A stretch of 64,000 bases of DNA, taken from positions 83,722,001-83,786,000 of the forward strand of contig CM053148.1 in NCBI GenBank assembly GCA_028571685.1, read 5' to 3'. Numbering within the stretch: position 1 is the stretch's first letter; every line of letters begins with the position of its first letter. Below, piece after piece: positions 1 to 64,000 of this stretch. Source of the DNA: Heterohyrax brucei. Taxonomy: Eukaryota > Chordata > Mammalia > Hyracoidea > Procaviidae. Under the pieces are notes generated by a model, which searched no databases, had not been told where the DNA came from, and was given only the letters and a program-made list of their open reading frames with translations. The translations under genes were made by a program, and so were the position numbers.

Positions 1-1527
1 TTGTAGAAGATTGTGGTTTACCAGCTACCTTCACCATAGCCCATGAGTTGGGTGAGTTGTTTTTACAGTAAGAGCTATACTCCATTAATGAACTCAAACT
101 GATAGATGAATGTATTAATTTAAGAAGAAGAGTCTACAGGTGATTTGCTGGCTGTTTAAGATGCCAAAGCTTCTTACAAACTCGATTTCAAAAATGCCAT
201 CTCATTATAACAATAAATAAAATAGTAGGAGCCATAGACTTTTGGAGAAGCCCTAGGGGACAGTTGTTACAACTTCGCTATCACTAAAAGTTGACTGTTT
301 GAACCCACCAGCTGTTCCCAAAGAAAAAGAAGTGGTAGTTGGGTTCTATAAAGATTCACAGCCTTGGAAATCCAGCGAGGCAGTTCCACCGTGTTCTGTA
401 GGGTTACAATCAGTTAGAATCCACTCTATGAAAATGGAGTTATCTTTCCTTTTTTTTTTAAAGGATATTTGGAAACTTAAATATTTATTTACACTTTGTA
501 AAACATAGTCATTGTCTCCTAAGATAAATGTCTTTCTCTAGTTATATTGCTTTAAGACAAATAAATCACTGTTGAGGAAAAAAACATTCTGGAGATGACT
601 TGCATTTTCATGTGGGTTTTGTATTGTGTCTTAGGTCGTCTGTTTAACATGTCACATGATAATGAACACCAGTGTGCCCACATCAAAGTTCTGAAAGTAG
701 ATTCCCACCTGATGTCTCCATCCACCTCTGGTCAAGACCTCAGCCCGACTTGGTCTCCCTGAAGCTCCTACGTGCTTAGATCGTTTCTACAGCGTGGTCA
801 TGGTAAGAAACACAAGTTGCTCTTGCTAGATGACACTCCACCTTCCAACTACAGCTTCTAAGTAAGCAAGTTCTTCTTTTTTCCTTTCTTATTTTCTTTT
901 ACCTTGTTAAGAATTAATGTTTACAACCATCGATGTCAATTTTCAGATCTTAACTCCCCTGCAATATTGTGCTTCAGCATGAATGGGTCCCAAGGTGGAC
1001 TCATTGAAAGTATAAGAAGCACTATCTCATGTGAATATTAACAGAAAAATACTCCCTTTCATGATAAAATCTTTTCCCAAAACTTCAATTTGTCCTGCAT
1101 TGTGCTCAGAAGCTCTATATTTTGTGAAATCATTTTGTTTTACAACATCTCACTTGATGAGTGTGCTGCAAACATATGATCTAGCCAGCTTTGTGCTTTC
1201 CGTAGTTGTTTATTCATGGCTGGCTGGCATTTTCTTTGCAGGGGAATGTTTGAAGGACAGTCCCCAGAGTCCCATAAAGCTACCCACCAAATGGCCAGGG
1301 ATCTTATGTGATGTTAAGCGGCAGTGCCAGCTTTTGTTGGGGAGCAGATCCAAGCACTGTCCCCGAGCACGCAGCACCTGCAGGGCCCTGTGGTGCACCA
1401 CCTCCTTCAGTGGGACATTGCGGTGCCAGAAGAAAAACACCTCTTGGGCAGATGGGACTAGCTGTGGGGATGAGACGTGGTGTATGGCGGCCAGTGTGTG
1501 AACATGACCAACAGGAAGTATTCGGAT
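1..1527 (+). pseudogene. ADAMTS1-like: Copy A: ADAMTS1-like pseudogene, 3' part of exon 3 to exon 5
   Basis: The window opens inside exon 3, which ends at 51 with the HELG half of the zinc motif followed by a GTGAGT donor. Exon 4 is 635-802 (acceptor CTTAG, donor GTAAGA). Exon 5 is 1242-1527 (acceptor TTTGCAG, donor GTGAGT) and encodes the disintegrin-like region and the start of the Cys cluster. The copy is dead: the second zinc-binding His, first codon of exon 4, reads Arg; a TGA at 760-762 replaces the Cys of the SPCS motif; and a one-base deletion near 1487 shifts the frame just before the exon 5 end. Exons 6-9 are missing: intron 5 homology stops near 1708 where an L1 3' end begins. Exons 1-2 would lie upstream of the window. 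Family assignment rests on residue-level similarity to ADAMTS1 and to copies B-D. Confidence 0.88.
232..447 (+). mobile_element. AfroSINE in intron 3 of copy A
   Basis: Diverged tRNA-derived SINE with the family landmarks in order: GGAGCCCTAG-type head, a middle with 'gaacccaccagctg', 'cacagccttggaaa', and a tail resembling 'tagggt..caa.cagttagaatc'. The same insertion is present in intron 3 of copies B, C and D, so it is older than the duplications. Confidence 0.85.
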
Positions 1528-1708
1528 GTGAGTTTTTCTACTGACACACTCATGGTTCTTGAAATGATGGTATTGAAAAAGAACAATCTCTACAGAGGGA
1601 GGGAAATAAATAAATAAATAGATAATTACCATCTACTTGATTCCAATTCTTGGCATTGCCACATCGAGAGTATAACGGGATTCTAAAATGACGCTGAAAT
1701 ATCTGATA

Positions 1709-2216
1709 ACAAGTTGAGACTGTATTAACATGTGACCGGATGGTGTCCGGCCACCACCAAAGACAGTCGTGCTGAGGCAAACAATGTTGAGGCCCTGTGG
1801 CAACAGGAGAAAAAGATGAGTGCCGCTCAAGAACTCTACAGAATGCTGTAACTGATGGTCTGACAGCTTGGGGGGGTTCCCTGGAAGCATGGCCCTTAGA
1901 CCTGTTGCTGCCCCTGGCCGGAATACACTACTGAGGTCAACTCTTTGGACAAAAATGGGCTGGACTCAGGGACACAATGTCACAAAATGGTGTGTGTAGT
2001 TCATGGCTCTGTGCATTTATAGGATGCTGTCCTCCTTCTAGCTGGGAGAGTGCATGGTGGAGAGGAGAGGACAAGAGCTTGTTAAGAGGACACGGAGAGT
2101 GGAAAATGAAAAGGAGAATTGTGCTGTCACAGGGCTAGGGAAGCAACAGGAGCTGCAAATAGGCAGACATGCAAAATTAATTTGCATTGTATACTTCACT
2201 TAATCATAATAAAAAA
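1709..2216 (+). mobile_element. L1 3' UTR fragment
   Basis: Matches the 3' UTR of the L1 at 46080-46585 through shared phrases such as 'ccaccaccaaagacag', 'gtccctgtggcaac'-like text and 'ttggacaaaaatgggctgga', and ends in an A-rich tail near 2205-2220. It abuts truncated intron 5 of copy A, so exons 6-9 of A were lost at or around this junction. Confidence 0.8.
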
Positions 2217-2235
2217 AGAAATAGCTGGCCACAGT

Positions 2236-2720
2236 AATTATTCTTTGATCCTCACAAATACACTTAAAGTTGCAATGCTGAAAATTATTTTCCTTCATCC
2301 CAAATCATAGGAGAAAATTTGGTAACATATGATTGCCATCTTGTGATCTGAATTCTTAGGAAAAGTACACTGCACGTTACTTCTTGTGAACCACAGGTGT
2401 CTTGAGGGTTGAGAAAGGGTTACTAAGGGCTGTGACTTAACATGTAAATATTATATTGACAGAAATTTCATACTTAGAATGCAAATGGAATGAGATAATT
2501 GGAAAGAATATTAATAGCAAGCCCAGCAACATACTTAGCTATGAAATAATCAGATCTGTTAAAATTCTAAGAAATACTGGGTTTAAACTGGTAGAGTCAC
2601 ATTTACTTCTCTTCCAGTTGGACACAGGCTGTGACATTTTGGGCAACTACCCCTTGGAGGTTCTATTCTGTGTCTGCCAAACAAGGAGGATGGAATAGAC
2701 AGGTGATAGTCTCAATTTTG
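2236..2720 (+). repeat. Segmental duplicate of 50490-51090
   Basis: Non-SINE sequence nearly collinear with 50490-51090, which additionally carries an AfroSINE at 50865-50955. It lies between the end of copy A and the promoter of copy B, so it marks the spacer of the ancestral tandem unit. No convincing open frame is seen; the short ORFs here look like chance. 2720-3195 is unassigned upstream DNA of copy B. Confidence 0.75.
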
Positions 2721-3194
2721 TATGATTTTGAAACCGTAAACCATGGAAACTTCCTAGATCGTAAAGGAGGGTGTTGTGGCAGGAAGAGAGTGCTGGAACA
2801 GCCCCCAAGCGTGATAACATTGGCCGAAGGACTGGGATCTCCATTCTGATCATTCCTCTCGGGAAGATGCCTCAGGCACTTTAAAGGCCCACTTGCACTA
2901 AGGGTGCTGCTGCAAACAAGTGTGGTCCTAAATGTCTGTGGAGTAGGGGGTGCAGGGGACAGGAGATGCTTCTCTTAGGGGCCACAGCCATAAAAAGCAC
3001 AGGTCTTGAGCCCCCTGCTGTGTTTTATTCTCCAAGTTTGCTGAGCTGATGGCTTAGACCCAGCCCCTTGGCAGCCCCCTTTCCCTCCTTCATCCTCACC
3101 AAGGAGCAAGGCTTAGCAACAGCTTAGCTCAGGGACAGTGCCTTCGAGGATGCAGAGGCCACCAGGAGGGAGGCAGAATGGGAAGAAACCCATT

Positions 3195-3260
3195 CCAGTG
3201 CTATATAAGGAAGGCCAGGGCTGCCCATTTCTTGCACCCATCTGAAAGCAGCTGTGAATC
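3195..3260 (+). promoter_or_regulatory. Candidate core promoter of copy B (TATA box)
   Basis: TATATAA at 3202-3208, followed by a block ('ggaaggccagggctgcc') that is almost identical in copy C at 13574-13600, where the TATA reads TACATAA. It precedes exon 1 by about 0.6 kb. Conservation between two otherwise decayed copies supports promoter identity. Activity is not shown. Confidence 0.55.
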
Positions 3261-3494
3261 TGCTGTGACTGCAAAGACAAGGCTCCCAGCAGGGCTGAGA
3301 GGCCACTGCCCTGCAGAAAGGGCAGCATGACAGCACAGCAGGGAGACAGGAGTGGGACACTGGGGAACTATTCTACCTGTGCCTGCTGTCAGGTGTCTCC
3401 AGCTGTGAGCTCAAAGAAGCCCTGTGCAGGGAGAGCTGCAGGGCCTCCTCCAAGCACCTCCTGCAGCTCTGCCTGCCTCCTACTTGGCACACAA

Positions 3495-3672
3495 TTTCAT
3501 CCCATAATATCTATTGCCAACAACTGGCTTCCTACTCTGGGAAACCCTATGGGACAGAGTAGAACTGCCCCATGCTGTTTCCAACGAGCACTTGGTGGAC
3601 TCCACCTGCTGACCTCTTATTTAGTAGGCATAATGCTTCACTGCTGCACCAGGAGGGCTTCCCAAAGAATAG
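3495..3672 (-). mobile_element. AfroSINE in the 5' region of copy B
   Basis: Reverse-orientation AfroSINE ('gaaaccctatgggacagagtagaactgcc', then 'ctgctgacctctta' and 'aggagggcttccc'). The corresponding position in copy C (13848-14035) holds the same element, so it was inserted before the B/C split. Confidence 0.85.
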
Positions 3673-5894
3673 TAGTAACAGATAGCTTTAGCAATCCAAA
3701 GGGAAGCCTGGGAAGTTTGGTGCTCATGGTGCAAACTCAGTGCACTTCAGCAGGAGGCAGTGTCTCCTGGAGTTGGAACAGAGAGTGACCCAGTGAGGTC
3801 CCAAGAGGGCAAGTGCTGTAAGAAACAAGCAAGAGACCTGTGGGGGCTCTGGAGCTTGCAGCCTGCGCCCATTTGCCTGCTGCTCACAGGCACCGTGGTG
3901 CTGCTAGCCACGCCAGGCACAGAAGGCCACTTGGCTGAGGACGGCCTGGAGCTGGTGCAGACTGCTGGAGCACGCTGGTGGAAACCAGGTCATGCACCTC
4001 GGCCTGGATGACTTTCATCTGCAGCTGTGCTTGGAGCTGCCACCAGACCACGGCTTCCTGGCACCTGGCTTCACGCTGTAGATAGTGGGGCGCAGACCAG
4101 GTCCAAAGGTGCTGTGCTCAGAGTCCTTCAGCAGTCTGGAGTGCTGCTTCTGCTTTGGCAGCATGAGTGGTGACCTGGACTAGGCAGCAGCCCTCAGCCT
4201 CTGCAAGGGTGTGAGTAGCGCCTTCCACTGGCAGGGCATTGCTTTCTTCATGCAGCCTGGATGTGCCATGTCACAGAGCCTCCTGTGATCCTGGAAGCTG
4301 ATAAGGTACAACCTCAGCTGCTATCATTCCACCTCCTGCAGAGGATGTGGCAGGTCAGGGATGGCAGCTCTAAGTGGCCTGCTTGGGATGATGAAACCTT
4401 GCCACCAGGGGGCGCGGTGCCTGAGGATGAGGACGCAGAAACTCAGGGCATCCAGCAAGACTGGGAGCCAGGGATCTGTGGGCGGCCAACAGACCCCAGC
4501 CAGAGAAGAGTTTTCCCTTCTTGCCTTTCCATTTGCCCCTTTCCCCACTTTTTTCATCTGAAACCACTTGTGAGTAGACCTGTTTGCTGGCATGAGTATG
4601 TTTCTGCTGAAGGGGTAGAGACCTGGAGTGCAGAAATGTGGTTGGAATTTCAGGGTGGTAAACTCAAGAGTGATTTAGGGGGCTCTGATGTCTCCCCTTG
4701 CACCAACTTTTTACTTAACCTAGGGAGGAAAATGTGCACTCCCCCATGTTCAGACTGGAGGATTTCAGTGGGGCCTAAAATCCAGCTCCTGAACAACACA
4801 ATCTGACCCTTCAAAGGAGCATCAGAACTCTTAATTTAAAGGGGAACATTTAGAAAATCACCTCTCTAATGGAAAAGAGTGCAAATATTTTTGTTATTGT
4901 TGTTCCATTTGTATTTTTGTTTTGTTTATTTGCTTTGACAGCTTAGAGTTTTCTTATGTACTCTGCAAAGGTGAGTGTTCTTGGATAGACTGCCTGTGAG
5001 CAAATGACTTTCCTTGTTTCCTTACAGGGAGTGGAAGTAAAGCAGAGAAACATTTTGTGTTCAGGTTCCACTGTGTGGAAACTATGCTTGTGGCTAAGTC
5101 AGTGGCAGACTTCCACGGAGGTGGCCTGAGTCACCACCTTTTCAGCTTGTTCTCAGCAGCCTCTCAGTTGTACAAACACCCCAGCATTTGAAAGTCAGTT
5201 AACCTGGTATTAGGGGAGATTCTGGACATTTCTGTTGAAAAGAAGGGGTTAGAAGTGACCTGTAATGTTACTGTCATGCTGCAAAACTTCTGCAGTTGGC
5301 AACAGCAGCACAACCCACTCAGTGACAGGATGCAGAGTCCTCTGACACAGTGATTCTTATTACCAGAAACGTTCATAGGAAGACAGCACCACTTATGACA
5401 GAAGCGTCTGAAGTTCTGTCTGCTTTGTAACAAATATATATAAAGAACTCTCACCAAATGCTTTTGCATTTAAATAGTACTTGTGTGAGTTCTATGAAGT
5501 GCTATGAAAGGATAAGTCAACCACAATGGCTGCATTTGGCCCCAAGCCCCCATCAACTCGTCCTGTCAAACAGTTTGATCCCAAACCTCACGCTGTAGCT
5601 CTGTTAATAAGGTTGTGTCTTTGCCCCTTCTGGGACCTATGTAGTAAATGAACGTGTGGATCTCTGGAGACGGCTACTGTTGGAAGTACATATGACCCCA
5701 GCAGAAGCTGCTCAGTTGTTTTTAAGAACTCAACTCTGTTAATTAATGCAAACTAACAAACAAAGACACTATTGAAGAGGTAATCTTCAGATGATATATA
5801 TGCTGGCTGTTTGAGTTGCAAAAGCATCTTAGAAACTGTAAAATATGTATTTTCTCAATTTGAAAAGCATTATCTTGCTGTAATAATAAATAAA

Positions 5895-6105
5895 ATAATA
5901 AGAGTGATGCACATCTGGAGGAGTACAGGTGCACAATGGTCAGCAGTTGGAACCCACCAGATGTTCCACAGGAAGAACATGTGGTGGCTGGTTTCCATAA
6001 AGATTCATAGCCTTGGAAACCCTATAGGACATGTCTGCTGTGTTCTTTAGGATTGCTAGGGGTCAGAACCGACTTGACAAGGGGTTTTGTTTGGTCTTTT
6101 TAACA
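5895..6105 (+). mobile_element. AfroSINE in intron 3 of copy B
   Basis: Same element and position as in copies A, C and D ('cagttggaacccaccag', 'catagccttggaaaccctatagg', 'ggtcagaaccgacttgaca'). Confidence 0.88.
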
Positions 6106-7449
6106 GACACTTGAAAGCTTACATGTTTTCTTACAGCCTGTCAAAAGCAGATATCGAACCCCAAAGCAAAAATCTTCCTCTAGCTATATCATGTTCAGAC
6201 AAATGAATCCCTGCTGGGGGAAAAATGTGGGAGATGATCTGTATTTTAACATGGGTTTTGGATTGCTTCTTAGGCTGCGTGTTAACAACGCCTCACGATG
6301 TTGGAAAGAAGTGTGCCACCACTAAAGTTGTCAACTGACATTGCTACGTGGTGTCCTGGGTAAGGCACAACCAGAATCTCACCACAACTTGGTCTCCCTG
6401 CATTCGCAACAAGATTACATTGTTTCTGGATAAGAGTTATGGTAAGAAGCACAAGTTGCTCTTTCAGGATGACAACACAGCTTCCCACAGCAGCCTCCTA
6501 TTTTAAAAAAGCTCTCTTTGAAAAAAAAAAATCATGTTTTCTCTATTTTCCCTCACCTCCTTCAAAATTAATCTTCACCACAAAGACTGTCACTTTTCAG
6601 ACCTCAATTCCTAATGTGATATTGTGCTTCAGTTGAATAGGTCTCGAAGTAGAGTCAGTCAGATTTTTAGCACAATAATAATTTCATGTCATTATTGAGA
6701 GGAATAACCCCATTCATGATAAAAATGTTTTCCAAAATTTTCAGTTTCTCCGCCACTCTGCTTGAAAGCTCCTTAGTTTTCCAACCACTGCTTTATGTTA
6801 TTTCACTTGATGAGCAAACTCTAAAAATGTGATCTACCACCATCATGATTTCACTATTTGTTCATGGCTATCTAGTCTTTACAGGACTGTTTGTTGGACA
6901 AGGCCCAGAGTCCTCTAAAGCTACCCAACAACTTCCTGGGGACCTTGTATGATGTTAACCCAGCAACACCAGCTTTCATTTAGGAATGAATTACAACCAT
7001 TGACCTGACATGTTCAACACATTTAATACCCTGTGGGGTACTTCCAACTTCAGAGGGCTATTGCTGTGCCAACACAGTCAATACCCTTGGGCAGATGGAA
7101 CAAGGTATGGAGACCAGAAGTGGTGTGTTAATGGCATGTGTGTGAACAAGACCCCAGAAAACATTTGAATGTGAGGTTTTCTACTTAAACATTCATGTTT
7201 TGTGAAATGTTGGAATTGGAAAAAAACAACCCTCCAGAGGAGTTGAAAAACAAACAAAAACTATTTACCATCCAGTTGCTTACAACTATTGCGATCCTCA
7301 TACATTTCACAAGTAGAACTGTGCTCTAAAATGATGCTGAAGTATCTGATAACACGTTGAACAAACCCATTTGTATCCTCAAGAAGGAATGTCAGAGATA
7401 CAGATTTTATAATTAATCCTGTGTTCCATATGTTTTCCTTTTACTCACT

Positions 7450-7975
7450 GTTTTAGTCAGCGAGGGCTGCTCCTCAGAAATACCACAGAGTGGATAGCTT
7501 TAACAAAGGACAGTTTATTCTTAAACAGTCCGGTAGACTACAAGTCCAAAGTCAAGATGTCCGCTCCAGGGGAAGGCTTTCCCCCTTGTCGGCTCTGGAG
7601 GAAATTCTGGTATTGCATCAGTCTCTGTCCAGGGAGCATCTTGGTGCAGGAACCTCAGGTATGAAAGATGCACTCTTCTCCTGGTGCTGCTTTCTTGCTC
7701 TTGTGAGGTTCCCAACTCTCTGCTTGCTACTCCTTCATTTTATCTCTCATAGGATGAAAGGCTTATGGGTGGGGCAAGCCATACTCCAGGGAAACTCCCT
7801 TTACAGTGGAGCAGGGAGGCAATCCTGTGAAGGGATTTACAGTCTCACCTTAATCCTTTACCATGCAGCAGAGGAAAATCACAAAATGGGAGACAATCAG
7901 AAAACATTGGGAACTGTGCCCCAGCCATATGGCTACACATAGTTTTGGGGGGGACACAATTCAGTCCATGATGCT
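7450..7975 (+). mobile_element. Interspersed repeat in intron 5 of copy B
   Basis: Begins 'ttttagtcagcgagggctgc..agaaataccacag' and ends 'ggggacacaattcagtccatga', typical edges of an abundant LTR- or MER-like mammalian repeat. Its 3' end recurs at 62205-62424. I cannot name the family. It carries a chance 150-codon frame (7490-7942) with no domain signature. It is not at this position in copies C or D, so it is a B-specific insertion. Confidence 0.6.
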
Positions 7976-8554
7976 AAAAGGCCTCTTTACAGAATACAAA
8001 TGCTGATGTCTTATGTTTGGATATAGACTCCTTTTAATGGAAGGCTGGGGCTGCTGGGGCCCTGGGAAGAAATTTTGAGGACAGTGGTGAAGGAGTTCAA
8101 TATATGATGAGGGAGTATGGCAACCCAGTCCCAAAGAACGGAGGAAAGTGCTGTGTAAACAAGAGAAATAGCTATCTGTCCTGCAGCAGTGGACTGTCCA
8201 GAAAATAAGAGTAAGTAGACATGGGTTCTGAGACTTTGAGACAGGTGAGAATGTGCTTATAAATGGACAGTTAAAAGTTGGAAACTGACGAACTCATTCT
8301 GTCATTCTCTTTCCAGGAAAATCCTTCAGCGAGGACTAATGAGAGGCTTAAAATGACTCTTCAAAAGCTTGATTTTTGAATGGGTCTGCTCTTTAAACTA
8401 TATTGGTCTTTCCCTTAAGGGAAAAGTGTAGCTCCTTGGTGAAGTCGAAGAAATTGGTCACACCATCGTTTTCCAGTCTAAGGTAATTCCACTTAGGCTT
8501 ATTATCTGCCTTCAAGTCAAGGTCTTGACTTGCTAATTCATTATTCTGCTCACA

Positions 8555-10240
8555 TGTTCTTGCTGCTGTTAGGTGCCTTCTAGTCAGTTCGGAATTACGG
8601 AGACACTGTGCACAACAGAAAAAAAAACAGGGTGACATCTTGTACTATGCTCCAAATCATTTTTTATGCTTATCCCATCATTGCGGCCACTGTGTCAATC
8701 CATCTTGTTGAGAGACATCTTCTGTTGCACCGACCCTCCATTCTAAAAAGCGTGACATCCTTCTCCAGGAACTGATCCCTCCTGACTACATGTCCAAAGT
8801 ATGTAAGATGTAGTCTCTCTATCTTTGTTTCCAAGGGACACTCTGGTTGTACATCTTCAGGAACAGATACCTTTATTTCATTTGTAATACATGATACACT
8901 CAATAATCTTCTCCAGCAACACAATACAAAGGCATCAACCCTTCTGTCTTCTTTATTCATTGCCCAGTTTTCACATGCACATCACGCCATTGAAAAGACA
9001 ATGGCTTGGGTTATGTGCACCTTAGTCTTCAAGGTGACAACTTTGCTTTTCAACACTTTAAAGAGATCTTTTATGGCAGATTGTCCTGATGCAATATGTC
9101 TTTTGATTTCTTGACTCCTTCTGTCACGGATGTTGATTGTAGAACACAGTAAAATGAAATCTTTGGCAACCTCAATCCTTTCTCCATTTATCATGACGTT
9201 GCTTACTGGTCCATTTGTGAGACTTTTTGTTTTCTTGAAGCTGATGTACAATCCATACCGAAGGCTGTTGTCTTTGCTCTTCATCAGTGTTTCAAATCTT
9301 CTTCACTTCCAACAAACAATGTTGTGTACCTGCTTAACATGGGTTGTAAATGAATCTTCCTCCAATCTGGATGCTGCCTTCATACAGTCTAGCTTCTTGG
9401 ATTATCCACTCAGCATACAGATTGAAAAGGTACGGTGAAAGGATGCAACACTGTTGCACACCTTTCCTGACTTTAACCCATGCAGTTGCCCCTTATTTTG
9501 GTCGCAGGATTGCTTCTTGATCCAAGGACAGATTCCTTAAGAGCACAAGTAAGTGTTCTGGAATTCCCGTTCTCCATAATGTTACCCAATAATTCTATGG
9601 TCCACACTGTTGAATTCCTTGCATAGCCGATGAAACACAGATAAACACCTTTCTGGTATTCTCTACTTTCAGCAAGATCCATCTGACATCAGCAATAATG
9701 TATCTGGTTCCACACTCTCTTCTGAGTCCAGCTTGAATTTCTGGCATGTCCCTGACAGTATACCATTGCAGTCACTTTTTTTCTGTATCATCATTATGAT
9801 TGAATAAAAATGTACATTGCCATATATATTTGCATGCCAACCTATATGCAGCTCTCATGCAGTCACTTTTGAATGATATTTAGCACAATTTCACTTGTGT
9901 TTTAATAATGATATTGTTTGGTAATTTCTGCATTTAGTTGGGTCTCCTTTCTTGGAAATATGCTTAAATGTGGATCTCTTCCAGTTGGTTGACCAGGTAG
10001 CTGTCCTCCATTTTTTGGCATAGATGAGTGAGCATTTCTAGTGCTGCATCTATTTGTTGAAACATCTCAATGGATCTTTGATCAATTCCCGAAGCCTTGC
10101 CTTTCAACAATGCCTTCAGCGCAGCTTCAACTTCTTTATTCAGTACCGTTGGTTCCTGAACACATGCTACCTCTTCAAATGGTTGGACATTGACCTATTC
10201 TTTCTGGTATAATGACTCTACATATGTCGTCTGTCTTCTT
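8555..10240 (-). mobile_element. RTE (BovB-type) LINE fragment
   Basis: Minus-strand 3' half of an afrotherian RTE. Reverse-strand frames at 8670-8960, 8982-9284 and 9473-9682 retain reverse-transcriptase-like stretches (for example LRYGLYISFKKTKSLTNGP) broken by stops. The right end at about 8555 carries the family's 'gttgttaggtgcc..agtc' end. It truncates copy B after exon 7. Confidence 0.85.
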
Positions 10241-10519
10241 TTGTTAACCTATAACAAAAATGATGCATAAACTAAAAATACTTGACATTCATGTGTTACC
10301 TGACCTAATGGGTCCTGAATGTAGTACTGAAGCACTGTAGCACTATTCCAACACCAAACAAAAAGACACATTCAAATGCCTCCAGTGGAAAGGAGAAAAT
10401 GGCTAAAAGAAATGTATACAGCAAGTGAACAATGGAATTGTGAGTGGAATTGTAATTCTGCACAGATTTAAACAGATACCGTGTATTTTGCCTTAGCTGC
10501 AGGAATATCTTTGATCAAG

Positions 10520-10985
10520 TGTTTTTCCATATACTTCTTTTATGGTTTTACTTATTTATACTACATAAGGAAAGGCAAAGTGAGTCTGTAACTAGAGTAC
10601 CTAAGGTATTATTTATCAGTAACTTTGGTTAGAATTTACCCAAGAAGACATGACACTGTTCAGCTTGAAAAGCAGTGTGTTCACATGAAGCAGCTATGAA
10701 TTAGAGGAGAAAAACAAACACTGTGAAAAATAAGGACATGGACATGGACTTTATAGGGCTAGAAATTCAAAATGACTAAATGTGGCTCCCAAAGTCACAT
10801 GTAAACATAAATCCTCAAAAACTTACCAAACACATGCATGTTCACTCCAAAGTAAATTCAGAAATATCAAGAGCTATGGTACCCTGAACAAGATCACACT
10901 ACGTGTTTATTAGTTCTTCCTTTCGAAAACACATACAATTAATCTGTTTTGGCTTACCTTGGAGAGGAATAAGTTTGCAAAAGAG
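10520..10985. repeat. Segment with an inverted copy at 35115-35578
   Basis: The reverse complement of 35115-35578 aligns along its whole length (for example 'catgaagcagctatgaattagaggag' against the same text with one change). Neither copy resembles an ADAMTS exon, RTE or AfroSINE. The flanks 10240-10520 and 10985-12405 show nothing I can assign: AT-rich, only short chance frames. Confidence 0.75.
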
Positions 10986-12404
10986 CAATAGTACCAGCGA
11001 AGACAAGCAGCAGAATCCATAGAAATTCATTTGATTGGGATGCTTGATAAAGACTTCTGGGAAGGAAAGGAGCTAGAACGATGTCCTAATCAATGGCTGA
11101 GATCAGGATGGCCTAAGGGTGGTATTTCTGGATGTATGACAGAAACAGGAGTAAAATCTTAAAAGAAGAAAGTTGCTTAGAGGAAGGGTTACTTTTAAGG
11201 AAAATATGGACAAAAAGGGGAGAAATGAAGAGGTCAATTAAGCAAGTTTGGAACTGGGATAAAATGGAGTAAAACAATAAGGAAGAAGAGTGCTATAAAC
11301 GCCCAATGGGAGCAACAGGAAGTAAGCTGGAGGCTTTAAGAAAGAAATCAATACTAATGCCAGATTCAAGACACTACAGAAATACTTAACTAGTATTTTG
11401 TGAACACTGACTTCCTCTGATTGCTGGAATATATAGTACTGACAGGACATTAAAAAACAAAAAACCTAAATTTTAAGGAAGAATTTATTAAGAGAAAATT
11501 TGCTTTAACAAATATTTGGAAACACATAAAAATGACTGAGGAATAGGTTTAATGACTAAAAGAAATCAAAGGTCAGTAAGAGATGAACCCAAAGAGGTTT
11601 CAGAATTTAAGTTTTACACACGCTCAACCCTTATTGACTGAAATGAATTATGAACTCGATTGTTAGAGGAGAGAATGACATAAAAGATAAAGGCAGAGAA
11701 CAGTTCTCTGCACGGAGGGAACTTTATTAGGGTTTTGCTGTTGTTGCATTTTGAGTTGTTTTCATTTCCTTGAAATGGGAAATTGATTTCAAAGTGTGAT
11801 GAGAAATAATGTTAATTAAAAATGGAAACCAGTGTGATAGACTGGTCTGGAAACAAGTGTGTGGCCGGTTGCTCTATTAACATAACACAAAAGAAGTGCC
11901 ACCATTAGGAAAGTCAAGTAATTTGTCATATCACCAAAGTTACATTGACCAGCAGGCTGCTCTTTCTTCTGGGCATGCAAGTCAGCTTGTAAAGTGGTGG
12001 GGGCAGTGGTAGCGGCTAAAGAAACTTAGTAGTTGCTAGAGTTTCGCAAAGAGATTCAGAATTTAAGAAAAGAAAAGTGAGTAGATTTGGTTAATTTGAC
12101 AAAGAAATGAAAAAATCCAGAGTATGAACTATGAATATGATTGTGACTATAACCTTGCCAATAAGAATTACGTGGCCCCAACGATACACTGTAGGGGGTA
12201 GCACGAGGCCCTCAGAGGATACACTGCTGCCTGATACACACATGAGAATTTCCATCACATCTTTTACCATGAATATAGCAGTGATGGCTAAAAATCCTTA
12301 CAACTTGCTCTTGAGACAGCAATAAAACCTTAGTTGAAAACTGTTCCTAATTCCAAATGAACCAGTAAGTAATATGTGGTGTATAGTTTTCCTCAGTCTC
12401 CTTT
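10985..12404. other. Unassigned AT-rich intergenic sequence
   Basis: No ADAMTS exon homology, no AfroSINE landmarks and no frame longer than about 70 codons with sensible composition. Probably old repeat-derived DNA between copies B and C. Confidence 0.5.
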
Positions 12405-13382
12405 TCTCCTTTAATGTGGTTGTTGTTAGGAGGTATGTAGTCAGTTTCAACTCGTAGTGATCCCATGCAACAGCACAGTGGAATACTGAATGCTTCCATC
12501 CCATCCTCAAAATCACTGCTAGGTTTGAATCCATTGTCACAAGCTTTGTGAAAATCCAGCCTGCAAAAGACCTCCCTTCTTTTGGCTGAGCCAGTACTTT
12601 ACCAGGCATGCTGTCTTTCTGCAGACAGTGGTCCCTCTGAAACTAAATGTCCAACATACGTGAGACAAAATCTCACCATCCTTCTGAGGAGCATTCTGAC
12701 TCTACCTCTTCTGAGACAGATTTGCTTTTTCTAGCACTCCTTGGTATAGTCAACATTCTTTGTCAACGTTATAATTCAAAGTCACAAATTCTTGCAGTAG
12801 TATAATATCTAGTTCTAATTTGTTGTCTAGATCACGAACGCACATGAGGTGATTAAAGATAATATGGTTTCAGCCAGGAACCTTAGTCCTCAAAGTGCCA
12901 TTGTTGCTTTTGAGGGCTTAAAGAAATCTTTTGCCACATATCGCTCTATAGACTATGTCACCTGACAGCTTGACTGCAGAGTTCAAGTGACGTGACGGCA
13001 GGTCCAAGGGAAATGCCATCCTTGACTCCTTCGATTTCTTTTCTGTTTATCATGATGTTGCTTATTAGTCCAAATGTGAGATTTTTTGTATTATTTATGT
13101 TCGGTTGCAATCTATAGTGAAGGCAGTAGTCTTTGAGCTTCATCAGGAAGAGCTTCAAGACGTCTTCCCATTCAGAAAACAATGCCGTGTCATCTGCATA
13201 ACACAGATTTTTAATGAGTCTTCCTCCAATCCTGATTCTCTTTCTTGATATCTATCAGCCTCTGTGATTACTTGCTGAGCATACAGATTGAATAAATACA
13301 GTGAGAGGCTATAACCTCAAAACACAGCTTTTCTGATTTTAAATCACTCAGTATCCCACTTGGTTTTCATTCTTTTGCCAGA
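12405..13382 (-). mobile_element. RTE (BovB-type) LINE fragment
   Basis: Second minus-strand RTE 3' portion, beginning with the 'gttgttaggaggtatgtagtcag' end and running to 'ttaaatcactcagtatccc' near 13350. It is collinear in order with the element at 8555-10240 but more diverged. It ends just before the promoter region of copy C. Confidence 0.82.
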
Positions 13383-13519
13383 AGATTACCAAGCAGGGGG
13401 AAAGGAGGGGGATCTCAGCTACCATCCCCCACCCTCTGTTGGAACCCTAGACTGAGATATTAAGTGCATTTCAGTAAAGAATGAGCTCAAGGGCATTTTT
13501 TTTTTTTTCTGGAAGGAGA

Positions 13520-13625
13520 AGCCACCAATAGGAAGGGGAGAAGGGAGAGTAGAATCCCACTCCTTCGCTACATAAGGAAGGCCAGGGCTGCCAGTTTCTT
13601 GCACTAGCCTGAAAGCGGCTGTGAC
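13520..13625 (+). promoter_or_regulatory. Candidate core promoter of copy C (CCAAT and TATA-like)
   Basis: CCAAT at 13525-13529 and TACATAA at 13569-13575, followed by 'ggaaggccagggctgcc', shared with copy B. Copy B keeps the canonical TATATAA but has lost CCAAT. The pairing of one CCAAT and one TATA-like box about 45 bp apart is a plausible vertebrate promoter. The 5' leader to the start codon at 14223 would be about 0.6 kb unless spliced, and contains upstream ATGs (for example 13747). Confidence 0.5.
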
Positions 13626-13847
13626 ACTAGGGTGATTACCAGCCCAGGACACACAGGTGGGCTGAGAGAGCAGAGCCCTGAAGAGCGAGCAACAGCTTGA
13701 AGGCCTGAGAGGAGCACCTGGCATCATTCCTTTCCAGCACCCCTGCATGGTGCCTCCATCTCTCCACTGGACCCCAACTCCAGCTCCCTACAGGGCTGCA
13801 CAGCCTCCTCCCAAGTGATTCTGAGACTCCTGACTGCAGCGCACTTG

Positions 13848-14035
13848 GCATATAATTTCAAAGAATAGTATCCATTTCTGTTGAGTTGTTTCTGAGTCTT
13901 AGAGGCCCTACAGGAATAGTAGAACTGCTCCAGAACGTTCCCGGTGGGCCATGGTGGATTCCAGCTGCAGATCTTTTGGTTTTGACAACTTAGTTCTTAA
14001 TTAGTATAAGACTAGGGCCTTGGCAGGGCTTCTCA
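13848..14035 (-). mobile_element. AfroSINE in the 5' region of copy C
   Basis: Reverse-orientation AfroSINE ('gttgtttctgagtcttagaggccctacag', 'agatcttttggttttgac') at the position occupied by the same element in copy B (3495-3672). It lies inside the presumed 5' leader. Confidence 0.82.
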
Positions 14036-14222
14036 AGGAAAAATACTAAGGGTTAATTTTAACCATCCACAGAGAGACTTGCTAAGCTTAGTGGCCAGGG
14101 CTGGACCAATAATCTCCTCAATAGGATCACTGCAGGGAGTCTTGTCTGCTGAGTCTCCACTAGCTAGAGCAGTCCACACAGGGTTCTGAAGGCAAGTGCC
14201 AGGCAGGGACACTGGGGTCACA

Positions 14223-14886
14223 ATGCCACTGTGGTGGCCCAAGGGTTCACAGGCTGCACGCATGTTGCTGTTGCTCACAGCAGCGGTAGCACTGCTGGCA
14301 GTGCCCTGCGTACCTGGGCGCTCAGCTGAGGAGGATGAGGAACTGGTGCTGCCCACACTCGAGCTGTCTGTGGGACACCAGACCGCTCGCCTTAGCCTGG
14401 ATGCCTTTGGTCTCCGGCTGCACCTGGAGCTGAAGCCAGACCATGGCTTCCTGGCACCCGGCTTCACACTCCAGACAGTAGGGCACAGACCAGAGCCTGA
14501 TGTGCTGTATTCAGAGGCCCTTGGCGACCTGAAGCACTGCTTCTATTCTGGCACCGTGAACGGGGACCCGCAATCGACCGTGTCTCTCAGTCTCTGCAAA
14601 GGAGTGAGTGGTGTCTTCCACCTGCAGGACAAGGTGTTCTTCATCCAGCCTGCACCCGGCAATGACACGGAGCCCCTTGTCCCCTTAGAAGCAGAGGATG
14701 TACAGCCTCGGCAGCTACAGTTCCATGTCCTGCAGAGGAGGCGGCAGAGCAGAGGTGGAGACTTCAAGTGCGGTGTAGAGGATGATGAAGTCCTGCCTAC
14801 CAGGGGACCCGAGTCAGAAAGAGAGGACACCACGGCTCAGGAATCACAGCAAGACTGGGAACCAGGGGCAACTGGACAGCTAACAG
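14223..14886 (+). CDS. ADAMTS1-like: Copy C exon 1: signal peptide and prodomain of an ADAMTS1-like protease
   Basis: Encodes residues 1-221 plus one base of codon 222. ATG at 14223 is chosen because it gives a 13-residue lead before the hydrophobic core, as in ADAMTS1; a second in-frame ATG at 14262 begins MLLLLTAAVALLAV, an acceptable signal peptide start. Then comes the acidic EEDEELVLP, typical of ADAMTS1, followed by prodomain landmarks FLAPGFTLQ and HCFYSGTVNGDP. Residues 172-177 (RRRQSR) are a possible furin-type site, and Cys183 in KCGVEDDE is the cysteine switch that keeps the zymogen latent. The donor after ACAG is GTATAAG, phase 1, which matches exon 2. No stop or frameshift. The equivalent exon in copy B has two stops and no start codon. 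Secretory pathway, extracellular role inferred from the family. Confidence 0.85.
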
Positions 14887-17226
14887 GTATAAGCCTGAGA
14901 AGAGTTTCTCTCTCTTGTCTTTTTATTTCCTGCTGTCCTCACTTTGGCCATCTGAAGCACCTTGTGGGTAGACTCCTGTTGACTGGCATGAATATATGTC
15001 TGCTGAAGGGAGAGAGACCTGAAAGTAGGAAATGTGGTTGGAGTTTCAGGGTGGTGAATGCAAGAGAGAGTTGATCAAATCCAACTAGAAAAAGTAATTT
15101 CATTTGCTGGAGTGATGCATCATGCACAGGTTTACTGTAATTCACAACTGACTCAACAGCACCTGACAAGAACAACAATAGGGTGAAATTTTTGACCTGG
15201 GAGAATTGGTAACCCCATTCTTTTTATATGAATGCAGTGCCATAGTGGAAAGTGGCAAGGGATTTCTTGCCATCCTGGTTCACTTATTGTTAAGGCTTCT
15301 ATGTGTTCTTGAGTGTGGTTGCAGCTTTGTGCTGTGCTTTGTAACGGCTGCCTGGGCTCTCACTCTGATCCTGAGGAAGGTAGAGTGGGAGAAGGAATGA
15401 GAGCTACGATGATCCAGGATTGTGTAGTCACAGGGTTTGGGCACTTGCTTTTTGAACACTCCTCTGCAGGCTGCTGCCCTCTGCTCCCATGCCCTTTAAG
15501 ATGCTGACAACAATTACTGGTGGCAGGCTTCCCTTAGCAGAACCTACTTAAGAGGTCATTGCTCTGCTCGCGCTACCTCTGTGAGACAGCTACCCTGCCT
15601 CCCACTTTGTGTTGCTTCTCACTGGCTTCATTAGGCTCTCCTGAACTCTCCAAGGTACAGACTCATGGATTCTTCCTGCTAAGCACTTCCCAGGCTCTGT
15701 TTTCTGCTGTATTTACTGCCTGGGTCTTCCCTTTCTATCAGCTTAGTGTCTTTTCCTCTTATCGTGTTGTCACAGATCTCTTCTTTGAAATTCTCCCCTT
15801 TATTGCCCTGAAGCTGTACTCACAGAAGCAGTAATTTGCTCACTGCCCAGCTTAGAAATTCCCATTGGGTCTCTATCCAAAGCCCTTGGGCTCTTTTTGA
15901 GAAAGTAACTGCAGACCAAAGAAGGAACTTTTTTCTCTGGGGCCATGAGAGTTAGGCAATAGGTTGCTGGGCTGAGTGCATCATCCTTGTGTCTGCAGTT
16001 ATCATGAACATGTACCCAGGGATGCCTGGAATAAGAGCTCAGAACACATTCCTTGATGCTCTGTCCCTTAGCAGCCACTTAAGCCCTTCTCAGGATTTTG
16101 CTCGTGGAGGTCAATGATCTCTTTTAGGATTAGATTCTTGGTCTGTGGAAAAACTGCCCTTGCACCAAAATTTTTAGTACAGCCAAGGAGGATAATGTGC
16201 AGTCTTCCTTCTTCAGATAGGAGGATATTAAAGATTGCCAAATTCCAGACTACCAAAAGTGTAATCTGATCCTTCAAGGAAATACCAGATCTCTTTATTA
16301 AAAATAAAGTCTTAAAATGTATTATCTTCAATGAAATACAGATAGAAATGTTTTTGTTATTGTTGTCCCAGCTATGGAAATCTTGGTGGCATATTGGGCT
16401 AAGTGCTGCCTCTGCTAACCAAAAGGTCAGCAGTTCAAATTTGCCAGGCACTCCTTGGAAACTCTATACAGCAGTTCTACTCTGACCTATGGGGTTGCTA
16501 TGAGTTGGACCCGACTTGACAGCAGTGGGTTTGGTAATTTTTGGTTTGTTCCAGTTATGTTTTTGTTTTGCGTTGACTAATTAGACTTTCCCTATGTAAG
16601 TATCTGACAATTAAATTCACAAAATCATCCTAGAATAACTGCTACACACCTCACTGCTGATTATTACTGCAGTCATTCTGAAGCAGTCCCCTCGGGAATC
16701 TATGCACTGATGCCGGCCCCTAGTCCAGTCTTCAAAACAATTTGGAACTTTTTTTTTATGGAATGGCACCCCTAGCTGTCATCATATTCCCTTGATGTCC
16801 TGAATGTTATCAGAATTTCTTCCTTTCAATATTTCCTTTATCTTCAGGTAAAGAAAAAAGCTATTGGAGGCCAGATCAGGTTATTAGTAAGGATGATCCA
16901 GGACAGTTATTTGCTTTCTGGCTGAAAACTCCCTCACAGACAACTATAAAAGTAAATTTGCAAACTTGTCATCCTGACACCACACATAATGGCCATTCCA
17001 GAATGAGTTCCAACCTTCTTTTGAAGGGTGGACTAAGTGTTGGCATCGGTGCATAGCTTCCCAAGGGGAATACTTCTAAGGTGATCATAGTGATATTCAG
17101 CAATGGGTATATAGCACTGAGAACAATTAACTTCTTGAATTTATTTGTCAGATCTCTTATCCTGCAAAAGCAACTATTCTTAGACTGAATGCCTATGAAC
17201 AAATTACCTTCCTTGTTTCCTTATAG
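14887..17226 (+). other. Intron 1 of copy C
   Basis: About 2.3 kb, collinear with intron 1 of copy D (35622-38946, which additionally holds RTE pieces) and partly with the inverted fragment at 52600-53582. Open frames here (for example 15559-15834) are not shared as frames between copies, so they are treated as chance. A C-specific AfroSINE lies at 16372-16558. Confidence 0.75.
16372..16558 (+). mobile_element. AfroSINE in intron 1 of copy C
   Basis: Well-preserved AfroSINE ('gctaaccaaaaggtcagcagttcaaat', 'tatggggttgctatgagttgg', 'gacttgacagcagtgggttt'). Absent from the matching positions of copies B (about 4890) and D (about 38300), so it was inserted after copy C became separate. Confidence 0.92.
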
Positions 17227-17573
17227 GAACTGGACGCATGAGAAAGAAGAGTTTTGTGTCCAGGCCCCGCTATGTAGAAACCATGCTTGTGGCCGACAAG
17301 TCAGTGGCCGACTTCCATGGTGGTGGCCTGGAGCACTACCTTCTTACCTTGTTCTCGGTGGCCTCCCGGTTGTACAAACACCCCAGCATTCGGCAATCAA
17401 TTAGCCTGGTGGTAGTGAAGATTCTGATCATCTCTGAGGAAGACAAGGGGCCATTAATAACCTCTCACGCTGACTTTTCACTGAAAAACTTCTGTGAATG
17501 GCAAAGGCAGCAAAACTCACCCAGTGACCAGGATGCCGAACACTACGACACAGCAATTCTTTTCACCAGAAAG
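17227..17573 (+). CDS. ADAMTS1-like: Copy C exon 2: furin region and N-terminal metalloprotease domain
   Basis: 347 bp, acceptor CCTTATAG, donor GTGTGC. Encodes the rest of codon 222 to residue 337. It starts TGRMRKKS, where ADAMTS1 has an RKKR furin site, so the P1 Arg is Ser here (residue 230); copy D keeps RKKR. Then [62 protein letters not shown] and [11 protein letters not shown] follow, all closely matching ADAMTS1. The ETMLVAD and AEHYDTAIL segments include residues that bind structural calcium in ADAMTS catalytic domains (family knowledge). Fully open. Copies B and D have a stop in this exon (5189 and 39204). Confidence 0.9.
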
Positions 17574-17834
17574 GTGTGCAGGAGGATGTGCCACTTATGA
17601 TAGAATGATCTAAGGTTCTGCCTGCTTTGTAACACACATATATAGAAAGAACTTTCACTAACGTATTTGCACTTAAATTGTATCTCTGAAAGCTCTATAA
17701 TGTCCTTCTAAAGGACAAGTCAACAACAATGACTGTAGATGCCTCAAAACATATGTGAGATTAACTAGTCAAAGAGTTTGACCCAACCCTCATGCTTATC
17801 CCTATTAACAAGGTTGCATTCTTGTCTATCCTAG

Positions 17835-17967
17835 AACTTATGTAGATCCTTTTGGTGTAACACTTTCGGGATAGCTCCTGTCGGAGCTATGTGTGACCCC
17901 AGCAGAAGCTGCGCAATTGTAAAAGATAATGGTTTCATAGCTGCCTTCACCACAGCCCATGAGTTGG
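17835..17967 (+). CDS. ADAMTS1-like: Copy C exon 3: metalloprotease with first half of the zinc motif
   Basis: 133 bp, acceptor ATCCTAG, donor GTGAGT. Encodes residues 338-381 and one base of codon 382. [11 protein letters not shown] matches the family's LCGSQTCDTLG, followed by [11 protein letters not shown] and [10 protein letters not shown]. His379 and the catalytic Glu380 are present. The three Cys expected in this stretch plus the one in DPSRSC are retained. In copy D the matching exon has a TAA at 39644; in copy B it is cut off before HELG; in copy A only its end is in the window. Confidence 0.88.
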
Positions 17968-18164
17968 GTGAGTTGTTTTTACAGTAAGAGCTAAGCTCCA
18001 TTAATGAATTTTAACTGATAAATGAATGTGTTAATTTAAGAGGAAGAATCTTCAGTTGATTTGCTTGCTGCTTTAGGTGACAAAGCATCTTACAAACTGT
18101 GGAAAATGTATTCTCAATGTTTCAAAAATTCCCTCTCTTTACAACAACTGGCGATACAATAGTA

Positions 18165-18325
18165 GAAGCCATAGACCTTTGGAGGAGCCCTAGAGGAACA
18201 GTTTGTAATCACTTAGCTGCTCACCTGAAGGTTGGCCATTTGAACCCTCCAGCTGCTCCCCAAGAAAATGAGGTGGTAGTTAGCTTCCATGAAGACTCAC
18301 AGCCTTGGAAACCCTATGGGGGTTA
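18165..18325 (+). mobile_element. AfroSINE in intron 3 of copy C
   Basis: Orthologous to the intron 3 SINE of copies A, B and D ('ggaggagccctagagg', 'gctgctcacctgaaggttg', 'cacagccttggaaaccctatggggg'); its 3' end is cut short compared with copy A. Confidence 0.88.
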
Positions 18326-18498
18326 ACGACTTTTGGAAACTTAAATGTTTTTTAACACCTTGTGAAAAGCTTACACTGTCTCAAAAAATCAATGTCTTCC
18401 TCTAGTTACATTGCTTTAAGGCGAATGTCTTCCAGCTGGGGGAAAGAAAATGTTGAAGATGACCTGCATTTTAATGTTGGTTTTGTACTGTGTCTTAG

Positions 18499-18666
18499 GC
18501 CACTTATTTAGCATGCCACATGATAATGCAAACAAGTGTGCCCTTGTCAGCAAGGTGAAGGGAAATTCCCACATGATGTCTGCATTCATGTCTGATATAG
18601 ATGTCAGCCCGTCTTGGTCTCCTTGCAGCACCTACATGATTACATCATTTCTACAAAAGGGTCATG
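18499..18666 (+). CDS. ADAMTS1-like: Copy C exon 4: end of the metalloprotease domain with zinc ligands and Met-turn
   Basis: 168 bp, acceptor GTCTTAG, donor GTAAGA, phase 1 at both ends. Joined to exon 3 it completes HELGHLFSMPHD, with zinc ligands His379, His383 and His389. HMMS (406-409) is the Met-turn, and WSPCSTYMITSFL closes the catalytic domain as in ADAMTS1. Open throughout. In copy A the second ligand is Arg and the SPC Cys is a stop; in copy B the second ligand is Cys; copy D keeps the ligands (HVFGMRHD). So among the forward copies only C has a catalytic core that is both readable and complete. Confidence 0.9.
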
Positions 18667-19113
18667 GTAAGAAACACAAGCTGCTCTTGCTAGCTGACAT
18701 CTCAGGCTTAAAGTGTACGATGCTAAGTAAAGAAGCTCTTGGTTTTTTTTTTCTTTCTTATTTTCCTTTACCTTCTTCAAAGTGAATCTTCAACACCAGC
18801 ACCATCAATTTTTAGACATTATCTCCCCATGCCATGTTGTGCTTTGGGATGAATAGAACCCTACGTGGAGTTAATTCAAATTATACTAAGAAGAACTGTT
18901 TCATGTTGATATTTACTGGTAAATGGTTCCACTTGTGATAAAGTCATTTCCAGACTTTTGAATTTGTTCTACATTGTGCTCAAAAGCTCCACCCTTTTCA
19001 AATCACTTTGCTTTACATTATCTCACTTGATGAGGGAGCCCTGAGGCTGTCACCTACCCCCTGCATGCTTTCACTAGTTGTTTATTCACAGCTGACTGGC
19101 ATTTTCTTTACAG

Positions 19114-19400
19114 GTGATTGTTTGTTGGACACACCCCAGAATTCTATAAAGCTACCCTCCAAGTTGCCAGGGACGTTGTATGATGCTGACCAGCAATGCC
19201 AGTTTATGTTTGGGAATGATTACAAGCACTGTCCCAACATAAACAGCGCCTGCAGGACCCTGTGGTGCAATGCCCCCTCCAGTGGGATACTGTTGTGTCA
19301 AAAACTAGACTTTCCTTGGGCAGATGGGACCAGCTGTGGAAACGAGAAGTGGTGCATCAGCGGCCAGTGCGTGAACAAGAGCGACAGGCAACACTTTGAT
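19114..19400 (+). CDS. ADAMTS1-like: Copy C exon 5: disintegrin-like domain
   Basis: 287 bp, acceptor TTTACAG, donor GTGAGT, entering in phase 1 and leaving in phase 0. Encodes the rest of codon 438 to residue 533: [63 protein letters not shown] and HFD. Cys residues match the ADAMTS1 disintegrin-like pattern. No stop or shift, whereas A, B and D each have a frame break or stop in this exon. The domain assists substrate recognition in the family and does not carry an integrin-binding RGD here. Confidence 0.9.
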
Positions 19401-19756
19401 GTGAGTTTTTCTACTGACACATTCACGCCCCTTGAAATGCTGGTGTTGAAAACAAGCAACACCTCCAGAGGGAGGGTGAAAAAAAACAAAAACAAAAACA
19501 AAAAAAAAGGAACAATTTACCGCGTACTTGATTCTAACTCTTGGCATTTCCATGTGTTTCAAGGGTAGAACTGAGCTCCAAAATTATGCTGAAATATCTG
19601 ATAACAAGTTAAGCAAAACCCATGTTTGTCCTTGGGCAGGAATGCAGGACATAGGGATTTCATAATTATTTATTTCAGTGTTCTTATTTTTGACTTTTAT
19701 TTTCTAGAAGATTTCTTTAGAGAACTCTAACATTGGTGATTTGTGCTCCCATTTAG

Positions 19757-19948
19757 ACTCCCCTTCACGGACACTGGGGGCCGTGGATGTCCTGGGGAGA
19801 CTGTACGAGGACATGTGGTGGAGGACTTCAGGTCAGGATGAGACAGTGTGACAACCCGGTCCCAAAGTTTGCAGGGAACTACTGTGTCGGCCAAAGAGTG
19901 CACTACCGATTCTGCAACAAGGAGGACTGTCCAAACAATAACAGTTAG
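19757..19948 (+). CDS. ADAMTS1-like: Copy C exon 6: TSP1 repeat, ending in a stop if intron 6 is retained
   Basis: The exon proper is 19757-19943 (187 bp, acceptor CATTTAG). It encodes residues 534-595: a thrombospondin type-1 repeat with the three spaced Trp ([11 protein letters not shown]), CTRTCGGG and all six Cys, ending CPNNN. The donor has become GTTAGC (copy D: GTGAGT), and reading on gives Ser then TAG at 19946-19948. An ERV LTR starts at 19953. Because exon 7 is missing and exon 8 is in the wrong phase, termination here is the simplest outcome. It would give a protein of about 596 residues against 967 for human ADAMTS1, lacking the Cys-rich, spacer and C-terminal TSP1 domains. Expression is not shown by the sequence. 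Confidence 0.82.
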
Positions 19949-19952
19949 CATA

Positions 19953-20459
19953 TGGTTCGTAGCTGTAGAAAAATTCTTAGCTGGCCTCTTTCTTAATGCT
20001 AAATCCCTTCTCCCTAATTAGCAATGTTGACATATAAAGAAAACTAAGAATCCTTTCTGACTGGTACTCACAAAGATTGTGTTTGTTTTCCCAGGCTATT
20101 CTTCAGTGATAACCAAACAGAGTGATGCCAGTTTGCAGCCCACTTTTCCTTAGATACCTTCCCAGCCTGCAGACATCAAGGACAGCTCATCTTGAAACAA
20201 GGAAACTGTGTGTTCTTCAACCTTGCGCCCTCTGAACACCTGCATGCTGGTGCCCCGTGCCTGCCCTGCTTTCCTCCCCTAAACCCTTGTATAATACTTG
20301 CTGGCCTGAACTGAGAGGTAAAGATGGTTTTTAAGGGGCCAGTCCACCATCTTCTCAGATTGCTGGCCATCTGAATAAAGTGTTTTTAAAAGTTCAACCC
20401 CATAATTGGCTTAGTAGTGACAGGCATAAGAGTCTTCAACAAGGATATTTCCAGTAACA
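19953..20459 (+). mobile_element. ERV 5' LTR in intron 6 of copy C
   Basis: Starts TG (19953), ends CA (20458-20459), about 507 bp, and is homologous to the two LTRs of copy D (41652-42177 and 47143-47655). It has a TATA-like TATAATA at about 20290 and AATAAAG at 20374-20380, both in sense with copy C. It sits within a few bases of the exon 6 donor. Confidence 0.82.
20374..20379 (+). terminator. LTR polyadenylation signal AATAAA
   Basis: Canonical hexamer inside the sense-orientation LTR, 426 bp downstream of the copy C stop codon at 19946. It is conserved at the same place in the copy D LTRs. It could end copy C transcripts; this is inference. Confidence 0.6.
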
Positions 20460-23400
20460 TTTTTGGCAATGGTGGCAGGACAGCATTGGGACTCTCCAGA
20501 GGCTCTCTGGTAACTTCAGTGATCTTGCAGGGGACTCCTGGTGGTTGTCTGGACGGGGGCTCCTTGAGAGGTGAAAATCTGGCAACTTTAAGCAGCTTCC
20601 AAGCAAGTTTCACTGAAGAGTTGGTTTGGGTTCAGATTTATGCTCCTCAACCCCCAAGTCTTATCATGAAAGAGGTGGAATCCAGTGCTATCTGGGTTGC
20701 TATTTCTGGGGCTCATTGAGAGACACTTGGTTTGCAGACCCCTTAAGGAGCCTCCTGGTCAGTGCACCATCTGCACACCATGCAGGAGGCTGCCTGGTCT
20801 GCAGACTCTGTAAAGGGACACGTGGTAGGGCACCATTCGATCTGAGACTACATAAGGAGCCCACTGGTTAAATTGTGATCAAGGGGACTACAGACTCATT
20901 TCTATCTTCTTGGCCTTTCATTCTGGCCTTCTTTTAACCTGTGTTTCAACCTCTCTTCATTCTTGTGAAGTCTTTGTTCATCTGTGGGGGCTCCTAAGTC
21001 TGTGATTTTCTGTGAAAAGTTACTGAGAAATTGCACCATTCCTGCAGGCTCAGTGTTGAATGTATATGTAAAACTTCAAAAGTTTGGCGCACAGCCGTAA
21101 ATTTGGTCAATTTCCCCTTGGAATTGTTCTTTTCTTTTCTCTAGTTATTACCCTATTCACTATCTCTGTTTTTGTGAAGGAATATTGCCCTGTTAAGTGT
21201 TTCTTGGGTGCCTGAGTCTTGCACCTCTTGTCCAGACTTCCTCATCTTGCTAATTCATTGCCGGAATGGACTTTAGTTGCAGGGAACTTCCAACCCCGTC
21301 TCATGCCCAGTTCCTTCTTTAAATTTGTATAGGTAAACTACTGGTTTGACAGGTCAACAACAGAAAAAGGTGGCAGGGCTAGAAGCTCTGTAAATCTAGC
21401 AGAATGGGAGGAGTGACTTCCAATCCTGGTAATAGTCCACTGAAGCAGATTCTGGCTGATTGGTGTACCTACCATTATTCTGACTGACTAAAAAGAAAAT
21501 GGTGTTTCATTGCAACACAGTTTGGCTGACATCTATAATAAATTAGAAAGAGAACTGCCCTATCTATGGGAACCTTGAATTTTTTTTTTGCTATATTAGG
21601 ACTTCAGAATTTTTGTCAGAGGTCTGCGAAATGGGATAAAATCCCTTATGCTCAAGTCTTTATGACTGTTCAATAAGGATGCAAAAATGAGGGGGAAAGG
21701 GTTGATGGTACAAAGAGTAAGAATTGTCGGCCAAATAGTTGGGCCCTAAGAGATCAGAAGATGAAGGCACCATGACAACCTCAGCTGGGGCTTGGCCACC
21801 TCCACCACTGAGGCTCAGCAGCCACCCTGGAGACCCAGCCCCGGCTGCTGCCTCCCCCAGTACTCCTCCCAGAAGGTCACCTTGTGCTGCTGCCTGTGCC
21901 ATTTCTGGCAGTAAGAAATGCCCTGCTTTCCCACTATCCAGAGGAGGAAACTAGGTACTTGGGGCATGCAGCCAGTGCAGTGATCTTCCCCTCCCATATT
22001 GGGAAAGGCCACTAAATCTGGACTAGGAACAGAGGAGTGTGCTCGCTCCAGGGCAGGGCAACACCCATTAGGAAGATTGCCAAGAGGTAAAGGACTCCAA
22101 GGACAATCAGCAGGGTATTACTTAGCACAGACCCTGTTACCTACTTCAGAGATGCTTAATTGGAGAAACTCTAATCCCTGTATGGACAATCCAACTAAAA
22201 TAACTTGCTTAACAACATCTGTCTTTGCTACTGACTATCCAAAATGGACTGACATGCAAGCTGTATTTAACGTTATTCTCACTGAAGATGAATGAAGGTT
22301 GGTGCTGGAAAAAGCAAAGGAAGAGATCAAGTGTCTTCTTCAGGAGAATCCAACAAATACTCCAGCTCCAGCCGGAGGCATCCCGCTAATAGACACCAAC
22401 TAGAACCCTAACAATGGGTGCCCTCCTCATCTAGAACATTATCAAAAGTGTATATTCATAAGCCTTAAGAAGGGGGCCCCAAAACAAAATACAGGAAGTG
22501 CAACGAAAGGCTAATAAGAAACCACAGAGTTCTTGGAAATGATTTGTCAGGTACGTGGTAAATATCCTGGCATGGATCCCCAAGGTCCAGAAAACATGAG
22601 GATGTTTTCCATGATTTACATTTCTCAGAGCACTCAGGATAGAAGGAAAAAGTTGCACAGATTGGAAGGAGGGCTGGGCGTGAATCCTCCCTAGTTAGTT
22701 GATATTGCCTTTAAATTGTACCACTCTAGAGAGCATCACAAAGCCCCGCTTTCCACTGTGTTTGTGGAGCAAGGGAAGACTATGTGGGTGACCCAATTCC
22801 AGGGAGATGAATGCTGTCCCATCCCCAAACCAGAGGACCAGTGTACTCACTGTAGCAGGAGAAGACATTGGAAAAATGAATGTCCCCAAAGACAAACCAG
22901 TAAGCAAAATAAGGAAATAACAGCCCAAATTATAGCTGAACAAACTCCCAATTTGGATGAAAGTTGATGAGGTTCAGGGGTTCCCTGACATCTGACCTAC
23001 AAATGGAAGGTTGTTTCAGAGGAACCCTGGGTAAAGTGGCCAACCTGTTGAATTTCTAGTGGACCCAAAAGCCCCTAATTCAGTGGTAAAATAGAGAGTT
23101 AACACTAGAAGTCACAGCAGGCTTAAAGATCACAGGAATCAAGGAAAACCTGAACAGCAATATTTCTTACAGCCACTAGAGTGTGCTATTGGAGAGAAAT
23201 ACTTAACTCATATTTATGAATATGCCTGACTGCCCAGTTTATATTCTTGGCTGTGACTTATTTTTAATTAAATGCTCAAACCCTTTTTTGTCCCCAAGGA
23301 GAAACAACTCCACTCACAGAATCCACCAGACTCAGAGTTACAACTACATTGCCTGATGAAATCTAGCAGACCTCCAGAACATCAGAACTCATCCCCTGAA

Positions 23401-23588
23401 ATTCACCACAAGGTGACACCCTTGTATGGGCAGGGAAAGCAGCCTGGGAAAGCTGAGAGCTCAAAACTGGAGTTACATTTCCTTGAAAGAAACAATATCC
23501 TTTAAAGGAGGAGGCAATTGAAGGCATAGAGCCTGTCATCAAACAGTTTCAAAAGTAGAAACTGATTCTGCCATGCTGGTCACCTTAT
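20460..23588 (+). mobile_element. ERV internal region in copy C: leader, gag, protease and start of pol, broken
   Basis: Directly after the LTR a TGGCAATGG run is a candidate primer-binding site (tRNA not assigned), then a leader of about 1.2 kb. A proline-rich gag stretch follows (about 21740-21900), then gammaretrovirus-like capsid text (about 22000-22420, including LNWRNSNP), and one CCHC zinc knuckle (Cys-X2-Cys-X4-His-X4-Cys) at about 22845-22890. A protease-like LVDPKA near 23055-23075 and the first residues of reverse transcriptase near 23570 complete it. Frames are broken by many stops. The element ends abruptly where an RTE begins, so most of pol, env and the 3' LTR are missing. Confidence 0.78.
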
Positions 23589-23589
23589 A

Positions 23590-24855
23590 AAACACCCATC
23601 CTCCCAGTAAAGAAGGCTTGGTCTTGGATCTTCTTCAGCAAGTGTGTCAGGTGCTCTTCACTTCCAGCAAGCTAGGTTGTGCCATCTGCGTAAGGCGGGT
23701 TGTTAATAAATCTTCCTCCAAACTTGATGCCTTCTTCATGTAGTCCAGATTTTTGGATTATCTGCTAAACATACAGAAAGGATACCACCCTGATGCACAC
23801 TTTCCCTGACTGTAAAACATACAGTGGCCACTTACACTGGTTGCAAGATTGCCTCTTGATCCATGGATAGATCCTTAAGAGCACAACTTTTGCATTCCAA
23901 TCACCAGTAATTATCAACACAGCCTGACTGCACGTTCCGTCAGTTTGGGGCTGTAGAAGCTGTTAGAAATCTTCAATTACTTCATCTTTGACCATGGTTG
24001 TGTAAATTTGAGTAACAGTCACATTAATTGGCCTTTTTTTGTAGACATATGGATATTACCCTATGACTGACAGCATTATACCTTAGGACAGACCTTGAAA
24101 TGTTCTTTTTGATGACGAATACACCATTTCTCTGTAAGTTTTCATTCCTGGCATAGTAGACTGTGTGATTGTCTGATTCAAACCGTCCAATACTGATCCA
24201 TTTGGGCTCACTAATGCTTAGGATATTGATGTTTATGCATTCCATTTCATTTTTTACTATTTCCAATTTTCCTAGCTTCATACTTCATATGGAAAATTTG
24301 GTGGCGTAGTTGGTAAATGCTACGGCTGATAACCTTTTGAAATCCGCCAGCTACTCCTTGGCAACTCTATGGTGGCAGTTCTACTCTGTCTGATAGAGTC
24401 ACTATGAGTTGGCATTGACTCAGCGGCACTAATTTTTTTTTTTTTTATTATATTTCACACATTCCATGTTCTCATAATTAATGGATGTTTGCAGCTGTTT
24501 CTTCTTTTTTTGAGTTGTGCCAAGCCAGCAAATGAAGGTCTTGAAGGCTTTACTCCATTCACATCATTAAAGTTGACTCTACTTTGAGGAGATAGCTCTT
24601 TCCCGTCATCTTCTGAGTGCCTTCCAAACTGGGGTGTTCCTTTTCCGGCACTGTAGCCTGCAGTATTCCACTGCTATCCTTAAGATTTTGCTGGCTAATT
24701 CTCTTCAGAATTAGAAACTGCCAGGTCCTTCTTTCTCAACTGACTTAGTCAGGAAGCTCAGCCGAAACCTGTCCACCATGAGTGACCTTGCTGGTATCTG
24801 AATGCTAGTGGCACGGCTTCGAGCATCACAGTATGACAAACTTATAGACAAATGC
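23590..24855 (-). mobile_element. RTE (BovB-type) LINE with AfroSINE insertion
   Basis: Minus-strand RTE in two parts, 23590-24290 and 24445-24855, split by an AfroSINE. The frame at 24024-24281 on the minus strand has endonuclease-like text (ISEPKWISIGRF). The 5' end reaches the family's 'aagctcagccgaaacctgtcc' block near 24755. With the following SINEs it occupies the place where exon 7 of copy C should be. Confidence 0.82.
24292..24435 (+). mobile_element. AfroSINE inside the RTE
   Basis: 'aaatttggtggcgtagttgg', 'cagctactccttggcaactctatgg' and 'ctatgagttggcattgactcagcggca' identify it. A poly-T-rich stretch follows. Nested insertion, so younger than the RTE. Confidence 0.88.
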
Positions 24856-24867
24856 GGGTTCACCATT

Positions 24868-25175
24868 GATAAACCCACTGCCATTGAGTTGATGCCAACT
24901 AATAGAGATCCTACAGGACAGGGTAGGACTGTCCCATAGCGTTTCCAAGGAGCACCTGGAGGATCTGAACTGCTGATCTTTTGATTAGCATCTGTAGCAC
25001 TTAACCGTTATGCCCCCATAAGAAACTCTGGTAGCTTAGAGGTTACCTGTTACAGCTGCTAACCAAAAGATTGGTAGTGCAAATCCACAGGGTGCTTCTT
25101 GGAAACTCTGTGGGGCAGTTCTACCTTATCCTATATAAGTGCTGTAAATTGGCATTGATTCGACTGCAACCGGCT
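24868..25175. mobile_element. Two AfroSINEs, tail-to-head in opposite orientation
   Basis: 24868-25012 is reverse ('gttgatgccaactaatagagatcctacagg', 'aggagcacctgga') and 25014-25175 is forward ('gctaaccaaaagattggtagtgc', 'tgaattggcattgattcgactg'-like end). Together they form an imperfect inverted pair. Confidence 0.85.
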
Positions 25176-25189
25176 CCACCTTTGATAGG

Positions 25190-25870
25190 CTTTCTTTAAT
25201 TTGCTTGTGACCAGTGTTTGATTTCAAATTAGCTACTGACTACTTTGATTTGATGGTGATTTCACTTATGAAAGAAGCTTCAATCAATTCGCCACTTGTG
25301 ATTTTTCCAACAGCCTATTAATGTTATTGTATGCAAAGAAAAGGAGCCCTGATGCCATAACAGTTAAGCTCTCAACTGCTAACCAAAAGTTGTAGGTTCA
25401 TAAATGCCCAGCAGCTCCACTGGAGAAAGACATGGCAATCTGCTATGTAAAGATGACAGCTGAGATGATGCTGTGAGATACTTCTACTCCATCACATGGG
25501 GCTGCTGTGAGCTGGCGTCAACTTGGTGGCACATAACAACAGTACTGAAAGATAAGCCCTTTGAAAAATTAAGCATTTCTCTGTACAGTTAGGTTTCATC
25601 TATGGCTCATGGCTAGATAAATTATGTATTAACACTGTAGCCAATGCTTCTGAAAAATAGTGTAAACATAGTTCAAAGAAGTTGCTACTGGGTGACTAGC
25701 AGTAATATGTGCAAATGGACTTACCAAAATTGATATCTGAGTGCTGATGCTTATTATGTTTGAAGACATCTATAAAATAGTACAAGTGTCATATCTTTGT
25801 TGTTTTATTAGGACAAGGGCTTAAATTTGACTTTGAAAAAGAAAGTGTAATTTAATCTGATAGACATGAT
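25190..25870 (+). repeat. Intron 7 segment of copy C duplicated at 47990-48660
   Basis: Collinear with copy D downstream of exon 7, including a shared AfroSINE (25346-25548 here, 48153-48357 in D) of the longer subtype with 'ctggagaaagacatggca'. It shows that copies C and D were duplicated with their intron 7 and that exon 7 of C was lost between 23588 and 25190. Confidence 0.78.
25346..25548 (+). mobile_element. AfroSINE in intron 7 of copy C
   Basis: Forward AfroSINE, long subtype ('ggagccctgatgccataacagttaag', 'gagaaagacatggcaatctgc', 'cgtcaacttggtggcacata'). Shared with copy D. Confidence 0.88.
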
Positions 25871-25984
25871 CACTTGTCCTTAGAACTATGGCCTGTGAAA
25901 ATATTGCAGATTTGAAGGTCCAGCATTCGAGCAGTGATATAATACGCACCTACTGTGGCCTGGTATGCAGCCCTGGTACACAGT

Positions 25985-26125
25985 GGGTAGTAGCTCAGCT
26001 GCTAAGCGAAGGTGAACATTTTGTATCTACCAGGCTCTCCTTAGACTCTCTGTAGGGCAGTTCTCCTCTGTACTATAAGAACACTGTCAGTTGGAGTTGA
26101 CTTTGTGACAACTGGTTCATTGCCT
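25985..26125 (+). mobile_element. AfroSINE upstream of exon 8 of copy C
   Basis: Diverged forward AfroSINE ('tagctcagctgctaagcgaagg', 'gtcagttggagttgactttgtgaca'). Confidence 0.75.
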
Positions 26126-26687
26126 GGTATCATTGTAGACACTGAGGATACACCAGTAGATAAAGTGAACAGCACATCTGCTTTCCCTGACGTTAGCTAA
26201 AGGGGAGACAAAGTCAGCATACGAACAATAAAACAAGGGTATGTTTTTATAGATGTCTAGGGACTATGAGTCCATGTGTGGTACATGTGGTTCATTCATA
26301 TGTTTACAAATTGGAAGACTGAAAGTTCAAGACATCCTGAGGTGCCTTGAAAGAAAGATCTTGCAGTCCACATCCCTCAAACCAGCCATTGCAGACCCTA
26401 AAAGAGCGCAGCTCTGCTTTGACACACATGGTGTCATCATGAGACGTAAGCAACCCAGTGGCAAGTGGTGATGGTGGTTAAGTGCTGTAGTCTCAGTGTA
26501 AGCAAGGAGAGAAGGTAATACGTGGAGGGCACTCTGTTTGAATTAGGATAGTCAGGAAAGCAGACCTTAGTATCTCCTCTACCCGATTGCTACCACCGCC
26601 TCTAAGGCTAATAAAGTCCTCTGTTGGTGTCTGGTCAATTTTCTGCTTTGTTGATTTATAACACAGGGTGCATGTTGTCTTTTCCAG

Positions 26688-26824
26688 GTTATGGACAGTA
26701 TTCCATGTGCCCAAACTATACCTCTGTCTGTGTGCAAGGACACTATAAAAGCTGGCTGCAATCTTATTATGCACTCTGGAAACCAATTTGGCAAGTGTGG
26801 TATCCGTGGAGAAAATGGTTCAAA
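26688..26824 (+). pseudogene. ADAMTS1-like: Copy C exon 8 relic (Cys-rich domain)
   Basis: Acceptor TTTTCCAG and donor GTAAGT are intact. Pieces in different frames read YTSVCVQG, KAGCNLIMHS and FGKCG.RGENGS, matching the ADAMTS1 Cys-rich segment that follows exon 7. Small indels break the frame, and the last Cys pair is altered. It starts in phase 0, so it cannot follow exon 6 (phase 1) without a frameshift. Relic, not expected to be translated. Confidence 0.78.
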
Positions 26825-26994
26825 GTAAGTTTAAAAATGATGTGTCTTCTAATTACCTTATAGCTGAGACGTAACTTGTTTAAAAGTCTGGTAAAACATG
26901 TAACAATTACCAATGATTAACTTGTCTTCAACTGAAGTCAAGGAATCAACTTGTAAACAAGAGCTCATCGTGTCTGGTTTTCCTCACTTGCAGA

Positions 26995-27675
26995 CCTGCT
27001 TATCAAGACATGGATATCTGTTTCTACTGGAGCCACAAACGTTGAAGTGAAACAGCAGAGTGAGAGGGTATCCGGAAATAGTGGAACCTTTCTTGCCATC
27101 AAAGCTGCCAATGGCACATATATTCTTAATGGTAACTTCACCTCATCTGCTTTAGAATAAGGTATCATGGACAAAAGTAATGTCTTGAGGTACAGTGGTT
27201 CCAAGGCAGCACTGGAAAGAATTGTCAGGTTTAGCCCACTCAGAGAACCCTTAATCATCCAGGTCCTTAAGCCAGACAATCCTCTTCCACCTAAAATTCA
27301 ATACACTTATTTTGTGAAGAAGGAATCTTCCAGTTTTATCGTATACTCAGGACGGGTCATTAAAGAACAGGGCAAGTGTTGAAGTTATGTGGATCTGATG
27401 GTAGCAGAAATGAATGGAATGTAGAGATATCAACAGGCAGCATGCTTCAGACTGTGTCAAGGAAGTGAAGCCATCTAGCACCTGGCCTCTGGAAGAAGTG
27501 AGCCGTACTCAAGTCAGCTCAAATAGCAGTTACCATGTTCTAATACTCCTGTGTAGGGTTTCAAAAAGAGAATCCTTGAGTTTCTTTCCTGTGATGGGGG
27601 ATTTTGGTCCACATGAGCTGTGATCTTTTGAATAAACCTAAGCATTACATCAAGTTTTGTACAACGGTGGAATGA
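26995..27675 (+). pseudogene. ADAMTS1-like: Copy C exon 9 relic (spacer and C-terminal TSP1 region)
   Basis: After an acceptor CTTGCAG, frames read [30 protein letters not shown], then a TAA at about 27158, then [29 protein letters not shown], then a TGA near 27380, ECRDINRQHASDCVKEVKPSS, and finally SCDLLNKPKHYIKFC with a TGA near 27673 at the expected protein end. Order and content match the ADAMTS1 spacer and the two C-terminal TSP1 repeats, though most of the latter is lost. Several stops and shifts make it non-coding in its full form. Confidence 0.85.
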
Positions 27676-28754
27676 GATTAAGAGGCTCATTTATGAGGGG
27701 GAAGCAAAGTGCAGATGGTTTAGTGCACTGAGATTAAGAAGCTTGAAGTACTCATCACACCTTGCAACTCAGTGATGAGGAGTGTCAATGAAATGGGAGC
27801 TTGGAAATAGATGGAAAAGACATTAGATCATATGAATATTCTGCCACTGACAAATTTCACAGGGTAATTAATGAGAGTTTTTAGATGACAAAGCCATGGG
27901 GTGGTGTTATTATTTCTTACGCCTCTAACAAGTTTTTTTTTTTTTTTTTTAAGGCTTGGGGCAGGAAGAAAAGGTTGCCAGTTTAATAAAGACTACAACC
28001 ACTGTTTCCTGGTACTAATTATGCCCTTTGTATGGTGGAGGGGTTGGAAGAAAAATGGGAGAAAGATGAGATTTTGAGTGGCAAACATGGCTTTGCTTTA
28101 CCCCTCTAACCATGGGGAAGAAAAGAGTACAGATAGGATCTTGAGCCATCCTGGTATTTGTCTTTAATGGTTTCATAGAATACTGACATCCTAGTTCCTT
28201 CCAGGAACTAAGAGTCCAGATTGTCCAGCCTGAGACAGGCTCAGCATACTGAAAACAGCTCCAGTGGTCCATCTTTACCTGCTTGTATCATGTTCAGCTC
28301 GACCTGTGTAATTAATTTTGATGAAGAAATCATGACATGTAGTTTGTAAGAATGAGTTAGATATTCAGAGGCAGAAAGTGAGCAGTGACATATCAGATGC
28401 TGGAAAAACCAGAGGCATGGTATCTTCAGTCCTTCCTGGCTTTCTTCTCTCTCTACACCAGCATGTTTTAGGAATGTACATGTAAAGAAATCACGTGTCT
28501 TCAGAAAGTTAGATCATACAAAAAGAAAATAATGTTGTAACAAGAATGCAGTGTATAGAGCTGCTCCAGTGTGTATAGGGGCATTGACACCATTTGTTTC
28601 ATAATGTGGAGAGCACTGAGGCATAGGAAGTCCATCCCCAGTAACTGTTTCAACAACCCTGGTGAAAGTCTTTTAAGCTCTTCATCTATGATAGACAGCA
28701 TGTCGTCTTCCATATGTATACAAAAGAATATGATAGTGTAATTTATATGTACTT
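27676..28754 (+). other. Sequence downstream of copy C, possible old 3' UTR
   Basis: No frame of note. A T-rich run (27931-27952) and AATAAA at 27985-27990 could mark the original polyadenylation site of the full-length gene, about 0.3 kb past the old stop. Beyond 28000 nothing is assignable. A scrap of AfroSINE tail ('aatcgactcgatggcagtgg') lies near 28765. Confidence 0.4.
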
Positions 28755-28784
28755 TAGCAGTCTTGAATCGACTCGATGGCAGTG

Positions 28785-29180
28785 GTTTTTTTGGGGATGC
28801 AGTTAGCAGCCTTGATGTCTTTCTCTTAGAAGAACTATAGTGCATTCTACTTTTCATTTACTAATGGATGTTTACAATTCCTCTTTCTCATCACAGTCAT
28901 GTCACATAAACAAACGCCCACCCCAAAAGTGTTGTTCCATCCACATCATTAAGGTCACTTTTCTTTGATAAAGTAGCTCTTCTTCAGTAGTGTTTTGATT
29001 GCATTTCTGTCTTAGAGACTCATATTCCCCTAGTATAACACACAATGTTCTATTGCTACTAATAAGGATTTTACTAGCCAGTTTATGTGCGTTTATTAAC
29101 ATATTCAAGCATTTTCTAACACTTCGTTCCCAGAAGAGTTTTCATACATTAGAAATATTCAAAGCACAAGTTATCAGAAA
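28785..29180 (-). mobile_element. RTE LINE 5' portion
   Basis: 'ctaatggatgtttacaattcc', 'ccatccacatcattaaggtcac' and 'ctaataaggattttactagcca' match the RTE block at 49255-49500. Minus strand. Confidence 0.75.
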
Positions 29181-29189
29181 CACTTGCTG

Positions 29190-29570
29190 TGACTTGACAT
29201 ATTGGTTACCTATTGCTGCAAGCTAGCCACCCCATAGCAGAGTGGCTTACAACAATAGCAATTGCTTACATATTAACACATTTGCAGTTTGGACACTGCT
29301 TAGTGGGAAAGGCTTTGTCTCAGCTCCGTGAAGCTTCAGCTAAAACAACTGAAAATAGAGTTGGAGGAGATACACCCAAGAGAGCTCACCCACATGACTG
29401 ACAAGTTGATGACAGCCTTCAGTTTATCTGAAGCTATGGTCAGGAGCCTTGGTTCCTTTCCATATAGACCTCTCCATCTGAGTCTTTCTCTAAGCTACTT
29501 GACTTCCTTACTACATAATAGCTGGATTTCAAAAATGATAGTCCCAACAAAATGCTTTTCATAACTTGAC
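29190..29570 (+). repeat. MER-like interspersed repeat, duplicated at 49590-49870
   Basis: Starts 'tattggttacctattgctgcaa', the edge of a common ancient mammalian repeat (family not assigned), and contains 'cacatgactgacaagttgatgacag'. The same element follows copy D, confirming that the two regions are duplicates. 29570-30180 holds nothing I can assign. Confidence 0.65.
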
Positions 29571-30179
29571 CCCGGAAATCGTGTGGAATCACTTCTACCG
29601 CACACTCATAAATTTGTCTGATTGAGACTAGGAGTGCTTAACCCTTACTTCTCAGTGGGAAGAGTGCCAACATCACATTGTTATTAGAACATGTGAGATG
29701 GGAAACACAGTCATTTGGGAGAAAATAATATTCCACATGAGAAACGATTCATAAATTTATGATTCTGAATAAATACATGTGAGTATGCTAAAATTTTACT
29801 CCAAGGAAACTTGAGATCAATTTATTTGATTCTCCCCCTGCTTCACTTGTTCCATTGTGGGCCTCCAATACTGTGATTGCACATTCTAGAAGTTTCATCA
29901 TCTTTTCTCCTGCAAAGAGCCTCTAATAAACATGGGTTATGGTGCCATGATATCCATCATTCGTGTATACAACACGGATATTTATCCTGAATTTTACACT
30001 TGCTGTAATATTTTAATCCTTGTACAAAACTGATGAGTAGCTTATAGTTACTACTTTTTAAAGGAGAAATTTTAGAAGCAAATAAAATCATGATACTCGT
30101 TGTTAGGTTCTCTTGAGTTCATACTGGCCCTAAGTGCAGTGGAACGAAAGATATCCTGGTCCTATGCCATCTTAGTGAT

Positions 30180-31210
30180 CCTTGCTATATTGGAGTCTAT
30201 TGTTGCTGCTGCTGTGTGAGTTCATTTCATGGAGAGTCTTCCTCTTTTCCATTGACCCTTTCTACTTTACCAAACATGATGTCCTTTCTCTGAGACTGAT
30301 CCTTCTAGAAAACATGTACAAAGTCTGTAAGACGAAGTCTTGACAACTTTGCATCTGAGGATCATACTGGCTGTTCTTCCAACTAAGATTTGTTTGTTCT
30401 TATGACAGTCCACACGATATCAGTATTTTTCACCAGCACCACAATTCAAAGGCTTTGTAATTCTTTGGTATTTCTCATTCATTATCCAGCTTTTGCACGT
30501 ATACGAGGTAATTCAAAATACCACAGCCTTCAGTATGAATTTCACCTCACCATCAAGAAAACAAATCCTCACAACTGGACTAGTAAGCAACTTCATGATA
30601 GATGAAAAAAGACTGAGATTGTCCAAGGATTTCACTTTACTTCATTCCACAATCAACACCCATGGAAGTAGCAGTCAAGACATCAGACGACAGACTGTAT
30701 TGGGAAAAGCTGCTGAAAAAGACCAGTTTAAAATGTTGTAAAATAAAGATATCACCTTGAAACCTAAGGTGAGCCCGACCCAAGCCACGGTACATTCAGT
30801 AGGTTCATATGTGTGCAAAAGGCTGGACAACAAAGAAGGAAGACAGAAGAAGAGTGATGCCTTTGAATTGTGGTGATGGAGGAGAACATTCAACATACCA
30901 CAGACTGCCAAAACAACTTACAAATCTGTTTGAAGAGGTACAGCCAGAGTGTTCCTTGGAAGTAAGGATGGCATGAATGCATCTTACACACACTGAACAT
31001 GTTGCACAGAGGGATCAGTTCCTGGAGAAGGATATCAAGCCAAACAGAGAGTCAGCGGAAAATAGAAGGACCTTCAAGGAGATGGACTGACACAGTGGCT
31101 ATAACAATGGAATTAAGCGAGTAAAAGAATAAAGCAATTACGGGCATGGTACAGGACTGGGCAGTATTTTATTCTGTTGTGCACAGATGTGTTATGAGTC
31201 CAAAGTGATT
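30180..31210. mobile_element. Two RTE 3' ends in opposite orientation
   Basis: 30180-30510 reads as minus-strand RTE ('gttgctgctgctgtg', 'caccagcaccacaattcaaaggc'). From about 30512 to 31210 the plus strand carries the same part of the element ('acttcattccacaatcaacacc', 'cacagagggatcagttcctgg', 'gactgggcagtattttattctgttg'). 31210-32095 is AT-rich and unassigned. Confidence 0.78.
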
Positions 31211-32099
31211 CAACATCAGCTAACAACAACAACATGTACAAATTGATTTTGCTCAAGTAATTCAAAAATATTTTACACTTTTTTCCTTGGATTTTCCAAT
31301 GTTTGAATTTCTTTTCCATTGGATTGTTCAATTAATGATGAAACATACTCTCGATTATTCTACTAGATGTTTCTAAATTCTTCTTGTTATACATGGATCT
31401 TGGACTACACTTTAATATCTTCCATAGTATAAATGAAGAAAATAAGTGTTGCATTTGTTTCTTTTACATAATAGTTTTTAAACCTTCCAAGAGTTCACAT
31501 CAAAAGATAGTAGTAAATCACTCATTGTACTTTTTTTGAAAATTCACTTAAAATTACTTTCTTTTGATAATTAATTTTTCTACAAATATGATTGAGGGCA
31601 CAATTTTGATTTTTCTGGAACATCTGTACAGTCTTTCATTAGGAATAAGTGTAGATAAAAATTAAGTAACTTTTAATGTGTCATTATTTTTTTCTCAATA
31701 GTTAAGATTGTTCTTGTTTGAGAACAGAAATATTTTCCCTCCTTGGGAATGGAAAATTCTCTTTCTCATAGCTTTTTTTCTTTGTCCTACAAGTAATAAT
31801 AATAACTAGAAAAGGGGAAAAAATGTAAGGGATCCAAAACCTTATTCCCTCTTCTTGCATCTACTCTTTTCAAAGAGAACAAATAAAGTTTAGGTAAAGA
31901 AGAAAATACTGAATACCGAAGTAACTAACATACTAAATTAAAGCCTTCTCAAGTGGTATTTTTTTATAAGACAAGTCATTCATTATACTAAATAATATGT
32001 TAATGTTTAAGGTTTATAAGTATCTATAATATTTTTTTCCAGAGGAAAAAATACATTGATAATTTATTAAATAGAAATAAAGAGCAGTTTTTTTTCTCT

Positions 32100-35000
32100 T
32101 TATTTTTTTCTTTTTTGGTCGTGATTAAGTGAAAGTATACAATCCAAATTAAATTTGTATGCCAGCCTATATGCAGCTCCTTCTGCTCTCCTTGCCTGGT
32201 GACAACACACTCTTCCTTTTCATTCTCTATACGTCACCCCCAGTTAACAATCTCCTGACCCCACATTTCCACCTTTTCCTCTCCCTTCTAGTGAGTGGCC
32301 AGTAGGACAGCACCCTATAGATACACTGAACACATTGTACACATTGTACACCTACCATATGGTCACACTGTGTCCCCAAATTCAATCCATTCCTGTCTGA
32401 ACAGTTGACTTCAGTAACGGTTTCTGGTCAAGGGCAGCAGCAGGTCTAGAGGCCGTGCTCCCAGTGGAAACTGCAGGCCACCAGACCATCAACTGCAGTC
32501 TTTCAGTGCAGTCCTTGAGGTGTACCCCTCTTTGTCCTATGTTGCCACGAGGACTCAACATTGTGTGCCACATCACGGTTGTCTTTGTTGGTGACTGGGC
32601 ACCATCTGGTTCTTCTGGTCAAATGTTGTTACAATCTCCCATTCACATGGGTCCTTCTGTCTACTGAGCTCTTTTTCTCTCTTGTCTTTGTTGTTCTTGG
32701 TGATTATCTGTTCCGGATGAGTTGAGACCATTTGGTGTACCTCGGATGACAGCTTGCTAGCTTTTAAGACCCCAGATGCTGCTCACCAATATAGGATGGA
32801 GAAGATTCTCTTAGTAATAGGCTAGTTATGCTAACTGGCCTTGATGTCCCTTGAGAGCATTGTCCCCACACCCCTGCCCCTATCCTTGCAATACTGGGTT
32901 AAGAGTAGAAGAGCTTTCAGTTTATGTCAAAGTCCAGTTAAGCTGATCTTCTTTCCACAGTATGCTGTCACTGCTTTCACCCAACCGAATTTCTACTAGC
33001 TATCTAATCCATGACCAGCTCTCTACCTCTCTCCCTTGAAGCTGTCAAAGAGTCTTTTCTTCTGACTGTGAGTCCATTTTTAAGTCCTTATAATAAAGGT
33101 CTTAGACAGTATTTGTCCTTGTGCCACTGACTGATTTCACTTAGCATAAAATCTTCCATTTGAAACCAGGTTGTGAGATGCTTCCTAAAATCGTCGTTGT
33201 TCTTTAACATTATTCCACTGAGTGTATATACCGTAGTTTGTTTATCCATTCATCTGTTGCTGAGCATCTGGATTGACTCCATGTTTTTGCTATTGTGGAC
33301 TGTGCTGCAGTAAATACTTGTGTGCATGTATCTGTTTGTGTGACTGTCCTTGATTCCGTAGGATATATTCCAAGCAGTGGGATTACTAGACCAAATGATA
33401 TATCTATTTCCAGCTTTTTAAGGAAGCATCAAATTGTTTTCCAAAGAAGTTCTACCATTTTGCAATCCCACCAGCACTGTAGGAGAGTTCCAGTCTTTCC
33501 ACAGCCTCTCCAGCATTTGTTTTTTGCTGTTTTGGGGATCATAGCTAATCTTGTTGTGGTGAAATTACCATGTCATTGTAGTTTAGATTTGGATTTCTCT
33601 AATAGCTAATGATCATGAGCATTTTCTTTTGTGTCTTTTGGCTTCCTGGATGTTGTCTGTGGTGAAGTGCTTGTCCATCTTCTTTGTCCATCACTTAGTT
33701 ACATCATTTACTGGTTTCTTGTTGATATTTTGTAGTTCCATGTAGATTATGGAGGTCAAATGTCAGTCCGACATATAGTTGTCAAACTTTTTCTCCATTA
33801 TGTAGGTGGCCTTTTAATTCTTTTAATAAAGTCTTTGAATGAGCAAAAGTGTTTGATTCTTAGTAGTTCCCATTTGTCTACTTTCTCTTCGGTTGATTAT
33901 GCTTTGTTTGTCAGATTCTGAAGTCTGTCTAAACTGTGTATTAAAACTTTCATTGTTGACTATATTTTTTTCTTGTGTGATCTTTATTGTTTTGAGTCTG
34001 ATATTTAGGTCTTTTATCCAATTTGAGCTAGTTTTTGTGCAAGGTGTGAGACATGGATTTTGTTTCAATTGTTTGCAGATGGATATCTGATTTTACGAGG
34101 ACCATTTTTTAAAGAGACTATTTTTACCCCAGTTTACAGTCTTAGGACCTTTGTTGAGTATCAGCTGTTCATAAGAGGATGGTGGCATCTCTGGGGTCTC
34201 AGCTCTGTTCCATTGGCCTATACGTCTCTTTTTGTACCAGTACCATGGTGTTTTGACTACTGTGGCAGTGTAATAATTTCTAAGGTCAAGTAGTGTGAGG
34301 ACTCCAGTTGTGTTCCTCTTCTTCAGTAGTGCTTTGCTTATCTGGTTTTTCTTCCCTTTCCAAAGTTCATGATTTGTTTCCCCATCTCATTAAAACATGT
34401 CACTGGAATGTGTATTGGGATTGCATTGTATGTGTAGACCACTTTGTGTAAAACAGACATTTTCACAATGTTAAGTCTTCTTATCCATGGGCAGAGTAGG
34501 TTTCTCAATTTATGAAAGTCTCTTTTGGTTTCTTGGAGTAAGGTCCTGTAGTTCTCTTTGTATAGGTCTCTTTTCTCTAGTTAGATTTATTGCTAGGTAT
34601 TTTATCTTCTTGGGGGCTATAGTAAATGGTATTGGTTTGGTGATTTCTTCTTTGATGATCTCTTTCCCTTTGTTGGTGTAAAGGAATCCTACTGATTTAC
34701 TTATGTTTATCTTATGTTCTGACACTTTGCTAAACTCTTCTATTAGTATGAGTAGTTTACTTACAGGTTCTTTAAGATTCTCTGCATATACAATCATGAT
34801 CTGCAAACAGGAAAATTTTTACTTTTTCTTTGCCAATGGAGATGCCCCTTATTTCTTTGTTTTGTCTTACTGCTCTGGTTAGAACTTCTAGTACAATGTT
34901 GAATACAAGTGGTGAGAGGGAGCATCTTTATCTAGTTTCTGTTCTCCAGGATAATTTTTTCAGTCTCTCCATTCAGCATAATGCAGCTGGTTAGTTTTGC

Positions 35001-35115
35001 TTTGATGCCCCTTATTGCACTGAGGAAATTCCCTTCTATTTCTATTTTGCTGAGAGTTTTTAGGATGAATTGGTATTCCCAATAGAGAATGTAGAAGTGG
35101 AGGAATTCCGTACTT
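32100..35115 (-). mobile_element. L1 LINE, 5' truncated in ORF2
   Basis: Minus strand. The 3' UTR is 32100-33200 (the reverse complement of that at 45850-46585), followed by the C-terminal end of ORF2. Reverse-strand fragments include WIKDLNIRLKTIKITQ (about 33990), ISKSVGFLYTNKGKEI (about 34680) and SAIRGIKAKLTSCIMLNGE from the reverse-transcriptase domain (about 35000). Many stops and frameshifts. It ends near 35115 next to the inverted segment 35115-35578. Confidence 0.88.
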
Positions 35116-35578
35116 ATCTGTCTTAGCTTTCTCTTCAGGACAAGCAAAACCAGACTGCTTGTAGGCATTTTCAAAAGGAAGAATTAATAAACATATGCTG
35201 TGATCATCTTCAGGGGTCAGTGATTTATATTTCTTAACTTTACTTTGGATTGGGTGTGAACATGTATGCATTTGGTAAATTTTTCAGGATTTATGTTTAT
35301 TTGTTACTTTGGGAGCCCCATTTAGTCATTTTGAATTTCTGGTCTTTATAAAATTCATGTCAAACTCTTATTTTTATAGCATTTGTTTTCCTCCTCTAAT
35401 TCATAGCTGTTTCATGTGAACATAGTGTTTTTCAAGCTGAACAGTTGCATGTCTTCTTGGACAAACTCTAATCAGGGTTATCTGTAAATGATACCTTAGG
35501 GATCCTACTTGCAGACTCAGTCTGGCTTCTTTTATGCAGTGTAAATAAATAAAACCTTAAGTGAAAGTATATGGGGAA
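35115..35578. repeat. Inverted copy of 10520-10985, abutting exon 1 of copy D
   Basis: Reverse complement of 10520-10985. Its right end lies at about 35575, exactly where recognisable exon 1 of copy D begins, so it marks a rearrangement breakpoint that removed most of exon 1 and the promoter of D. Confidence 0.75.
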
Positions 35579-35849
35579 TCACAACAGGAATGGCAACCAG
35601 AATTCCCTGGACAACCAACAAGTATCAGCCTGAAAAGAGTTTTTGATCTTCTCTTTTCATTTCCCCCTTGTCCCTATTTTTTCCATCTGAATAAGGTTGT
35701 GGGTAGGTTCCTGTTGGCTGGCATGAGTGTGTTTCTGCTGAAGATACAGAGATATGGAAGCCAGAAATTCTGTTGCAGTTTCAGGGTGGTAAACTCAAGA
35801 GCAAATTCATTAAATCCTACTAGAAAAAGTATTTCTGTTTGCTGTTTGT

Positions 35850-37105
35850 TGTTGTTTTAGTTGCTGTGGAATATGTTCTGAATCATGCTGACCCCATGTT
35901 CCATAAAAGGAAACACTGCCCAATTCGGCAGCTTGCTCACAATGGATGTTATGCTTGAGCCCATTGTTGAAACCATAGTGTCAATCAATTTTGTTGAGCT
36001 TCTTCCTCTTTTCTGCTGACCATGGACTTAATGAAGCATGACATCCTTCTCCCAGTACTGATCCCTGTTCACAGCATGTCCAAAGTATGTGAGTCTTAGT
36101 CTTGCTTTCCTTACTTCTAAGGAACATGCTGGCTGTAACTCTTTCAGGTCTGATTTATTCTTTCTTTTTTTTTTGGCAGCCCATGATATATTCAGCATTT
36201 TTTTTGCCAAAACAACAATTCAAAGGCATGAATTCTTTATTCATTGTCTTCCTTATTGTCTTCCTTATTCATTGTCTAACATTTTCGTGGCTATGATGCA
36301 GCTGAAAATATCATGGCTTCAGTTAGGCCCATCTTAGCCTTCTAAGAGATATCTTTGCTTTTCAACTCATAAAATAAGTATTTTGCAGCAGATTTGCCCA
36401 GTGCAATGTGTCTTTTGATTTGTTACCTGATGCTTCCATGAGTGTTGTTCATGGTTTCAACTAAAATGAAATTTTTGACAATGTCCATCTTTTCTCCACT
36501 TACTGTGATGCTTATTGGTCCCATTGTGAGAATTTTTGTTTTCTTTATGTTGAGGAGCAATCTCTGTTGAAATGTGTGATCTTGGATCTTCATCAGTAAG
36601 TGCTTCAAGTCCTTTTCACTTTCAGCAAGCAAATTAGTGTCAACAGTTTATGGCATGTTTCTAATGAGTCTTCTTCCAATCCTGACATTTCTTTTTTCTT
36701 CTCCTAGTCCAGCATCTCAGAGTGTTTCCTCAGCATAAAGATTGAATAGACATAAGGAAAGAGAAAACCCTGCTATACACCTTTATGGACTTTAAGTCAC
36801 TGAGTATCCCCTTACTCCATCTGATGACAGAGGAAATACAAGTATCACTTTTCTGAAGATTCTGGTGAAACGTCTGACTTATTTTGGATGTGTCATCAAG
36901 AGGGATCCATCTCTGGAGAGGACATCATGCTTCAGAGGGTCAGAAAAAATGAGGAAGACTCCCAAAGGGATGGACTGATACAGTGGCTGCAATAATGGGC
37001 GTATGTATGACAATTATTGTGAGCCTGGCTCAGGGCCCAACAATATTTTGCTTCATTATACATAGATTCACTATGATACACAACTCTCTCAAAAGCAGCT
37101 AACTA
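35850..37105. mobile_element. RTE fragments in intron 1 of copy D
   Basis: 35850-36830 is minus-strand RTE 3' region, starting at the 'gttgttgttttagttgctgtgg' end; 36850-37105 is a plus-strand RTE 3' end ('ctgacttattttggatgtgtcatc', 'gggatggactgatacagtggctgc'). Not present in intron 1 of copy C apart from a short tail-like piece near 15130-15180. Confidence 0.78.
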
Positions 37106-37109
37106 CTGC

Positions 37110-38946
37110 AACAAAAAGGTGACATTTTTGACCTGGGAGAATAGGTAACCTCATTCTTTTCACATCAGTGGAATGCCTTAGTGGAAAGTCAGCCAGGGAT
37201 TTCTTCCCATCACTGTTCATTTATGTGTAAGGCTTTTGTGCACTCTTGGATGTAGTTGCAATCTGGTGCTGTTTTTGGTAATGGCTGTGGGGCTCTCACC
37301 CTACATCCCAAGGAAGGCAGAGTGGGAGGAGGAACAGGAGCCATGGTGATCCAGGAATGTGTAGCTACAAGGTCTGGGCAGTTGTTTTGTGATCACTGCT
37401 CTACGGACTGTTGGTCTCTTCCCCCATGCCCCTTAAGAGACTGATCACAACTACTGATGGCAGGCTTCCCGCAGCAGAACCTACTTGCCTTACCTCTCCA
37501 AGACAATGATCTTACCTCCCAGTGTGTACTGCTTCTCACTGCCTTAATTAGACTCTCCTGAGCTGTCCAAGGTAGAGACTCACTGACTCTTCTGCTAAGC
37601 ATTTCCCAGGCTCTGTTGTTTGCAGTGCTTACTGTGCAGATCTTACTGTTCTATCACCTTAGTGTCGTTTTCGCTTATCGTGTTCTTCTGGGCCTCTTCT
37701 TTAGAATTTCCTCATTTATTGCCCTGCAAGTCTACTCACAGAAGCAATAAATTGCTCATTGCTCGGCCTAGAACTTCCTACCCTGTCTCTACACAAAAAG
37801 ATCCTGGGGCTCTTTTTGAAAAAGTAACTGCAGGCCAATGCTGGAACCTATTTCTCGGAGGAAATGAGAGTGAGGCAACGGGTTGCTGGGCTGAGTGGCT
37901 GTTCCTTGTGTCTGGAGTTGGCATGAGCATACACCTGAGAGACCCCTGGAATAAGAGCTTAGGGCCGATTCCTTCAGGCCCTTCCCCTTTCAGCCACTCA
38001 GCCCTGCTTAGGTACTTCCATACGGAGCCTAATGATCTCTTTCAGCCTTGGAGTCTTGGCCTGTGAAAAGTGACTCAGCAAGCTGTGTAGGCTGCCCTTG
38101 CACCAATTTTTTTAGGAAAGCTGGGGAGGATAACATGCAGTCTGCCTTTTTCAGACAGGAGGATTTAAAGACTGTCCCAATCCAGCATGACAAAAAATAT
38201 AATCTGAGCTTTCAAAGGAACATCAGATTTCTTTCTTTAAAGGAATAATCTTAAAATATAATATCTTAAATGAAAGGAGATAGAAATATTTTTCTTATTG
38301 TTGCTTTTCTTCTGCTTTGACAAACTAAACTTCCCCTATGTACAAGGACTGCCAATTAGGTTCAAGAACTCATCCAGGAAAAAGCACTCCATACATCGTT
38401 GCTGAAGATCACTACCACCACCTTTGAAGTCCTCCCCTTGGGAAGATACACACCATCACCAGTGCCTAGTCCACCCTGCAAAGCAATTTTGGAACTCTTC
38501 TTGGAATGCCATCAGAGTTGTTTCTGTGTTATCTTAATGCCCTGAATATCATCAAAATGTCTGCCTTTCAATATTTCCTTTATTGTTAGGTAAAGAGAAA
38601 AGTCATTAGGGGCCAGATTAGGTGAGTAGGAAGGTTGTTCCAATACAATTATCTGTTTTCTGGTGGAAACTCCCTGACACACAGCTACACAATTAAATCT
38701 GTGAATTTGTCACCTTGCCACCATGCCACCTTGGCCATTCCAGAAAGAGTTTCAAAATTGCTTTGGAGGTTGGAGTAGGTTCTGGCACCAGTGCCTAGCT
38801 TCCCAAGGGGAAGTGATACTCAGCAATGAGGCACGTAGCACTTAGAACAGTTAACGTCACTCATCTGATGGCCCTCAAATTCTACAAAGGTAACTATTCT
38901 CGGACAGAATGCCTATGAGCAAATGACCTTCTGTGTTTCCTTACAG
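37110..38946 (+). other. Rest of intron 1 of copy D
   Basis: Collinear with 15185-17226 of copy C minus its AfroSINE. The chance frame at 37620-38066 is not conserved as a frame in copy C. Confidence 0.72.
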
Positions 38947-39867
38947 GAACTGGCAATGTGAGAAAGAAGCGTCTTGTGATCTGGCCCCGCTATGTGGAAA
39001 TCATGCTTGTGGCTGACAATTCCGTGGCAGACTTCCATGTCGGTGGCCTGGAGCACTATGTTCTTACTTTGTTCTCTGTGGCCTCCCGGCTGTACCAACA
39101 CCCCAGCATTCCCAAGTCAATCAGCCTGGTGGTGGTGAAGATTCTGGTCATCTATGACGAAAAGAAGGGTTCAAAGGTGACCTCTGATACTTTTCTTACA
39201 CTGTGAAACTTCTGTGATTGCCAAAAGTAGCACAACACACCCGGTGACCAGGATGCTGGGCACTGAGATGCAGCAATTCTTTTCACCAGGAAGGTATGCA
39301 GGAAGACAGCACCACTTATGACTGAATGACCTGAGCTTCTGGCTGCTTTGTAGCACACAAATATATATAAAGAACTGTCATCCAGGTTTTTGCTCTTAAA
39401 TTGTGTCTCTGCAAGTTCTATGAAGTCAACAGCAGTGATTATAGATGCCCCAGCACGTATATGAAGCTACCTAGTCAAACATTTTGACCCAAAGATCATG
39501 CTCTATCCCTATTAATAAAGTTGCAGTCTTGTCTATCCTAGAGCTTACACTCCTTGAATACACTTGCCGTTGAGGGGACAGCTAATATTGGAAGAATACG
39601 TGACCCCAACAAAAGCTGCTCAGTTACAGAAGATTTGGGTTTATAAGCTGCCTTCACCATGGCCCATGAATTAGGTGAGTTGTTTTTGCAGCAAGATCTA
39701 AGCCCCATTAATGACTACAAAGTCTAAATGAATGTATTCATTTAAGAGGAAGAGTGTTCAGGTGATTTGCTGGCTGTTTTAGATTCCAAAATTTCTTAGA
39801 AACTATAGAAAACACATTTTCACAATTTCTAAAAGTGCCATGTCATTGCAATAAACAGAGCAGTAGG

Positions 39868-40098
39868 AGTCATAGACATTTGGAGGAGCCCTGGTAGAAC
39901 AACTATTAAGCACTTGGCTGTCACCTGAAGGTAATCACATCAGTCTGAACCCACCAGCCGTACTTCACAATAAAGATGTGGTAGTTAGCATCTGTAAAGG
40001 TTTCCAGCCTCGGAAACCCTGTGAGGCATCTCTGCTGTGTTCTATAGTGTCACAAGGAGTCAGAATCAACTCTATAGCAATGGGGTTCTTGTTTCTGT
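39868..40098 (+). mobile_element. AfroSINE in intron 3 of copy D
   Basis: 'ggaggagccctggtagaac', 'ttaagcacttggctgtcacctg', 'tcacaaggagtcagaatcaac'. Orthologous to the intron 3 SINE in copies A, B and C and the best preserved of the four. Confidence 0.9.
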
Positions 40099-41651
40099 TT
40101 TTTAAAGGACGTTTGGAAACTTATGTGTTCCTTTACACTCTGTAAAAAGCAGATATCATCACAAAAAATAAATGTCTTGCTTTAAGACAACTGAATCCCT
40201 ATTGAGAAAAAAAAATGTTGGAGATGACCTGTATTTTAATGTGGGTTTTGTATTGCGTGTTAGGCCATGTGTTTGGCATGAGGCATGATGGTGATAACCA
40301 GTGTGTCCACGTCAACACTGTGAACAGAGATTCCTACTTTACGTCTCCGGTCTTCTCCAGCATAGACCTCAGGCCAGTTCAGTCCCTCTGCAGTGCCTAC
40401 ATGCTTAGGTCATTTCCACAGAATGGTCATGGTAAGAAACACAAGCTGCTCCTGCTAGATGACAACCTAGTTTCCATCTATAGCCTTCTAGGTAAATAAG
40501 CTCAGCTGTTTTTTCTTTCTTATTTTCTTTCGCCTTCTTCAGAATTAATCTTCACCACCATCACTGTCAATTTTCAAATCTTTACTCCCCTGAAATATTG
40601 TGCATCAGGATGAATGGGTCCCAAAGTAGAGTAATTCAAATTACAGGAACTATCTCACATAAATGTTAACAGAGAAATATGCCCATTCATGATAAAATCT
40701 TTTCCAAAAATTTCAATTTGTCCTGTGTGGTGCTCACAAGCTCCATATTTTTCAAGTCATTTTGTTTTGCATTATCTCACTTGATGAGTGCGCTCTGAAA
40801 ATGTGACCTACCCCCGCATGCTTTTTGCAGTTATTCTTGACCAACTGGCATTTCCTTTGCAAGATAACGTTTGGCGGACAGTCCCTAGAATCCCATAACG
40901 CTACCCTCCAAATTGCCAGGGACCTTGTATGATGTCCATCAGCAGTGCCAGTTTTTGCTTGGGAATGATTCCACACCCTGTTATCACACACCCAGCATGT
41001 GCAGATTCCTGTGGTACACTGTCCCCCTTCACCAGGACATGATGGAGCTGAAGGCTAAACATTCTTTGGGAAGATGGGACTCTGTGGAAATAAGAAGTGG
41101 TGTATCAGCGGCAAGTGTGTGAACGTGACCGACAGGAAGCATTTTGATGTGAGTTTTTCTAATGACATTTTCATGGTCCTTGAAATGCTGGTGTTGAAAA
41201 AGAACAATCCTCTAGAAGGAGGGGGGAGAAAACGACCATCTGGTTGTTTTTAACTCTTGGCATCACCACACGTCTTAAGAATAGAACTGGGCTCTAAAAT
41301 GATGCTGAAATAGCTGACAACAAGTTAAACAGAACCCTCCTGTGTCCTCCTGCAGAAATGTGGGAGATGAGGCTTTTATAATTGATCCTGTGTTCCATAT
41401 GTTTGACTTTTAATTCCTAAAAGGTCTATTTACAGAATTCCAACACTAGAGATTTGTGTTCCCATTTAGTCCGCTGTTCATGGAAACTGGGGGCAATAGG
41501 GACACTGGGAAACATGCGGTACAGGATTTCAGTACAGGATCAGGGAGTGTAACAGCCCACTTCCAAACTTTGCAGGAAACTACTGTGTAGACGAGAGAGT
41601 GCAATCCCAATTCTGCGATACCCCAGGCTGTTGAGATAATAACAGTGAGTA

Positions 41652-42177
41652 TGCTAGGGTTAAGGGCTCTAGAAAAGTCTTTAGCTAGCTTGTTTCTTAA
41701 TACTAAAACCCCTTTCTCCCTTAAAAATGTTGATCCGTACATAAAATGGTAACACTTCCTTCTGACCAGTATTCACAAAGATTTTGATTTTGTTTTCCCA
41801 GGCTATTGTTGACCACTGATGCAACACAGGAATGCCACTTTGCAGCACACTGTTCCTGAGAAAAGTAACTAGCCTGCAGATGTCAAAGACACCTTGTTTT
41901 GAGACAAGGAAATACTATATTCTCCAACCTTGCCTTCTCCGAATATCTGCATATCTGCACCCTGGGCCTGTCTCCGTTTCCCTCCCCTAAATCTTTCTGT
42001 AAAACTTGCTAACCTGAACTCAGATGTTAAGATGGTTTTTAGGGTGCTAACTTGCCATCTTCTTAGATTACTGGTTATTTGAATAAAGTGCTTTTAAAAA
42101 CTCAATCCCTGTATGTGCGTAATTAGCTTAGTAGTGATGGGCAGCACCAGTCTTCAATTGGGATTTTTCTGATAACA
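41652..42177 (+). mobile_element. 5' LTR of the provirus in copy D
   Basis: Starts TG directly after AGTA (41648-41651), ends CA at 42176-42177. Same placement after exon 6 as in copy C. AATAAAG occurs near 42080. Confidence 0.82.
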
Positions 42178-43530
42178 TTTTTGGCAACCACAGAAGGACA
42201 GCATGAGGACTCTCCAGAGGCTCTCTGCTAACTTTGGGTGTCTCTTAGGGGAATCCTGGTGGTTGCCTGGACTGGGGAGTCCCAAAGGCTGTAACTTGAT
42301 TGCCCTAAGCAGCTGCCAAGTCATTTTCCTTGGAGATTTGCTTTTCGTTTCTCATCTGTGACTACCCCTGGGCCCTACTCCAACTGCCCCCCACCACTGA
42401 TCATCTCACAGAACAGGATGAGTCAAGTGCTTTCTGGGTTGCAGTCACTATGGCTCTGTAAGCGGCCAGCTGATTTGCTGACTCTTTAAGAAGCGTCAAG
42501 TTGGTGCACCATCTGTGGACCCAATGAGGGGCTACCTGGTCTACAGACTCCGTAAGGAAGTGCCTGGTGAAATCACCATCAAGGGGACTGCAGGTCCGCT
42601 TCTGTCTTCGCAGTGTTTCATGCTGGCCTTCTGTCTCGTAACCTATTTTTCAGTCTCTCATTACCCTCGTGAAGTTTGTGTTCAGGTGTGGGGACCCCGA
42701 AGTCTGTCATTTTCTGATAAAAGTTGCTAAGAGATTGTGGTATTCCTGCAGGCAGAGTGTTGAATGTGTGTGTAAAATTTGACAAGTTTGGCACTCAGCT
42801 ATGTATTTGGCCAGTTTAACCTTGGAATTGTTAGTTTCTTCTCTCTAATTACTGCCTTATTCACTGTCTCTGTTTTTGGAAAGGAATGTTTGCCTGGTAA
42901 GTGTTTCTTGAGTGCCTGAGCCTTGTATGTCTTGTCCAGACTTCCCTGTCTTGCTAACTCATTGTCCGTCTGGACTGTAACTGCAAGGACACCCCCTCTC
43001 CATCTCTGGCCCAATTTGAATATATTCCTTGTTTAAATTTTTATGGATAAACCATTGGCTTGACAGATCAAAAACAACAACAGCAGAAGGGTGGAGGGAG
43101 AGAGAGGATAGATAATCTATAAATCTGTCAGATGGAAACAGTGTCTTCCATTCCTGGTAACAGTCCACTGGGACAGACCCTGGCTGATTGATCGACCTAT
43201 GGTTATTCCTCTATGTCTAAAAAGAAAACTGTGTTTTATAGTAATATGGTTTGGTAGACACATGCAAATTTCTAGCAAACACAGGAGCTGCTTATTTAGT
43301 GATAAATAGAAAGTTAACACAGGAGTTACAGCAAGATCAACGGTCCCAGGAATCATGGAAAACATGAACAGCAACATTTCTTACAGCCACTAGAGTGTGC
43401 TATTGGAGAGAAATACTCATAGGTGTTTGGATATGCCTGACTGCCAAGTCCTCGTGACTTACTTTACAAACTAAATGCTCATACCTCTTAGGTCCCTGAG
43501 GAACAACAACACCACCTAAGTATTCCACCA

Positions 43531-43576
43531 GCCAGCCAAGTGCCGTCGAGTCGGATCCGACTCACGGCGAGCGCCA
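43531..43576 (-). repeat. Short AfroSINE-tail-like insert with intact CpGs
   Basis: About 45 bp ('tgccgtcgagtcggatccga', then further CpG-rich bases) inserted in the provirus. Copy C lacks it at the matching place (about 23325). It resembles the reverse complement of an AfroSINE 3' part but with several undecayed CpGs. Confidence 0.55.
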
Positions 43577-45164
43577 CATCTACACTGCCCTATGAAATCC
43601 AGCAGACCTCCCAGACTCCAAGACTGACCCACTTAAACCTACAATAGGGAAAGATTCTTTTAGTTTTTGTGGATACCTTTTGAGGATATGTGGAAGCTTA
43701 CCCAACCCATACAGAAGGAGCTACAAAAGTATTCAAATATTTGCTAGGAGACATCCTTCTTAGATTTGTGTTGTCAAAGTGTATTCAAAGTGATCACGGA
43801 CCTTCATTCTTACCAGAAATAACCAGAAAGGTGAACAAATTTGAAGAATAAATTGGAAGCTACATATTACCTGGAGACTTCTACCCTTGCAAAGAGTTGA
43901 AAGATGAATTACACCTTGAAGGAAACAATTGCTAAACTGTCTCAAGAAACTCACCTCCACTGGGATCAGATATTGTCTATTGCACTGTTTCAGGAAAGGT
44001 TAGCTCCTTAAAGTGAACTAAAATTGAGTCCATACGAAAATATACACGGCAGGCCGCTCTAAACCATTTTACATCATGGTGATTGCCAAGCAGATCATGA
44101 TATTCGGGTCAGTAAGTATATTACTTATCTGGGACAAGTGTTAAAAATTATACGTAAGTTTGGTTTTTCTAGTTAATCCCTATAGTGGGATCAACCTCTT
44201 CATCAGCTCCAACTTGGAGATAAAGTTCTCCTGCAAATTTGGAAGCATTGGGGAATAGAAGACCAGCTACAAGAACAATGGTCAGGACCTTAGAATGTTC
44301 TGTTATCAAACTTGACATTAATACTAACGACCTAGATTGTTTTCATTTCAGGAGGGGAGTCTAATGCTGTAATGAGTCTCTCACTAGCTGTAGTCTCATT
44401 TATCAATCAGACAAGATGTTGGGTGTACCACCCAAAACTCGAGTCAGGACTACAAAGTGGAGAACTCTTCACATGCCTGTTTCTGACTTCTCCAGAGTAC
44501 CCAACATGACTGAGAAAAAGCCTGAAGTATGTCTTCCAAAAGACTTAGCTACAGATTGTGGATCATAAAGTCCCTTGATTCCCCAAATATTACCTATTTG
44601 ACATTTCCAATGGAACAAATGGAAATGTCTACTTGGGGCCACGATGTGACCCTCACCCAGGACTTCTAAGCCATGAGCAGCCTCAACTATAGCCCTTGCT
44701 AAATATAACACGGCTATAAATGAAATCTCCTATATTTGCTCCGTTTTGCCAGAAAGGCATTCTAAGAGCCATCATCAACTCTCCAATGACCTTACCTTGC
44801 CCTTCAGAAACTACTTGGAAAATAGCTCAAATAGTCCTAAGATTTGTGTCCCAGAAGGCTATATCTTTGTATGTTGCAACAGCTTCATACATTGAGCTTA
44901 TCACCATTTTTAGGGAGAAACTGATTATGGAATATTGTGTTTTCTAAATATTTTACCCATACTCATTTCTGCCCATATACTAGGAGAGTCACTGAACTGC
45001 CATAATGCCCAAGGAGAGCTTCCTTGCTCAAAAAAAAAAAAAAAAAAAAAATTGCCCAGAGGAGAGAGGACAAATTGGATAGAAAGTTTGGTACCTTCTA
45101 TTGCCAGGATTTGGAACTTTAGCCTATGAACAGGTTGTGTTAAATATTCCTAAAGAATTAATCT

Positions 45165-46590
45165 CCAAAACAGCAAGTACCAGTGAGGCCATGAAGAGAT
45201 GAGGACACTCCCACACTGCTGGTGGGATTGCAAAATGGCACAAGCTCTTCGGAAAACAGTTCGATGTTTCCTTAAAATGCTGTAAAGTAGCTACACCATT
45301 TGAGCCAGTAATTCCACTACTCAGAATATATCCTACAGAAACAAAGGCTGTCACATGAACAGATACATGCATGTGAATGTTTATTGCACCACAGTCCATA
45401 GCAGCAAAAAGATGGAATCAACCTAGATGAATATCAACAAATGAATGGATAAACAAACTAAGGTACATATATACCCAATGGAACACTATGCAGTGATAGA
45501 CAATAATGATTTCAGGAAGCACTTCATAACCTGGTTTCAACTAGAAGACATGCTAAGTGAAATCAATCAACAGCGAAAGGACAAATATTGTATAAGACCC
45601 TTGCTATAAGGATTTAAAAACAGACATGTACAGTAAGAAAGGCTGTTTGATGGCTACAACGGGAGGGAGGGAGGGAGAGGGCTGGTCATAGATTAGAGAG
45701 TTGATAGAAATTTGGTTAGTTGAAAGTAGTGACAACACAAAGTAGAAAGTAGATCAACTTAGCTGGACTTCACCATAAACTAAAAGCTCTTCTAACCTTA
45801 ACCCAATACTGCAAGGACAGAGTGATGGGCAGGATCTGAGGACTATGCTGTCAGGGAAATTGAGGTCAGTTAGCATAAACAGCCTATTGCTAAGAGAGTC
45901 TTCTGCACCCCACATTGGTGAGTGGTATCTGGGCTCTTAAAAGCTAGCAAGTGCTGTCTGAGGTACATCAAATAGTCCCAACTCATCTGAAACAGAAGAT
46001 TGCCAAGAACAACAAAGACAGGAGGGAAAAAGAACCTAAGAGACAGAAAGACCCATGTGAATGGGAGACTGTATCAACAAGTGACCAGAAGAACCAGATG
46101 GTGATTGGCCACCACCAAAGACAGCCGTGATAGGGTACACAATGTTGAGTCCCTGTGGCAACATGAGAAAAAGAGGGGTGCAGCTCAATAACTCCACTGA
46201 AAGACCAGAGTTGGTGCTCTGACAGCCTGGAGGATCCCTGGGAATGTGGCTCCTAGACCCACTGCTGCCTCTAACTAGAAAATGCTACTGAGGTCAACTC
46301 TTTGGACAAAAATGGGCTGGACCCGGGGACACAGAGTGGCCATATGGTGTGTGTACTTCATGGTTCTATGCATTTATAGGAGGCTGTCCTGTTTTCTTTC
46401 TAGATCAGAGAGAGGAGGGTAGAGAGAAAGGTACAGGAGCTTATTAAGAGGACACTACAAGTACACTATGGAAAAGAGGAGTGTGCTGTCACCCGGCAGA
46501 GAGAGCAGAAGAAGCTGAAGATAGGCAGACATGCAAAACTGAGTTTAATTGCTTACTTTCAATTATCCAAACAGAAATTAAAAAAACAAA
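45165..46590 (+). mobile_element. L1 LINE 3' end inside env of the provirus
   Basis: Plus-strand L1 with the end of ORF2 ('ctgctggtgggattgcaaaatgg', 'ccaatggaacactatgcagtg') and a 3' UTR of about 0.8 kb, ending in an A-rich tail near 46577-46600. Nested insertion, so younger than the provirus. Confidence 0.88.
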
Positions 46591-47142
46591 AGAAAACAAT
46601 TAATCTCATCAGCCAGTAAGTCACAAAAACCTTAAGTGCCAGACAAGAATCTACAGATTCTTTAACCAAAGTGGTTTTGGACAACCATATGGCATTGTAC
46701 TACATTTTAGCATAACAGGGGAGGGGATGGTTAAAGTGTAAATATAAACTTTTCCTGTAGCACCTATATTAATAATTCAGCTAAAGTAGAAATTTATTTA
46801 GAAGAAATAAGGAGGAGAGCTAGCTGGATGCAACACAACTTTGAAACTCATATTCCTTTAACACCAGGATTAATTAACTGGATCAAAGAAATGTTTTCTT
46901 GGTTGTTTAAGTGGCTGTGGGAAATGACTAAAGAGGGTCTGATGTCCTTATTTGTTACAGGGATAGGACGTGGATTACTTAAGTGCGTAATTAACTGCTG
47001 TGTTAGAAAATGTCATTGAGTAGAGAATGAAGTAGAGATGGCTGTATTTGATCCAAAGAAACACGTTAAAGACCAAGATAATTACTTCCACAGTAACCTA
47101 ATCTCATAGACTCAAGGTCTTATAGTTCTAAGGAGTGGGAAT

Positions 47143-47655
47143 TGATAGGGTTAATAGCTGTAGAAAACTCTTTTTTAGTTTCTTTGTTAATACTAAAACC
47201 CTTTTCTCCTCTAGGAATGCTGACACATAAGGAAAACTGTAACACTCCCTACTGACCAGTACTCAGATTTTCAGTTTGTTTCCCCAGGCTATTTTTCACT
47301 GTTAACAGTGACGCAAATTTGCAACCCACTGTTGCTGAGAAAAGTAACCACCCGCAGAAGTGAAGGACAGCTCATCTTGAGACAAAGAAATAGTGTATTC
47401 TCCAAGCTCACCTCCTCTGAACACCTGCATACCTGTGCCCTTTGCCTACTCCCCATTCCCTGCCCTAAACTCTTTTATAAAACTTGCCAGCCTGAATTGA
47501 GATGCTAAGATGGTTTTTAGGGTTCTAACCCCTCGTCTTCTCAGAATGCTGTCCATCTGAATAAAGTTCTTTTAAAAACTCAACCCCTGTGTCTGCATAA
47601 CTGGCTTAGTTGCGACAAGCAACACAAGTCGGCAAACAAGAGTTTTCCGGCAAGA
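47143..47655 (+). mobile_element. 3' LTR of the provirus in copy D
   Basis: Starts TG at 47143 after the purine tract and ends at about 47655 (CA changed to GA). It is followed by AGTA (47656-47659), matching AGTA before the 5' LTR: a 4-bp target site duplication. AATAAAG lies near 47560. Confidence 0.8.
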
Positions 47656-48152
47656 AGTAGACAAGGACTCCAAGGTTTTCCTAAGGTGAAAATGACGTGC
47701 CCACAAATGGGCAGTTGAAAGCTGGAAACTGACAAATTCATCCTGTCATTCTCTTTCAAAGAAAAACCTTACAGAGGAACAATGTGAGGTGTACAATTAC
47801 ATTTCAAAATCTTGATTTGGGAACAACTCTGGGATTCAGTGGGTACCTAGGTATCGCAAGCTTTTTTCCGTAAGAGAGGTACAGCCAAAGGCCATGGCAT
47901 CACCTTTGTTTTGTAGCCCAAGGTAATTGCATTTCATCTTATTATCTGTCTGCAAGTCAAGGCCTTGACTTTCTACCTTGTCAGTCATCCTTTGATAGGC
48001 TCTCTTCGATTCATGTCTGATTGTGTGTTCAGTTTCAAGTTAGCTGCTGACTGCTTTGAGTTTGAGGTTATTTTCACTCATGAAAGAAGCTTGAATCAAC
48101 TTACGGCTTGTGATTGTTCAAACTGCTTGTTATTATTCCTGTATACAAAGAA

Positions 48153-48357
48153 AGAAGCCCTGCTGGCATAGTGCTTAAGCTCTTGGCTGCTAACCAAATG
48201 GTGAAAGTTCAAATATGCCCAGCAGCGACACTGGAGAAAGACATGGCAGTCTTCTCTGTAAAGATGACAGCCAAGAAAACCTTCTGGTATAATTTACTAT
48301 GTCAGATGGTACTGCTGTGTGTTTGCATCAACTTGACAACACTTAACAACAGCATAT
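48153..48357 (+). mobile_element. AfroSINE in the sequence after exon 7 of copy D
   Basis: Long-subtype AfroSINE shared with copy C (25346-25548). Confidence 0.88.
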
Positions 48358-48764
48358 AGGGATAAACTTTTTGAAAATCAAGCATTTCTGTGTATAACTA
48401 GGCTTCACATAGGATGGATGATTAGATAAATTATATATAAACAGATCAGTCAATGCCTCTGGAAAATAGTTTAATTATAGTCCAAAGTACTTGTTACTGA
48501 GTAACTACCAGTCGTATGTACAAATGGGCTTAAACAAATTGAAACCTGAGCACTGGTACTTATTACCTCTGAGGACCTACACAAAATAATCCAACATATC
48601 TTTTGTTATTTTCTTGGGTGAGGGATTAAATACAGCTGTGAAATAGAAAAACATAAGTTAGTTTGATTGAGACTGTCGCATGTCATTAGAACTGTGGGCT
48701 GTGAGAATATTCCCAGGTTGCAGATTCAACATTCAAGTCATGGTGTATTAATTTCAGAACATAG

Positions 48765-49505
48765 AAGTTGATAAAAATCTTCACTTTCTTCATTTTTGGC
48801 ATTAGTGATTGATCTGTGAATGAGAATAATAGTCTTATTAACTTGTCTTCTTTGTCAGTGTGTGGCTATTACCCTGCCACTGACAACATTGTACGTCAGG
48901 AAAGATCTTGAAATGTTCTTGTTGACAATGAATGTGATGTCATTCTTCTTCAATGGATTACTTCTGGTACAGCTGGCCATTTAAAACTGTCCGTAAATGA
49001 ATGTGACGTCATTCTTCTTCAGTGGATTACTTCTGGTACAGCTGGCCATTTAAAACTGTCCGTAAATGAATGTGATGTCATTCTTCTTCAATGGATTACT
49101 TATGGTACAGCTGGCCATTTAAAACTGTCCGTAAATGTGACCTTTATACGTCCTTTCCAACTCTTCAGTACCTAGGACATCAATCTGCATGTTCCCTTTC
49201 GTTTTTGACAACTTCAAGTTTTCTTTGATTCATGCTTTGCACTGTCTACATTTTGATCATTAGTGGATGTTTGTGTCTCTTTCTTTTTTCCCATTTTTAG
49301 TCATGCTGCACCAGCAAATGTAGGTCCCCAAAGGTTTCCTCCATCTACGTCATTAAGGTCACTCTGCTTTGAGGAAACAGCTCCGCTCCAGTTGAGTTTT
49401 GACTGCTTTGAATCCCAGGAGCTCATCTTCTGCTGCTATAACAAAGTTCTGGTGCTACTCATAAGGTTTTTACTGGCCAATTTATGTACATATACATTTA
49501 GTATA
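48765..49505 (-). mobile_element. RTE LINE fragment replacing exons 8-9 of copy D
   Basis: Minus-strand RTE 5' portion ('cattagtgattgatctgtgaa', 'ggaaagatcttgaaatgttc', 'ctacgtcattaaggtcactctg'). Left flank matches 25870-25960 of copy C and right flank matches 29190 onward, so exons 8-9 and about 3 kb are missing in D. Confidence 0.8.
48930..49136 (+). repeat. 69-bp tandem repeat, three copies
   Basis: Three units starting near 48932, 49001 and 49070, each with 'gtcattcttcttcaatggat' (or one change) and 'ggtacagctggccatttaaa'. The units differ at only a few bases. They lie within the RTE; 69 bp is 23 codons. Confidence 0.92.
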
Positions 49506-50061
49506 CTGTAGTATTTTCAAATACAGTGTTGCTGGAAGAGTTTTAATTCATTACAACTAATCAAAACAGTGTCAGAGATAGCTGTTGCGACAAGACATAT
49601 TGCTTATCTATTGCTATAATCAAGCCACTCAAAAACGTAATGTCTTAAAATATCAACAATCTTTTGTTTACTAACAGATTTTCAACTTAGACAAGGCTTC
49701 CTAGGAAAGGCTTCTCTAGTCTCCAGGAAGTTTCAGCTAAAACAACTGTAATTTGAGTTGGAAGAGCTATACCCAGGACAGTTCATCCACATGACTATCA
49801 AGTTGGTGATAGCTCTCAGCTCATCTGAAGCTGTGAGCAGGAGCTTTGGCTCTTTATTGTGTTTGAAAAAAGAAAATGCACAAAGCGTTAGTCCTGTAAG
49901 AAATTTGGAGTTCTACCTTTTCACACCATCTGGTGCTAGAAAACTTTCCCGTCTTTTCTTTTTCCCTACTCTAAGGTCTTTCTTTGTTGTCTCTGAGGAC
50001 ACTGTTTAAACTCTGAAAATCAGTTAAATTTACTTTTCTAATAAATTAGTTCTATGCGGCA

Positions 50062-50235
50062 AACATACTATACCAGGAACCCACTGCTATTGAGTTAATT
50101 CCAACTCATGGAGACAGAACAGTCAGTGTAGAACTGTGCCATAGAGTTCCCAAGGAGGGCCTGGCTCCTTGAAACTACAGACCCTTTGGTTAGCAGCTGG
50201 AGTTCTTAACGACTACACCACCAGGTTTCCTAAGC
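50062..50235 (-). mobile_element. AfroSINE
   Basis: Reverse orientation: 'aggaacccactgctattgag', 'tagagttcccaaggagggcctgg', 'accctttggttagcagctgg', 'acgactacaccaccagg'. Confidence 0.9.
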
Positions 50236-50489
50236 ATACTGTAGGCATGTAAAAAAATATTTATTAAGTCAATGAATGTCTTCTATATTATATTGCCATA
50301 AATTTGTTTCTTTGGATTGCAACACCTATGATTTTTTTTTTCATCAAAGTGCAAGAAACTCTAAAATGTGAAAGAAAGTGGGTAGCAGTATTATCACAGA
50401 CATGTTCTTTTTTTTTTTTTTTTTTTTAGTTAAATTGATTTTGGATTAAGTGACTAGAGCTGTATGATTAAGATGCAGTTGACCACAGC

Positions 50490-51090
50490 ATTTTTATTAT
50501 TCTTTGATCCACACAAATACACCTAAAGTTGCAATGCTGAAAATTATTTTCCATGATCCCAAATTGTAGGAGCAAATACAATAACATATTAGAAAAATAC
50601 AATTGCAAGTTTCTGACTTGAATTCTTAGGGAAACTGTACTGTACATTATTTCTTGTGAACCACAACTGCCTTGAGGATCGAGAAAGAGTTACTATGGGC
50701 TATGAATCTCTTAAGATGTAAATATTATATTACCAGAAATTTCATGTTTAGAATACAAATGGAATGAGATAATTGTAAAGGAACAAGTCTGGCAACATAA
50801 TTACCTACCAGACAATCAGATCTGCTAAAATTCTAAGAAATATTGGATTTAAACTGGTAGAAAAAAAACTCACTGACATCGAGTCAGATCCAACTCATAG
50901 CGACCCTAGAGGTCAGAGTAGAACTGCCCCATAAAGTTTCCAAGGATCCCCTGGTGGATAAAATGGTAGAGTCGCATTTATTTCTCTTCTGATGAGACTT
51001 AGGCTATGACATCGGGCAACTACCTCTTGATGTTCTATTCCATGTCTGTCAACCAAGGAGGACGGATTAGACAGATGATATTCTCTCTAT
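50490..51090 (+). repeat. Segmental duplicate of 2236-2720
   Basis: Upstream-spacer type sequence of the tandem unit, with an AfroSINE (50865-50955, minus) absent from the 2.2 kb copy. The promoter and exon 1 that should follow are not there; RTE sequence begins near 51275. Confidence 0.75.
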
Positions 51091-51274
51091 TAATTGATTC
51101 TTTATTTTGAGAGTTTTCTGAAGCCATGGTCCAAATACTTGCTAGTGATAGTCTCTTTCCCGTCTTTCAGTTTTTCACCTGATATTCAGGAGTCCTGGAA
51201 TGCTCAATTCACTTTGTATTATTGATTTTTTAATTTTTTTTTCTTCATAGGAGAATCAGCAAGTATGTGTCACT

Positions 51275-52010
51275 ACATCACCATCTTGGTACTGTTTCCT
51301 CATTTGATTTCTTGACTGTTATTGTCATGAAACTGATTTTGGTTCAAAGGAAAATGAAATTTTTGACAATGTCAGTCTTTTCTCTATTAATCATAATGGT
51401 CTTTTTATTGGTCAAGTTGTATTTTTGTTTTCTTTACATTGAGGTTCAATACGTCTGAGGCTGAAGTTTTTATTTGTTTTTGTCTTCATCTGTAAGTGCT
51501 ATAAGCCCTGTAAGCTTTCAGCCAGGAGGGTTATGTCTTCTGCATAATATCAAAGATCTCGTTCCAATTCTGATTACATGTTTTTCTGCATATACTCAAA
51601 CTTCTTTTGTTAGTGCAGTCTGCACACAGGTGAGGAAAGAATACAATGCTGAAACACTCCTTTCTCTGTTTGAAAGCACACAGTTTCCCCTTGTTTGTTG
51701 ACTGCCTCTTGGTTTACATGCAAATTCCTAATGAACAGAATTCGATGTTCTAGAATTCCCATTCTTTTCAATTTCATCATAATTTGCTATGATCCACACA
51801 GTCCAATGCCTTTCTACAGTCAGTGAAATGCAGGTGAATGTCTTCATGGTGTTCTCTGCTTTCAGGCAAGATATATCTGATATCAGCCATGATATTCCTT
51901 GCTGCACATTCTTCTTCTAGATGTGGCTTAAATTCTATGACACTAGTACAGATACAAAATGATCATGAATCAAAGATTTGTTAAAGTCACCAAATAGTGA
52001 GCAAACCATG
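51275..52010 (-). mobile_element. RTE LINE fragment
   Basis: 'catttgatttcttgactgttattg', 'tttttgacaatgtcagtc', 'gatcccacacagtccaatgcc'-like text and 'caagatatatctgatatcagcc'. Strongly diverged, minus strand. Confidence 0.75.
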
Positions 52011-52077
52011 GAGATCTTATAACAGCTTCAAAGAAGATCTTTTAAAGTGGATGAAAGTTTAGATTAAAAAAGAAAAA

Positions 52078-52240
52078 ACCTGTTGCTGTGGATCTGAGTC
52101 AATTCTGATTCATAGCAACCCCATCATATGGAGTAGAATTGCTCTATAAGATTTCAAAGGAGCGGTTGATAGATTTGAGCTACTGACCTTTTGGCTAGCA
52201 ACCATACTCCTAACTTTTGTGTTATCAGGCCTCCATCATT
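52078..52240 (-). mobile_element. AfroSINE
   Basis: 'cctgttgctgtggatctgagtc', 'catagcaaccccatcatatgg', 'actgaccttttggctagcaacc'. 52240-52600 is unassigned. Confidence 0.85.
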
Positions 52241-52599
52241 AGATAGGGGGTGCTGAAATAAATTTACACTGTTAACAGAGTGGTCATCAATTGCAGTCCA
52301 AGGCACACAATTCCCATTTCTATCAGATTTGAAGAATCCCTATCTCTACAGTTACGTACCTAGTCAAAGAGAAAGGCCCACACTCTTACAGGACTTCACA
52401 ACACTGGATTTTAAATTCCACCAGGATTTTAAATAGGGGTTTTAGAAAGGTGTCAGTTAAGACAACCTAGTTCCTAAAACTGCCTGAAATGTATAGATAA
52501 GCATCCTAATTATAAAGGCCCTTATTAGAAATATATATTCCACCTATCCAATACTAAATTGAAGTTTAGAAACTGAAGTAGCTGGTTGAATTCTGAATG

Positions 52600-53582
52600 A
52601 GATCACGTATCTCCATGTGAAAGACTCTGGGCAAGGCTGGGGTGGCAGCCAAAGGACAGGTGCTGAACAAATTTTCTTTGTGTTCTTATTCTGGGTCCTC
52701 TTTTTGTTCTTGTTCTGGGGTCCTGGGGGTGCGTGCTCTTGCCAGCTCCAAGCACAAGACCACCCATTCAGCCCAGCAGCCTACTGCCTTCCTACCATGG
52801 CTTTGGCAAAATCAGTTTCTGCTTTGAACTGCAGTTACTGTCTCAAAGAGAGTCCTAGGGCTCTGGATTGAGACCCAGTAGAAATTCTAAGCTGGGTAAT
52901 GAGCAAATAATGGCTTTGGAGAGCACACCTGTGGAGGGAAAGGGGAAGAATTCTAAAACATTACTTGTAAGAAAGAGAAAAAGATACTAAACTAATAGAA
53001 GGGTAGCCAAGCCAAGAGGCGTCAAGTAGGATCCGACTCATGGTAAGGCTTTGGCAATAAACACTGTGCATAATAGAGACTGGTAAAGCCAAGGCAGAAA
53101 GAACCTACCTTGGACAGCTGGGAACAGTGAAATGTCTTCATTGACAAGGAGCCCAAACAGGGGGGAAGGGTAGGTGACCAGACACTACTGGGCAAGCTAG
53201 GCAAAGACCTCAAAAGCAGGCTCTGCTGGGAGGTCCCACCACCGCCAGTGGGTGTTAGCCTCTTAAGGGGAGTGGGTAGTGGGAGGCAGATGCTGGCAGA
53301 GCATTATTAAAAATACTGCTGCCCAGAACTGTGGGCTACATGATCTGGGCTCACAATGGCATTCTCCCAATCCAGCCTCCTCTGGTCCCAGGAAGAGCAT
53401 ACAGGCATCAGTTACAAAACACATCACACACTGGCAACCTGACCCAAGAGCACACACATAGGCTTTGAAAAGAAATTAACAAGAATGGAAAGCAGTTCTT
53501 TACTCACATTTGATGAAGACACTCCACTGAGGAGGAAAGTATGATATTACCAATTTTGCCAGGTCAAAATATTCCACCCTGT
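52600..53582 (-). pseudogene. Copy E: inverted orphan fragment of ADAMTS1-like intron 1
   Basis: The reverse complement aligns with intron 1 of copy C from about 15185 to 16085 ('gtgctcttgggtcaggttgc', 'cagtaactgcagttcaaagc', 'gtaggctgctgggctga'). No exon 1 or exon 2 is seen on either side: an RTE begins at 53583 and unassigned DNA lies below 52600. The chance frames here (for example 52617-52871) are therefore intron-derived and should not be called genes. A short insert resembling the CpG-rich element of 43531 occurs near 53003-53045. Confidence 0.75.
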
Positions 53583-54625
53583 TGTTGTTGTCATTGTTAG
53601 GTGCCTTTGAGTCAGTTCCCACTCACCTGTGTCCCACAGAACAAAACACTGCCCTGTTCTGCACTCACAATTCTTATGCTTAAGCCTGTTATTACATCTC
53701 CTGTGATGACCCATCTTGTCAAAGGTGTTCTTTTTTTGCTGACCTTCAGTTTTACTAAACATGATGTCCTTCTCCAGGGATTGATACCTCTTGACAATTT
53801 TTCCAAAGTATGTAAGACATAGTCTCAACATCTTTGCTTCTAAGGAGCATTCCGGCTGTGCCTCTTCCAAGACTAATCTGTTCTTTTGCTAGTCCATGGT
53901 ACATGCAACGTTCTTCACCAACACCACAATTCAAAGCTGCCGATACTTCTCCAGTCTTTTTATTCACTGTGCAGCTTTCACATGCATGTGATGCTACTGA
54001 AAATGCAGTGTGTTGAGTCAGGTACACTTTAGTCTTGAAAGTGATATATTTGCTTTTCAGTGCTTCAAAGAGATCTGTTGCTGCAGAGTTGCCAGTGCAA
54101 TGAGTCTTTTGACTGCTGCTTCTGTGGCTATTATTGTAGATGCAAGCAAAATAAAATCTTTGACAAACTCAATCTCTACTTATCATGATGCTCCTTATGG
54201 TTCCATTTGTGAGAATTTTTGTTTTCTTTGTGTTGAGGAGCAATCCACACTGAAGGTTGTGGTTTTGATTGTCATAAGGAAATGCTTCATGTCTTCTTCA
54301 CCTTCAGCAAGCAATGTTGTATCATCTACATACTGAAGTTGTTAATATGAATTTCTGTGATCCTGATGAGTCATCTTCTTGATTTACTCGAACTTCTTAG
54401 GTTATTTGCTCACCACATAAAACCAATAGTTATAGTGAAAAGGTACAGCCTTGATGCATATCTTTTCAGACTTCAAACCATCCAGCAATGCATTGTTTTG
54501 TCCAGTCATCAACAGAGAACAGGTAAATACACAACAATGATGAACATGGTGCAGGTGTTTCATTCTGTGGGACATAATAAGGTCACTGTGAGTTGAACTA
54601 GCTTGACAGCATCTAACAATATGTT
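53583..54625. mobile_element. RTE LINE fragments
   Basis: 53583-54465 is minus-strand RTE from its 3' end ('gttgttgttgtcattgttagg', 'cttctccagggattgatacc'); 54470-54625 ends like a plus-strand RTE 3' terminus ('gacataataaggtcactgtgag', 'gacagcatctaacaat'). 54625-55260 is AT-rich and unassigned. Confidence 0.78.
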
Positions 54626-55564
54626 ATTAAATACATACATTAGTGATTGCTATGGACAATGTTTCCACTAAAACAGTGCTAGTAGCTCACGTGTATTTTC
54701 AAATTCCACTATTCCACAGGTCTAGATCTCTTCAGAATTGTAAAGAGTATTATAATGGAAACAGGTGAAAACCTGGAAACAAATACTAGCATATAAAATA
54801 TAAGTAAAAACTGACACTTTGATATTTGTTCATTTTATTTTAAAAGTCTCATGACATTTTCATTTTACATACTCCCTCTGCTAAGTGTGAATAAAAATAC
54901 TTTTAGAAGGCAAAATTTTTAATTATGAGAACATCATTTTGCTTTTGTTATGTTATTGCTACCACTAAGAAAAACTGGTTCATGTCATTGCTACCACTAA
55001 AAAAAAAAATGGTTCAAGTCTGTAAATTAGGACATATCAAAGTTTATATTTACATAAAAAATGCTTTTACTTACATAAAAATGTGTATATTCTATACTAA
55101 AAAAAGACGACAGACTCACATGTCTCTTCTGATTCTTTTAACAACTAAGCCATTCAAAAACAACTGAGCCAAAGCCAAAAACAACTGAATGGAACAATAA
55201 TATTCTAGGAGCCCCAAGCCCAGGTAGAAACATGTGAAATCAACTTGGGCAACATAAAGGGAAATAATTACCTTTGTCAGAGGTGAATTGGAAGTGTAAA
55301 GTGTCTCTGTTCTGCATGGCAGCAGAGAGGAGGGTCAGTTATGGAAGCCATGTTTGTCAGCTGGGAGGATAGGATTGGGACTGCTGCCCTTGAGAGTATG
55401 GCTTGGCCCAGCTGCCACATGAGCAGAGAGGCCTGACTGGACAGCATCTCTTTCAACCTAGAGGCTGAGCTTGGGATGGCAGTACCTATGGAGCACAGCA
55501 GTGGCTGGCTGCTGAATGCAGCAGTGCCATTCCTCCCACCCTTCCCTGAGCTATACCAGACATG

Positions 55565-56215
55565 GAATTCTGGTGCACTACCTGGACCAGAAGTGGAATT
55601 GTATCTGTGTGACCTGAGCTTTGCTCCTAGCCATAGAGAGAGAAAAAGAGAGGGAAGTGCATAAGAAAACCTCCACTGAAACTCCTGAGCCTCAATTCAG
55701 AGCCCAAGGTGAATTCCAGCAGTTCATTTCATGATAACTGCTTGTGATGTCTTGGAACTTAATCCTTTCCTATGTGTCATTTCCCTCCCTATCTCCAGTC
55801 TTTTCCTACCTTCCTTGCTTTACACCAGCAGCTATATTCTGGTGCACTATCTGGGAGGTAGTTAGACATTTTACTTGTGTTCCCTGGGCTCTTCTCCTGG
55901 TCTTGGAGAGGGAAATGAAGAAAGGTGTATAAGACAAGTTCCACTAGCTCCTCTGAGCAATGGATTGCTACACATATAGAATCACAGAAATAGTTCAACT
56001 TTCATGACTCAAACTTTTCCTACACAGTGAATACAGAACTCATACCCAGTCTTTTCCCCCTCTGTTCTCCACTGTACATCTGTCTCTCAATTCTGTAGCA
56101 CTACGTGGCCAGTAGTAGGATATTTTACATGTGTATCTGGAGCTTTTCTCCTGGACCTGGGGAGGGAAATAAGGAAAGGCTTACTGCACTTGGCCTACTT
56201 GGCTACTGCATTCCT
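55565..56215 (+). repeat. Diverged tandem triplicate of about 260 bp
   Basis: Three related units, each with 'attctggtgcactac..gg', 'tgtg..c.tgagctttgctcct' and 'gaga.ggaaatgaagaaagg..tataaga', starting near 55566, 55836 and 56090. Placed directly before L1 coding-type sequence they resemble L1 5' UTR monomers; this is inference. Confidence 0.6.
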
Positions 56216-56269
56216 CAGTGTAGTAATCACTCCAACCACTGAATGACAAGACATAGAAATATTAATAAG

Positions 56270-57725
56270 ACTCCAATAAACACTGTAGCTTAAAGGACTA
56301 GACTATTTGGACTGTCGAAATCAAATTTACACACACACACACACGCACACACAATCAATAGCAATAACCAAATAAATCACAACAGCTTTCTGATGGGTCC
56401 GAGACAACATTGAAATACATAGATCACTATGGCTTCAGAAAATTCCAAAAATAAAGTCTAAAAATAATTGGAGACAGAAAATCAGCTAGGCTTAAATGAA
56501 AACTCACTTAGAAAGAGAGCACATTAGAAGGAGCTCCGATTATTCAGCCAAAACCATGTTGGCAAGAAGGCAATGAGATGACACATACAAAACCTTGCAG
56601 GGGAAAAAAATTCCAACAGAGAATCATATATCCTTCAAAATCATCTCTCAAATGTGATGGTGAAATTAGGACTTTTCCAGATAAGCAGAACCAAAGAGGC
56701 TGCAAAAAACCAAATCAAAATTACAAGAAATACTAAAGGAAGTTTTTTGCTAAGAAAATCAGTAGCATCAGACATATACTCAAGGATGCAATGCAGGATA
56801 CAGCATCTAGAGTGCTGCTTGTTTGGGGAAATCACAAAGCTTACTCAAAGCTAAAATATTGCAATCAGGGAAAAAAGAGTTCTCAGTATGTAAATTATTA
56901 CAACTTTGTGCTAAAAAGGGAGACATATTAACATATTCACAGACCTTTCAGACGGTGAGGAAGCCAAAGAGACAAAAAGAGGTTAAAGACAGGCTTAAAC
57001 TTAGAACATTGAGGGAGAAGAGTGGGCTAGCCACAAAGCAAACTACAAAACAATACTACATATCAAAACCGGAAACATAATCTACAAGTCTCAGCAGATA
57101 CAAAATCACCATTGAAAATGATGAGAAAAAAAAAAACCATAAAGAAAAGTGACACACGACAAAATACTAAGTGGAGCAAAGAAACTACTACCAACACACA
57201 GATAAAGGCATCAAAATGACAGTACTCAGTTATGCACTAGTATAGAGACAAAGAGTAATAGGTTGGATCAAAAGGCATGACCCATCTATGTGTTGCTTAC
57301 AAGAAACACATCTTAGACTCAAGGATAAGAATGAACTGGAAACAAAAGCACGGAAAAGTACATACCAAACTAATAACATGCAAAGAAGAACAGAAATGGC
57401 AATATTGATCTCAGATAAAATAGATTCTAAAGTAAAATCCAGCATCATAGACAAGGATGGCCACTACTGATTAAAGTTTTGATCTGAAAGGCGGATATAA
57501 CAATATTAAATATTACTCACTCAATATCAGAGCTTCTAAAAATATATGTGGCTACCCTAGTGGTTTCTTTATAGAGGGGAAAAGTGAGGGTGTAGAGAAG
57601 GGGACAAGTGTTCCTTGAGTGGGTACTGGAAGTAAAGAGTGGAAAAGGAGTGTGCTGTCACAAGATTAGGAGTATAAATAGAGTTGCAGAGAGGCAAGTG
57701 CTTAGGGTTTTATATGGCTAATCGA
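56270..57725 (+). mobile_element. Old L1 LINE remnant with endonuclease fragment and 3' UTR
   Basis: 56570-57080 has the 'caacagagaatcatatatcc..ttcaaaatcat' and 'ttttccagataagcagaa' phrases of ancient L1/HAL1. 57288-57470 translates to CCLQETHLRLKDKNELE and AILISDKIDSKV, the ORF2 endonuclease region with the catalytic ETH. The frame then stops and a 3' UTR-like piece (57600-57725, 'gtgtgctgtcaca') follows, so most of ORF2 is deleted. A (CA)n run lies at 56332-56353. Confidence 0.75.
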
Positions 57726-59659
57726 CTAGGATTGTAAACTTTCACTTACAACAGAAAAATCAGAAGCATGTTTGGGATTAGGTGGCATTTGATTGTCCAT
57801 CTGAATGTGTGTTTAGCTAAAAAGCAAACATCACTAAGAAAGTAACTGTGAAATTTATTTACAAAGATTCATTGTTACCTGTTATTTTTGTCACTACCAT
57901 GCACAAATTGCAATCTTTGGTCTTGTCTCTACACTAATTTCCTTTCCATACATCATCTGTCTAACATGTAAACATGCATGCTGTATGTATATTTTTGCTG
58001 AATAACAAAACAGCTGAAGACAGTCTTTAAAAAACATAAATAAATAAAATGTAAGTGGATGAAATATAGTTCTGAGCATGATGGAGCTTTTCAACTTGGT
58101 CATTGACAGCTCCTACATTCCTCTCTGTTGAAACAATTTTAAAAAAATCAGTTCCCAGAACTACAGATACAGAAAAGATTAGAATTATTATGCAAATTAA
58201 AGAAAACTGCAGAGAACCCAGTGAATAAAAAAGATGTGTTCCTGGCCACTCTTTTGCCTTAAGTCTCTCTTTTTTGTTTCAACTCTATAACTAAAATTAA
58301 ATAAGTAAATTTTACAATAAGTTTGAAGAAACTCATTTACAATGAGCAAAGAATGTCCTGAATTAAAACAACTTCCATTAAGAAAAGACTTGAGGAAAAC
58401 AGCGACTAAAGGCAAAGCTTGCACTGATATATCTGAAATCATAAAATTTCTGTAGGCAAATTTACAAATTGGAGTATATTACATGAATTCATAGAAAGTT
58501 ATAAGCTTTCTGACTGTCTTTTAAATTTCCTTCTTGCTCCAGTTCAAGTGAATCTCTTTAACACCCAGTTTTGTAAGTCTCCCACATTCTGGGCCATCCT
58601 AAGCAGCTAAAATCTCTTTACCACCAGTCTGAAGTTTCAATTGCTCCTCACCATATATTCTTTTCAGAATCCTCTTCTATTAAGAGTCTTGAAAACGCAC
58701 CTGTAGCTCATCCATCCATGGCAGTTCCATGAATACACAGTGAAAATCTTTCAAGACCTAAATGACTTGGTCAAAGGTTCTTCTAAGGGCCTAACTTGTT
58801 TCTGGCTAGAAAGAACAAGTGAAATGGAAGGAAAAGGTGAGAAATAAAAAATTAAGGAGCTATTGTAACAGAAGATGGAACTGTGGAGACTATTTTGATA
58901 GAAAATGAGACAGCAGGGAAGCTGAACAAGATTTGGACAGCAGAGGGGAACAAATCACCTAATTCAAAGATGACCAGAAGAAGGTAGGTGGGAACGTCAT
59001 GATGAATGCTGTCACTGTTAAGTGTTACATCAATCTTAAATTTGAAGGAGAAACAGAATAGGGTGAGAGGTGGCTGCAAATGAATGACTGGGTGACAGCA
59101 CCAAAATATTAGTCAGGGAGTGGGAAAGTGGATAAACAAGTGACAAGAGAGACACTGGTAATGTTGTGAGCTGTGAAGGAAGCATGTCCAATCAGGGAAC
59201 TTGTTAACTATATCAGCAAGAACCATTGTGCCAACTGCTGTTGTTAAAAATGTCTGCCTGACTGTCTTTATTTCAAGCTTAATTTTTTTCTATAACCCAG
59301 GACTTTTGAGTAAGGTGTTATTCAGTTCCCATGTGCTTGGATGACCAAAACTGTCCAGTTAATTTTATGTATTTACTAAAGCTGAAAAGTACATTCTTCA
59401 TAAGTATCATCACATGTCCTATAGTCAAGTCCAATCTGTATTTAAAAAGTTGACTTCTGGAATGGCTTCAGTTATGTGATAACAGAGAATCCTGGGGCCA
59501 TGCCTTCCAGGAACCCTCCAGTCTGTTGGACCATCAAACTTGATCCTTTTAAAAGAGTTTTAAGTCTGTGTTCTATTTATCTCACAGTACCTAAGGGATT
59601 CATTTCTTTTTAACAGTTTGTAGAGCTCTTGTAGAATAGACTTACCTAATATGGTACAT
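57726..59659. other. Unassigned AT-rich sequence
   Basis: No exon-like or recognised repeat signature over most of it. 59260-59460 has weak similarity to L1 ORF2-type reverse sequence ('gtgttattcagttcccatgtg'). A short RTE piece follows at 59660-59740, and an L1 3' UTR tail at 59775-59890 ('gtgctgtcactgggcaagg', 'aggctggcatgcaaattt'). Confidence 0.4.
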
Positions 59660-60249
59660 CATTTGATTTCTTCACTGTGGCACTGATGAGCGTTGATTGT
59701 GAATTCAAGGAAAATGAAGTTCTTGACAAGTTCAAAATGGATAGCGTCAATATAGTCACTGGTAGTGTACTGATTAAATGTGCTGTCACTGGGCAAGGAG
59801 AGCAGTAGGAGCCGTACATAGGCTGGCATGCAAATTTATACTGGGGATTTTACACTTTCACTCAATCACAAGAAATAAAATATATAAACTAAAAAAATAA
59901 AAATAAAATAAATTTGAGAATTTGGAAAGGGTAAAATGTGAAGAGCTTTTCTCTGCATGTGTTGGTCTCCATGTCTTTTTTCCATGGTAGTTAGTTTGGG
60001 CTTCAACATAACATTAAAGATGCTTCCCTAGAGCAAGCATCTGAATGAAAAAAGACAGAAGCTGCACAATCTAAATGTCATAGCCATGGAGATCATATGG
60101 CTCCAAGTCCTTCATCACAAGTCTATTCACAATTGTCAAAGCCAAGAGGGAAAAAAAACATAGACCCAACAGTTGTTCAGAGAAATGCCAACGTCAAGGA
60201 TCAATATAGATATACAGGCAGTAAAATCTTAAGTTTGGAGAGTTCTTTA

Positions 60250-60595
60250 GATGTTGTTGTTTTGGGAATAGTGATCAACAGCTCTAGCAGCTACTCAAAA
60301 GGAGCTTGTTAGAAATTTTATAGGGCAATTCTTTTCTGTCTTAGGGGGTCAATATGTGTCAGAATCTACTCACTGACAAGAGTTTGGTGTTTGCTTTTGC
60401 CATCAACTCAAATTGTACACATGGGAAACCTCATAACTGCTCCAAAGGGTTTGTAACACTGTGATCTTTAGGAAGCAGTTCAATTGAACTATCTTACAGC
60501 CTACTCTTGCTTGGATTGAACTGCATACTTTTTAGTTAGTGGTCCAGGAATTTGTTATTTGCACTACCTAGGGGATCCTACCTGGGGATTACAGC
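60250..60595. mobile_element. Two AfroSINEs in opposite orientation
   Basis: 60250-60395 forward ('agctactcaaaaggagcttg', 'gtgtcagaatctactcactgac') and 60400-60595 reverse ('gccatcaactcaaattgtacac', 'gctccaaagggtttgtaac'). Confidence 0.75.
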
Positions 60596-60984
60596 AGTCA
60601 GTAACATCAATGACCACAAAGTTGTTTGCCCTCCACCAGCCAGGTTTTACATCAGTTTATATTCTGAACTCAAAGAATTTGGAAAAATTATGCTGTTAAA
60701 ATGAGCTTACTTTTAAGTAATATTTTGTAAGAAACTGCTAAAGAATCAAATCGTCAACTCTAAATATTTTAGTAGCAAGAAGAATCAGTTGTATTTTAAC
60801 CATCTATCATTAAGAAATACATCACTTTAAGAGAAGATATGTCAATTTTTGGCAGTGTACCTGGCCTTATTCACTCTAAAGAAATGTAATAAAAAGGTTT
60901 AACTTGGGCCTTTTTCTAAAATTTAATTACTCTTCCATGAAGCTGTATTTGTTCACGAAACAAAAATAAGATTATTAAGGTTTG

Positions 60985-61335
60985 AATTGTTTTTCCTAAA
61001 ATAATGTGTTAAAGTTTTGACGTCAGCATCTATAAGACCTTGTTTAGAAATACAGATTTTTCCTTGGTTGCGTTAGTGAGGGCATGCTTTTACAAGGTGG
61101 GTCTGCAGCATAATTACCTCTGAGTTACAAAAGAAACGAAAATGGGTGCAGAGTCATACACATTGTGAAAGACAGTCATCATGTGCTGGTCATCTACAAA
61201 CTTAGGAATGAAGAGATGCTTGGGACAATAGCAAGAAAGGATCAGCAGGGTTGAGATCCTTATTTGGGCCTGTAACCTCCAGAATCAGGGACAGTAGTTT
61301 TCTGTAAGTCACCCAGTTAGTAATGTTTTGTTAAG
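60985..61335 (+). mobile_element. MLT1-like MaLR LTR
   Basis: Starts 'aaggtttgaattgtttttcct' and ends 'aacctccagaatcaggga..agtagttttctgtaagtcacccagttagtaatgttttgtta', the classic MLT1 3' end. 61335-62160 is unassigned. Confidence 0.72.
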
Positions 61336-62204
61336 GAAACCCAGGCAAGAAAAAATACATGTGCCAATAGTCACAGATCTAAATTGCTTTCTGTGCCTTT
61401 CTCTTCCTCCTCTGTGTGATCACCTTGGCCTGCAAGTCAAGGACCCAGAGGAGAGTTATCTCCAAAGAGTCTGGAGCTCTTTCTTGGAACTTCGCTCAAA
61501 CCAGTTCTTAAAAGGAATTGGTTTCATTGCCTTTCAGTCACACTTCTTTTTTGACCAAGAATGTCCTTAGTCATTTTGAGGTTAAACTTTAGTGTCCTTG
61601 AGTACAAAGAGTGCTGTCTGTATCCAAAATCAAATCCTCCTTCAAGGAGACATCTGCTAGCATGGACGATAGTCAAATAAACTACAGTCCTTGAAGGTAA
61701 TTCCAAATAATTCACTCCAGAAATACTTATGTGGGGGCATCATTACCAAGAAACATGTATGTACTTCTGAAACAGCAGCCTTAAAAGGGGCAGGAGGCTT
61801 TTGAATGTGAATTTTGGTTGACATGTTGAAAAACAATCATTTATATTGAGAGGTTGTTTGGCATAGCAGCTGAACATTCAAAATCTAGAATCTGAATTCT
61901 TGCTGTAATGTTGATCTGTTGAATATTTTGTTTACCTTACCTCAGTTTTCCATCAGTAATTGATAATAACTTTTCTGGGAGTATTTGGTATAAGGATCTA
62001 ACTGTGAAATACCTGAAAGATATTTAAACTCTTTCCTGGTGCACAGTAAACACTACTACTGTTTGTGTGATAGAAGATTCCAAGGAAACACTTGTAGAGT
62101 GGGACAGTATTTCTATGACAAAATTATTGAAGTGTCACTGAGGGTACTAAGTGGCACACACACTGCCAAAGACCTTTGACACTCATCCTGTTACAATTAC
62201 ATGG

Positions 62205-62424
62205 ATCCCTTTCCACCATGATTGATTAACTTCAAAGCACAAAACAATCCTACACACTAAATCTTTCCCCATCAACGCAATAGCACCCATTTATCCTCAT
62301 TAACATCATAGAGACAGGTATGCCAACATGGAGGAACGTTGCAGAATCCCAGGAATTATGGCCCATCGAAATTGCTTCAGATGTTTTAGGGAACGTGATT
62401 CAACCCATGACAGTAACTACCTGA
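62205..62424 (+). mobile_element. 3' end of the same interspersed repeat as 7450-7975
   Basis: 'cctcattaacatcatagagacagg', 'ggaattatggcccatcgaaattg' and 'gtgattcaacccatgacagta' match the 3' part and end of the 7.5 kb repeat family. Confidence 0.6.
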
Positions 62425-62757
62425 GTACGCAGCTGAAGACGAAGAGAACCCAGAGTCCCTTAGTTCTGTGCCTACTCAAAGTCTTTCTTGTAGAACCTTG
62501 TACTCTTCCACGGAACAGAAATGGTTCAGCAATAGAAATCTTCCCCTCCAGGTGGGCACCACAGATTCGATTCCTTAAAAAGAAAAAAAAGTCATGTCAC
62601 TGGGTGATAACTTGGAAAGTCAAGAGACGTATGCAGTTAAATATCTCCTGGAACTGAACTTCAGTCCAGAGCTACACACAGTGGCAGATATCGCCACAAC
62701 AGCCAGGAGAATTTCCATCCAAAAGTTATGTATATTTTTCCATTTGCCTCCATTATA
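62425..62757 (+). pseudogene. Unidentified coding-like stretch
   Basis: In the frame PEYAAEDEENPESLSS the sequence stays open to a TAA at about 62577, then continues EKKVMSLGDNLESQETYAV and YLLELNFSPELHTVADIAT to a TAG near 62757. The acidic/Ser-rich then amphipathic composition looks more protein-like than nearby DNA. I do not recognise it. A different frame (62328-62657) is also open, but its first third is repeat sequence. Could be a processed-pseudogene scrap, an unknown repeat, or chance. Confidence 0.25.
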
Positions 62758-63024
62758 GTGTTATTTTAATGATACATGGTAAAGAAATATCAGACTAGGT
62801 TTATATGAACCTTCGTAACAATAATCTTTTGAAGGTGTTCACATTTACCTAAACTGATTCTCACATGCTAAGCCTGCAAGCTGGATTTTACAGTTCACAC
62901 CTCCTTAAATACGTCAACTAGATTTTATGCTTTTTCTCTCTAGATTTCTGAGTGGATTTTATGTTTCTTAATCATAAAAACATGTTTTTTTGGTAAGAAA
63001 AGACTGATGAAATACTTCTGAAAA

Positions 63025-63405
63025 ATCAGTCAGTGAGAAACCTATGGAGCACAGTTCTACCAACTCAATGGCAACTATTTTTTTGTTTGTTTTAGGAGTT
63101 TTTTTTTGTTTTTCTAACAGTTACAATAGCTTTGCAGAGACATCTGAGATGTTGCCCCTACTGAAGTCAACACATATGTGGTTACAGCTTTATGTAGCAT
63201 GTGTTAATGAGGCTCTGTTTTGAAGGATTGTACACGATTGTGAGACATATTACAGTAAAGCTTCCAGTACTCTAACCAAATGTCAGCAGTTCATATCCAC
63301 CAGCCACTCCCCAGATACCCTGTGTGACAGTTTTTATCCATCCTCTAGGGTCACTGGGGGTCAGAATGAGCCTGAAGACAACAGGTCTGTTTGTTTGGTT
63401 TGGTT
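63025..63405 (+). mobile_element. AfroSINE fragments
   Basis: 63025-63090 is a tail piece ('gaaacctatggagcacagttc', 'accaactcaatggcaac'). 63230-63405 is a fuller forward copy ('ctctaaccaaatgtcagcagttc', 'ccaccagccactccccag', 'tcagaatgagcctgaagacaac'). Confidence 0.78.
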
Positions 63406-63534
63406 TTCTAGTACACAAGATTATTGACATTAATACCTAACACATCACAGGCCGTAGTCATTTCTTAGATGATTCAATTGACCTCCAACCTTATCCAGAA
63501 TTATGACACAACTCTGTTATTTCAGAAGGCATTT

Positions 63535-63960
63535 TTTATTACTTAGTGTTGCTGTAATAGAAATACCACTAGTGAGGGGGCTTTAGAGAACAGCGGTTTA
63601 TTTTCTCACATTTCTGGAGTCCAGACTTTTGAATGCCAAGTTGTGACTCTAGTGAGAACTCCCTGGTCTGTTTCAGCTCCCAGTAGCTGCCAGCAGTCCT
63701 TAGCATTCCCAGGCTTGTGGCTCCATCTGTCCCCATTGTCTTTCTTCTTATTCCAGTGTGTACTTCTTTGTCTATTCTACTCTGCTGTTTTTGCAGTTAA
63801 GATGTCTTTACATTTAGGACATACCTTATTCTGGTGTGGCCTCATTAACAAAGCAAGTCAAGTCTATCTAAAGTTACCCACTGCCTGTGGCTCAACAACA
63901 TCTCTATCCTGTAAGGTGAGTATGAGTCAGAACACCAGTGGGTTAGGGTCTCTAAATAAA
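63535..63960 (+). mobile_element. Interspersed repeat of the 7.5 kb type, 5' part
   Basis: 'agtgttgctgtaatagaaatacc', 'gcggtttattttctcacattt' and 'gcctcattaac' match the beginning and middle of the repeat family seen at 7450-7975. An AfroSINE tail scrap ('gtgagtatgagtcagaacaccagtggg') follows at 63915-63950. Confidence 0.55.
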
Positions 63961-64000
63961 GATATGTGGTTCTTTTTTCTTTGGTTTTATCTTCAGAATA

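Follow-up and report, generated by a model that had tools for sequence, protein, structure and literature searches.

A truncated, putatively LTR-terminated ADAMTS1 duplicate in Heterohyrax brucei, probably maintained while its sister copies decayed

Four old tandem copies of ADAMTS1, here called A to D, lie in one orientation within 48 kb of a 64,000-nucleotide stretch of the Heterohyrax brucei genome (GCA_028571685.1, contig CM053148.1, positions 83,722,001 to 83,786,000; hereafter the window). Judged from the sequence, copy C is probably a surviving duplicate that is LTR-terminated, truncated, long maintained and fast-evolving, with a product that is perhaps latent or non-catalytic. Since exons 1–6 of copy C can still be read, in contrast to the decayed sister copies and to the decayed 3' exons of copy C itself, and since its frame ends at an LTR (Table 1), it probably encodes a fast-changing shortened protein.

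Table 1. Features of the ADAMTS1 copies, numbered from the first letter of the window
Feature	Position	Strand	Remarks
Copy A exons 3–5, dead, cut by window edge	1..1527	+	Sequence comparison
Copy B exons 1–7, dead; branches off before LTR insertion	3838..8485	+	Sequence comparison
Copy B empty insertion site GTAAGTAGACATGGG directly after exon 6	8211..8225	+	Comparison with C and D
Copy C exon 1	14223..14886	+	664 bp; signal peptide (judged visually), bulk of propeptide
Copy C exon 2	17227..17573	+	347 bp; end of propeptide (RKKS), catalytic domain begins
Copy C exon 3	17835..17967	+	133 bp; active-site Ca loop, heavily altered (N338, K367); HELG
Copy C exon 4	18499..18666	+	168 bp; remainder of Zn motif, HLFSMPHD; Met-turn
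Copy C exon 5	19114..19400	+	287 bp; disintegrin-like domain (Pfam ADAMTS_CR_2)
Copy C exon 6	19757..19943	+	187 bp; TSP1 repeat: six Cys, WxxW, CTRTCG motifs
Copy C intron 6 remnant	19944..19952	+	Weak donor GTTAGC, also carries in-frame TAG 19946–19948
Copy C 5' LTR in sense, AATAAA 20374–20379	19953..20459	+	Candidate 3' UTR with poly(A) signal
Copy C LTR element, internal part	20460..21531	+	Colinear with copy D to about 43260
Copy C decayed exons 8 and 9 (Cys-rich end, spacer, TSP1s)	26688..27672	+	8 to 12 stops/frameshifts in 813 nt
Copy D exons 2–6, dead	38947..41644	+	Stops and frame breaks in C's frame
LTR element inside intron 6 of copy D	41652..47655	+	LTRs 41652–42177 and 47143–47655

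Re-joining the six exons of copy C reproduced the lengths, matching phases and GT/AG borders of a preliminary description of this DNA: the 1786 nt join in phase via five GT/AG introns, and no stop, frameshift or GT/AG loss was found across them. Read through to the TAG, the frame gives 596 aa, as had been estimated. The start ATG at 14223 has an A at -3 and an in-frame stop upstream. The 1 kb upstream is CpG-poor (O/E 0.10), so copy C has no CpG-island promoter.

When 11 Pfam families were scanned, Pep_M12B_propep, Reprolysin, ADAMTS_CR_2 and TSP_1 were matched in copy C, and both HELGHLFSMPHD and the Met-turn HMM were found in its catalytic domain, in agreement with the metalloprotease motif, Met-turn, disintegrin-like domain and six-cysteine TSP1 repeat described before; the signal peptide was assigned by eye. 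Copy C thus has what is looked for in an ADAMTS1 paralogue as regards a reprolysin domain with HEXXHXXXXXHD and Met-turn and a disintegrin-like domain with a central TSP1 repeat; it lacks a Cys-rich domain and spacer in the same frame, exon 7 not having been found in the window and exons 8–9 being broken. Among solved ADAMTS chains it is closest to ADAMTS-1 (2jih, 479 bits, versus 404 for ADAMTS-5 and 343 for ADAMTS-4; ADAMTS8 and 15, with no solved chain in the list, stood outside the comparison), with which it is identical at 196 of 295 catalytic-disintegrin residues. Like ADAMTS1, an M12B reprolysin of the hyalectanase clade, it has the domain order through the first TSP1, the invariant cysteines, the Zn motif and the Met-turn; unlike ADAMTS1, it stops after that TSP1, without the two C-terminal TSP1 repeats.

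Exon 1 also encodes a furin-like RRRQSR motif and a KCG. The latter had been taken for a cysteine switch; it is merely a KCG sequence, and ADAMTSs generally lack the switch, according to the excerpted text of a review (PMC4448532). At the propeptide-catalytic junction the furin site is lost, with RKKS in copy C versus RKKR in copy D. Human ADAMTS1 also has RKKR at this junction. Both acidic active-site Ca ligands are changed in copy C (D360N and E389K, its N338 and K367), within residues 338–371, a stretch picked after the list of changes had been viewed. Ca-ligand roles are described for D182 and E212 of ADAMTS13 (PMC6706451, in part); by our own reading these correspond to ADAMTS1 D360 and E389. 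With the P1 Arg of the furin site and the two acidic ligands gone, the 'secreted protease' of the preliminary description is weakened, and an active secreted protease is the weakest step of the reading.

The three sister copies all carry stops or frame breaks, and the claim that they are disabled in most of the same exons was borne out. In C's frame, the 1155 aligned nt of copy D show 10 stops, one 2-bp gap and one 1-bp insertion. Since the stops at C positions 19290 and 19299 fall between the insertion and the gap, they may not interrupt the frame of D itself; exon 4 of D is stop-free. Over 1728 nt, copy B has 6 stops and several gaps or insertions that break the frame, and the 505 nt of copy A that lie in the window carry one stop and a 1-bp gap. 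Copy C's own exons 8–9 are broken too, as had been stated: in their 813 nt a frameshift-aware script counted 6 stops and the same number of frameshifts. Since tblastn aligned exon 8 in a single frame, two frameshifts there may be in-frame gaps, and the events at 27398–27411 may be one, hence the count of 8 to 12. All disabling events of copy C fall in these exons, which make up 813 of the 2599 nt (p 9e-5 to 9e-7, assuming both parts were free for equal time). We conclude that exons 8–9 of copy C are long dead.

The LTR element lies 7–9 bp into intron 6 in C and D alike, B has the empty site, and in D the element is flanked by AGTA at 41648–41651 and 47656–47659 (a 4-bp duplication). The insertion, previously treated as copy C's own, is therefore older than the C–D split, and an LTR specific to copy C was dropped as a candidate. 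Copy A probably shares the insertion; that it surely does was dropped, because the matching piece (1716–2221) also resembles an inverted copy near 32.1–32.6 kb. No retroviral Pfam match was obtained at E 0.1 in 10 plus-strand fragments, of 53 stop-free fragments from the two strands of the internal region of the copy D element, and we therefore speak of an LTR element rather than of an ERV class. In copy C, an LTR with AATAAA in sense directly follows exon 6, as had been noted, so that an LTR-borne candidate signal stands after the last coding exon. The TAG is where it had been placed; it is not in exon 6 proper and follows the GT donor, so that the frame ends by intron read-through, and four bases, not five, separate it from the LTR. 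The exon-6 donor is GTTAGC in C versus GTGAGT in D and GTAAGT in B: it is altered at +3 and +6, with the GT (19944–19945) and the AG at +4/+5 retained.

Under neutrality, about 10 stops and 4.5–8.6 frameshifts would be expected on C's branch in the 1786 nt of exons 1–6 (9–11 stops and about 4–9.6 frameshifts for t of 0.15–0.19), and none was observed. Neutral simulation over this range of t gives P of about 2e-6 to 1e-9 for this outcome, and a frame open by chance was dropped on this basis. By interpolation, the neutral share of the branch is at most about 12–17% at the 5% level. These results support selection against truncation of exons 1–6 for most of C's history. The earlier proposal that selection kept the N-terminal half stands in this sense, though residue constraint is weak.

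By codon position (1, 2 and 3 in turn), singleton changes in C where D equals B number 30/226, 13/214 and 37/225 (p = 0.003); where C equals B, those in D are flat at 40/236, 44/245 and 39/227 (p = 0.95), and C has fewer second-position changes than D (p = 1e-4). With copy A as comparison the pattern is weaker (16/117, 16/122 and 24/129 at sites where D equals A; 16/100, 9/102 and 14/91 where A equals B). The alignments thus support a coding-type pattern of substitution on copy C and not on D.

In codon fits with the dead copies held at 1 (star tree, CpG effects ignored, dead-copy stop codons entered as missing data), omega of C is 0.58 for exons 1–6 (2dlnL versus 1 = 6.0, p = 0.014). A dN/dS near 1, which would speak against selection, is thus absent from exons 1–6 taken together; exons 2–6 alone are compatible with 1 (0.67, 2dlnL = 2.7, p = 0.10). 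The start of copy D exon 3 (first 14 codons), where the alignment looks unsafe, was masked in the main codon fits, residue counts and singleton counts; without the mask, the value for exons 2–6 is 0.69 (p = 0.14). Omega of C is 0.415 (p = 0.027) at 124 family-invariant sites versus 1.07 at 170 variable sites. It is 1.24 in exons 3–4, and in exon 2 dead copy D (0.47) lies below C (0.73); a constraint test of C versus the other three copies gives p = 0.05. In the catalytic-disintegrin region copy C keeps 16/16 family-invariant cysteines, unlike dead copy D. Invariant residues are kept at 97/113 in C versus 80/113 in D (discordant 21:4) and at 93/111 versus 71/111 in B (27:5); discordance with A, 9:3, is not significant. 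Exons 1–6 of copy C (62%) are no closer to human ADAMTS1 than its dead exon 9 (60%). Residue-level constraint on copy C is weak.

The omega of exons 2–6, not significantly below 1, and the death of three sisters would suit a neutral pseudogene whose frame is open by luck, a reading largely contradicted by the simulation (P about 2e-6 or less), the codon-position pattern, the retained cysteines and the contrast with exons 8–9; we consider it very improbable. More serious, though still unlikely, is that copy C worked for most of its history and was silenced lately, leaving the frame as an unbroken relic. Neutral time up to the limit given above fits zero disablements, the CpG-poor upstream region and the lost Ca1 ligands and P1 Arg of the furin site point the same way, and against it stands the intactness of all six exons and five introns.

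The frame might also owe its openness to gene conversion, with an intact paralogue beyond the window as donor. Four same-orientation copies within 48 kb, and a window whose left end falls inside copy A, would allow this; C–D identity, however, ranges from 0.57 to 0.88 in 100-base steps through exons, introns and LTR without a sharply bounded near-identical tract, and the partial match to ADAMTS-1 shows that copy C was not copied recently from the parent gene, so we hold conversion to be improbable. We give as little credence to a true 3' end elsewhere, exon 6 being spliced to unrecognised downstream exons: the donor keeps its GT and the +4/+5 AG, but its changes at +3 and +6, the missing exon 7, the broken exons 8–9 and the LTR AATAAA 430 bases further on argue otherwise.

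For the preferred reading, a maintained and shortened duplicate, the sequences order the events as follows: the LTR element entered intron 6 after the branching of B but ahead of the C–D split, and afterwards exons 7–9 of C decayed or disappeared, with exons 1–6 kept open. Copy C transcripts would terminate at the poly(A) signal of the LTR, and the product would be a secreted protein of some 596 aa comprising signal peptide, propeptide, metalloprotease, disintegrin-like and TSP1 domains, without Cys-rich, spacer or later TSP1 domains. Selection would mostly have barred truncation, yet many residue changes would have been tolerated or favoured. With its altered furin site and Ca ligands, the protein may be latent or poorly active, or may act on an altered substrate and lack the normal anchoring to matrix. 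Tentatively, and with rather less confidence than for maintenance itself, we suggest that the LTR beside the donor made a spacer-less secreted protein, that this was kept for most of a neutral distance of about 0.17–0.2 substitutions per site, and that the clustered Ca-loop changes and the loss of the furin site turned it into a latent or dead decoy, a 'pseudo-ADAMTS'.

We know of no mammalian ADAMTS gene with the domain architecture of copy C. ADAMTS10, which also has an altered junction, is a full-length gene and belongs to a different ADAMTS group, unlike truncated copy C. Furin sites occur in most ADAMTSs, and that of ADAMTS10 is degenerate at the propeptide junction and poorly processed (PMC8275829, in excerpt); in copy C the junction site is likewise lost. 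Mammals have 19 ADAMTS genes by the counts of a review and a survey (PMC4448532, PMC4349717). The spacer-less ADAMTS4 isoform and autolytically truncated ADAMTS4 resemble copy C as proteases without the full matrix-binding tail; truncated ADAMTS4 is reported to keep aggrecan cleavage with lowered binding of sulphated glycosaminoglycans (same excerpt, PMC8275829). Those short forms arise by splicing or autolysis from a full gene, whereas in copy C the gene itself is shortened at the LTR. HHLA2 and HHLA3 are described as genes to which an LTR offers a poly(A) signal (PMC5454887, in part), and the same is proposed for copy C, in which the LTR directly follows a coding exon and would provide the signal. 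Among the open-licence papers listed by literature searches, no title or abstract beginning reported such a truncated ADAMTS1 duplicate. Elsewhere in the window, Rfam gave no match at gathering thresholds and three other long ORFs (28501–28857, minus strand; 37620–38066 and 3327–3788, plus strand) had no Pfam match; prokaryote genomes and viral contigs, scanned for stray mammalian relatives, yielded none.

If the reading of copy C is true, a retrovirus-like insertion shortened a gene of which the short form survived and the long form did not, an event datable via the sister copies. If kept, an extra gene ending after the first TSP1 would be a natural experiment on the function of the catalytic and disintegrin-like domains in the absence of spacer anchoring.

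Copy C, one of four ADAMTS1-like copies arranged in tandem on the forward strand of the window, retains the open reading frame reported in the preliminary description, which stands overall. Joining the six exons confirmed their phases, splice dinucleotides and the 596-residue product, and Pfam and PDB comparisons grouped this product with ADAMTS1. The stop codon of C results from reading beyond the exon-6 donor, GTTAGC, which itself contains the TAG. The donor at the same place is GTGAGT in D and GTAAGT in B, both better than that of C; the change at +3 thus weakened the donor and created the stop at once. D, though dead, retains both a good exon-6 donor and an RKKR furin site, neither of which survives in C, the copy with the open frame.

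Positions of the ADAMTS1-like copies and neighboring features in the window
Feature	Position	Strand	Remark
Copy A	exons 3-5, to about 1527	+	cut by left window edge
Copy A, intron 5 joined to element-like sequence	1716-2221		
Copy B	exon 1 from about 3838, exon 7 to 8485	+	
Copy C	14223 to about 27672	+	
Copy C, 5' LTR	19953-20459		AATAAA in sense, 20374-20379
Copy D	exon 1 end at about 35575, exon 7 to 47928	+	
Copy D, RKKR and exon-6 donor	38947-38990, 41645-41650		
Copy D, LTR element	41652-47655		
Block upstream of exon 1, C and B	13511-13684, 3148-3317		72% identity
Second block upstream of exon 1, C and B	13795-13977, 3435-3618		66% identity
Inverted pair, 1.4 kb	32089-33539, 45161-46599		75% identity
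142-bp stretch repeated with overlap	48927-49137		96% identity

Because the copies have introns in common, they are DNA duplicates, and an origin as retrocopies is ruled out. Long C-D, A-D and C-A blocks are mostly 73-75% identical (extremes: 70% in the C-D block containing the LTR, 79% in a 398-base C-A block), and B matches the other copies mostly at 67-74%. Five non-coding blocks gave K80 distances between C and D of 0.29-0.33, the LTR block gave 0.345 and a short exon-1 flank 0.36. C and B also match in two blocks that precede exon 1; hence the duplication included the 5' flank, and these blocks are possible promoter remnants. The 142-bp repeat appears far younger than the copies around it. 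SINE pieces in the window resemble AfroSINE, in line with the afrotherian origin assumed in the preliminary description.

Could the frame of C have stayed open by chance? Shared introns give an estimate for frame-breaking indels on the C branch of 0.0025 per site (three-way alignments, 3 in 1188 sites) to 0.0048 per site (half the C-D pairwise value, from 59 indels over 6179 sites). Neutral simulation of the C exons gave means of 9.1, 10.1 and 11.1 stops at 0.15, 0.17 and 0.19 substitutions per site. With these indel rates and simulated stops, the probability of zero disablements is about 2e-6 to 1e-9. When C was compared with human ADAMTS1 by a frameshift-aware method, exons 1-6 showed no stops or frameshifts, and the 813 nt of exons 8-9 showed six stops and six frameshifts, 2 to 4 of these 12 events being perhaps alignment choices. 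The sister copies are likewise broken, as previously described: stops read in the frame of C number 10 over 1155 aligned nt of D, 6 over 1728 of B and 1 over 505 of A, with more frame breaks in each. The density in exons 8-9 is close to that simulated for the whole C branch, which suggests that they have been unconstrained since about the C-D split. That selection held the frame of C open for most of its history is well supported by these counts.

At the residue level the predicted C protein appears partly constrained. Where D and B agree, C changed at 30/226, 13/214 and 37/225 sites of codon positions 1, 2 and 3 (p = 0.003); where C and B agree, D changed at 40/236, 44/245 and 39/227 (p = 0.95). 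The C pattern was weaker with A as comparison (16/117, 16/122 and 24/129 at D = A sites; 16/100, 9/102 and 14/91 at A = B sites). In a branch codon model of exons 1-6, C had an omega of 0.60, against 0.94 in D, 1.83 in A and 0.93 in B. The dN/dS below 1 expected of a selected frame was therefore found for C over exons 1-6 (p = 0.027 versus 1; p = 0.053 versus the other three copies); over exons 2-6 omega was 0.66, not significantly below 1 (p = 0.10). By exon, values for C were 0.73 in exon 2 (D there 0.47), 1.24 in exons 3-4, 0.36 in exon 5 (p = 0.02), the only one significant singly, and 0.60 in exon 6. Fixing the dead copies at 1 gave 0.58 (about 0.39-0.89) for C. Omega for C was 0.415 at sites invariant among ADAMTS1, 4 and 5 and 1.07 at variable sites. 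Invariant residues were retained at 103/124 in C, 80/113 in D, 47/62 in A and 71/111 in B, and invariant cysteines at 16/16, 10/14, 10/11 and 10/16, respectively. Pointing the other way, identity to human ADAMTS1 is similar for exons 1-6 of C (62%) and its dead exon 9 (60%); the protein as a whole has thus changed fast.

The LTR element lies within intron 6 of D, flanked by AGTA on both sides; its two LTRs differ at 24% of sites. C has a 5' LTR at the same position, and the C-D alignment continues through it into the internal part. B lacks the element, its intron 6 picking up where the 3' LTR of D ends. The insertion is therefore younger than the branching of B but older than the separation of C from D. 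LTR distances are about equal (D5-D3, 0.300; C5-D5, 0.332; C5-D3, 0.277), so insertion and C-D split were probably close in time. The 3' LTR and exon 7 were not found in C, where alignment resumes at 25179 (D 47989). The proposal that the LTR supplies the 3' end of C is plausible, though the insertion itself predates the C-D split. Copy A passes from intron 5 straight to sequence resembling the inside of the D element; a deletion probably took out exon 6 and the 5' LTR. The right arm of the 1.4-kb inverted pair lies within the D element, and hence this repeat family recurs outside it.

The predicted C product retains the propeptide, zinc ligands, catalytic Glu and Met-turn, with a signal peptide judged by eye. 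Also retained are E261, D351 and D465, which have a double-calcium role, and the TSP1 motifs WxxW and CTRTCG. The furin site has lost its P1 Arg (RKKS), and D360 and E389 are replaced by N and K. Invariant residues changed at 10/25 between 338 and 371 versus 11/99 elsewhere (p = 0.0017), a stretch picked after the change list had been viewed. We take D360/E389 to be equivalent to D182/E212 of ADAMTS13, which, according to PMC6706451, hold the Ca beside the active site, described there as functionally important. The review PMC8275829 places ADAMTS1 activation in the Golgi and lists ADAMTS9, 10, 13 and 17 as departing from the rule that removing the propeptide activates the enzyme. It also describes truncated ADAMTS4 as retaining aggrecan cleavage with weaker binding to sulphated chains, and ADAMTS5 without its tail as a poor aggrecanase. 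Given the lost furin Arg and Ca ligands and the behavior of truncated ADAMTS4 and ADAMTS5, the secreted protease originally proposed would likeliest be a protein that diffuses freely and has low or altered activity; less probably, it may be non-catalytic.
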